Shown here in pieces: positions 1 through 33,167 of a stretch of DNA of 33,167 nucleotides. Positions within the stretch are counted from its first letter, which is position 1. Each line of letters starts with the position of its first letter. The position numbers and the translations under genes were made by a program. The notes under the pieces were generated by a model. That model was given only the letters and a program-made list of their open reading frames with translations. It did no database searches and was not told the origin of the DNA. Source of the stretch: a virus; IMG/VR virus record IMGVR_UViG_3300009420_004026, positions 1-33,167 of that record. The stretch is one strand, 5' to 3'.

Positions 1-3000
1 ATACCTTGAATACCTAGGGTACCTTGAGTACCTTGTGTGCCCTGAAAGCCTTGAGTACCTTGAAAGCCTTGAGTACCTTGTATCGCAGTACCTTGCGCGC
101 CTATAATACCTTGAAACCCGATTGGGCCCACAGGACCCGGCACACCGCGTGTGCCCTGCGGTCCTTGCCAACGTGAACCTTGTAAACCCTGGTAACCGAA
201 AAGTCCTTGATTACCTTGTATACCTTGAGCACCCAACGTACCCTGACGGCCCTGTCGTCCTTGAGTACCTTGGTGACCGATAGTACCTTGCCGGCCCTGA
301 GCACCTTGCCGACCCTGACGGCCCTGTCGTCCTTGAGTACCTTGAATACCCTGAGTACCTACTTTACCCTGTATTCCCTGGATACCTTGCATTCCCTGGA
401 TACCTTGTACACCTTGGTTTCCCTGTATACCTTGTATACCTTGAATACCTTGACGGCCTTGAGTACCTTGTAAGCCTTGGACACCTTGGACACCTTGGCT
501 GCCTTGCATGCCCTGAAAGCCTTGGCGGCCTTGGATCCCTTGCCGACCTTGACGACCCCGAATACCCTGAATACCTTGGACGCCTCTAGTACCCTGAATA
601 CCTTGGATACCTTGTTCACCCTGAACACCTTGGACACCTTGCCCAGGTCCACGTAAACCTTGAACGCCTTGAACACCTTGCTCTCCCGTGATACCTTGAG
701 AACCTTCATTTCCAGTACCCTGAATACCCTGACGGCCGTACGATCCTTGAATACCCTGGATACCCTGTTCGCCTGTAATACCCTGCACGCCTTGAATACC
801 CTGAATACCCTGAACACCTTGGACACCTTGAATACCCTGTGGACCGACAATGTTTCCTACATTTAGCCATTCTCCGCCGTTGTCAGGAGTAAAAGTCCAC
901 AAGTCATTTGTTAATTCATCTATAGCAGCATCCCCAGGAACAGCATCTGCAAACGATGTTTCTAGTATTACCTGTGGATCGAAAGTCGGTGCTTGATTAA
1001 CATTTGCCACAGTCCCAAGTATTCTAAACGGGTTACCGGTATTACCTTGAACACCTTGCTCGCCTGTGATACCTTGCATACCTTGAGTACCTTGTATCGC
1101 AGTACCTTGTACGCCTTGAATACCTTGAAAACCTTGAAATCCACGATTTCCAATAATACCTTGGAAACCTTGAGTTCCTTGTATTGCAGTACCCTGGATG
1201 CCTTGTATACCTTGACGACCTTGAAATCCTTGTATACCCTGTCGGCCTTGAATACCCTGTATTCCCTGGATACCTTGCATTCCCTGGATACCTTGTATAC
1301 CCTGAGGCCCAACAATGTCTCCAGTGTTTATCCATTCGGTTCCGTTCCACAACCAAAAATGGTTTAATTCCTCGTCAATTATGCCGTCAGACATACCAGG
1401 TCCGGCGATAGCAGGTCTTTCTGTTGGAGGATTGCCATCTGTTGTCGGACCAAACGCTTCTCTTATTATTTCTTCGGGAGTGCGGGCTGGATAATTAACG
1501 TTTACATCTTCAATAGTTCCTATTATTCTAAACGGATCCCCAGTTTTACCCTGTACACCCTGGCTGCCTTGTAAACCCTGGCTGCCCTGTAAACCCTGGT
1601 ACCCACCGCCACCTTGAATACCCTGAGTGCCTTGAATACCCTGTATACCTTGAAAGCCTTGTAATCCTTGGCCGCCTTGCATGCCTTGGATACCTTGCTC
1701 GCCCTGAATACCTTGAATACCGTCAAAACCTTGTATACCCTGGCGTCCTTGAATGCCTTGTAATCCAATGCCTGTATGACCTTGAACACCCTGCTCTCCT
1801 TGAATACCTTGAACACCCTGGATCCCCTGAATACCTTGGACACCCTGAACACCCTGCGTGCCCTGCGTGCCTTGTGTTCCGAGATTTCCTTGAATACCTT
1901 GCGAGGCCTGGGTACCTTGAATACCTTGTACGCCTTGAATACCTTGTACGCCTTGCATACCTTGGAAACCTTGGACTCCTCTTACAGGACCAACGTTTAC
2001 CCAAACATTGCTGCCCGTGTATGCCCACAGATCGTTTGTCGCTTCGTCAATAACAGTCTGGCCAACTCCCGCAGAAGAAAACGCTGCGTTTAGCAAAGTA
2101 ATTGGGTTGTTAGGTGGATCTGCGTTAACGTCGCTTACCGCTCCAATAATATTCAGAGCGGGCCCGAAAGCACCTTGAAGTCCTTGAGAACCTTGAAGTC
2201 CTTGCTCTCCCATGATACCTTGGACGCCCTGAATACCCTGAATGCCTTGTATGCCTTGTTCACCCTGAATGCCTTGTAAACCCTGTTGGCCAAAGGTACC
2301 TTGGAAACCAACACCAGTTGTACCCTGAGTTCCGATAAAACCTGTAAAGCCCTGGGCTCCAATGATTCCTTGATTTCCTTGTAAACCTTGAAGACCTTGC
2401 GATCCTTGTATTGCAGCTCCTTGAGTACCCTGTATACCTTGATAACCTAAGTTACCTTGAATACCTTGCAAGCCCTGGTTTCCGTAACCAGCTTTACCCT
2501 GTACGCCTTGTATTGCAGTACCTTGTAAACCCTGGGTACCTAAACCGCCAGTTCCTTGAATACCTTGGTCTCCTAGAACACCCTGAATACCCTGAAACCC
2601 TTGTATTCCCTGAATACCTTGGACACCCTGGTTTCCTTGAAGTCCTTGTATTCCTTGTATTCCTTGAAGACCTTGGCCTCCTTGAAGGCCCTGAATACCT
2701 TGAAAACCTTGAATACCTTGAATACCACGGCGCCCCTGTACGCCTTGTATTCCAAACTCACCTATTGTGCCCTGTATACCTTGGATACCTTGCCAACCTT
2801 GAATACCCTGAACACCTTGGACACCTTGCTCAGCAATATTACCTTGAATACCCTGAATACCTTGAAAACCTTGAAAACCTCGACCGTCAATACCTTGGAC
2901 ACCCTGGTTTCCCTGGATACCCTGCGTACCTTGGCCTCCTTGAAAACCTAGTGTACCCTGCGTACCTTGCTCGCCAGTAACTTGAGTACCTTGAGTACCT

Positions 3001-3134
3001 TGAGTACCTTGCATTGTAGTAGAACCGCCGCTGCCGCTTGATCTAACCCAAACGTTAGTAGCTGCGTTGTATGTGAATACTACAGTTCCAATAACATATG
3101 TGTCGCCGTCTGCAGGTGATGTTGGAAATGCCAT
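1..3134 (-). CDS. Giant collagen-like virion protein (3' end outside window)
   Basis: The frame is open from the ATG at 3134 to the window edge, about 1,044 codons without a stop, so the C-terminus is missing. Residues 1-40 form a non-repetitive head (starts [13 protein letters not shown], later [11 protein letters not shown]). Almost everything else is collagen-type triplets, nearly always Gly-x-Gln ([10 protein letters not shown]), in four blocks: about 41-325, 384-530, 610-697 and 765 to the edge. Three related non-collagen inserts separate them (about 325-383, 531-609, 698-764). Each carries an IIG/ILG...VN stretch, an acidic IDE, a W-rich DLW or FWLW motif, and W(V/I/L)N before the next triplets. 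Such repeats in phage fibres form trimeric stalks, so a tail-fibre or other surface role is inferred. The ATG overlaps the upstream stop by one base (TAATG), so translation is probably coupled. I checked the frame at several points across the repeats and found no shift. Confidence 0.9.
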
Positions 3135-3472
3135 TAGAAAATTTCTCCTGGTTTAGTTGGCCAAACGATTGTTTTAGGGAAACCTACTTGACTTGATACA
3201 TCCCTGAGTGCTTGACGATAAGTTGCCCAGGCTTGGCAGTGTGTATTGCTCTTCCACGCTGTATAGCTTCCACCACTCCAGAGCATTGAAGTGCATTTTG
3301 CCCAATCTGCATCAGATGCTAGCAAGAGAGCATCACGTTTTTCTATTGCTTCAAGGTTTAAAACATCAGAATTTTTTGTAATTGCTTCTTCTACATACCC
3401 TGGCCAATCAGCTGGTTTGGCATCATCTGCTACTACAATACGATTACCATCTTTTACAAAAATCTTTGTCAT
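3134..3472 (-). CDS. Phage tail-fibre assembly chaperone-like protein
   Basis: 112 residues. The C-terminal half carries the pattern seen in small phage tail assembly chaperone-like proteins (Phage_tail_APC type): [14 protein letters not shown], then [12 protein letters not shown], then [12 protein letters not shown] close to the end. An unusual insert with two Cys and several Trp (about residues 60-80, [15 protein letters not shown]) sits between the ASD motif and the AWATYRQAL helix. It lies between a glycine-rich adhesin-like gene and the collagen-like gene, and its stop overlaps the next start by one base. This fits a helper for fibre folding or attachment. The family assignment is by motif memory; the exact client protein is unknown. 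Confidence 0.7.
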
Positions 3473-3481
3473 GTTATTCTC

Positions 3482-4417
3482 CTATCCTGCATCATAAACT
3501 ATTCTAATACCAGCAGCAACACCGGCCGGATCAGTCCATATGGCATAGCCAGGGCCCTCGGAGGTGGACACTGCGATTGCTGAGCCCCCGAATGAACCTT
3601 CACCGCCTGCTGTAATGTAATCTGTTACACCAGTTGCTAAGAAGTTGGTGACATCTTCATAAACATTTGGGACACCATTATACGAAGTATCATTTGCGTA
3701 ACCAGAAGTATTAACAGTTATGGTTCCATCAGTACCATTAGCATTCGCTGCTGTTACAGCGGTAGTTGCTTTTCCTATGGCACCACCAGTGCCACCAGAA
3801 AGCGATATTGTCCCGGCACCTACTGTCCAGCTACTGGCAGATGCTGAAGTACCTGTTGAAGTATCAATATTACTTGTTGCCGTTGTCCTGCTGGAGCCAC
3901 CTGCGCCGAAGGTTACTGAGGAACCTTGTAACACAGATACATCAGGCACATAAAAAGAGATTTCACCTCCAGAGCCACCTCTAGTTGCATAAACTTTCCA
4001 GGCGGCACTTATCGCGTTGCTACGATAAACACCGCCACCACCTCCGGAACCACCAGCAGCAAAGAAACGAACCCAGGCGCCGCCTGTTGTTTTATCAAGT
4101 ACAATAGCACCTGAGGTAGAGATTTCCTGAAGTGTTCCATATGCTACATCACCACCGCCACCACCACCGCCAATTACTTCAAGCCACGCGTTTCCATTCC
4201 ATATTACTAGAGAACCGCCACCGCCAGTTGAAGTATCAAACCAGGCATCGCCGACATTCTTTGTAGCAGGTGCCGTCCCTGAAACTGTTGTTTTACTACC
4301 GCTTCCGCCTGATCCACTAATGAACTTATTTGAGGATGCGACGTAAGTCCATACGTTGCCGCTACCATCAGTAAACGTATCACCGTTAACAGCACCTGAT
4401 ACAGGGAAAATAGCCAT
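3482..4417 (-). CDS. Glycine-rich virion/fibre-tip protein
   Basis: 311 residues. The N-terminus (MAIFPVSGAVNGDTFTDG, then VWTYVASSNKF) resembles the head of the collagen-like protein. A second module near residues 45-85 (VGDAWFDTSTGG, IWNGNAWLEV) also occurs in the next gene upstream. It is followed by Gly-rich runs (GGGGGGGD, GGSGGGGGVYRS) and a Ser/Thr/Gly-rich beta-type region. The end, PAGVAAGIRIVYDAG, resembles the RI(I/V)(W/Y) tails of marine T4-like fibre proteins. A surface fibre or adhesin component is inferred from composition and position. The start overlaps the upstream stop by one base, consistent with coupled late translation. Confidence 0.7.
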   Translation of the reverse strand: MAIFPVSGAVNGDTFTDGSGNVWTYVASSNKFISGSGGSGSKTTVSGTAPATKNVGDAWFDTSTGGGGSLVIWNGNAWLEVIGGGGGGGDVAYGTLQEISTSGAIVLDKTTGGAWVRFFAAGGSGGGGGVYRSNAISAAWKVYATRGGSGGEISFYVPDVSVLQGSSVTFGAGGSSRTTATSNIDTSTGTSASASSWTVGAGTISLSGGTGGAIGKATTAVTAANANGTDGTITVNTSGYANDTSYNGVPNVYEDVTNFLATGVTDYITAGGEGSFGGSAIAVSTSEGPGYAIWTDPAGVAAGIRIVYDAG

Positions 4418-5571
4418 TATGGAGTACTCCCGTAAATAGTACCATTATCAGTAAGTGTTATTGCGTTTGATGACGATATCGCTGCGCCGGCGGCACCACC
4501 GCCTGCGTCTGCCGATCCTCCACCTGCAGCACCCCAGCCGCCACCGCCGCCGGCGTTATAACCCGAGCCGCCTTGGCCAGCATTTCCAGCACTACCGCCA
4601 TCTATAATTGTTGTCCCACCCACACCGGGAAGAATACGACCGCCACCACCGCCGCCAGTAGAACCTCTATTTGAACCAGTGCCATCGCCAGTACCACCAC
4701 CGCCGCCGGCTCCTCCACCGTGGCCACCTAGGTAGGTGACAACTTGGTTGCCATCAGCATTGCTGCTAGTGTGTACAACGTCAGCGGCATCACCCCCCGT
4801 TGAGCTCAAAGCGCCGCCACCGCCGCCGCTGCCGCCTGCACCACCACCAGCACCGCCACCACCACCGCCAAAGTTTGTCGCTTCGTCCTCAGACCCGCCA
4901 CCACCGCCACCACCGCCCGCAATGTAAGCTCCTGCATTATTTGTAATAACTATCCCTGAAGCGGTTATATTAATAGCTTGACCGCCTGCCGAGCCAGCCG
5001 TCGCGTTGTTTCCGTTTCTGCCGCCGCCAGCGCCACCTTTACCTATGATGACACCGTTGTTGATAAGTGTCATGCCAACAACATCAAGAATAAGAGCTGG
5101 CTGAGTATTATCATCTGACCAGATCCAAAAATCTGCTGGGATAGTAAGAGTTCCATTATCAGCAGTTACAATCGCTGATGCCCCAGGGTTAACTCCGTTA
5201 GTTGCTGGAACGCTAGTCATAGAAGAAGCATAAAGTGGACCCACACGGTTGGCCAGTCCATTAATATAAGCCCCAGAGGCAGGTGAAACTTCCGCCGCTC
5301 CCTCCGCTTCCTCCTCTTCCTCCTCTTCCGGCGCAGAATTCGCCTGCGCAGCTGCTGGCCCACCTCCAACCGCTTTAATCCAATATGTGCCATTATACAC
5401 AAACAGGCCAGCTTCATTGGTGTCTGAATTATCAAACCAAAGGAATCCTTCTACTGGGTTTTCAGGAGGATTTGGCGAAACTGTTACTGTACCTGAAAGC
5501 GCTTGAAAGTTATCGTCCAGTTCGTCAAAGGTAAGGGCAAATCCCTTGTCGCGCCGTAATATTACACTCAT
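4417..5571 (-). CDS. gp38-like glycine-rich receptor-recognising adhesin (candidate)
   Basis: 384 residues. The N-terminus contains LTFDELDDNFQAL, a motif common at the start of marine phage fibre proteins. A WFDNSDTNEAG...VYNGTYWIKAV module follows (about 45-70), then an acidic run of seven Glu (about 82-88). From about residue 165 to the end, poly-Gly stretches alternate with short motifs of the type INNGVIIGKGGAGG, ITNNAGAYIAGGGG and, at the end, ITLTDNGTIYGS. T-even gp38 adhesins fold such motifs into a polyglycine-II sandwich with receptor-binding loops between the runs. That homology is inferred from pattern, not from an alignment. The 5' end overlaps the upstream gene by four bases (ATGA). 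The antisense strand shows long open frames only because Gly codons read as Pro/Ala. Confidence 0.65.
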   Translation of the reverse strand: MSVILRRDKGFALTFDELDDNFQALSGTVTVSPNPPENPVEGFLWFDNSDTNEAGLFVYNGTYWIKAVGGGPAAAQANSAPEEEEEEEAEGAAEVSPASGAYINGLANRVGPLYASSMTSVPATNGVNPGASAIVTADNGTLTIPADFWIWSDDNTQPALILDVVGMTLINNGVIIGKGGAGGGRNGNNATAGSAGGQAINITASGIVITNNAGAYIAGGGGGGGGSEDEATNFGGGGGGAGGGAGGSGGGGGALSSTGGDAADVVHTSSNADGNQVVTYLGGHGGGAGGGGGTGDGTGSNRGSTGGGGGGRILPGVGGTTIIDGGSAGNAGQGGSGYNAGGGGGWGAAGGGSADAGGGAAGAAISSSNAITLTDNGTIYGSTP

Positions 5572-5828
5572 GTCGTTTCACCTTCATCGCTGTAATACAG
5601 TCCAACGTATGCGGCAAAGAGACCCGCGGTTTCAGGACCGTAAGGTTGGTAACCGGGATTTGGAACTACGTAATCGTCATCTACATAGGAAAAAGCTATT
5701 CTATCTTCTTCGTTAATATCATCAAACACGAATTGGTACGTAAGATCGATCAGACGCTGTTTTTCAACGGGGTCTGTTTCTGCCGCGATTTGAGCAAGAA
5801 GACTTCTATAATTTGGTTTCGTACTCAT
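5568..5828 (-). CDS. Small acidic protein of the virion operon, function unknown
   Basis: 86 residues, acidic and Tyr-rich (FSYVDDDYVVPNPGYQPYGP, ending YYSDEGETT), with a helical N-terminal half (LLAQIAAETDPVEKQRLIDL). I do not recognise the family. It sits between the PAAR-like gene (3 nt gap) and the gp38-like gene (4-nt overlap), so it is co-transcribed from the late promoter at 6159. A structural or assembly role is plausible from position only. Confidence 0.75.
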   Translation of the reverse strand: MSTKPNYRSLLAQIAAETDPVEKQRLIDLTYQFVFDDINEEDRIAFSYVDDDYVVPNPGYQPYGPETAGLFAAYVGLYYSDEGETT

Positions 5829-5831
5829 AAT

Positions 5832-6134
5832 TTATCCACCAGCAAATACTTTACCAGAACCAGCTGATGCTGCATTTGCAGGCCACGTTCCGTGGCCACT
5901 AGTAGAATCTAATTTTCTGTGCACGCCAATACCGTTTATAAAAACTTTAGTAGATGCACCAACTGCTGTGTCACCGCAAGCGGTTTTATCTCCCTTTACG
6001 ATGGCCTTACGTGTCTCAACAAACACTTTTTGTTGTTTTGTTGAATTATATGGAGTTTTGTGAAACGGGTTTGGAGTTGGAGATGCGTGCCCGTAATGGC
6101 GGTCTACTCTATCTCTTACTATTCCTTGTGTCAT
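5832..6134 (-). CDS. PAAR-like baseplate spike-tip protein
   Basis: 100 residues, first gene of the late virion operon. The C-terminal half reads as PAAR-type beta repeats: GDTAVGASTKVFINGIGVHR, then LDSTSGHGTW, ending AGSGKVFAGG. The N-terminus (RVDRHYGHASPTPNPFHKT) contains further His residues. PAAR proteins cap the membrane-piercing spike of contractile tails; T4 gp5.4 is the counterpart. His/Cys metal ligands are typical of the family, and here His76, His84 or N-terminal His could serve. The ATG at 6134 is preceded by an AAGAGG Shine-Dalgarno that lies inside a hairpin arm (see the hairpin entry). Confidence 0.75.
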   Translation of the reverse strand: MTQGIVRDRVDRHYGHASPTPNPFHKTPYNSTKQQKVFVETRKAIVKGDKTACGDTAVGASTKVFINGIGVHRKLDSTSGHGTWPANAASAGSGKVFAGG

Positions 6135-6141
6135 AATATTA

Positions 6142-6175
6142 GCGCCTCTTTTTAATTGTATTTATAAAGAGGCGC
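6142..6175 (-). promoter_or_regulatory. RBS-sequestering hairpin with late promoter in its loop
   Basis: A perfect 10-bp inverted repeat (6142-6151 with 6166-6175) encloses a 14-nt loop. The late box TATAAATA (minus strand, 6159-6166) lies in the loop. The downstream arm holds the AAGAGG Shine-Dalgarno (6145-6150) of the PAAR-like gene. RNA coming from phoH would fold the hairpin and hide the ribosome site. RNA started at the late promoter begins inside the loop, lacks the upstream arm and leaves the site free. This is the arrangement known for T4 gene e and similar genes. The stem is not followed by a U-run, so it is not a convincing intrinsic terminator. Confidence 0.75.
6159..6166 (-). promoter_or_regulatory. 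T4-type late promoter of the virion operon
   Basis: Exact TATAAATA on the minus strand, 24 nt before the ATG of the PAAR-like gene. It heads the operon running from 6134 to the left edge and would be recognised by gp55, which is encoded at 19360-19893. Confidence 0.8.
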
Positions 6176-6185
6176 CATTTTGTAT

Positions 6186-6938
6186 TTAAGCAACTTCTAA
6201 AAATCGTTCTTTTGCAATTATATATTCTTTTACTAACCCAGAACGAACGATATCATCCACTCCAAAATTTATAACTTCAAAAGATGCGATTTGATTAATA
6301 ACTTTTAAAAAGTCGTATAAGCCCGAGGTATCGGCTTTATTTTTAGAAGTAGCTAGGTCGTCTTGTTTAGTGTCTCCGCAAAAAATAATTTTTGACGATT
6401 CGCCAACTCGAGTAATAATAGTATCAAGCTCGTGATAATTCATGGACTGACATTCGTCAACCATTATAATTGAATTATCAAAAGTAAGACCTCTTATATT
6501 TGAAGAAGTTGTAAATCTAATCATGTCCTTTTGCTTAAGTATTTGATATGCATCTTTTCGTGAAAACAAATCATTTACTATATCGATATAAGGCAATTCA
6601 AAAATTGCTTCTTTTTGTTCTAATGTACCTGGGACAAACCCCTGTTCGCGTGTCTGAACTGCAGAACGTATAATGACGACCTTTTCATATTCTCCTTTCT
6701 CTAGTACGTCTTTGAGTGCTAAATATGTAGCACACATTGTTTTACCCGTACCTGCTGTTCCGATGGCGGCAACGTTGTATCCTTCTTGATAAGATTGAAA
6801 TAAATCACCTTGTGTAGGCGTTAATGGTTGTATTTCGCGCATTGCAAACTTCGTGTTTAAAATGCTAACTAAATGATCCATATCTCTTTCTTGTCTAAGC
6901 TTTTCTCTTTTGGATAATCTGCGCTGTTTAGATGCCAT
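6186..6938 (-). CDS. phoH: PhoH-like NTPase
   Basis: 250 residues. Walker A GTAGTGKT lies at 60-67 and Walker B IIMVDE at about 157-162. Between them is the family block FTTSSNIRGLTFDNS (about 142-156), followed by FCGDTKQDD. The N-terminus is strongly basic (RRLSKREKLRQER). PhoH belongs to the Pho regulon in bacteria and is frequent in marine phages; its reaction during infection is not settled, with RNA helicase/NTPase roles proposed. The ATG at 6938 has a strong GGGAGG four bases upstream. It is 40 nt downstream of the FmdB-like gene and probably shares its transcript. It is one of two phosphate-linked genes here, with the permease at 8757-9710. Confidence 0.93.
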   Translation of the reverse strand: MASKQRRLSKREKLRQERDMDHLVSILNTKFAMREIQPLTPTQGDLFQSYQEGYNVAAIGTAGTGKTMCATYLALKDVLEKGEYEKVVIIRSAVQTREQGFVPGTLEQKEAIFELPYIDIVNDLFSRKDAYQILKQKDMIRFTTSSNIRGLTFDNSIIMVDECQSMNYHELDTIITRVGESSKIIFCGDTKQDDLATSKNKADTSGLYDFLKVINQIASFEVINFGVDDIVRSGLVKEYIIAKERFLEVA

Positions 6939-6978
6939 GAAACCTCCCTTTACATTTTTAAGAAAACATTATATCTCC

Positions 6979-7213
6979 TTAAAAACTGTTTATTGTGTTA
7001 TGTTTGTGAACTTTTGCTTTGTTTAATACATCACGAAAACCGGCATCGGGTTTAGTCACACCGATGCGTACCGAGTCAACGATCCCCGGAAATCTTTTAA
7101 AAATTTGTTTGATGTGTGGGTTTTCTTCTAAGTATGTTTCGCGTTCAGCCATACTTAGTATTTGGTCAAATTGTTCATTTGTTTCACGATTTTCAAAACT
7201 ATAATGAGGCATT
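6979..7213 (-). CDS. Small conserved phage protein, FmdB-like
   Basis: 77 residues from the ATG at 7213, chosen because AAAGGAG lies just upstream. A longer frame from 7263 would translate through a terminator hairpin and is unlikely. The protein starts MPHYSFENRETNEQFDQ and continues with ERETYLEENPHIKQIF, ...PGIVDSVRIG and DAGFRDVLNKA. This layout matches small T4-like marine phage proteins sometimes labelled FmdB-like, but the zinc-ribbon Cys residues of true FmdB are absent. Function unknown. phoH follows on the same strand. Confidence 0.7.
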
Positions 7214-7225
7214 AAGTCTCCTTTA

Positions 7226-7258
7226 AATAAAAAAAAGCAGCCCTCACAGACTGCTTTT
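7226..7258 (-). terminator. Intrinsic terminator after the HAD gene
   Basis: On the minus strand AAAAGCAG (7258-7251), a 10-nt loop and CTGCTTTT (7240-7233) form a perfect 8-bp stem running into a T-rich tract. It lies between the HAD gene and the FmdB-like gene, downstream of a TATAAATA box. Confidence 0.75.
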
Positions 7259-7287
7259 AGCATGATATAGCTAACCTGTAATATATC

Positions 7288-7295
7288 TATTTATA
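7288..7295 (-). promoter_or_regulatory. Late promoter box overlapping the HAD stop codon
   Basis: Exact TATAAATA on the minus strand, overlapping the TAA of the HAD gene (7291-7293) and about 75 nt before the FmdB-like start. The terminator hairpin at 7226-7258 lies between box and gene, so its use would require read-through. Confidence 0.5.
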
Positions 7296-7884
7296 CGACA
7301 AGTTCATAAATCTCGCGCCAATTAGCAACTTTTATTGCATCGCCAGAATAATTTTTATTAAAGTCATGTTCAATTAAAATTGAGTTTAAACCAAGTTTTA
7401 AACCGAGGTCTGCGTTTTCAGGTTTATCTTCTATCCAGGCGCAGCCGCTATCGCGATAAGTTTCAAGTGCCTCATCTTTATCTCCGCCACACTCAAGACA
7501 GATTATTTCTTCAAACACCTTTTTACCGAAGATAGCTTCAATATTTTTCTTGCGGAGCTTTCCAGCATACTTATCAGTAGACAAAGATGTGATACAATGA
7601 AAAACATAGCCATGATCTTCGTGCAGCTTACGAACATACTTAACAGCATCTCGGAATGGTGTTAACCAACCAATCGCGGCTGAGCAATTGAAATACTCAC
7701 ACATTTGTTTAGCTTCGCCATATGACATATTGAACACTTTGCCCATGTCGTATTCAGCTTCGCACGTAGGATGATGACCGCGCGCAGCCATCCACTTGTA
7801 AAATGAATACTGCCAATCAAGCAATACTCCGTCACAATCTACAAGGATCAATTTTTCATTTATTTTCATATTATATTCTTTCAT
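7291..7884 (-). CDS. HAD-superfamily phosphatase
   Basis: 197 residues. HAD motif I is LVDCDGVLLDW (nucleophile Asp16, acid Asp18). Motif II is probably the Ser/Thr in CITSLS, motif III a Lys in the AGKLRKKN region, and motif IV is AWIEDKPENADLG with acidic Mg2+ ligands. Size and the small cap fit a soluble HAD hydrolase of the 5'-nucleotidase or phosphatase type. The substrate cannot be told from sequence. Translation may start at Met1 (7884) or at Met6 (7869); neither has a strong Shine-Dalgarno. It lies between two terminators, with no clear promoter of its own. Confidence 0.85.
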   Translation of the reverse strand: MKEYNMKINEKLILVDCDGVLLDWQYSFYKWMAARGHHPTCEAEYDMGKVFNMSYGEAKQMCEYFNCSAAIGWLTPFRDAVKYVRKLHEDHGYVFHCITSLSTDKYAGKLRKKNIEAIFGKKVFEEIICLECGGDKDEALETYRDSGCAWIEDKPENADLGLKLGLNSILIEHDFNKNYSGDAIKVANWREIYELVV

Positions 7885-7901
7885 TCATTTCAAATTAAAA
7901 A

Positions 7902-7921
7902 AGGGGCCCGGATTGGCCCCT
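7902..7921 (-). terminator. Intrinsic terminator (GC-rich)
   Basis: Minus strand AGGGGCC, a 6-nt loop, GGCCCCT, then a run of T. It ends the transcript of the 7930-8289 gene. Confidence 0.85.
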
Positions 7922-7929
7922 CTTTATTA

Positions 7930-8289
7930 TCAAACTGCAAACATTTTTTTTGCAGTATTTGGGCAACACTTAAACATTTTACCAGAGGCATTTGAATACA
8001 CAAATGGCATTTTGTATGAACGCGGCTTGTACATAACAAGAGTTTGACCAAGTTTATTAGTCGACTTAAGTCCAAGTCTTTTCATTTCAAGAGCCAGAAG
8101 AACATCTTCTTGAGTCTCGGCACCTTTAACTTTTGCTTTAACTTTGATTGAGACTTCAGTATTGTCAAAAGACATATTGCCTACTTTAATTTCAAGATTT
8201 GATTTTACACCGTATTTGTCCATAAGAGCTTGCATTTCAGTGCGAAGGTTCTTAAGGTTTTGGCGGTCAAAGCTAGTAAATTTTGTCAT
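7930..8289 (-). CDS. Conserved phage protein of unknown function
   Basis: 119 residues, basic. It starts MTKFTSFDRQNLKNLRTEMQ and has a core LEIKVGNMSFDNTEVSIKVK; the end is rich in Lys, Met and Cys (KMFKCCPNTAKKMF). The FDR-NLK...KVGN-S pattern is one I associate with small conserved proteins in many phages, without a known role. It is a single-gene early unit: a sigma-70 promoter (8324-8352), the leader AAAAGGAATCAC before the ATG, and a strong terminator directly after the stop. Confidence 0.85.
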   Translation of the reverse strand: MTKFTSFDRQNLKNLRTEMQALMDKYGVKSNLEIKVGNMSFDNTEVSIKVKAKVKGAETQEDVLLALEMKRLGLKSTNKLGQTLVMYKPRSYKMPFVYSNASGKMFKCCPNTAKKMFAV

Positions 8290-8323
8290 AGTAGTGATTC
8301 CTTTTGTTTCACGTTATATTAAT

Positions 8324-8352
8324 AATATACACTATTAAAACAGGTTTGTCAA
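8324..8352 (-). promoter_or_regulatory. Early sigma-70 promoter
   Basis: Minus strand TTGACA (8347-8352), 17-nt spacer, TATATT (8324-8329), followed by the AAAAGGAATCAC leader of the 7930-8289 gene. Confidence 0.85.
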
Positions 8353-8376
8353 TAGTTAATTTGATTTAATTTCAAA

Positions 8377-8649
8377 TTATCCTTCTTCTATGAGATATCC
8401 TTCGTCTTCGTCATCCCAAGTATAAATTTCCATTCCATTAAAACCCTCTTGTTTCCATCCACGCGCTTCTGCGTGAGCTTCAACAATTTCACCATATTCA
8501 GCAGTTGGCCAAAGGCCGGCTTTTATCGCCCATTGCTTCATATCTATTTGAACCGCACTAGATTGTTCACCTTGAACCAGATGCGGTTTGTTAATTTTAG
8601 CCAATTCGTCGCTTATAATTTCAAATCCGTTGCGTGTTGATACGGTCAT
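8377..8649 (-). CDS. Small acidic early protein, unknown
   Basis: 90 residues, acidic at the C-terminus (IYTWDDEDEGYLIEEG), Trp-containing (MKQWAIKAGLWPTAEYG). I do not recognise the family and see no membrane segment. It has its own early promoter (8682-8710) and the AAAAGGAATCACT leader just before ATG. This is the usual arrangement of phage early host-takeover genes, but no target can be named. Confidence 0.8.
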   Translation of the reverse strand: MTVSTRNGFEIISDELAKINKPHLVQGEQSSAVQIDMKQWAIKAGLWPTAEYGEIVEAHAEARGWKQEGFNGMEIYTWDDEDEGYLIEEG

Positions 8650-8681
8650 AGTGATTCCTTTTGTTTTCGCTTTATATCATT

Positions 8682-8710
8682 AATATAAACTATTAAAACA
8701 GACTTGTCAA
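8682..8710 (-). promoter_or_regulatory. Early sigma-70 promoter
   Basis: Minus strand TTGACA (8705-8710), 17-nt spacer, TATATT (8682-8687). It is nearly the same as the promoter at 8324-8352 and drives the 8377-8649 gene. Confidence 0.85.
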
Positions 8711-8723
8711 TAGTTAATTTAGC

Positions 8724-8751
8724 AAAGTGGGAAACCGAAGCTCCCCACTTT
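8724..8751 (-). terminator. UUCG-loop terminator after the phosphate transporter
   Basis: In minus-strand RNA this forms a 12-bp stem with a C(UUCG)G tetraloop. Two of the pairs are G-U and would be A-C mismatches on the plus strand, so the minus strand is the functional one. The 3' U-run is short. It separates the permease gene from the next early promoter, which begins 14 nt further on. Confidence 0.75.
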
Positions 8752-8756
8752 ATTTT

Positions 8757-9710
8757 TTATGTTGGCGCTAAGACGTAATGCACAAGTAATACAAGTGCAA
8801 CTGAAGCCCCAAGACCAACCATCATTTTACCAAAGTCTTTTGCAACTATTGGAAATACTGATTTAGTTTTCTTTTTACCAGTGAATGTAGCAATAGCTAA
8901 TTCGCGTCCTGCTAACATGCCTACAAAAACCCAAGTTGTGCTCATTGGAATGTCATTTAATTCTTTAAAGAAATACAAGCATAGCCAATAGAATAAGTCA
9001 ATCAATGTGGCTGATCGTACATATCTTGTATTATGTTTCTCTAAAACAATTTGCTGGATTTTCCCGCCTTTTTCTTTAAACATGAAGAATAAACCGGCGA
9101 CGAATACAACTGATATAAGAACCATCAAATCCACAGGAACCACGCGTGGTAAGAATACCGCGATATTGGCCATATCATGTGACAGCCAAGTCCACCATAA
9201 ACCACCTGTTGCTAACCATTGAGCAATTCGCCAATAGTTCTTATACTCTTCTTTAACGGGTTTAGACTCATCGAGCCATTTGCTAACAAAGTACCATACT
9301 GCGTAAGCAAACGCTGCAGCAACACCGTAACCCATAATAGATTTCATAAGCATTTTTTCCAACACGAAGGTTGAAGCAAATACTGATAATACTAAGAATG
9401 ATGTTGAGACCGGCACACCAAAACGTGTTAAACCGACGAGTACTGCTGGTGCCATTGCGTGATACCATTGAACTTCCTGCCAAGGAATCTTGTTCAAACG
9501 TCCGTAACTAATATCACCACCATTCATGTACCAACCATACCAAAGTGTGGCAAGCAATACGCTTGATGCTGAAATCCATAATGTTTTGTAAGTAACTCTC
9601 TCATTGTTTGATGCCATCCATGTACCGAGAGTTTGTACTGAATCATTTGCAATTACTGCATACGCAGCTAACAGGAACCCGATAAGGCTCCATGTTGTAA
9701 GTAGTTCCAT
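8757..9710 (-). CDS. PiT/PHO4-family inorganic phosphate transporter
   Basis: 317 residues, very hydrophobic, with about eight likely membrane segments. The two half-repeats typical of phosphate permeases are visible. The first has VIANDSVQTLGTW (about 19-31) and GVPVSTSF (about 98-105). The second has WLSHDMANIAVF (about 175-186) and DIPMSTTWVFVG (about 253-264). These correspond to the GANDxxN and P(I/V)STT signatures of PitA and eukaryotic PiT proteins. Transport of phosphate into the infected cell with H+ or Na+ is the family function; substrate is inferred. It is shorter than PitA (about 500), lacking the large central loop. The ATG follows AAAAGGAT. It is a single-gene unit with a TATAAATA box 68 nt upstream, so expression is probably late, when DNA synthesis needs phosphate. 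Confidence 0.88.
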   Translation of the reverse strand: MELLTTWSLIGFLLAAYAVIANDSVQTLGTWMASNNERVTYKTLWISASSVLLATLWYGWYMNGGDISYGRLNKIPWQEVQWYHAMAPAVLVGLTRFGVPVSTSFLVLSVFASTFVLEKMLMKSIMGYGVAAAFAYAVWYFVSKWLDESKPVKEEYKNYWRIAQWLATGGLWWTWLSHDMANIAVFLPRVVPVDLMVLISVVFVAGLFFMFKEKGGKIQQIVLEKHNTRYVRSATLIDLFYWLCLYFFKELNDIPMSTTWVFVGMLAGRELAIATFTGKKKTKSVFPIVAKDFGKMMVGLGASVALVLLVHYVLAPT

Positions 9711-9778
9711 TTAATTATCCTTTTGCTTGACGGCTTTACCCCGTCGCTCACAATATTAAACATGATTGTTTAACGCAG

Positions 9779-9786
9779 TATTTATA
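9779..9786 (-). promoter_or_regulatory. Late promoter of the phosphate transporter
   Basis: Exact TATAAATA on the minus strand, 68 nt before the permease ATG and directly downstream of the terminator at 9802-9835. A small GACGG/CCGTC hairpin (about 9729-9746) sits in the leader just before the Shine-Dalgarno. Confidence 0.75.
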
Positions 9787-9801
9787 GGACATAGTACGCT
9801 T

Positions 9802-9835
9802 AAAAAAACGGAAAAACTATTTTGTTTTTCCGTTT
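9802..9835 (-). terminator. Intrinsic terminator
   Basis: A perfect 12-bp stem (9806-9817 with 9824-9835), 6-nt loop, then seven T on the minus strand. It ends the transcript of the genes at 10420-9859 and insulates the late promoter at 9779. Confidence 0.88.
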
Positions 9836-9858
9836 AATATAATATTAGAAATATAAGT

Positions 9859-10017
9859 TTAATCAGATTCAGTTTTAATGTTATCTCTTAACGCATCATA
9901 TAATACTTCTGATATAACTGCAAGTTGTAAACCAGTCGCTTGAACTCGACTCTCGACATATTCCTCATACGTCGAATAACAGTGTGCGCGCTTCGGCGGA
10001 GTACGGTTTGTTATCAT
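9859..10017 (-). CDS. Small protein of 52 residues, unknown
   Basis: Starts at the ATG at 10017 (MITNRTPPKRAHCYS), chosen because TAGGAA lies upstream. A longer frame from 10086 would overlap the preceding gene by 44 bases. The rest is a helix-rich stretch ending YDALRDNIKTESD. It follows the 10043-10420 gene and is closed by the 9802-9835 terminator, so the two form a small early operon. No family recognised. Confidence 0.6.
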   Translation of the reverse strand: MITNRTPPKRAHCYSTYEEYVESRVQATGLQLAVISEVLYDALRDNIKTESD

Positions 10018-10042
10018 ATTTAAAATTCCTATTGAATTAAGT

Positions 10043-10420
10043 TTATGCCATTGCTGACATTTTAGGGTTGTGAGAAAAAGCAACAAAGCCTATTGGAGCA
10101 ACAACTGCTACGGTGCCATCTTCGGCTACGATAACATCGCCAACTGACAGGGAAGACATGCGACTTAAACGCTCGATGTTTTCCTCTGGGCCCATGTTAC
10201 CGATGTGGAATACTTCGTTATAATCTTTGGCTTCGATGTTACAAACATGAGTGTAGTAACCAGCTTCAAAAGCATCAGAAGCAATACCACCAATCTTATG
10301 ACCTTTAAAGTCCATCATCATAGCGTTACGAGCTTCAAAAGCTGGAACAGTATTATTACCGTTGATTGCTGCGTATTGAGCTGTTGAAAGCTGGATTTGG
10401 TAGATTGAAAACTTAGCCAT
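10043..10420 (-). CDS. Conserved small phage protein, unknown
   Basis: 125 residues. It starts MAKFSIYQIQLSTAQYAAIN and contains a DFKGHKIG, a YYTHVCNIEAKDYNEVFHIG block and a SLSVGDVIVAEDG turn near the C-terminus. I recognise this layout from conserved hypothetical proteins of marine phages but know of no function. It has its own early promoter (10454-10482) and an AAAAAGGAATCA leader. Confidence 0.85.
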   Translation of the reverse strand: MAKFSIYQIQLSTAQYAAINGNNTVPAFEARNAMMMDFKGHKIGGIASDAFEAGYYTHVCNIEAKDYNEVFHIGNMGPEENIERLSRMSSLSVGDVIVAEDGTVAVVAPIGFVAFSHNPKMSAMA

Positions 10421-10453
10421 AAGATGATTCCTTTTTGTTTACCTTATACAACT

Positions 10454-10482
10454 AATATACTATATTAATATAGGAATGTCAA
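10454..10482 (-). promoter_or_regulatory. Early sigma-70 promoter
   Basis: Minus strand TTGACA (10477-10482), 17-nt spacer, TATATT (10454-10459), followed by the AAAAAGGAATCA leader of the 10043-10420 gene. Confidence 0.85.
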
Positions 10483-10703
10483 TAGTTTTTTTCTTTTAAT
10501 TTAAAATAATTTCTAAAATCTTTTTCATCATGGGAATATTCAAAAAGTATCGTGTCTTCAATTACACCGGTATTCTCTTTATAAGTCCATTGTGTTTGGT
10601 TCATATGAGATTTGCAAAAATGCTTCGCCGCAGTTCTTAGATCACTAGGAATACAAATCTCGTAATATTTTTCTACGTTTGCCCAAGTTTTTAAATGTGA
10701 CAT
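10479..10703 (-). CDS. Small protein of 74 residues, unknown
   Basis: Start taken at the ATG at 10703 because AAGGAAAC precedes it at the usual distance; an in-frame ATG at 10724 would add seven residues. The protein (MSHLKTWANVEKYYEI..., ending FRNYFKLKEKNY) is rich in aromatic and charged residues with no membrane segment. I do not recognise it. No clear sigma-70 promoter is visible upstream. Its stop lies inside the -35 region of the next gene's promoter, showing tight packing. Confidence 0.7.
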   Translation of the reverse strand: MSHLKTWANVEKYYEICIPSDLRTAAKHFCKSHMNQTQWTYKENTGVIEDTILFEYSHDEKDFRNYFKLKEKNY

Positions 10704-10731
10704 TATAGTTTCCTTTTTATTCATTAAAATA

Positions 10732-10739
10732 TATAAATA
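10732..10739 (+). promoter_or_regulatory. Late promoter of the 10808 gene
   Basis: Exact TATAAATA on the plus strand, 68 nt upstream of the ATG at 10808 and positioned between divergent genes. Confidence 0.75.
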
Positions 10740-10807
10740 AAGAAAGCGAGTTACACAATTAAGTTTGAACTATATTATTACTTATAATTTAAAACAGGTT
10801 GTGAAAA

Positions 10808-11290
10808 ATGATAGATCCAATTACCGCAATTACAGCAGCTACAGCTGCGTTTAATACCGTTAAGCGATTTGTTCATGCAGGGCAAGAATTTGAAAACGTT
10901 GCAAAACAACTCGGAAAATGGTATACGGCGTCGGCCGACTTTAGGCACGCCCAACAAGAAAATAAAAATCCCCCGATATTTAAAAAGTTATTTGCAGCAG
11001 GTTCTGTAGAAGAAGAAGCGCTTAACATACTTATATATGATAAGAAACTTATTGAGCAAGAAAAGGAATTGGCTTTACTTCTCAACATGCGTTTTGGCTA
11101 TGGTACTATGGAAGAGCTTAAAACAATGCGAAGAAAAATAAGAGCACAAAGACAGGAAACCGTTTACAAACAAATTGAAAGAAGAAAAGCGTTAATTAAT
11201 TTAGTTACAGTTTGCGTAGGTTGCATCGCAATTACAACGTTAATAATAGGGGGTGGGTACTTTGTAGGATTAGGCATGGGTAAATGGTAA
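10808..11290 (+). CDS. Late membrane-anchored protein conserved in marine T4-like phages
   Basis: 160 residues. Residues 1-20 are Ala/Thr-rich (ITAITAATAAFNTV). The middle is a charged helical region with KNPPIFKKLFAAGSVEEEAL (about 53-72) and RRKIRAQRQETVYKQIERRK. One clear membrane segment follows (about 131-155, LINLVTVCVGCIAITTLIIG), and the end is short. The NPPIFKKLF...EEEAL block is one I recall from conserved proteins of unknown role in T4-type ocean phages. Topology resembles a tail-anchored inner-membrane protein. It could act in lysis (spanin or holin accessory) or be internal to the virion; neither is shown. It is expressed late and is isolated on the plus strand. Confidence 0.85.
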   Translation: MIDPITAITAATAAFNTVKRFVHAGQEFENVAKQLGKWYTASADFRHAQQENKNPPIFKKLFAAGSVEEEALNILIYDKKLIEQEKELALLLNMRFGYGTMEELKTMRRKIRAQRQETVYKQIERRKALINLVTVCVGCIAITTLIIGGGYFVGLGMGKW

Positions 11291-11469
11291 CGATATTTTT
11301 GTATTCTGTTGCCATGACTCATGTTTGGATTAACAACCACAGCGCGCTAGTAAAAATATGCAAATACTCAGTGCCAATTGAATTGCGTGCAAAATACAAT
11401 AGTAATCCTATTCAAAGAGTAGTGCACTACAATAATAGTTGTCCTAAATCAATCTCAATAGAAAAATAA
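11284..11469 (+). CDS. Possible small protein (61 residues), doubtful
   Basis: Open frame overlapping the end of the preceding gene by seven bases, with no clear Shine-Dalgarno. A shorter version starts at the ATG at 11314. Composition (MTHVWINNHSALVKICKYS...) shows nothing diagnostic. It fills the gap before the converging minus-strand gene, which argues mildly for a real gene. It could equally be a chance frame in the 3' region. Confidence 0.3.
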   Translation: MVTIFLYSVAMTHVWINNHSALVKICKYSVPIELRAKYNSNPIQRVVHYNNSCPKSISIEK

Positions 11470-11470
11470 A

Positions 11471-11740
11471 TTAGCCCCAGTCTTTAAAGTCTTGTAAAAT
11501 ATCTTCGTTATAGATATACCCGGCGCGATATGCTTCTTTTTCAATATTAGTTAAATCGTCAATTCGCTTAGACGTACGCGTACCTCCTAAATAATAGTGA
11601 GGTACTTGTCGCCGGCCATAATAACTGTCAGCCGAACCTCGGTCAAAAGGTCCTCCATGACGTGCGTCGCCTGAACCGACTTCTACATCGTAGACGCGTC
11701 CGTGATATTCAAAAGTTTGTGATTTTTCGTGATACTTCAT
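11471..11740 (-). CDS. Conserved phage protein with GGPFDRG..YYGR motif
   Basis: 89 residues. The central motif DARHGGPFDRGSADSYYGR followed by PHYY and a C-terminal IEKEAYRAGY is characteristic of a widely distributed small phage protein. Its function is unknown to me. It lies 18 nt downstream of the bilin reductase on the same strand and is the last gene of that late operon. Confidence 0.85.
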   Translation of the reverse strand: MKYHEKSQTFEYHGRVYDVEVGSGDARHGGPFDRGSADSYYGRRQVPHYYLGGTRTSKRIDDLTNIEKEAYRAGYIYNEDILQDFKDWG

Positions 11741-11758
11741 TACATTACCAATTCTGAC

Positions 11759-12451
11759 TTAATCATTAATTTTAGGAAACAGCATGTCAGTACAAAACTT
11801 GTCTACATCTGCTTCATCTAAACCCAAACTTTTCATTGTGCGAGGAGTGTGTGGATTTTGTTGTTGATTGTGGCAGTAGTAGTTTTGTGCAGCAACAGTT
11901 TCGCTGTATTCACCCTTGCCTGTAAACTCACCAATTTTACTAAAGTAATCACGTAGATTATCTTGTGCTAGCGTGATAATGGCAACTGCTTCCTCTTCTG
12001 AATTTACATTGCCTGCAGCCAACATTTTATCTGTAAAAATATTAGTTGCCCATTCAGGTAATTGCCGTTGTTTTTTAGGAATAAAGTCCGCGACTGATTC
12101 TTTGTATCCTACAATCATAGGATGATCGATACCGCCACTGCTTGCTGAAAAGTCGTGAAAAGCGCCTGTCATTTTATTCTTGCCTGCAATAACGTCAAAG
12201 CCATATATAGGACCATTGTTGTTAAGCACAGGAAAAACGCATACATGCATCATCCACAAACCCTTACTATCGCGAGCGTCTACAACATCAATGTGAGCCC
12301 GCCTAACATTATCATTGCGCCAAACGCGGTTGACCCAAGTATCGTTATTAAAATGAGAAAGACCTAGTTCGTCATACTCTGTTGCGCTTGCATCAAAAAT
12401 ATTAATAATTTCATCTTTGCACTCTATTAGTCTATCCCAAATAACACTCAA
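11759..12451 (-). CDS. pcyX: Ferredoxin-dependent bilin reductase, PcyX-like
   Basis: 230 residues from a TTG start at 12451 (stop codon in frame just upstream; GGGG about 8 nt before). The family pattern is clear: RRAHIDVVDARD, then MMHVCVFP, YGFDVIAG, TGAFHDFSA, a QLPEW...IF segment, and a C-terminal YYCHNQQQNPHTPRTM. These blocks line up in order with cyanobacterial PcyA. His69 and Asp86 match PcyA His88 and Asp105. The PcyA-specific Glu76 is replaced by Asp55, and Asn199 sits where PebS has its second catalytic Asp. Phage PebS lacks the equivalent of His69, so PcyX (biliverdin to phycoerythrobilin, known from marine viral metagenomes) is the best fit. Product and electron donor are inferred. 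Second gene of a late operon; no haem oxygenase is visible in the window. Confidence 0.88.
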   Translation of the reverse strand: MSVIWDRLIECKDEIINIFDASATEYDELGLSHFNNDTWVNRVWRNDNVRRAHIDVVDARDSKGLWMMHVCVFPVLNNNGPIYGFDVIAGKNKMTGAFHDFSASSGGIDHPMIVGYKESVADFIPKKQRQLPEWATNIFTDKMLAAGNVNSEEEAVAIITLAQDNLRDYFSKIGEFTGKGEYSETVAAQNYYCHNQQQNPHTPRTMKSLGLDEADVDKFCTDMLFPKIND

Positions 12452-12473
12452 TTTTTAACCCCATAATTTATAA

Positions 12474-12719
12474 TTAATCGTACCCTCTTACGGCCACTTT
12501 ATCCATATCTTCATTTATAATCTCAGCTTCACGAGCTTTGTACGCTGCTTCAAATCCTACTTCGTGCATATAATTTTCATTATTACCCCAAAGTCTTTTA
12601 AAATATGAATTGTAAGTTTTTTCAACATCTACGTCAGACCACTCTCTATCAATAAGTTTGCCTTTAATCATCCAATTAAATCGGTTAGCTTCTTTACGTA
12701 CGAATGAGCTGCACACCAT
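12474..12719 (-). CDS. Small protein ahead of the bilin reductase, unknown
   Basis: 81 residues, charged, with Trp- and Tyr-rich helices (ANRFNWMIKGKLIDREW, YNSYFKRLWGNNENY). It is first in the late operon (TATAAATA at 12748) with a good AAAGGAG before ATG, and it ends 22 nt before the bilin reductase. It is too short to be a haem oxygenase and shows no iron-sulphur Cys motif, so it is not a ferredoxin. No family recognised. Confidence 0.8.
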   Translation of the reverse strand: MVCSSFVRKEANRFNWMIKGKLIDREWSDVDVEKTYNSYFKRLWGNNENYMHEVGFEAAYKAREAEIINEDMDKVAVRGYD

Positions 12720-12747
12720 AGGTCTCCTTTACAAAATATATTATTTT

Positions 12748-12755
12748 TATTTATA
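12748..12755 (-). promoter_or_regulatory. Late promoter of the bilin reductase operon
   Basis: Exact TATAAATA on the minus strand, 28 nt before the ATG at 12719. It implies that the operon 12719-11471 is transcribed late. Confidence 0.8.
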
Positions 12756-12779
12756 GTAAAGGTTAACGAATATTATTGA

Positions 12780-12814
12780 ATGTTATCGCTATCAACACAT
12801 GATAGCGATAACAT
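12780..12814. other. Perfect 14-bp inverted repeat
   Basis: 12780-12793 pairs perfectly with 12801-12814 around a 7-nt loop (core TTATCGCTATC / GATAGCGATAA). It lies between the MazG-like gene and the late promoter at 12748. There is no U-run on either side, so it is either a poor terminator or a protein-binding or processing site. Confidence 0.75.
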
Positions 12815-12835
12815 GTAACATATAGTTACTTTGAT

Positions 12836-13246
12836 TTACAACGCACAGTTGATGTCGCCATGATTACCTTTATGTGTTGGATTAACCCACCCTGACGGCT
12901 TAATCAAATCTGGAAGTCCGAATTTATTTGGGCGACCTTCTTTAACACCAGGCTCTTTTGCCATGTTAGCTTCATATATAGCGTTCCATGCCATATTAGA
13001 ATCAACACCAAATACATCAAGTGTGCCTAAGGCAAAAACACACATATCAATTAAGCCGTCAACAATCTCTTCAGGATCTTTAGCTTCGATTGCTTCCATC
13101 GTTTCATCGTATTCTTCTTTAACCATAGACATACGGAAATTGAGATAGTTATTCATCAATTCCTTATCGTCCTTGTTTTTTTCAAACCATTCACGCACAC
13201 CAAACTTGTGGTGCATCATCATCATATCATTTGCCATATCAGTCAT
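12836..13246 (-). CDS. MazG-like / PRA-PH-type NTP pyrophosphohydrolase
   Basis: 136 residues, all-alpha. The metal-binding pattern EEYDETMEAIEAKD...EEIVDGLIDMCVFALGTLD (about 45-77) is that of the MazG/phosphoribosyl-ATP pyrophosphohydrolase superfamily. It is followed by AWNAIYEANMAK and GRPNKFGLPDLIKPSGW, typical of phage members. The family removes pyrophosphate from nucleoside triphosphates; in phages dNTP-pool adjustment or (p)ppGpp-linked roles have been proposed. Met-rich start (MANDMMMMHHKFG). Early promoter at 13274-13302. It is a single-gene unit upstream of a perfect hairpin. Confidence 0.85.
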   Translation of the reverse strand: MTDMANDMMMMHHKFGVREWFEKNKDDKELMNNYLNFRMSMVKEEYDETMEAIEAKDPEEIVDGLIDMCVFALGTLDVFGVDSNMAWNAIYEANMAKEPGVKEGRPNKFGLPDLIKPSGWVNPTHKGNHGDINCAL

Positions 13247-13273
13247 AATATATCCTCTTTCATTGTATAATTC

Positions 13274-13302
13274 ATAGTATCATTAAAACGTGTTTTTGTC
13301 AA
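13274..13302 (-). promoter_or_regulatory. Early sigma-70 promoter
   Basis: Minus strand TTGACA (13297-13302), 17-nt spacer, TACTAT (13274-13279), upstream of the MazG-like gene. It overlaps the 3' end of the coiled-coil gene. Confidence 0.75.
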
Positions 13303-13481
13303 CCAATTTTTAGTTGCTCGAGATGAGTAATTTCATCTTTTAATTTTAGCTTTTCTATTTTAGCTCTTTTAACAGAAATTTCTGGAGCTTTTTCCGCTTC
13401 CAAGGCTTCTATAGTTTTATGTAATTTTGAATGGCGGTTTTGTAGTAAATTAATTCTGTAGGTTTTTTCTTCGTTATTCAT
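13299..13481 (-). CDS. DUF465/YdcH-like small coiled-coil protein
   Basis: 60 residues forming two helices: RINLLQNRHSKLHKTIEALE and KRAKIEKLKLKDEITHLEQL. The second helix matches the signature of DUF465 (YdcH-like) proteins, found in proteobacteria and many phages with no assigned function. The ATG follows AAAGGAAAC and lies 12 nt after the stop of gene 43, so it is the promoter-distal gene of the polymerase transcript. Confidence 0.75.
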   Translation of the reverse strand: MNNEEKTYRINLLQNRHSKLHKTIEALEAEKAPEISVKRAKIEKLKLKDEITHLEQLKIG

Positions 13482-13493
13482 TAACCGTTTCCT

Positions 13494-16025
13494 TTATATA
13501 AAAAAATCTTCAAGAGTATCTACTTTTACTGCGTTCCAACCTATTGCTTCAAGAATACTATCAATCGGACTTAAAAAGACTTTGTTAAATTGAGTTTCGT
13601 AATCTATGTATTGATCTAAACCAAGCTGTTTTGGAAGAATATTTGGAAACGAAATAATATTTTCTCGAATTGGATTTGGCAGTTTTAAATGTAAGAATTT
13701 AATTTTGTCACCGCTTTTTACAGTTTCAAATTTTTTGTTTAAATTCTTTTCTTTTAAAAAGCTGTTATACAAAATTGCACCGCGAACGTGCATTGGACAA
13801 CCCTTTTTATATGATTTATTTGTCATGTATTTTTCAATATTGTCTGTACCAGAGTTGCGACCAATAGCTTCAGGTGGTAGTTTGTAGAATTCTTGGCGAA
13901 ACTCCTCGATAAATTTCTGCACTGTAGCTTCATCGCCATTCATAATAACTTCAAAGGATCCACGCAATTTGTCACGGCAAACTTCCGGTGTAGACGAACG
14001 GACTGATTCAAGACCTGTTACTGAAATTTTAGGTTTGTCATAATGAACGCCTTCGGAATTAAGTGTATTCATGATGTAGCGTTTTTTAGCAATAAACACA
14101 GTTTTATCTGTGATCTTTTCGCGTTTCATAATCATTGCCTGGCGATAAGAACCCATTGTTTTTGAAAGCTCTACATAACCAGCTTCAATAACAGGTTCAA
14201 TTTGCATCCGACAAATTTTATCAAGGAATTCTTCACCTACTTTGCGATCAACATCTATTGTTTTAAAACGCTTTTCAATAATAGGAGCCATGTTAACGTA
14301 AATAGAGTCTGTATCAATATATATGATATAATCTACGTCAGCGGTACCAAGAACTTTGTTTATATAGTTATTAACAGATTTTTGAGCGTATCGAATAGAT
14401 AATTGTCCAGAAGTAGTAATCGCTTCAGCCATGTCATTAATATAGTAAAGAAAGTAAATGTTTGCCATTGCGCCATAAAGGCTATTCATACTAATTTTAA
14501 TTGCCATCTGTGCGTTATGCAACTGATTTGCTTTACGTTTTAATTGATCCTTTTCAGCAGGATCTGTAGCGTTCTCGAGCTCCTGTTCGACCTTGAGCAT
14601 TTCCTGTTTAATGATTTTACGATTACCATAATATTCATCAATGATCCCTGGAATAACACCAATTTTTTCATTTGTAAAACACGCACCGTTAGCCGCAACA
14701 GACGCGGCAGGCCGATTGTTTTGATATTTACCACTTAGTACCATTTCTTGCGAAACATAATCGCGTTCATCTTTTAGATATGTTTCGGGAGACATATTAT
14801 ATTGAAGCATTAAATGCGGATAAAGTGAATTCAAATCAAACGAAACAACCCAAGGATGCATACCAACTTTTGGATCTTTAACATAACCACCAACAAGATC
14901 GCCTGCGCGTTGTCCAGGTCGGCCTTTAACATTTGGAACGCGTTTTTCTTTAATCAGTTTGCGATACAAGGTTGTTTCCCAAATACCTACAGTGCCGAAA
15001 GCATCACTATAATTAACACCTCCTCCATACGCAACAGTCATAACCAATTCAAGTAAAGATGTTTCATCTTCAAAACGCTGAATAAGCCAAGTATCTTTAA
15101 GGTTATAGTCAAGATATAATTGTGGATTTTGCTCATACAATTCCGTGAGTGTACCATAGTCAGAGTAGTCAAGTTTCTTTTCGCCAAGAATTACGCTTGC
15201 GATATGATCAAGTTTCCACGATTCTTGTGGTCCGTACTTATAACCAAATTTCTTAAATGCGTCCATATAATCAATAACTGTTATACCAGTAATTTGATAA
15301 GTAGAAGCGGGTTTTCCAAAGATTTCACGCGTTTTCATGCGTATGTTTTTCCAAGGAGATAGTTGTTTTGCTTTTTCTTCACCAAATAGTCGAATGATAC
15401 GCGTAATAACATACATGATATCAAAGTATTCTACATTCCATCCTGTAACAACTTCAGGAAAATCACTTGACCAGAGTTGAATAAAGCGTTGCAGTAAAGC
15501 TTCTTCGGTATCGAATTTCATAAACTGGATGTTGTCTGGGTCAATACCGGAGATTGTTTTAGATTTGTCGTAATCTTTACGGCCTAAAAGATTGTAAGTA
15601 TCGGATTTTGATGATTTCATTGAAATAGAAGTAATTTCTTTATCAGCTTCATCTATGTTTGCGTAGCCATCACTAATATCAACTTCGATGTCAAATGCAA
15701 GAATGTTAATTTTTTTCATGTCGAATTTAATATCGTTTGGATATTTTTGTTGAATAAATTGCGCTACATAATTTGTATTACCATACATTTCAAAGCCGTG
15801 AACATCTTTGTGTTGTTCAATGAAATCCTTTGCTTCACCCATAGTTCCACATTCCCGAGGGGATAATGGTCTATCACCTATGAGAGAACGGTATTCACCG
15901 TCGCGGTCAGGCAAAAATAATGTAGGAGCAAACTTTTCTTTGCGGATAAATGGCTTTCCATTAGTGTATCCACGCCAAAGAATGTTATTGCCAAAGCGCT
16001 CAACGTTTGTATAAAAATTAGACAT
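13494..16025 (-). CDS. 43: DNA polymerase (T4 gp43 type, family B)
   Basis: 843 residues, close to T4 gp43 (898). The N-terminal exonuclease domain has Exo I FDIEVD (about 109). The polymerase motifs are in order: motif A DLNSLYPHL (about 396), motif B KISMNSLYGAMA (about 511) and motif C YIDTDSIYVN (about 571), then KKRYIMNT. All catalytic Asp are present, so it should be an active replicative polymerase with proofreading. It has its own early promoter with a perfect TATAAT. The sliding clamp and loader genes that sit near 43 in T4 are not in this window. Confidence 0.98.
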   Translation of the reverse strand: MSNFYTNVERFGNNILWRGYTNGKPFIRKEKFAPTLFLPDRDGEYRSLIGDRPLSPRECGTMGEAKDFIEQHKDVHGFEMYGNTNYVAQFIQQKYPNDIKFDMKKINILAFDIEVDISDGYANIDEADKEITSISMKSSKSDTYNLLGRKDYDKSKTISGIDPDNIQFMKFDTEEALLQRFIQLWSSDFPEVVTGWNVEYFDIMYVITRIIRLFGEEKAKQLSPWKNIRMKTREIFGKPASTYQITGITVIDYMDAFKKFGYKYGPQESWKLDHIASVILGEKKLDYSDYGTLTELYEQNPQLYLDYNLKDTWLIQRFEDETSLLELVMTVAYGGGVNYSDAFGTVGIWETTLYRKLIKEKRVPNVKGRPGQRAGDLVGGYVKDPKVGMHPWVVSFDLNSLYPHLMLQYNMSPETYLKDERDYVSQEMVLSGKYQNNRPAASVAANGACFTNEKIGVIPGIIDEYYGNRKIIKQEMLKVEQELENATDPAEKDQLKRKANQLHNAQMAIKISMNSLYGAMANIYFLYYINDMAEAITTSGQLSIRYAQKSVNNYINKVLGTADVDYIIYIDTDSIYVNMAPIIEKRFKTIDVDRKVGEEFLDKICRMQIEPVIEAGYVELSKTMGSYRQAMIMKREKITDKTVFIAKKRYIMNTLNSEGVHYDKPKISVTGLESVRSSTPEVCRDKLRGSFEVIMNGDEATVQKFIEEFRQEFYKLPPEAIGRNSGTDNIEKYMTNKSYKKGCPMHVRGAILYNSFLKEKNLNKKFETVKSGDKIKFLHLKLPNPIRENIISFPNILPKQLGLDQYIDYETQFNKVFLSPIDSILEAIGWNAVKVDTLEDFFI

Positions 16026-16055
16026 GTGTATCCCTGTGTATCACTGTTAATACAT

Positions 16056-16084
16056 ATTATAAATTAAAGATTGAATATTGTCAA
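16056..16084 (-). promoter_or_regulatory. Promoter of the DNA polymerase gene
   Basis: Minus strand TTGACA (16079-16084), 17-nt spacer, TATAAT (16056-16061): full sigma-70 consensus. Confidence 0.88.
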
Positions 16085-16089
16085 CAAAA

Positions 16090-17802
16090 TTATGCTGCAA
16101 TTTCTGAAAAGTTTTTGATTTTTTGAAAACGAATATGTGCATCAAATTTATCACTGAACTGGTGACCACGGTGCGATATAACAAAAATGTTATCATCACT
16201 ATTTAGATTGTGCAGTGTATCGATCAAGTTTTCAATACCCGTACCGTCAAGAGCGCCATCTAGTGTTTCATCAAGCAACAACAAGTTAGTAGAAACAGAA
16301 TTTCTTAGTTTTGCAACTGCGCGCCACGCTAACATAATCGACAACGTGATGCGCAACTTTTCGCCTTCGCTAAACGATGCATACGAAAACGCATCACGGA
16401 AACGTGACTTGATGATTTCATTAAAGTTCTCATCAAGCTGAAAGTCAACAAACAAATCAAACGCTCCAAGATACTTGTTGATTAGCTTATTCATAACAGG
16501 AATATATTGCCTAATAATACGAGTCTTAATACCGCCATCGCGTAACATTGTTTGCACTACGTTCAGCACTTCTTTATTATCAAATAAATCCTGTTGCTCA
16601 TTCTCGTAGTTAGATAGTTTAGACACGAGAGAATCAAGCGCGGAAGCATCAACTGCTTCGACTTCTTGCTCAGCTTTAATTAATTCATTTTTGTATGAAA
16701 CCAATGCGGTTTTTGCCATCTTAATAGATGCGCGATGGTCACCAATTTTTAAATTCATATTTGACATTTGATCTTCAACAACGGAAATAGACTCGATGCG
16801 ATCTGCATAAACTTTTGTCTTTTTAGCCAGTTCTATTAAGCCGTTTTCTAATTCAACAACTTTTGCATCTTTTTTAAACATAACATCTTTTTTGAAATCG
16901 TGTTCAATACCTTGCTTGCAAGTAGGACAATCATCATGGTCGTGATAAAATGCTAATTCTTTTTGATGCGCGCGAATTGAGCTTTCTATATCACGTCGAA
17001 GTGATTTGCCTTTTTCAATTTTTGTTTTTATTTCAGGCTTGTCTTTGATATCATCTGCGCAAACCGTTAATATATCTTGGATAGCCTCGATTGCTTTTTG
17101 GTCATTTTCAACAGCCGAAATGTGGCCAGACATTTTTTCACGGATCTTAATAACTTCGTCTTCTTTAATTTTACGAATAGACGCGTTATGTTCTTTTGCT
17201 GATTCGAGCTTGGACTCAGTCAAACCCATCTGATAACTATTCTCTGTAATTGATTCTTTATTACTAGAAAGTCTGTCTTTAAGTAAAATATTCATTGTTG
17301 AGAATACTTGGATATCAAGCAAGTCTTCAACTAAATCGCGGCGAGTATGTGCAGGTAATTCCATAAATGGTACGTAAGTTGCCGAACCTAACACGACGAT
17401 TTGATTGAATGATTTATAATTCAAATTTAAAATGTTTTGTTCAAGGTATGTCTGATAATCGCGTGACGCAGCATCTTGATTAATCATTTCATCGTTTTTC
17501 CAAATTTCAAACACAACTGGCTTAATGCCGCGTCTAATTAGAAAGTTGTTTTGACCAATTTGAAATACGACTTCAACCATTGCTTCGCGGCCATTGATGC
17601 TGTTAATTAACTGGTTTTTATTAATTTTGCGAAAAGCTTTACCATACAAACCAAAAACAATAGCGTCAAGCAGAGTTGATTTACCACTGCCGTTTGTTCC
17701 GCTGATAAGCGTAGTTCTTGCTCCGTCTAGTTTAACTGAAGTCCAAGAATTACCGGACGATAATAAATTTTTGTATCTAACTTCTTTAAAATTAATCTTC
17801 AT
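16090..17802 (-). CDS. 46: Recombination endonuclease subunit gp46 (Rad50/SbcC-like)
   Basis: 570 residues. Walker A SGTNGSGKST is at about 34-43. Long coiled-coil arms flank a zinc-hook CPTC (about 291-294). The ABC signature SEGEKLRITLSI is near 475 and Walker B LLLLDETLDG near 508. With gp47 it forms the SMC-type nuclease complex that processes DNA ends for recombination-dependent replication and degrades host DNA. Its ATG overlaps the gp47 stop by four bases (ATGA), giving coupled synthesis of the two subunits. Confidence 0.97.
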   Translation of the reverse strand: MKINFKEVRYKNLLSSGNSWTSVKLDGARTTLISGTNGSGKSTLLDAIVFGLYGKAFRKINKNQLINSINGREAMVEVVFQIGQNNFLIRRGIKPVVFEIWKNDEMINQDAASRDYQTYLEQNILNLNYKSFNQIVVLGSATYVPFMELPAHTRRDLVEDLLDIQVFSTMNILLKDRLSSNKESITENSYQMGLTESKLESAKEHNASIRKIKEDEVIKIREKMSGHISAVENDQKAIEAIQDILTVCADDIKDKPEIKTKIEKGKSLRRDIESSIRAHQKELAFYHDHDDCPTCKQGIEHDFKKDVMFKKDAKVVELENGLIELAKKTKVYADRIESISVVEDQMSNMNLKIGDHRASIKMAKTALVSYKNELIKAEQEVEAVDASALDSLVSKLSNYENEQQDLFDNKEVLNVVQTMLRDGGIKTRIIRQYIPVMNKLINKYLGAFDLFVDFQLDENFNEIIKSRFRDAFSYASFSEGEKLRITLSIMLAWRAVAKLRNSVSTNLLLLDETLDGALDGTGIENLIDTLHNLNSDDNIFVISHRGHQFSDKFDAHIRFQKIKNFSEIAA

Positions 17803-18863
17803 GCGATCTGCTGTGCCTCAATATATAATTCATCAATGAGTGTTGTAATTGCCACCTTATCAACTTTCGTATCTATTGACTCGATATACGAGTGCAAAAT
17901 CTCTTTGGTGTCTTTTGTTTCGTCTAAAATTTCGTCAACGCCAGCTTCCTCTAAATTTAAAGAGTCTTCAATAGATTTAACGTCAGCTGCGCCAGCGTCT
18001 GAAAGCTTGTTCAAAAATAAGTCATAGATATATGAGTTATTTCTGTTCTTAACGATTACCTTAATATATGCGTCCGCGATGTTGGTTAAGTCCAAATTTG
18101 CGATATCATCAATAGTCATATCTTGGTCATCGTATTCAATTTTGTGATATATCTGAAACGGGTTTAATACCCATGCCAAATCGCGTGTCTCGGTGTCAAG
18201 TATTCTAAATCCACGTTTGCCACCATAATCTGACCATGTCATTTCGTATGGAGCGCCTAGATATGTTATGTTATTATAGACTGATGGGTGGTGGAAGTGA
18301 CCAGAATAAACAGACTCAAAATGTTTAAAGATGTCTTTTGTTAGACCGTGGTCATTAATAGCACCCTTCAGCATTTCAAAACCTTGTATAGCAAAGTGAC
18401 CCATGCAAATATCAGCTTTTGAGTTCTTCACCGTTTCTAGGCTTGATTCCATGTTATTCTTTGTTAGCCATGGAACCATTATAACATTAGTTGATCCGAA
18501 TGTCAACTCAACAGGTTTGTCTTTATAAATGTTAAAATTAGAATATTCTTGAAGCAGCAAATTCATTGAATTGATTTCGTTTGTATTCGTATAATACACT
18601 GAATGATTGCCGACGATGGCATGGTACTCAATATTACGTTTAGCAATTTGGTCAAAGAAGAATTTCTTTGCTCTATCGAGCGTAACATAATTTACATATT
18701 TACGGCGGTCAAAGGTATCACCTAAATCAAGAATTGTTTTAATATTGTGTTCGTCAATATATGGAAAGAAAACTTCTAAAAAGAATTTCTCTTGGTGGTC
18801 AAGGAATACCTTTGCATCACCACGTACACCAAGGTGCATATCTGTAATAATCGCTATTTTCAT
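17799..18863 (-). CDS. 47: Recombination endonuclease subunit gp47 (Mre11/SbcD-like)
   Basis: 354 residues. The metallophosphoesterase motifs are in order: DMHLGVRGD (8-16), DLGDTFDRRKY (about 46-56), VGNHSVYY (about 84-91), MGHFAIQG, and SGHFHHPSVY. These supply the two-metal nuclease site. It partners gp46, which is encoded directly downstream with a four-base overlap. The stop of the preceding conserved gene lies three bases before this ATG, so 55, the conserved gene, 47 and 46 look like one operon. Confidence 0.97.
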   Translation of the reverse strand: MKIAIITDMHLGVRGDAKVFLDHQEKFFLEVFFPYIDEHNIKTILDLGDTFDRRKYVNYVTLDRAKKFFFDQIAKRNIEYHAIVGNHSVYYTNTNEINSMNLLLQEYSNFNIYKDKPVELTFGSTNVIMVPWLTKNNMESSLETVKNSKADICMGHFAIQGFEMLKGAINDHGLTKDIFKHFESVYSGHFHHPSVYNNITYLGAPYEMTWSDYGGKRGFRILDTETRDLAWVLNPFQIYHKIEYDDQDMTIDDIANLDLTNIADAYIKVIVKNRNNSYIYDLFLNKLSDAGAADVKSIEDSLNLEEAGVDEILDETKDTKEILHSYIESIDTKVDKVAITTLIDELYIEAQQIA

Positions 18864-18866
18864 AAT

Positions 18867-19370
18867 TTAATCCCATAGGTTTTCGTAGAAACGACCAAAC
18901 AATCTAAATCCATCAGTCATTCTGCCTTGATGCGCTATAACACTTTCGCTATCCCATTTGTAATCGTATTCAGATATCCAATCATCTTTGCATTTTTGTT
19001 CAAACGCCCAAATCATTTCGTCTAAAATATCGTCCCACTCTTCTTCGCTTAATTCTTGCGGATAGCTATGCTTTGTTTCTTTTAGTTGTTTAAGCATCGG
19101 CAATATAATTACAGCAAGTGTATCATCCATGCTCCATGTATCCCAGCGATGAATGTGTACTTTTACTTTTTGCGTACGCCTGTCAAACCACAACCAGTTA
19201 AATACGTTGTACACGCTTTGCACTGCGTCTTCAATAGCTTCCCATACGTGATCGCCGTAGTCCCAATAAGCTTCTTCTGGCCAGTGTAAAGATTTGTACT
19301 TTTTATTCATATGACGAGTATGCGCATTACATATTAGTCTATTTGAATAATTCCCTATTTTAACTTTCAT
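18867..19370 (-). CDS. Conserved T4-like phage protein (RWDTWSMDDTLA family), unknown function
   Basis: 167 residues from the ATG at 19370; a TTG at 19391 would extend it but has less support. The motif VKVHIHRWDTWSMDDTLAVI is followed by LPMLKQLKETKHSYP and DEMIWAFEQKC. I recognise these from a conserved marine T4-like protein, whose function is unknown to me. Trp-rich throughout. The start overlaps the end of gene 55 by 11 bases and the stop lies three bases before 47, so it belongs to the recombination/late-sigma operon. Confidence 0.85.
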   Translation of the reverse strand: MKVKIGNYSNRLICNAHTRHMNKKYKSLHWPEEAYWDYGDHVWEAIEDAVQSVYNVFNWLWFDRRTQKVKVHIHRWDTWSMDDTLAVIILPMLKQLKETKHSYPQELSEEEWDDILDEMIWAFEQKCKDDWISEYDYKWDSESVIAHQGRMTDGFRLFGRFYENLWD

Positions 19371-19893
19371 CTTTAGTCTTTTCTTCAACAACTTTTTTTG
19401 GAAGTTTTTTGCTTGCTAATTTTTCTTCATAATCGCTAACGAAATGATTTATATAATCTGCGTTTGTGTTTAAGTGTAATTGTACTTCATTAGATTCATA
19501 TGTTGCGCCCTGTGCAACCATGTTGTGTGAAGATTTAAAGCGAATATACATTTGCTTTTTTTCTTTTTGGATCCTGCGTAAAAACGCGAACCAAATAACT
19601 TGTGTAAAATACGCAAACGGATTTGAAGACTTGTTGTGATCGAAGTTGCCAATGTATAGAAGGCAGTTTTCTATACCGTCCATAATCATATCTTCTTTAT
19701 AAGTGTAGCCTGAGAAGTTTGGTTTTGTAGCAAGACGGTTTGCAATTTTAAAAATGCATTCTCCAATATAAACCGGCACTATAGGTAACTTATCACCCTG
19801 ATTTTCAGCTTCAACGCATCGCTTCTTGTATTCAATTAGCGCGTCTAACAAATCCTTGTTGTTTACATAATTTCTTTTTGCTCTTCTCGCCAT
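19360..19893 (-). CDS. 55: Late-transcription sigma factor gp55
   Basis: 177 residues (T4 gp55: 185). A basic N-terminus (MARRAKRNYVNNKDL) leads into the sigma region 2-like block: YKEDMIMDGIENCLLYIGNF, then NPFAYFTQVIWFAFLRRIQKEKKQ (about 91-114), which binds the TATAAATA box and core RNA polymerase. In T4, gp55 with gp33 and the clamp directs late transcription. The late boxes in this window are its expected targets. The gene appears early-expressed (sigma-70-like elements upstream, AAAAGGAT before the ATG). Confidence 0.92.
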   Translation of the reverse strand: MARRAKRNYVNNKDLLDALIEYKKRCVEAENQGDKLPIVPVYIGECIFKIANRLATKPNFSGYTYKEDMIMDGIENCLLYIGNFDHNKSSNPFAYFTQVIWFAFLRRIQKEKKQMYIRFKSSHNMVAQGATYESNEVQLHLNTNADYINHFVSDYEEKLASKKLPKKVVEEKTKDES

Positions 19894-19930
19894 TATACGA
19901 TCCTTTTCTATACACTGTTAATATACATTT

Positions 19931-19954
19931 TATACTATAAATCTGAAATGTCAA
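19931..19954 (-). promoter_or_regulatory. Probable early promoter of gene 55 (weak match)
   Basis: Minus strand TTGACA (19949-19954). The -10 is unclear: TATAAA with a 14-nt spacer, or a TATATT further downstream. The upstream position and -35 identity support a promoter, but the spacing is poor. Confidence 0.4.
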
Positions 19955-19997
19955 CTGTTAATTTATAAAATATTTTTACAAATTGTGCATTTTGTTG

Positions 19998-20026
19998 TTG
20001 ACAGGTCTGAAAACTAGGGTTATAAT
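19998..20026 (+). promoter_or_regulatory. Consensus sigma-70 promoter antisense to uvsW
   Basis: TTGACA (19998-20003), exactly 17 nt, TATAAT (20021-20026). The palindrome AGAATTAATAATTCT (20027-20041) covers the expected start site. It points rightward into the 3' end of uvsW, which is on the minus strand; no plus-strand gene follows for 3 kb. Confidence 0.7.
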
Positions 20027-20062
20027 AGAATTAATAATTCTGATAGTTGTGGTATATAAGTG

Positions 20063-21559
20063 TTATTCGAGAGGTATTGTGTATATTTTAAAGGGAAAAT
20101 GTTCTTCAGAATATATCTCTATCCGTCTCTTGAAGTGATTCAAAGTATAATTTGTAAACGCTCCGACTGACAAATCGTCAGCAATATCATATAACGTAGC
20201 TTGATCTGAGTCATCAGCTTTACGTAACGATCTACCAATTGATTGGAGTACTTTGATTTCAGATTTAGATCCAGACGCAAATATCACATTATCTAATCTT
20301 TTAATATTTACACCAGTTGAAAACACTCCATATGATGCTAATATATCATGTTGCTTAACAGGATCATTTTCAACAAGGTGGCGAATATTTTCACGTTCAT
20401 TTCCCTTTACCCCACCATATACAAAATGCAATTTACGATCGTCTCTCCGAAGGAGAGGTTCTAATATTTTTCCGTGTTTCTCAACAAGATCAAATAAAAT
20501 AAGATTGTTTTGTCCCTTCAAAGACCAAACTAAATTGCGAATAAAAATGTTTCGCTTTTCGTGGTTTGTAAGATATTCTCTTTCAGCTGGGTATCTCTTT
20601 TGCTTAACTTGAATAGAATTAAACGCCTTACGGAACTCTTTTCTCTTATCTTCAGGGTGAGACAACACTAACGCCTTCACCTTAAAATTTGCTACGGTAC
20701 CTTCTTCGATAAGATCTCTTGTTTTTACAAATCTTTTTACTTGTCCGAAACAACCTTCCAACACTAATTGGTGGGTTTTTGATTCTCCAGACTTAAGCGT
20801 ACCAGTAAAACCGTGACGGTATTCACAATCAGTTAACTTCTCCATAATAGTAGTTAAAGATTTTGCCTGAAACAAGTGTGCCTCGTCACCAAGAACAACT
20901 CTGAATTGGTCGAACCATTCTTTGGGTTGCTTTATTAATGATTGCCAAGTACTAATTACAACGGGTGCGGATGTTGTTTTATCTACTCCACCTTGAATTT
21001 TATATACGAGCTCCGGATCAAAACCATAGTCTACAAAATCACCTGCCATTTGATGAACTAGTGATATTGTTGGAACTACGATTAATGTTCTATGCCCAAA
21101 TGCTTGGTAATAGTGTTGTTGTATTAAATAAATTATGAGAGATTTACCAGAAGATGTTGGTGATAATGATAGTGAACGGTTATTTTTAATTGCGTTTACA
21201 ACATAATCATTTTGATAATCTCGAGGGATAAATTTACAGTTTATTTCTTCTGCTAATTCAAAGCCATAATTGTCTGGTACAATATGATCTATTATCATTT
21301 CGTCAGGAATTGCGAGTTCGTAGTCACGTTCTTCACAAAACTTTTTTAAATAAGCAAGGAGGCCTACCAATAATATAGGCCGCATTGGCTGATACATTCG
21401 AATATAACCATCCCAAACTCTTGCTTTGAATTTCGGATTAAACTGATATCCGTCAGGTCTAAAAGAAAAGTAATTCATTATTTCCTGGCGTACACCTGGA
21501 TCTGCTGTTACTTTCATGTGAACCGCGTTTATCGGTTCTACAGTCACTATATCGTTCAT
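20063..21559 (-). CDS. uvsW: UvsW-type DNA/RNA helicase
   Basis: 498 residues (T4 UvsW: 503). A DNA-binding N-terminal domain is followed by RDYQ (Q-motif-like, about 113), Walker A SPTSSGKS (133-140), DEAH at 225-228, a TGT motif III-like HGFTGTLKSG, and motif VI SIGRSLRKAD. The T4 enzyme unwinds R-loops and branch-migrates recombination intermediates, shutting off origin replication in favour of recombination-dependent replication. It is followed downstream by the 55 operon and preceded by uvsY. A consensus promoter on the opposite strand lies just beyond its stop codon. Confidence 0.96.
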   Translation of the reverse strand: MNDIVTVEPINAVHMKVTADPGVRQEIMNYFSFRPDGYQFNPKFKARVWDGYIRMYQPMRPILLVGLLAYLKKFCEERDYELAIPDEMIIDHIVPDNYGFELAEEINCKFIPRDYQNDYVVNAIKNNRSLSLSPTSSGKSLIIYLIQQHYYQAFGHRTLIVVPTISLVHQMAGDFVDYGFDPELVYKIQGGVDKTTSAPVVISTWQSLIKQPKEWFDQFRVVLGDEAHLFQAKSLTTIMEKLTDCEYRHGFTGTLKSGESKTHQLVLEGCFGQVKRFVKTRDLIEEGTVANFKVKALVLSHPEDKRKEFRKAFNSIQVKQKRYPAEREYLTNHEKRNIFIRNLVWSLKGQNNLILFDLVEKHGKILEPLLRRDDRKLHFVYGGVKGNERENIRHLVENDPVKQHDILASYGVFSTGVNIKRLDNVIFASGSKSEIKVLQSIGRSLRKADDSDQATLYDIADDLSVGAFTNYTLNHFKRRIEIYSEEHFPFKIYTIPLE

Positions 21560-21622
21560 TATTCACCTGTAATTTAATTTTTAGACAATGCGGAACGAAT
21601 ACTAATTATCTCTGTAAAACTG

Positions 21623-22060
21623 TTAGTAACCGCCAGCTTGGAATTTTGCCCAGTCTATCATATTTTTGACTATGAAGTTCCTATTATTTATCTGTTTAAC
21701 AATACTTTCCAAATACTTAGCACGTTCTTCGTGTAAGGATATTTTTAGGCTAAGTTGGATAATTTCGCTATCGCTCTGGACATGCCGATCTAAATCACCG
21801 CGCAAAACTTTTAGTTGAAAGGGTTTCCAACCCCTGTCTTTTAGTTCTAATTCGTCCATCGACCCGCCGTAATATTCAGACTTTACTTTTTCAAATTCAA
21901 GCAAATCAGCTTTTAATTTTTTTACTTTGAGCGCTTCTCTATAAAAGAGATTGTAGTATTTATTATGAAGCTCAGGAATGCGAGAAGATTCACGAGATAA
22001 ATTAGTTTCGTCAATCTTACAATCCTGAGCCCATAGTTGGTTTATTTCATCAATATCCAT
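21623..22060 (-). CDS. uvsY: Recombination mediator UvsY
   Basis: 145 residues from the ATG at 22060 (a GTG directly before it is the alternative), near T4 UvsY (137). Layout matches: N-terminal LWAQDCKIDETNLSRESS, a long charged helix with KLKADLLEFEKVKSEYYGG, and the C-terminus NRNFIVKNMIDWAKFQAGGY, resembling the T4 ending (FAIKHIQDMRAFEAG). UvsY loads UvsX recombinase onto gp32-covered single-stranded DNA. The neighbour order uvsY then uvsW is as in T4. Early promoter at 22093-22121. Confidence 0.92.
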   Translation of the reverse strand: MDIDEINQLWAQDCKIDETNLSRESSRIPELHNKYYNLFYREALKVKKLKADLLEFEKVKSEYYGGSMDELELKDRGWKPFQLKVLRGDLDRHVQSDSEIIQLSLKISLHEERAKYLESIVKQINNRNFIVKNMIDWAKFQAGGY

Positions 22061-22092
22061 CACTTAATTCCCATTATATACTGTATAATATA

Positions 22093-22121
22093 AATATATC
22101 ACATAAAGTGATAAATGTCAA
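22093..22121 (-). promoter_or_regulatory. Early promoter of uvsY-uvsW
   Basis: Minus strand TTGACA (22116-22121), 17-nt spacer, TATATT (22093-22098), about 33 nt before the uvsY start. Confidence 0.85.
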
Positions 22122-22594
22122 CCTTTCTGTTTAGCAACTTGCACGTCGTAAGCAGCTCTATCAACAATACCTTCATTCAAAAGTCTTTGACGATTTACTT
22201 CGTGTGCAGCTTGTGTTTCTGCTTTTGATCCGCCAAAATAAGAAACCGCATGGCCTTCATCGATAAGTATTTCAGTTAAACGCTTATCTGCTCCGTTGTA
22301 ATTTTCGATAATAAAATCGCCAAGCACTCGTCCAAACTTGCCCTTCATATCTTCGCCATTTTTACTTACTTCAGTTTTAAGAATAACATCTCCAGACAAA
22401 AGTTCTTTTACTCTCGCCTTTGCAGCTTCTCCAAATAAATCTTCGACTTTATCTGAAGTTCTGGACTCTGGCGTATCAATACCCATAATGCGAACTCTTT
22501 CGTCCGCAAGTATTACACCAAATCCTAATTCTATATCAACATCAACAGTATCACCGTCGATTACTCTGTTTATCGCGCACTTATATTCGTACAT
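22118..22594 (-). CDS. Thermonuclease-like (SNase family) nuclease
   Basis: 158 residues with the staphylococcal nuclease fold. It contains RVIDGDTVDVDIELGFG (Asp13, Asp15), then VRIMGIDTPESR with Arg35, Asp40 and Glu43, and KGKFGRVLGD with Arg89; these supply the Ca2+-dependent catalytic site. The C-terminal helix region ILIDEGHAVSYFGG is also typical. It should cut DNA and RNA. No signal peptide, so it acts in the cytoplasm; host DNA breakdown or DNA repair is possible. It lies 11 nt downstream of the tail-tube-fold gene and is likely read from the late promoters at 23136-23158. Confidence 0.92.
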   Translation of the reverse strand: MYEYKCAINRVIDGDTVDVDIELGFGVILADERVRIMGIDTPESRTSDKVEDLFGEAAKARVKELLSGDVILKTEVSKNGEDMKGKFGRVLGDFIIENYNGADKRLTEILIDEGHAVSYFGGSKAETQAAHEVNRQRLLNEGIVDRAAYDVQVAKQKG

Positions 22595-22605
22595 TTGGAA
22601 TTTCC

Positions 22606-23094
22606 TTATAGTTGTGTTATTGTAAAATCTCTAAAGGTAAAACTCACGGTTGCTTGTGGATACACTATGTCAGTTTGTGTAGTATCAAGCATAATATCAG
22701 ATAAATTTACTGGAAAACAATCTCTAAATTGAATTTCTATATTCGGGTTTTTATGGCTATTCATAATTACAAGAGAAATGTCTGTAAGAATTCCGTATTC
22801 ACTAGTTTTTATATTATTAAATTGCGGAAACTCTTCGTTAAACGACAACGCCTTTAACCAATTATAAACCTCTATATAGTTACTCATGGATTCATCAACT
22901 ATAAAAGACAAAGGCAATTCACCATATGTTAAACGATCGCCCGGCACCGGTACGATTTTAAAAGGTGTATTTTGATCTACTTGTGCAATTGAAACCGAAG
23001 GAATAGTTACCGCCTGGGTAAAAAATTGAACCTCTGGTAGCCTCTTCACAGTCACTACAAATTCGAGTGGTGATAAAAAATTAGTTGTCGACAT
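22606..23094 (-). CDS. Tail-tube-fold virion protein
   Basis: 162 residues, the same size as T4 gp19. The sequence reads as a beta-rich tube domain: FTQAVTIPSVSI, then PFKIVPVPGDRLTYGELPLS, FIVDESMSNYIEVYNWLKAL, and a C-terminal half with IQFRDCFPVNLSDI and ATVSFTFRDFTI. Marine T4-like phages carry such a gene near uvsY, annotated variously as a tail tube or baseplate component. Which ring of the tube or baseplate it forms cannot be told. Tandem late promoters upstream support a structural role. Confidence 0.8.
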   Translation of the reverse strand: MSTTNFLSPLEFVVTVKRLPEVQFFTQAVTIPSVSIAQVDQNTPFKIVPVPGDRLTYGELPLSFIVDESMSNYIEVYNWLKALSFNEEFPQFNNIKTSEYGILTDISLVIMNSHKNPNIEIQFRDCFPVNLSDIMLDTTQTDIVYPQATVSFTFRDFTITQL

Positions 23095-23135
23095 TGATTT
23101 TCCTGTTTACATTTACATAGAAACGGTATATAATC

Positions 23136-23143
23136 TATTTATA
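23136..23143 (-). promoter_or_regulatory. Late promoter (proximal) of the tail-tube-fold gene
   Basis: Exact TATAAATA on the minus strand, about 41 nt before the ATG at 23094; it is one of two tandem boxes 15 bp apart. Confidence 0.8.
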
Positions 23144-23150
23144 TATAGTT

Positions 23151-23158
23151 TATTTATA
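23151..23158 (-). promoter_or_regulatory. Late promoter (distal) of the tail-tube-fold gene
   Basis: Second exact TATAAATA on the minus strand, 15 bp upstream of the first. Confidence 0.7.
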
Positions 23159-23168
23159 AGTCCCGTAG

Positions 23169-23176
23169 TATAAATA
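23169..23176 (+). promoter_or_regulatory. Divergent late promoter for the plus-strand cluster
   Basis: Exact TATAAATA on the plus strand, 39 nt before the ATG at 23216. With the two minus-strand boxes it makes a compact divergent late promoter region. Confidence 0.7.
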
Positions 23177-23221
23177 ACATACAAACCACGTGATGACTAA
23201 CATACAAATCGCGTAATGATT
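23176..23221 (+). repeat. Imperfect 23-bp tandem repeat before the DUF1289 gene
   Basis: 23176-23198 and 23199-23221 are adjacent copies (unit begins AACATACAAA) differing at four positions, all transitions. The second copy includes the ATG of the DUF1289 gene. Confidence 0.85.
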
Positions 23222-23410
23222 AAAGCCTCTGAAATGGTAAGAAGAAAAAACAAAAATCCCCCGCAGCTTTTAAACCCCTGTATCAATATATGTATTATTG
23301 AGAATGGTTCGTGTATAGGTTGTAAGAGGACTCAAAAGGAAATTTCTGAATGGTTTTGGATGGAAGAAGAAACAAAACAGTTAGTGATGAAGTCACTACA
23401 AAAGCGCTAA
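23216..23410 (+). CDS. DUF1289-family zinc-type small protein
   Basis: 64 residues. NPCINICIIENGSCIGCKRT (Cys at about 22, 26, 33 and 36) followed by EISEWFWMEEETKQLV is the DUF1289 pattern, with Cys residues suited to a metal site. Role unknown; DUF1289 proteins are common in proteobacteria. The ATG at 23216 has no good Shine-Dalgarno; Met8 (23237) is an alternative start and is where the conserved part begins. First gene after the late box at 23169. Confidence 0.8.
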   Translation: MIKASEMVRRKNKNPPQLLNPCINICIIENGSCIGCKRTQKEISEWFWMEEETKQLVMKSLQKR

Positions 23411-23478
23411 TAGCTAAACAGTATTGTGACCCGTGCGATGATTGCACACATTGGATAGGTAAAATGAGGAAGTCTTAA
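23350..23478 (+). CDS. Cys-rich micropeptide (42 residues)
   Basis: Overlaps the end of the DUF1289 gene by 61 bases in another frame and stops two bases before the next gene. The C-terminal half reads AKQYCDPCDDCTHWIGKMRK, with three Cys, an Asp pair and His-Trp, which looks selected rather than random. A small metal-binding protein is possible. The start is uncertain: no clear Shine-Dalgarno at the ATG at 23350. No family recognised. Confidence 0.45.
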   Translation: MVLDGRRNKTVSDEVTTKALIAKQYCDPCDDCTHWIGKMRKS

Positions 23479-23480
23479 TT

Positions 23481-24191
23481 ATGAAAAAATACATTTTTGA
23501 TGTCGATGGAACTCTAACACCGAGTAGGAAACGTATGAATAAAGAATTTGCTGTATGGTTTAGCAAATTCTGCCAAAGAAATAATGTCTATTTAGTTACC
23601 GGAAGCGATAGGCCAAAAACTATTGAACAAGTAGGTAACTACATATACCACCAATGTAAACGCGTGTACCAGTGCTCAGGTAATGATGTATGGGAGCGTG
23701 ACGTAAACACTCGTACTAATGATTGGGCAATACCTGCAGAAGTGCATCAGTTGTTAAGAGAATTTGTACGACTTAGTGAATTTCCGATACGCGCTGGTAA
23801 TCATATTGAAGAACGGCCCGGAATGGTTAACTTCAGTATTGTAGGCCGTAACGCTAGTCTAGAACAGCGAGCAGAATATGTTGCTTATGATACTCGTAAA
23901 AAAGAGCGTGAAGCATTAGCTCGTATTATCACTAACGAGTTCGCTGATATTACTGCAACGGTAGGTGGCGAGACTGGAATTGATATCGGTCAACTTGGCT
24001 CAGATAAAAGCCAAATACTACGAGACTTTAACAGCAAAGATAATATCTATTTCTTTGGAGATGCTATGTTTGATGGTGGCAACGACAAACCGTTAGCAGA
24101 TGCAATGAAAGCTCGAGATCGTGCTGGGATGTCGTATCCGGTAACAGGCTGGGAACACACATTTAAAATTTTAAAGGAGATTAAAAATTGA
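23481..24191 (+). CDS. Phosphomannomutase-like HAD enzyme
   Basis: 236 residues, similar in length to eukaryotic-type phosphomannomutase (about 250). It has HAD motif I FDVDGTLTPSR (Asp7 nucleophile, Asp9), motif II VTGSDRP, and a cap region with GNDVWERD and RPGMVNFSIVGRNA. The C-terminus has GGETGIDIGQLGSDKSQIL and FFGDAMFDGGNDKPLA, ending YPVTGWEHTFKIL. The GGND and the conserved cap are PMM-like; interconversion of mannose 6- and 1-phosphate is the family reaction, inferred here. It overlaps the nucleotidyltransferase gene by four bases, suggesting one sugar-phosphate activation pathway. Confidence 0.85.
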   Translation: MKKYIFDVDGTLTPSRKRMNKEFAVWFSKFCQRNNVYLVTGSDRPKTIEQVGNYIYHQCKRVYQCSGNDVWERDVNTRTNDWAIPAEVHQLLREFVRLSEFPIRAGNHIEERPGMVNFSIVGRNASLEQRAEYVAYDTRKKEREALARIITNEFADITATVGGETGIDIGQLGSDKSQILRDFNSKDNIYFFGDAMFDGGNDKPLADAMKARDRAGMSYPVTGWEHTFKILKEIKN

Positions 24192-24604
24192 AAACTGGTA
24201 TTGTAGCATCATCATTTGATTTACTACACTCAGGACATATTATGATGTTGAGAGAAGCTAAAACGAAATGCGACCATTTAATTTGTGCTATTCAGATAGA
24301 TCCAAGTATCGACCGCCACGAAAAAAACGCGCCTATACAAAGTATTGTTGAAAGATACACACAAATAACCGCAGTAAAATACGTTGATGAAGTCGTTGTA
24401 TATCAAAGCGAAAAAGATCTTGAAGATATATTAGAATCGTATCCAATAGATATTCGTATTCTAGGTGAAGAATACAAAGATAAGGATTTCACTGGGCGCG
24501 AAATATGTAAAAAATTAGGCATTTATATTTATTTTAATAAACGAAATCATCGCTTTAGCTCAAGTAGCTTAAGAAAAAGAATTATTGCAAAAGAAACTGT
24601 TTGA
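24188..24604 (+). CDS. Cytidylyltransferase-like nucleotidyltransferase
   Basis: 138 residues from a TTG start at 24188, supported by AAAGGAG eight bases upstream and a four-base overlap (TTGA) with the phosphomannomutase-like gene. The HxGH motif is LLHSGHIMML (His14, His17). The middle has KNAPIQSIVERYTQI and the C-terminus RFSSSSLRKRI, corresponding to the second catalytic signature (RT-GISTT-type) of glycerol-3-phosphate cytidylyltransferase relatives. The family joins a nucleotide to a phosphorylated small molecule; the substrate here is not known. Confidence 0.85.
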   Translation: MKTGIVASSFDLLHSGHIMMLREAKTKCDHLICAIQIDPSIDRHEKNAPIQSIVERYTQITAVKYVDEVVVYQSEKDLEDILESYPIDIRILGEEYKDKDFTGREICKKLGIYIYFNKRNHRFSSSSLRKRIIAKETV

Positions 24605-24629
24605 CATTTATAAAAAAATGTTGTAGACT
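24601..24629 (+). promoter_or_regulatory. Early promoter of the TilS-like gene
   Basis: TTGACA (24601-24606) overlaps the stop codon of the nucleotidyltransferase; 17-nt spacer, then TAGACT (24624-24629). Confidence 0.55.
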
Positions 24630-24662
24630 ACAATATGTAAAGTATATTAATTATGGGATATC

Positions 24663-25304
24663 ATGTTTAAAATTCAAGGAAAGTTGCCTCGCACTGTAAA
24701 TGTAGCGTGCTCTGGAGGTGTTGACTCTATGGCCGCAGTAGATTTCTTAAGAAGAAATCATAATGTTAATTTATTATTTTTCGATCATGGTACGGACACG
24801 TCCAAAGAAGCTCTGGAATTTCTAACAAAATTCGCAGCTCGTAAAAACGGAGAATTTAATGATAAACCTATTGGTAGTAATATTTCAATAAAAACGAGTA
24901 AAATCTCAAGACCAAAACATCAGCGAGAGTCGCAAGAAGAATATTGGAGAAACGAAAGATACAAATTCTTTTTTGATCAGCAAGCCCCTGTAATTACTTG
25001 TCACCATTTAGATGATTGCGTAGAGACGTGGATTTGGTCTAGCCTTCACGGAAAACCTAAAATTATTCCGTATACAAATATGAATGTTATCCGCCCGTTT
25101 AGATTAAATAAAAAAACAGAATTTGTAAATTGGTGTAGGCGCAATAACATTCCTTGGATTGAAGATACATCAAATGAAAACACAGACCATATGCGAAACT
25201 TTATTAGACATGAAATTATGCAAAAAGCGCTGGTTGTAAATCCTGGATTATATAAAGTAATTTATAAAAAAATAAATGAAGATTATGCAGAGCAACCCGT
25301 TTAA
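24663..25304 (+). CDS. TilS-like PP-loop ATPase (tRNA lysidine synthetase core)
   Basis: 213 residues. The N-type ATP-pyrophosphatase loop is CSGGVDSMAA (about 16-25). TilS-specific blocks follow: ITCHHLDDCVETW (about 115-127), IRPFRL, and WIEDTSNENTDHMRNFIRHEIM (about 168-189). Bacterial TilS (about 430 residues) converts cytidine 34 of tRNA-Ile(CAU) to lysidine. This protein keeps only the catalytic domain and lacks the C-terminal tRNA-binding domains. No tRNA gene is visible in the window. It could modify a phage or host tRNA, or have another adenylation substrate. Confidence 0.85.
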   Translation: MFKIQGKLPRTVNVACSGGVDSMAAVDFLRRNHNVNLLFFDHGTDTSKEALEFLTKFAARKNGEFNDKPIGSNISIKTSKISRPKHQRESQEEYWRNERYKFFFDQQAPVITCHHLDDCVETWIWSSLHGKPKIIPYTNMNVIRPFRLNKKTEFVNWCRRNNIPWIEDTSNENTDHMRNFIRHEIMQKALVVNPGLYKVIYKKINEDYAEQPV

Positions 25305-25318
25305 GATATCTTTTATTT

Positions 25319-25326
25319 TATAAATA
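25319..25326 (+). promoter_or_regulatory. Late promoter of the coiled-coil virion gene
   Basis: Exact TATAAATA on the plus strand, 20 nt before the ATG at 25347. Confidence 0.8.
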
Positions 25327-25346
25327 AGATTAAATAGAGACAACAG

Positions 25347-26258
25347 ATGGTGCAAAAAATGAATAAAAGCGAATCAGTTTCAGGCACGTTAAGCTATCTT
25401 AACAACGCGTCAAATAGAAAAACACAACAAAACATAAACGAATCTGCGCATAACACACAGCGCAGAGCTCCTAATGTCGTACCACAAAAAAATTCTATAG
25501 CTGTAAAAAAAATACAAGTACCAAGAACTAAATCTATTTCAGCTGCAGAGCCGCATTTAAAACAGTTTGCTGGCATGCTAAGTGAAGAATTAGCAAATGT
25601 TAAAAAGCTAAAACAAGAACAATTGGAAACAATAAGACAAGAAGAATTAGAAAAAATTCAATTCGCTCACGCTGAAAAAATTCGATTAGAAGAAGAAAGA
25701 ATTCGTGCTGAAGAGTCTGAAAAAATATTAATGGAACAGGCCCGTGAAAGAATACGTGCTGAAGAGTCTGAAAAAATATTAATGGAACAGACTCGCGAAA
25801 GAATTAGATTAGAAGTATTAGCAGAGTTTAATCAAAGTCAACCTCAACCTCAACCGCAAATGCAACCAGCTCAAATTGATGAGTCTTACGAAGAGCAGAA
25901 TTATTTAGAAGAAACACCTCCTTTAGAAATGCATAATTCAGATGATTATGTATCACACTTAGATGAGTCTCTTTTAGCGTTTTCAGATAATAAAAATTAT
26001 ATTAAAGAGGAAGCTAAATTTGTAACTTTTGAAGATTTGCAAAAACACTACCAAGATTTCATAGGCAAAATTAACACACAACTAGGTTCCCTTGGCGGAG
26101 GCGGTGAAGTTAATATGCGAGGTCTAGACGATCTTGATATGTCAACAGTTCAAAACGGTGACTTTATATCCTACGACGCAGCAACTGGAAAGTTTATTGG
26201 TGGCTCAATTACACCTGCGGGTGTAGAAGGCGGAGTTCTTGAAGGCGGATCTTTTTAA
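25347..26258 (+). CDS. Coiled-coil virion-type protein with internal repeat
   Basis: 303 residues. The N-terminal 60 are polar and disordered-looking. A long charged coiled coil spans about 75-170, including two tandem 17-residue units (ERIRAEESEKILMEQ plus AR or TR). A Gln/Pro-rich linker (QSQPQPQPQMQPAQ) and an acidic segment follow. The C-terminus has LGGGGEVNMRGLDDLD, FISYDAATGKFIGG and a Gly/Glu tail. The RGLDD...YD..TGKF block is typical of marine T4-like structural proteins. It is late-expressed and followed by a strong terminator. An internal head, neck or fibre-attachment role cannot be separated. Met5 (25359) is an alternative start. Confidence 0.8.
   Translation: MVQKMNKSESVSGTLSYLNNASNRKTQQNINESAHNTQRRAPNVVPQKNSIAVKKIQVPRTKSISAAEPHLKQFAGMLSEELANVKKLKQEQLETIRQEELEKIQFAHAEKIRLEEERIRAEESEKILMEQARERIRAEESEKILMEQTRERIRLEVLAEFNQSQPQPQPQMQPAQIDESYEEQNYLEETPPLEMHNSDDYVSHLDESLLAFSDNKNYIKEEAKFVTFEDLQKHYQDFIGKINTQLGSLGGGGEVNMRGLDDLDMSTVQNGDFISYDAATGKFIGGSITPAGVEGGVLEGGSF
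25695..25796 (+). repeat. 51-bp tandem duplication inside the coiled coil
   Basis: 25695-25745 and 25746-25796 are near-identical 51-bp units (17 codons); a third copy begins at 25797 and quickly diverges. It is in frame and lengthens the helix by whole heptad-scale units. Confidence 0.9.
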
Positions 26259-26291
26259 AGCAAATTATAAAGCTGACGTTTTAACCGAAAG

Positions 26292-26317
26292 GCCCTCTTC
26301 ATTTAAGAGGGCTTTTT
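26292..26317 (+). terminator. Intrinsic terminator of the coiled-coil gene
   Basis: GCCCTCTT (26292-26299), 5-nt loop, AAGAGGGC (26305-26312), then five T. Confidence 0.92.
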
Positions 26318-26318
26318 A

Positions 26319-26326
26319 CATAAATA
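26319..26326 (+). promoter_or_regulatory. Possible variant late promoter
   Basis: CATAAATA, one mismatch from the late box, directly after the terminator and 68 nt before the EF-hand protein start. It is the only promoter candidate seen for that gene. Confidence 0.4.
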
Positions 26327-26394
26327 CACCGTGAATTGTAAAAACAACTTTTATAATGAATATACAATGTTATATAAATTATAGGAGATAAAAA

Positions 26395-26778
26395 ATGGCT
26401 AAAAATACAGCTAAAACGCTATCTGCAGATTCAATATATGCTCATTTGGATACAGACGGTGACGGCGTAATTACAGATGAAGAAATGGCTCGAGCGAAAG
26501 AAATCGCGGAATTTGAGCACAAAAAGAAACTTCAAGAAAATGAAGATGCTAAAGAAGATCAAATTCGTGCCATGGCTTGGTTTGCGCTTTGGGGCATGCT
26601 TCTTTATCCAGTTCTTATTTTACTTACGAGTGTAATTGGAATTTCTGAAGCTGCTACGATTATTGGTGATATTGCACCAACATATTTTGTAGCAATTGCT
26701 GGACTTGTTGCTGCGTTCTTCGGAGCACAAGCATATTCAAAAGGTAAGTCTTCAGGCTCAAACGACGACGATTACTAA
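26395..26778 (+). CDS. EF-hand membrane protein, holin candidate
   Basis: 127 residues. An EF-hand calcium loop, DTDGDGVITDEE (about 19-30), is followed by a charged helix (KEIAEFEHKKKLQENEDAKED). Two membrane segments come next, about 60-82 (AWFALWGMLLYPVLILLTSVI) and about 92-112 (APTYFVAIAGLVAAFFGAQA). The tail is hydrophilic (SKGKSSGSNDDDY). The order EF-hand, helix, two membrane spans matches conserved small proteins in marine T4-like phages. Two spans, short length and a charged tail suggest a holin, and calcium binding could tune timing; both are inference. The ATG follows ATAGGAG. Confidence 0.82.
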   Translation: MAKNTAKTLSADSIYAHLDTDGDGVITDEEMARAKEIAEFEHKKKLQENEDAKEDQIRAMAWFALWGMLLYPVLILLTSVIGISEAATIIGDIAPTYFVAIAGLVAAFFGAQAYSKGKSSGSNDDDY

Positions 26779-26798
26779 CTTTTGTAAATAATACATAG

Positions 26799-26857
26799 TC
26801 TATACTGATTCTTGATAGTTAATATTTTTGTTGACATTTTTATAGAATCAGTATAGA
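26799..26857 (+). promoter_or_regulatory. 13-bp inverted repeat overlapping the gene 39 promoter
   Basis: Arms 26799-26811 (TCTATACTGATTC) and 26845-26857 are perfect inverse complements. TTGACA (26831-26836) lies between them and the right arm covers the -10 region (TAGATT at 26854-26859). A second TTGACA is at 26871. This looks like an operator or a regulatory hairpin. A further GAGCGC/GCGCTC hairpin (26889-26906) sits in the leader before the Shine-Dalgarno. Confidence 0.6.
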
Positions 26858-26923
26858 TTGGTATTTGTAATTGACATTTAAATTATGCGAGCGCTGTTAT
26901 GCGCTCATAAGTAGGAGTATATC

Positions 26924-28759
26924 ATGTCAAAAGAAGAATTTAAAATTTTAACCGCTCGCCAACACGTCCGTGAACGTATTGGAATGTATATGGGTTCAAG
27001 CGCAAAAGAACAAGTCGAACGTTTTGTTCTAGGCGAGTGGAAAAATGCAACCTACGTTCCAGCTCTCTCTAAAATGATTGATGAAATCTTAGATAACTCG
27101 ATTGATGAAGCTATTCGAACTAACTTTGAATTCTCAAATAAGATTAACGTTTCTGTCGATAATGATAAAGTTACAGTAACAGATAACGGCCGAGGTATTC
27201 CACACGTCGAGGTTTACGACGAATCAACAAAGCGCAATATTGCTCAGTCAACTGCCGCGTGGACACGAGTAAATGCTGGCACGTCGTTTGACGACGAAAG
27301 AGTTACCATTGGCACAAACGGTGTTGGTTCAGCCGCGACAAACTTTTTATCCGAGAACTTCACAGGCAAATCAACGCGTGACGGAAAACAACTAACAGTC
27401 GCCTGTAAGAATGGCGCTGAAAAAATTACTGAAAAGTATTCTGATAAAGATGGGAATGGGACTGAAGTTTCGTTTAAACCAGACTTTAGCCTTTTCGAAG
27501 TCGACAACTTGTCTGAACTCGATACGATTGAATTACTTGAAGACCGTTTGATATCACTTCAAATGGCATTTCCAGAAATTACATTTTCGTTTAATAAGCG
27601 AAAAATTAAAGTCAACAACTTAAAAAAATATTCAGAAATGTTTATTAGCGACGGCGGCGATGTTATTGTTGAAAAGAACGACAACGTTTCGTTTTTCTTT
27701 GCAGGATCAGATGATGGGTTCCGTTCGAACTCGTTTGTTAATGGCGTGAATACTAGGCAGGGTGGCACATATGTTGACTATCTTATTAATAGTGTGCTCG
27801 ACCCGCTGACTGCGATGATTAAGCGCAAACACAAGATTGAAGTCGGCAAGGTTACAATCAAAAACGGTTTGACCATGGTTTTGTTTGCTCGAAACTTTAT
27901 TAATCCTAAATTTGATAGTCAAACAAAAGAACGTCTAACAAACCCGATGGGAAACGTTAAAGAGCATTACACAAATTCCGGCGCAAAAGATGGTGAATAT
28001 TTTGCACGAAAAATCATGGCAACACCTACGATTATTGAGCCAATCATTGAAGCCCAATTAGCTAAGAAACTAGCCTCTGATAAAAGGGCAGCAACAATTG
28101 CTCAAAAGAACCTTCGAAAGGTTAAGGTTGCAAAACACATTTCAGCAAACAAACCAGACGCTACACTTAAAATTGTCGAAGGCGACTCAGCTATGGGATT
28201 TCTGCTTAAGGTGAGAAACCCAAATACTGTTGGAGCGTATCCGTTGCGCGGTGTTATTATGAATACCTGGGATATGAAGCCAGCAGATGTTTTAAAGAAT
28301 AAAGAATTATCTGAGTTAGTTGCTGTGCTTGGATTAAATATTAATGATCCAAATTCAGTTGATGATATGACGTATCAATCAATTGCAACCCTTACCGATG
28401 CTGACCATGATGGTATTGGACATATTAGCCCTCTATTAATCGCGTTCTTTTACAAATTCTGGCCGCGCCTATTAAACGAAAGACGTGTTAAAATTACGCG
28501 CACTCCTATTATGATTTCAACTAAGGGTGACAAAGTCGAGTGGTTCTACACATACGAATCTGCATCCAAGTTTAAAACAGGTAACCAATCTGGTTGGAAG
28601 CATCGTTATATAAAAGGCCTCGGAAGTTTGCAAGAGTCAGAATATGACAAAATCATTAATGAGCCTGTTTACGATACGGTAACAGTTGACGATATTAAGA
28701 TTTTTGAAATGATGTTTGGGCGCGATGCGGCATTACGCAAAACGTATATGATGGCATAA
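26924..28759 (+). CDS. 39: DNA topoisomerase II large subunit (gp39, unsplit gp39/60 form)
   Basis: 611 residues. The GHKL ATPase site has EILDNSIDEA (Glu54, Asn58), TDNGRGIP (86-93) and GTNGVGS. The TOPRIM part has VEGDSA (Glu419) and DADHDG (about 492). In T4 these parts are split between genes 39 (516 residues) and 60; here they form one frame, the usual state in relatives. With gp52 it makes an ATP-dependent type II topoisomerase for replication. The ATG follows GTAGGAG. It lies upstream of 52 with two small genes between. Confidence 0.96.
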   Translation: MSKEEFKILTARQHVRERIGMYMGSSAKEQVERFVLGEWKNATYVPALSKMIDEILDNSIDEAIRTNFEFSNKINVSVDNDKVTVTDNGRGIPHVEVYDESTKRNIAQSTAAWTRVNAGTSFDDERVTIGTNGVGSAATNFLSENFTGKSTRDGKQLTVACKNGAEKITEKYSDKDGNGTEVSFKPDFSLFEVDNLSELDTIELLEDRLISLQMAFPEITFSFNKRKIKVNNLKKYSEMFISDGGDVIVEKNDNVSFFFAGSDDGFRSNSFVNGVNTRQGGTYVDYLINSVLDPLTAMIKRKHKIEVGKVTIKNGLTMVLFARNFINPKFDSQTKERLTNPMGNVKEHYTNSGAKDGEYFARKIMATPTIIEPIIEAQLAKKLASDKRAATIAQKNLRKVKVAKHISANKPDATLKIVEGDSAMGFLLKVRNPNTVGAYPLRGVIMNTWDMKPADVLKNKELSELVAVLGLNINDPNSVDDMTYQSIATLTDADHDGIGHISPLLIAFFYKFWPRLLNERRVKITRTPIMISTKGDKVEWFYTYESASKFKTGNQSGWKHRYIKGLGSLQESEYDKIINEPVYDTVTVDDIKIFEMMFGRDAALRKTYMMA

Positions 28760-28764
28760 ATCAG

Positions 28765-28793
28765 TTGACAATGTATGATTAATATTGTATTAT
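28765..28793 (+). promoter_or_regulatory. Early promoter upstream of gene 52
   Basis: TTGACA (28765-28770), 17-nt spacer, TATTAT (28788-28793), directly after gene 39. Confidence 0.75.
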
Positions 28794-28929
28794 GAATAGA
28801 ATCAAAAATATCATTTTGTGGTATAAGAAACTCAGAGCAGAAGGCTATATGTGGCACAACTGTGTTGAGTGGGCAATCTACAATTCAGGAACACCTTGGG
28901 ACATAAATGGAAATTATGGAAAAAAGTGA
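28792..28929 (+). CDS. Possible small Trp-rich protein (45 residues)
   Basis: The frame MNRIKNIILWYKKLRAEGYM...WHNCVEWAIYNSGTPWD has a coding look (Trp, Tyr and Cys in a structured pattern). Its first ATG falls inside the -10 box of the promoter at 28765, so RNA from that promoter would miss it. The internal ATG at 28849, with GAAGG upstream, would give 26 residues. It overlaps the next gene by 14 bases. No family recognised. Confidence 0.4.
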   Translation: MNRIKNIILWYKKLRAEGYMWHNCVEWAIYNSGTPWDINGNYGKK

Positions 28930-29083
28930 AAACAAAATCCCGTATAGTAGGATTACACGAGTCGAAGTAATTGGTGATGAAGGCAGAGAATATGTCAAAC
29001 ACGATTTAGAAATGGTAGAAATTTCTACACAAGACGATGGCCGAACCTTAAAAATATTTGTATCTCGCAAGGAGAAAAAATAA
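28916..29083 (+). CDS. Small conserved-type protein between 39 and 52
   Basis: 55 residues: ITRVEVIGDEGREYVKHDL then VEISTQDDGRTLKIFVSRKEKK, a compact beta-rich, charged protein. Its stop overlaps the gene 52 start (TAATG), implying coupled translation with the topoisomerase subunit. I believe comparable small frames occur at this spot in other marine T4-like phages, but I cannot verify it. Function unknown. Confidence 0.7.
   Translation: MEKSENKIPYSRITRVEVIGDEGREYVKHDLEMVEISTQDDGRTLKIFVSRKEKK

Positions 29084-33167: not shown

Follow-up and report, generated by a model that had tools for sequence, protein, structure and literature searches.

Considered as a whole, the folding, comparative and control analyses described here suggest that the leader of a PAAR-motif spike-tip gene in the window (the whole 33,167-base stretch analysed, an uncultivated virus record) very probably acts as a two-state time lock on translation, of the type known from T4 gene e. 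A sequence-only reading of this DNA had proposed a late promoter within a hairpin by which read-through RNA keeps its ribosome site covered, and this is strongly supported by compensatory conservation of the stem, recurrence of the arrangement, a permuted-arm control and the presence of a gp55-type protein. RNA derived from phoH that reaches PAAR would carry both arms of the stem, fold and hide the AAGAGG ribosome site. Late in infection a gp55-directed polymerase would start at TATAAATA between the arms (~6153), and the late RNA, being without the 5' arm, would have an open ribosome site from which PAAR is translated. We infer that phoH RNA reads through, that the box works as a late promoter and that the stem blocks ribosomes. 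The sequence evidence makes a well-supported case that the PAAR lock would belong with the late-promoter hairpins of T4, extending them to a new viral group and a new kind of gene, the junction being laid out as follows:

6186..6938, minus strand: phoH, the upstream gene and presumed source of read-through RNA (PHROG 170, E 3e-77)
6175-6166, minus strand: 5' arm of the stem, GCGCCTCTTT
6166-6159, minus strand: late-promoter box TATAAATA, in the hairpin loop
~6153, minus strand: predicted start of late transcription, between the arms and 13 nt past the box's first base
6151-6142, minus strand: 3' arm of the stem, AAAGAGGCGC, containing the ribosome site AAGAGG (6150-6145)
6134-6132, minus strand: PAAR ATG
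5832..6134, minus strand: PAAR-motif spike-tip gene, 100 aa (Pfam PF05488, E 9.5e-7; PHROG 281)

Coordinates and fold confirm that a perfect 10-bp stem, which grows to 12 bp with one G-U pair, buries the AAGAGG of the PAAR gene between the end of phoH (6186) and the start of PAAR (6134), with the ATG ten bases beyond the AAGAGG of the 3' arm region. The 5' arm is predicted to be carried only by RNA entering from phoH. The box lies just upstream of the ribosome site, and its placement in the loop, as first described, holds for seven of its eight bases, the first T doubling as the last base of the 5' arm. T4 late transcription begins 13 nt beyond the box's first base; with this spacing the start would fall at ~6153, between the arms, compared with ~6152 in the earlier reading, and the late RNA would begin AAAAAGAGGCGC. 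The region 6120-6200 folds at -19.7 kcal/mol, against -9.3 +/- 2.2 in 200 dinucleotide shuffles (z -4.8; 0 of 200 as good), a value computed on the plus strand, with separate minus-strand folds giving the same stem. For the ribosome site the predicted unpaired probability is 0.00 when the RNA reads through and 0.96 when it starts late; the latter becomes 0.63 with 40 nt of coding sequence, and the former stays at 0.00 with 60, 150 or 300 nt of upstream RNA. Predictions for the PAAR leaders of two relatives are similar (0.07 read-through versus 0.92 late in G001, 0.07 versus 0.97 in G002). With longer RNA the late openness of the PAAR leaders drops to 0.52-0.85 and read-through values remain at or below 0.07 except in G004, where 0.54 is obtained with 60 nt of upstream RNA and 0.00 with 150 nt, because 60 nt stops short of the outer arm.

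What decides the case is that the base pairing of the PAAR lock appears, from its pattern of sequence change, to have been preserved by evolution. Searches of viral contigs with PhoH and PAAR yielded 148 loci (the best 80 of 227, plus 44, plus 24), many of which overlap on one contig across searches, and PAAR lies within 400 nt after phoH in 51 of them, representing 18 distinct intergenic sequences. Box, stem and buried ribosome site are present together in five of the 18, and these are exactly the sequences with PhoH identity of at least 82% (82-100%); the other 13 (47-77%) are without the device. Conservation of the stem in related phages, which the sequence-only reading had put forward as a check, is thus found in 5/5 distinct close sequences. 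Across them 68 of 70 arm cells pair (97%), and 5 of the 14 stem pairs have changed in both partners, as where GCGCC/GGCGC becomes GTGCC/GGCAC or GTACC/GGTAC. A slid-partner control gave 0-2 pairs changed on both sides and 42-62% paired, and the covariation score was reached by 3 of 500 shuffles and the both-sides-changed count by 21 of 500, on a base of only five distinct sequences. For this comparison the arms alone were aligned, a whole-leader alignment having put the duplicated relative L128 out of register; L128 was registered by its outer stem, which was our choice. This relative (three contigs, L128-L130) carries a tandem copy, with two boxes within one longer stem. The intergenic region is non-coding, and protein constraint therefore cannot explain the compensatory changes. 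An AT-rich late promoter lying by coincidence beside a chance inverted repeat might be entertained, considering that the window has 15 inverted repeats of at least 10 nt with arms no more than 60 nt apart, but both-side changes in 5/14 pairs, presence in 5/5 close-relative sequences and the swapped-arm and permuted-arm controls given below contradict it, and this explanation is hardly credible and in practice refuted.

The distant loci bear on a second explanation, in which the hairpin is a phoH transcription terminator or 3'-end stabiliser and its overlap with the box and ribosome site is accidental. Two of the 13 distant sequences are a bare TAATG junction and most have a hairpin with the ribosome site outside; AATAAATA is found at the phoH end in 2/13. 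In favour of this explanation, a GC-rich hairpin, partly with T-rich sequence after it, occupies the same place in most distant phoH-PAAR loci. However, the 3' arm lacks a U-run behind it both in the window (GCGCTAATATTATG) and in all four remaining distinct device sequences, the terminator scan is empty at the hairpin, finding no minus-strand terminator-like site between phoH and PAAR, and the ribosome site is inside the hairpin in 5/5 cases here and outside in the distant loci that have one. Moreover, the box TATAAATA at PAAR is kept in 5/5 distinct close-relative sequences while the arm sequences change, and we consider the terminator explanation very unlikely. The same phoH-PAAR junction problem is handled differently among these viruses, by a lock in close relatives and by another hairpin or a bare TAATG in distant ones. 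As for the supply of read-through RNA that the time lock presupposes, phoH and replication genes lie upstream of PAAR on the same strand; a strong terminator is found upstream of phoH at 7258-7233, so that, unless a promoter of its own serves phoH, little early RNA may enter this gene.

By its genes the window virus is of the T4 type and apparently of the marine cyanophage kind. Replication genes in the window include DNA polymerase gp43, gp46/47-like SbcC and SbcD, UvsY and a helicase, and the tail tube gene is also encoded. The polymerase comes closest to the Synechococcus and Prochlorococcus myovirus enzymes (~43% identity), and the PAAR protein to its counterparts in Melnitz and HTVC008M (52-54% identity), both listed under Kyanoviridae. 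The expected reader of TATAAATA is encoded as well:

19360..19893, minus strand: late sigma factor, gp55-type (PHROG 234, E 6.8e-59)

The window contains 10 copies of TATAAATA where 4.0 would be expected, with 1 of 100 shuffles reaching 10, and the looser ATAAATA is not enriched (14 versus 15.4 expected). Two boxes precede the tail tube gene in the window. In G001, where the proteins of 10 out of 14 box-linked ORFs of at least 200 aa were scanned, boxes stand ahead of the genes for tail sheath, major head protein, head protease, connector, baseplate wedge and fibre, but a single-strand DNA-binding protein gene and a cytidyltransferase-like gene have one as well.

The arrangement also recurs well outside the close relatives. 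We searched viral contigs for CCTCTT before the box and AAGAGG after it, with a permuted arm as control, and found 64 stretches with the matching arm versus 6 with the permuted arm (distinct cores 24 versus 4; gene-linked 14 versus 2). The corresponding AAGGAG pattern gave at least 80 stretches versus 10, at least 56 distinct cores versus 6 and at least 39 gene-linked versus 3, with one of the six distinct control cores (L276) itself a device. The device arrangement is thus about tenfold commoner than the permuted-arm arrangement in viral contigs. Permuting the box instead of the arm speaks to a third explanation, that the stem does mask the site and that RNase cleavage in the loop, a protein or a small RNA, rather than a new start, opens it, which would leave the box a minor role. 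An AU-rich loop is a plausible RNase E target, and the available portion of a T4 review describes translation control by RNA-binding proteins as well known (PMC3014915). Against this, 17 of the 27 permuted-box matches also hold TATAAATA, and those without it come to 10 matches, 6 distinct cores and 4 gene-linked, so that matching arms surround 6 distinct cores without TATAAATA versus 24 with it; several of the former carry CTAAATA. In another scan the permuted boxes NTAAATAA and NAAATATA, which can overlap real NATAAATA boxes, were dropped as controls. No Rfam family matched at gathering score in the 33167 bases of the window, which also counts against this alternative, and we regard it as highly improbable.

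The 53 gene-linked cores correspond to 43 distinct proteins, 40 of which were scanned (all but L054, of the PAAR family, L089 and L252). By our own tally 17/40 are virion, connector or packaging proteins, namely five gp14-like connectors (a family name that we take to be gp14), three terminases, a portal, a hub, two wedges, a tape measure, a fibre hinge, a head-protein relative and two weaker tail-assembly matches. Eight of the 40 are endonucleases (homing, endonuclease VII or resolvase-like; one weak), and the remainder comprise one RegA repressor, three families of unknown function and 11 proteins without a match. The RegA-type translation repressor (L275:2253-2698) is preceded by the device arrangement, and as RegA is an early protein in T4 this case does not fit the late-gene rule. 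On balance we lean towards the view that the late promoter in a hairpin is a common portable cassette of T4-type viruses, arising repeatedly when a late gene falls behind early genes.

Within the clade itself putative devices stand before three unrelated genes, namely the PAAR spike, an 81-aa protein of unknown function and a DUF1127 gene. The second of these is weaker in the window:

12762-12756 and 12732-12726, minus strand: arms CCTTTAC and GTAAAGG, over AAGGAG
12748..12755, minus strand: late box of the second device, preceding the 81-aa gene
12474..12719, minus strand: 81-aa gene behind the second device, no PHROG or Pfam match
L207:17602-17856 and L228:6676-6963: phage-borne DUF1127 genes (PF06568) behind the third device

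The second device has a 7 bp stem in the window, with a predicted ribosome site openness of 0.22 read-through versus 0.67 late, and the orthologues of its gene in G001 and G002 have 12 and 13 bp stems of unrelated sequence around the box GATAAATA. Its upstream neighbour is MazG-like in the window and, by eye, PstS-like in G001 and G002, and as this neighbour differs the device has stayed with the 81-aa gene. Ahead of the second device, at 12780-12814 of the window, lies a palindrome with the sequence ATGTTATCG...CGATAACAT or nearly so, which is also found in G001 and G002 (L226, L215) despite the differing upstream gene. The third device stands before the DUF1127 genes of G001 and G002 with box AATAAATA and stems of 13 and 12 bp; in G001 the late RNA is still predicted to be masked (0.05), which counts against that device. 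Among 84 gene-linked NATAAATA sites in the window, G001, G002 and G004 (the outer box of G004, 56 nt from the start codon, was found only after the distance limit was widened), stems of at least 10 bp cover the ribosome site at 12, versus 2.2 with swapped upstream arms (maximum 6 in 200), although four of the 12 are AT stems with one or two G-C pairs and carry little weight. For stems of at least 12 bp the count is 9 versus 0.5, and for those of at least 7 bp it is a weak 31 versus 21.0, the signal appearing from 9 bp up.

On this reading a means of control established in T4 would operate in marine cyanophage-type viruses too, its base pairing backed by evolutionary evidence. According to the available portion of PMC3014915, read-through RNA of T4 gene e masks the ribosome site and late RNA is without the 5' strand, with a ~100-fold effect, and the earlier statement that T4 uses the device for e and a few others is borne out there (e, soc, 49 and I-TevI). 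Similar to the window, late TATAAATA boxes in T4 e adjoin the ribosome site and the folded T4 leader shows the same layout; the two-box stem of L128-L130 is reminiscent of its two late boxes. However, e encodes lysozyme, whereas the window device would gate a spike gene, and the stem in T4 is the shorter one, measuring 9 bp in the same scan. The T4 soc leader folded here gave no such layout, and that of 49 gave a hairpin with AATAAATA at its edge. The accessible text of PMC2988022 describes a sequestered ribosome site and nearby late promoter for the endonucleases T4 I-TevI, I-TevII, I-TevIII, segB and Aeh1 mobE, and notes that these late genes are carried on polycistronic transcripts of the early or middle period. 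The T4 soc, 49, I-Tev and segB and Aeh1 mobE cases, late genes on long early or middle transcripts with a sequestered ribosome site, would share this arrangement with ours, but in these T4 and Aeromonas phages the products are a capsid accessory protein, endonuclease VII and homing endonucleases rather than a spike. In cyanomyoviruses the late promoter has the same box as the window, being NATAAATA in S-PM2, with g55 in all cyanophages then sequenced, and in the available part of that source (PMC2984593) it is described as a promoter only, without a hairpin. The portions of PMC3037559 and PMC9004378 at hand mention late promoters and phoH and no such hairpin. Among the open-licence papers listed in our searches, no title or abstract opening describes such hairpins for cyanophage-type marine viruses, which is weak evidence of absence. 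Box and matching arm can be searched for from sequence alone, and the device offers a means of predicting late genes hidden in the early regions of uncultivated phages.

The sequence-only reading had also supposed that the hairpin gates a whole fibre and spike operon, which is supported for PAAR and overstated for the genes downstream, several of which have their own ribosome sites:

5568..5828, minus strand: 86-aa gene, 3 nt past PAAR, conserved in all close relatives
4417..5571, minus strand: 384-aa gene, ATGA overlap with the preceding gene
3482..4417, minus strand: 311-aa Gly-rich gene, TAATG overlap, own GGGAG site
3134..3472, minus strand: tail assembly chaperone (PF16778, E 1e-14), own AGGAGA site
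3..3134, minus strand: collagen-like GxQ-repeat fibre, at least 1044 aa, running off the record, own AGGAG site

The hairpin would directly mask PAAR only, and gating of the downstream genes is possible. Spacings of +3, -4 and -1 nt between the first four genes allow translational coupling, whereas early read-through RNA could be translated at the AGGAG-type sites of the tail assembly and fibre genes, barring coupling or polarity. With no other ATAAATA in 1-6158 on either strand, the operon shows no candidate late promoter besides the TATAAATA box, and late mRNA for the fibre genes would most simply come from it. If the downstream fibre genes are affected at all, this would be an indirect effect of coupling, of polarity or just of the supply of late mRNA. 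The GxQ repeats of the fibre are broken by short globular segments. In Melnitz the PAAR homologue directly follows the baseplate hub gene and stands two small genes ahead of the baseplate wedge genes.

Elsewhere on the minus strand, a TATAAATA box at 7295-7288 is followed ~30 nt downstream by a strong intrinsic terminator before an FmdB-like gene (7295-7233), an arrangement also found in L119, L120 and L124 (with AATAAATA in L128) with differing stem sequences; as it is kept in relatives, a late start there would give an RNA of ~50 nt. This box, with AACTTGT/ACAGGTT as arms, looked like a third window device but was rejected because it lies at the end of the upstream gene and has the strong terminator (7258-7233) after it. 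The sequence TTGACA-17-TATATT, with identical hexamers, occurs at three minus-strand sites (8352-8324, 8710-8682 and 10482-10454), which are probable early promoters. A ferredoxin oxidoreductase-like gene (11759-12451, minus strand; PHROG 7278) lies in the accessory region.

Follow-up and report, generated by a model that had tools for sequence, protein, structure and literature searches.

A divergent PiT-type permease gene in a T4-like phage and a conserved 28-nt RNA element in its leader

Phage production is phosphorus-limited across much of the ocean, and the phosphate genes known so far in phages are mostly pstS and phoH. Like the pit gene described here, cyanophage pstS and phoH are phosphate genes of T4-like marine phages, but they encode a binding protein and an ATPase, whereas phage pit encodes a complete permease behind an RNA leader, and is joined by pstS in some relatives. 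Virus-encoded phosphate permeases acquired from cells are also represented by the sodium phosphate symporters of coccolithoviruses and prasinoviruses (PMC6163359). Those proteins, however, belong to eukaryotic algal viruses, are 459-534 aa long and have host-like sequences, and the survey of viral transporters that describes them reports sodium phosphate transporters from algal viruses only, with no phage example. The nearest solved structure is that of the Na+-dependent TmPiT of Thermotoga maritima (PDB 6L85; SLC20/PiT, TCDB 2.A.20), which has in common with the phage permease its fold and the two signature halves with their ND and P-x-ST motifs, and differs from it in sequence (16% identity), in length (about 400 against 317 residues) and in that the phage protein lies below the PF01384 cut-off. 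On the RNA side, the T4 gene 43 operator and the preQ1 riboswitches resemble the leader element in being short conserved hairpins that directly precede a single gene's or operon's ribosome-binding site; unlike them, the element matches no Rfam family and is tied to phosphate uptake.

The window, by which we mean the whole stretch of DNA analysed here, is a virus record of 33,167 bp and a fragment of a T4-like phage genome (Table 1). T4-like genes recognised in it encode the gp43 DNA polymerase, a gp46-type SbcC-like nuclease subunit, a UvsW-type helicase, UvsY, gp55 and topoisomerase II subunits; the best identity of gp43 to cyanophage polymerases is 43%. At 3-3134 (minus strand), running off the left end of the window, lies a gene for a collagen-like protein of 1044 aa or more with QGIQGIQG-type repeats, probably a tail fibre or adhesin. 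Genes for a eukaryotic-type phosphomannomutase homologue, an HldE/TagD-like nucleotidyltransferase and a TilS-like PP-loop protein are clustered at 23481-25304 (plus strand). A permuted tmRNA gene of the alphaproteobacterial kind is present in several relatives, often just 3' of pit and with tags such as ANDNFAPSGYALAA, and the hosts are therefore probably Alphaproteobacteria; no tmRNA was found in the window itself.

Table 1 Positions of the pit locus features in the window, and of tmRNA genes in related contigs
Feature	Position	Strand	Basis or remark
PiT-type phosphate permease (putative), 317 aa	8757..9710	-	Intact ORF, profile, AlphaFold2 model, motifs
Shine-Dalgarno AAGGA	9718..9722	-	Sequence
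28-nt RNA element GUGAGCGACGGGGUAAAGCCGUCAAGCA	9724..9751	-	Directly 5' of Shine-Dalgarno; 50.4 bits with model R1
Hairpin 1 GUUAAACAAUCAUGUUUAAU	9755..9774	-	Window fold; predicted 5' end of transcript
T4-type late promoter box TATAAATA	9779..9786	-	Begins 76 nt before ATG
Terminator-like hairpin upstream of late box	9806..9835	-	12-bp stem, then U-run, z -5.0
UUCG-capped hairpin 3' of stop codon	8723..8752	-	13-bp stem, z -4.8
PhoH-like ATPase, separate unit	6186..6938	-	PF02562 E 1.8e-43
Late sigma factor gp55 homologue	19360..19893	-	phrog_234 E 6.8e-59
Permuted tmRNA gene, relative L016	7014-7391		
Permuted tmRNA gene, relative L031	6333-6728		
Permuted tmRNA gene, relative L035	7076-7449		
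Permuted tmRNA gene, relative L069	6999-7313		
Permuted tmRNA gene, relative L074	5662-6008		
Permuted tmRNA genes, relatives L083-L085			

The initial annotation had described the gene as a compact PiT-type transporter with both signature halves, and had named a PF01384 search as the check. Both halves were present in the ORF, IANDSVQTLGT...GVPVSTS in the first and SHDMANIAVFLPR...IPMSTT in the second, and nearly every residue in them is unchanging across phage and cellular relatives (N22, D23, Q26, T27, L28, G29, T30, P100, V101, S102 and T103 in the first half; D179, A181, N182, P255, M256, S257, T258 and T259 in the second). The PF01384 model, however, gave the permease a score of 10.7 bits (E 0.25), far short of the curated cut-off of 33.7 bits, and the cellular relatives likewise stayed below it at 9.8-23.8 bits. 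The permease had no match in NCBIfam or PHROGs, and as a single query it gave either nothing or scores far under the cut-off in the PDB. Alignment to the single E. coli PitA sequence with hhalign placed one motif only. The PiT structure was reached only with a profile that included cellular relatives: built from 18 phage and cellular sequences, it gave one credible chain in a PDB-wide search, TmPiT 6L85 (E 3.1e-8), in which the ND and P-x-ST motifs line up with those of the profile. Modelling with AlphaFold2 from 55 diverse sequences yielded a pLDDT of 82.5 and a pTM of 0.82, compared with a pLDDT of only 38 from near-identical phage sequences. Foldseek ranked 6L85 first for this model (E 2.4e-5), and VIA-align superposed the two over 284 residues with a Z of 19.8 and an rmsd of 3.8, the next unrelated fold reaching Z 7.2; no viral structure in BFVD matched the model at E 0.001 or better. 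As modelled, the fold of the permease is of the PiT type, in agreement with the original description; membership of PF01384 did not hold, and because the cut-off of that family was missed we term the permease a divergent PiT-type protein and keep it out of PF01384.

A phage-borne PiT permease is unusual. There were no relatives among 50,697 phage records, which represent cultured phages, and the survey cited above names algal viruses only, so that the rarity claimed earlier for a complete permease of this kind is upheld. A search for a phage PiT in the literature covered here found none. In marine viral contigs, 463 stretches encode relatives, the best 80 of them at 84% identity or more. Cellular relatives, 56-65% identical over their full length, come from SAR11, Flavobacteriales, other Alphaproteobacteria and Gammaproteobacteria; in contrast to phage pit, they are not preceded by the RNA element, and Pho-box-like promoters stand before several of them. 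The permeases of phages group in a single clade (SH-aLRT 99), to which the cellular PiT-like proteins of marine bacteria are the nearest branch. Contigs binned as a Rhodobacteraceae genome fall within this clade and are probably phage, and its deepest two members (L084 and L085) are without the RNA element. Eight cellular genomes with a permease relative, all of them drafts, had no PF01384 match above the cut-off, and the relative may therefore be their only PiT-type protein. SAR11 and many marine Flavobacteriales (G002, G006, G007 and others) may have no PiT-type transporter other than this divergent branch, which falls under the Pfam cut-off.

The neighbourhoods of the cellular relatives bear on the substrate. 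One relative (L100) adjoins PhoB/PhoR-like regulators and an ACR3 arsenite pump that scores above the NCBIfam cut-off, Porin_O_P genes adjoin relatives in L096 and L232, in the latter beside a paralogue, and a distant relative in L213 adjoins a Na/Pi-PhoU protein. Pho boxes are built as 7-mer repeats with an 11-bp period; a perfect 7-mer pair at this period occurs in 6 of 30 cellular leaders (0.13 in shuffles), against 2 of the 30 at period 10 and none at the other five periods tested. Because the cellular relatives have such neighbours (PhoB/PhoR-like, Porin O/P, ACR3) or Pho-box-like repeats, phosphate is the best-supported substrate, and judged by this gene context the permease likely carries it, as had been expected. 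In some phage operons pstS precedes pit (L185 3090-4070, L187 2597-3574, L281, L297), and the phage PstS is closest to the solved phosphate-binding protein 9jwy (E 1.1e-58); SAR11 PstS has been the subject of a study (PMC12421899). Transport of sulfate, arsenate or another anion in place of phosphate would accord with the distance of the permease from classical PiT proteins and with the make-up of the PHO4/PiT superfamily, to which sulfate permeases belong. We consider it highly improbable, as the phosphate neighbours and Pho-box-like promoters of the cellular relatives, the presence of pstS within the same phage operons and a best structural match that is itself a phosphate transporter all argue against it.

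The gene had also been proposed to form an independent late unit, bracketed by a promoter box and two terminators, and to act with the nearby phoH in a joint phosphate programme. The late box is in place, and the gp55 homologue encoded in the window would be the sigma factor that reads it. Octamers of the TATAAATA type number 10 in the window against 4.0 expected, a count reached by 1 of 100 shuffles. The exact TATAAATA was rejected as the conserved box, being present in 9 of 112 relatives only; it is the degenerate NATAARTA that is conserved, with a match 60-100 nt ahead of the start codon in 40 of 78 related leaders, compared with 1.8% of random places, a background that would be higher in AT-rich intergenic DNA. 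The upstream terminator was likewise recovered. Downstream, the hairpin and its UUCG loop stand, but its designation as a terminator does not, since the transcribed strand has no U-tract there and the hairpin is absent from the terminator-scan list. Taken from sequence, these features support pit as a T4-type late transcription unit. The link to phoH was not sustained: phoH lies about 1.8 kb downstream of pit, and four other genes, together with two strong promoters of the sigma70-like kind, stand between them. Near-identical sigma70-like (early-type) promoters occur in the window at 8324-8352, 8682-8710 and 10454-10482 on the minus strand and at 32187-32215 and 32424-32452 on the plus strand; no member of this family is present before pit.

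Comparison of the leaders from related viral pit genes revealed a conserved block, which in the window lies within the region covered by the initial annotation (8757-9786) and was overlooked there. The element consists of GUGAGC, a 5-bp stem, a KGUAAAD loop and AAGCA. It stands 38-46 nt ahead of the start codon in 112 of the 124 distinct viral leaders compared; as phage leaders share ancestry, such counts do not represent independent events. Of the 12 leaders without it, 10 have pit behind another operon gene or are otherwise altered, and the remaining two (L051 and L070) keep a hairpin with a GGUAAAA loop between changed flanks. In a covariation alignment of 22 distinct element versions (A3; pairs 1-27, 2-26 and 7-11/19-23) all cells were paired, and 28 cells had changed on both sides against 6.4 expected, a number reached in 0 of 500 shuffles. 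The covariation score was 0.599 against 0.204, and was lost on sliding the partners. When no structure was assumed, the top five column pairs by corrected mutual information among 34 distinct forms were the five stem pairs. The outer helix of two pairs covaries weakly, and an alternative outer helix, 2-28/3-27, proved inferior to 1-27/2-26 when tested. All 119 extended versions form the seven pairs, and GUAAA, A4, G5, A24 and C27 never vary among them. Rfam 15 gave no credible match at the leader up to E 5 and none for the element at the gathering thresholds, where it returned only tmRNAs elsewhere in relatives. A literature search for a phosphate-linked phage RNA found none, and the element appears to be undescribed in Rfam and the literature searched.

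In every context that could be read, the element heads one kind of operon. It leads straight to pit in 125 of 149 distinct contexts; most of the others lead to pstS, to genes for outer-membrane-type proteins or to a 55-aa Cys-rich protein gene, followed by pit wherever the contig extends, and three end too early for a gene to be read. All 146 readable contexts are pit operons, or pit-operon genes cut by the contig end. Scans of 2.9 million viral contigs with the exact core letters followed by an ATG start (ATGAR, ATGY, ATGAY or ATGGB) returned pit-operon genes only. Among eight records of 87-230 kb, seven hold one copy and one holds two, before pstS and before pit. Cultured phages gave no match, and 441 sampled Pseudomonadota genomes gave none under filters stricter than those used in the phage records; the element model matched eight of eight phage records. 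The hairpin is kept by hundreds of related phages only before phosphate-uptake genes, which suggests RNA-based control of phosphate import in infection.

The covariation, the conserved unpaired residues and the fixed place of the element are best read as marks of a structured cis-regulatory RNA, with regulation itself as the predicted consequence. The conserved leader could in principle be a short coding region, and one frame does read roughly V-S-x-x-V-K-x-x-S as a leader peptide would. This explanation was rejected as extremely improbable: several third codon positions never change whereas second positions do, the changes in the stem are compensatory, and the spacing to the ATG occurs in all three frames. 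Another possibility is that the hairpins are passive, stabilising the late mRNA and holding the ribosome-binding site open with no sensing. Stabilised phage mRNAs carry 5'-end hairpins, and most of these leaders have a hairpin at the predicted 5' end; a stabiliser, however, would need neither an invariant loop and flanks nor restriction to one operon, and other genes in the same genomes are without the element, so we regard a passive role as unlikely. A small riboswitch, whose loop and internal loop would bind a metabolite or ion that reports phosphate status and so switch translation, would explain the invariant unpaired residues (the GUAAA loop, A4, G5 and A24), the position before the Shine-Dalgarno and the exclusive tie to phosphate-uptake genes. 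We nevertheless think it rather unlikely, for the element has only 28 nt and one stem, was not found in the 441 sampled Pseudomonadota genomes although riboswitches are usually shared with bacteria, and shows no conserved alternative pairing that would hide the Shine-Dalgarno (the mean run was 5.2, and 5.05 in shuffles). Its small size, its confinement to phages and the lack of a conserved competing structure lead us to favour a protein partner over a metabolite.

Other parts of the leader vary more. The first hairpin is AT-rich in the window and more GC-rich in most relatives; its loop contains GUAAA in 24 leaders, followed by a T-run in 20 of these, and is of the A[AT]CGU[CT]GA type in 31 leaders. 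In L003, L016, L054, L074, L163 and others, the GUAAA loop and T-run make a terminator-like first hairpin just before the element. Such a hairpin might act as an attenuator or offer a second site for binding. PhoB-box-like 7-mers, two or three at an 11-bp period, occur upstream of the promoter in 13 of 79 phage leaders, some 107-124 nt from pit (L048, L071, L074, L164, L186 and others); shuffles gave 0.12, and other periods 0-2. These phages may therefore also use host PhoB; none of the triplets was seen in the pit leader of the window phage. The triplets replace or accompany the late box, which is present in about half of the leaders, and timing therefore appears to vary between phages.

Drawing together the computed PiT fold, the phosphate context of the cellular relatives, the late box, the covarying element and its restriction to pit operons, we think it probable that the window derives from a T4-like phage of Alphaproteobacteria that would import phosphate late in infection through a PiT permease under translational control by the 28-nt element. 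The late transcript would start at the gp55-type box, about 65 nt before the ATG, and its short 5' UTR would hold the 5' hairpin and then the element, with 2-5 nt separating the outer pair from the Shine-Dalgarno. The element would serve as a cis-regulatory RNA for the phosphate-uptake operon, which comprises pit and, in some relatives, pstS and outer-membrane protein genes. A factor binding at the invariant GUAAA loop and the GAGC/AA internal loop would most likely control translation initiation, and a phage or host RNA-binding protein is the more likely factor than a metabolite. The product, a compact inner-membrane PiT-type permease, would then bring in inorganic phosphate. More tentatively, and with less than even confidence, the element may be a new, phage-confined class of regulatory RNA; by way of a metabolite or of an RNA-binding protein dedicated to it, it would sense phosphate status and set the translation of the whole phosphate-scavenging module of outer-membrane protein, PstS and PiT permease.

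A large group of uncultured marine phages carries a whole permease, to which some genomes add PstS and an outer-membrane protein, and these phosphate genes stand behind a dedicated RNA element that is absent from family databases. The element offers a small, testable RNA for how phages adjust nutrient uptake, and its 28 nt together with pit provide a marker for finding such phages.

Follow-up and report, generated by a model that had tools for sequence, protein, structure and literature searches.

Why does a T4-type phage carry a bilin reductase gene with no haem oxygenase gene (hemO) beside it, and where would its biliverdin come from? The reductase concerned is PcyX, previously described from phages, which converts biliverdin, a haem breakdown product, into phycoerythrobilin (PEB), a pink pigment. 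The window analysed here is the whole stretch of 33,167 nucleotides of IMG/VR record IMGVR_UViG_3300009420_004026. Its pcyX open reading frame runs on the minus strand from 12451 to 11759, starts with TTG and encodes 230 amino acids; the forward-strand translation of 11759-12451 is riddled with stops.

11759..12451, minus strand: pcyX, PcyX-group ferredoxin-dependent bilin reductase (FDBR), identified by PF05996, 5owg, tree, AF2 model and dN/dS

An earlier note on this DNA had assigned the gene to the bilin reductase family and proposed a PF05996 profile search, which bore the assignment out. The product matched the profile with 50.8 bits (E 2.3e-13, profile positions 38-228), the curated cut-off being 31 bits, and was the only match in the window record. 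It also matched PHROG 7278, 'ferredoxin oxidoreductase', with 62.5 bits. The closest solved structure by sequence was PcyX_EBK42635 (PDB 5owg, E 3e-80 over residues 2-228); the top PcyA chain among solved structures gave E 6e-14. An AF2 model of the window protein had a mean pLDDT of 95.3, and Foldseek returned 5owg as its top match (E 2.8e-17, TM 0.94 by target), together with PcyA, PebA, PebB, HY2 and PebS, demonstrating the FDBR fold. Compared with its relatives, pcyX showed dN/dS of 0.05-0.09, indicating purifying selection and hence that the gene is no chance ORF.

Across the 125 FDBRs compared, position 55 was Asp in all 54 PcyX sequences including the window's and Glu in all PcyA compared (cyanobacterial, cyanophage and alphaproteobacterial). 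The 44 members of a second phage FDBR group (here denoted Lys-type, or the Lys55 group) all carry Lys, and PebS, PebA and PebB have Ala, Thr or Ser. At position 69, PcyX, the Lys group and PcyA all have His where the Peb lineage has Asn; Asp86 is present throughout the set, and Asp55, His69 and Asp86 are invariant in the 54 PcyX sequences. The alignment agrees with the earlier equation of His69 and Asp86 with PcyA His88 and Asp105, and of Asp55 with the position of PcyA Glu76; Asp55 has been named a PcyX-specific catalytic residue (PMC11480375). The use of Asn199 as a mark against PcyA did not survive: every PcyA examined carries Asn there, so the residue does not discriminate PcyX from PcyA, and the second PebS Asp aligns opposite the adjoining Pro200 (a gapped region, accurate to one position either way).

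The FDBR tree that the note had also proposed was built by maximum likelihood from 88 rows; the program flagged the long-branch rows PebS and L280, and their placement was not used. The window protein groups with the characterised PcyX in a single clade of 34 PcyX rows (support 95/80). The Lys-type sequences form a clade of their own (100/99), which joins PcyX in a starred clade (99/96) beside alphaproteobacterial PcyA, and the alphaproteobacterial PcyA, Lys-type and Peb rows stand apart from the PcyX clade. A published AX clade likewise unites PcyX with alphaproteobacterial PcyA (PMC10151467). The nearest structure, Asp55 and the tree clade all agree on PcyX and not PcyA or PebS. Identity as PcyA was ruled out by Asp55 in place of Glu, by the tree and by the PcyA equivalog model (NCBIfam PRK02816), which the protein matched with 76 bits, under the cut-off of 206; identity as PebS or PebA was ruled out by His69 rather than Asn and by the tree placement. 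Judged by its sequence, the window protein is very likely an ordinary PcyX, a further member of a known enzyme group. One of the flagged rows, L280 2895-3593, is a divergent Asp55 FDBR on a long branch at the PcyX base; its contig was binned as a gammaproteobacterial MAG (MED685) and is possibly a phage contig.

Cassettes of hemO-pcyX and hemO-pcyA/X-valaS are known from aquatic phages, the hemO-pcyX phage contigs cluster with myovirus-type pelagiphages, and broken cassettes have been described in which hemO and pcyA/X are paired with valaS close by (PMC11480375). Pelagibacter phage Mosig EXVC030M (MT647606), an isolated SAR11 phage, carries a hemO-pcyX pair. Because of these precedents, the clear phage context that the earlier note saw this contig as giving to PcyX is not new. 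One scan detected 302 relatives of the window PcyX in viral contigs, and the close relatives in 84,980 bacterial and archaeal genomes were three MAG-binned contigs (66-84% identity), presumed to be phage contigs; the occurrence of PcyX is thus that of a phage gene and not of a chromosomal one.

Compared with PcyX_EBK42635, which comes from a marine viral metagenome, the window protein has the same family, length, Asp55/His69/Asp86 and fold, but PcyX_EBK42635 and the Mosig PcyX share a separate branch and the window PcyX lies in another subclade. Mosig EXVC030M is likewise a T4-type phage of a heterotrophic marine bacterium, and its PcyX is 52.6% identical; however, its hemO overlaps pcyX and its record contains a Fer2 ferredoxin, whereas the window pcyX is solo. 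The cassettes of PMC11480375 resemble the present system in being phage-borne hemO and FDBR genes with presumed proteobacterial hosts, yet they keep the two genes together, whereas the window pcyX is detached and hemO apparently stands with a Lys-type reductase. The closest clade outside the two phage groups is the AX-clade alphaproteobacterial PcyA (Falsiroseomonas and kin, L283-L286), which differs by Glu at position 55/76 and is for that reason predicted to make PCB. Cyanophage PebS (P-SSM2) and PcyA (P-SSM4) have the FDBR fold and belong to T4-type phages, but in PebS Asn stands in place of His69 and residue 55 is Ala, and PcyA has Glu at 55.

In 45 of the 50 PcyX records searched whole, hemO (PF01126) adjoins pcyX. 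The five without it are the window's clade, G001-G004, and G012, whose contig is cut off at pcyX. Neither the window nor G001, G002, G003 and G004 gave a PF01126 match, so the two-gene hemO-pcyX cassette is absent there. G002, which is 99.8% identical to the window, reaches 9.6 kb further left, still without hemO. Profile searches confirmed that the 33-kb window contains no haem oxygenase and no 2Fe-2S (Fer2) ferredoxin, as the note had reported. In the tree, the solo-PcyX sequences form a single clade nested within hemO-linked PcyX. A hemO remnant between pcyX and the ORF upstream of it was excluded, merely 22 bases separating the two. The lack of hemO beside pcyX is real.

The neighbouring genes define the site at which pcyX resides and the backbone around it:

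12474..12719, minus strand: 81-aa ORF directly upstream of pcyX, insertion-site marker (same site in relatives, 51-76% identity)
11471..11740, minus strand: 89-aa ORF directly downstream of pcyX, second insertion-site marker (69-72% identity in relatives)
12836..16025, minus strand: MazG-like pyrophosphohydrolase, 60-aa ORF and T4-type DNA polymerase gp43 (PF01503, PF00136/PF03104)
16090..23094, minus strand: gp46, gp47, gp55-like late sigma, UvsW, UvsY, nuclease and gp19-like tail tube (Pfam/NCBIfam; synteny with G051)

The T4 core genes on the window (gp43, gp46, gp47, UvsW, UvsY, PhoH, the topoisomerase II subunits and the gp19-like gene) substantiate the T4-type phage context claimed earlier. 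The window gp43 is 84% identical to that of the near-complete relative G051 and at most 43% to that of any cultured phage. G051 (182,738 bp) is syntenic with the window, its UvsY being 93% identical, and at the pcyX site it has two different small ORFs between the 81-aa and 89-aa genes and no pcyX. The cousins G003 and G004 carry pcyX at the window's site, and the flanking ORFs are kept in relatives both with and without pcyX. At the DNA level pcyX is 75-83% identical to the gene of phages G006, G009, G012, G014, G017, G020 and G021. Replication genes of these phages are either missing from the contig or match the window's at 31-34% identity, and the topoisomerase proteins that they share with it are 32-34% identical. 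By these comparisons, pcyX is foreign to the window's T4-type backbone.

Beyond pcyX, hardly anything on the contigs of these phages aligns to the window as DNA; the exceptions are a permease-like gene, which G014 and G021 have, and a short nuclease stretch, found in G014. The permease-like gene (window 8757-9710, minus strand) encodes a membrane protein with two PVST/PMST plus ND/HD motifs like those of PiT phosphate permeases, and the protein occurs on several phage backbones. All five homologues match PF01384 (PHO4) at a permissive limit (best E 0.00026), the window protein remaining below the cut-off; its AF2 model, made from 5 sequences, has a pLDDT of 38.7.

Backbone contigs that span the resident site carry hemO together with a Lys-type reductase gene, as detected by a neighbour-gene scan. 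In G051 this pair lies at 96.45-97.71 kb, ~16 kb past the gp52 gene, and the reductase is 33% identical to the window PcyX. One scan yielded 142 viral loci of the Lys55 group, and hemO was found with the Lys-type gene in 36 of the 37 records tested. This large phage FDBR group, whose loci include L346-L425, G051 96.45-97.71 kb and G125 32.5-33.7 kb, could be the 'PcyA*' type that PMC11480375 describes with CB_2. A search of 39 records for pmoC gave no match, the control sequences likewise giving none. The right end of the window connects to one such cassette:

32840..33167, no strand: terminal overlap with G125 (IMG/VR 3300009420_003532, bases 46631-46304), 317 of 328 bases, end to end

G125 (46,631 bp) is 96.6% identical to the window end over these 328 bp, and the gene spacing over the joint, by arithmetic from the coordinates, is ~3.1 kb, compared with 3.3 kb in G051. 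We infer that the window and G125 are one genome, which would carry two reductases; since the overlap is 96.6% and not 100%, G125 may instead be a near relative. On the assumption of one genome, the distance from the window end is ~12.6 kb to the G125 hemO and ~13.1 kb to the Lys-type gene (cassette ~12.6-13.8 kb). The absence of hemO from the 33 kb would then be a window effect, because G125 places hemO beyond the window end, and this lends support to one of the note's two options, a haem oxygenase encoded in another part of the phage genome. G124, a 99.9% twin of G125, comes from metagenome 3300027813, which also yields G002. An exact 40-mer search for a contig bridging the window end returned G125 alone, no contig with pcyX and the resident cassette together was found, and each long record examined has exactly one reductase, none having two.

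The condition of the resident reductase was assessed against 78 columns invariant among 50 background Lys-type sequences, with a leave-one-out test. The Lys-type reductase of the G124/G125 group has 13 of the 78 invariant residues broken, and that of L437-L439 has 10, including the catalytic Asp (PcyX Asp86), changed to Asn. The remaining Lys-type sequences have 0-2 broken, except one deep branch at 53% identity. In both groups hemO is intact (0 of 38 invariant columns broken). The changed positions strike strictly invariant residues and are mostly different between the two groups, and these are the two groups linked to solo PcyX: G124/G125 by the contig overlap with the window, and L437 by sharing metagenome 3300031658 with the solo-PcyX contig G004, a link that rests on that one metagenome. 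Both links were drawn before the residue loss was seen. The sites, going by their metagenome numbers, are presumably polar (Arctic and Antarctic, L437-L439 being Antarctic). The decaying reductases have open frames, PF05996 scores above the cut-off and dN/dS of 0.17-0.21, and for hemO the corresponding pairs likewise give dN/dS of ~0.2; on these grounds the changes may represent adaptation rather than loss.

Expression signals were compared at the two sites.

12748..12755, minus strand: TATAAATA, resembling a T4 late promoter, 36 bp upstream of the 81-aa ORF (motif count and position)

The window contains 10 copies of the motif TATAAATA where 4.0 are expected, a count reached by 1 of 100 shuffles; transcription from the copy upstream of the 81-aa ORF would continue into pcyX. 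None stands ahead of gp43, gp46, gp47 or UvsW in the window, and G003, G004 and G051 lack the motif upstream of their 81-aa gene. The earlier description of a 'late' pcyX unit is thus partly sustained, by the motif 36 bp before the upstream gene, and weakened by its loss in these three relatives. The resident hemO in G125 and G051 is preceded by a strict TTGACA-TATAAT promoter, found at 7 of the 11 resident loci measured, a partial count in that the survey missed the hemO ORF of many Lys-type loci. Elsewhere, three TATAAATA motifs cluster at 23136-23176, just before a gene at 23216-23410 (plus strand) for a DUF1289 protein (51 bits) with several cysteines.

The window has no tRNA genes. G125 and G051 each encode six tRNAs as well as a permuted tmRNA that scores 100 and 90 bits, respectively, against Rfam alpha_tmRNA:

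L430 506-965, minus strand: permuted alphaproteobacteria-type tmRNA of G125, tag ANNNFAPSGYAALAA
L256 9731-10119, plus strand: permuted alphaproteobacteria-type tmRNA of G051, tag ANANRAPKMALAA

These tmRNAs suggest an alphaproteobacterial ancestry of the host or of the gene; permuted tmRNAs are already known from marine phages and can persist through host changes (PMC9004378). Searches for a Fer2 ferredoxin gave no match in the window or in G125, nor in any of ten backbone and Lys-type records, of which four exceed 180 kb, and a host ferredoxin is therefore the probable electron donor.

The explanation that we favour, with somewhat better than even confidence, is that PcyX was acquired without a hemO of its own, replaces the resident Lys-type reductase and uses the biliverdin made by the resident hemO. 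The gene would have arrived by horizontal transfer, leaving its hemO partner behind, in a T4-type lineage already holding hemO and a Lys55 bilin reductase. In both apparent recipient groups the resident reductase appears to be shedding conserved residues with the resident hemO intact; because the conserved residues go while hemO stays, PcyX most likely takes over from the resident enzyme. PcyX with host ferredoxin is predicted to reduce biliverdin IX-alpha in two two-electron steps, by way of 15,16-dihydrobiliverdin to phycoerythrobilin (four electrons), Asp55 and Asp86 being the likely proton donors. The more specific proposition, that the phage is caught mid-swap, with a foreign, hemO-less PcyX displacing a decaying Lys55 reductase and hemO kept, has in our judgement slightly less than an even chance.

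It is unlikely that we are dealing with a standard hemO-pcyX cassette whose genes are merely separated, with no second reductase and no replacement. Such a reading fits the pairing of hemO and pcyX in nearly all other records, the single reductase per long record and the broken cassettes on record (PMC11480375); however, the G125 hemO is no orphan but has a Lys-type reductase gene next to it, an arrangement shared with the backbone relatives that cover the site, and G051 has other genes at the pcyX site. Somewhat less likely again, both enzymes could be working, for example on different bilins early and late, the residue changes being adaptation. The TTGACA-TATAAT promoter at the resident cassette and the late-type TATAAATA before the pcyX unit would suit such a division, as would the open frames and the dN/dS of 0.17-0.21. 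It is harder to reconcile with the change of the catalytic Asp to Asn in L437-L439, with damage to strictly invariant residues that mostly differ per group, and with the failure of G003, G004 and G051 to keep the late motif. An origin as PcyA or PebS from a cyanophage or cyanobacterium, serving phycobilisome upkeep, is very improbable: the Pfam family is common to all, and PcyA and PebS are known in T4-type cyanophages, but it is opposed by Asp in place of Glu76, by His where PebS, PebA and PebB have Asn, by the tree and by the low PcyA model score; in addition, the backbone relatives carry an alphaproteobacterial tmRNA, which speaks for a host other than a cyanobacterium.

Phycobilin synthesis by phages of non-photosynthetic bacteria has been called enigmatic, with iron supply, phytochrome and bilin-binding globins listed as possibilities (PMC11480375). 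Candidate benefits to the present phage are iron release and a role of the bilin as signal or antioxidant. If PcyX does replace the Lys-type enzyme, iron release would not be the whole reason, because hemO alone would suffice, and a true swap would mean that, in phages of heterotrophic bacteria, selection acts on the reduced bilin itself rather than on haem cleavage or iron release alone. A single backbone with two reductases would offer a natural comparison by which to learn what bilin the cell requires during infection. The Lys55 group may constitute a hitherto unrecognised class of FDBR that makes a different product, and its 142 viral loci, with hemO at hand in nearly every record tested, provide a ready enzyme set.

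Two further regions of the window deserve mention. Positions 1-2980 are highly repetitive, with long overlapping ORFs on both strands whose translations repeat Leu/Thr, Tyr/Leu or Lys/Val; a collagen-like tail fibre is probably encoded on the minus strand, and the region is overlapped by G002 ORF 8049-12731. At 24663-25304 (plus strand) lies a TilS-like tRNA lysidine synthetase N-domain that exceeds its NCBIfam cut-off and adjoins genes for a HAD phosphatase and a nucleotidyltransferase.
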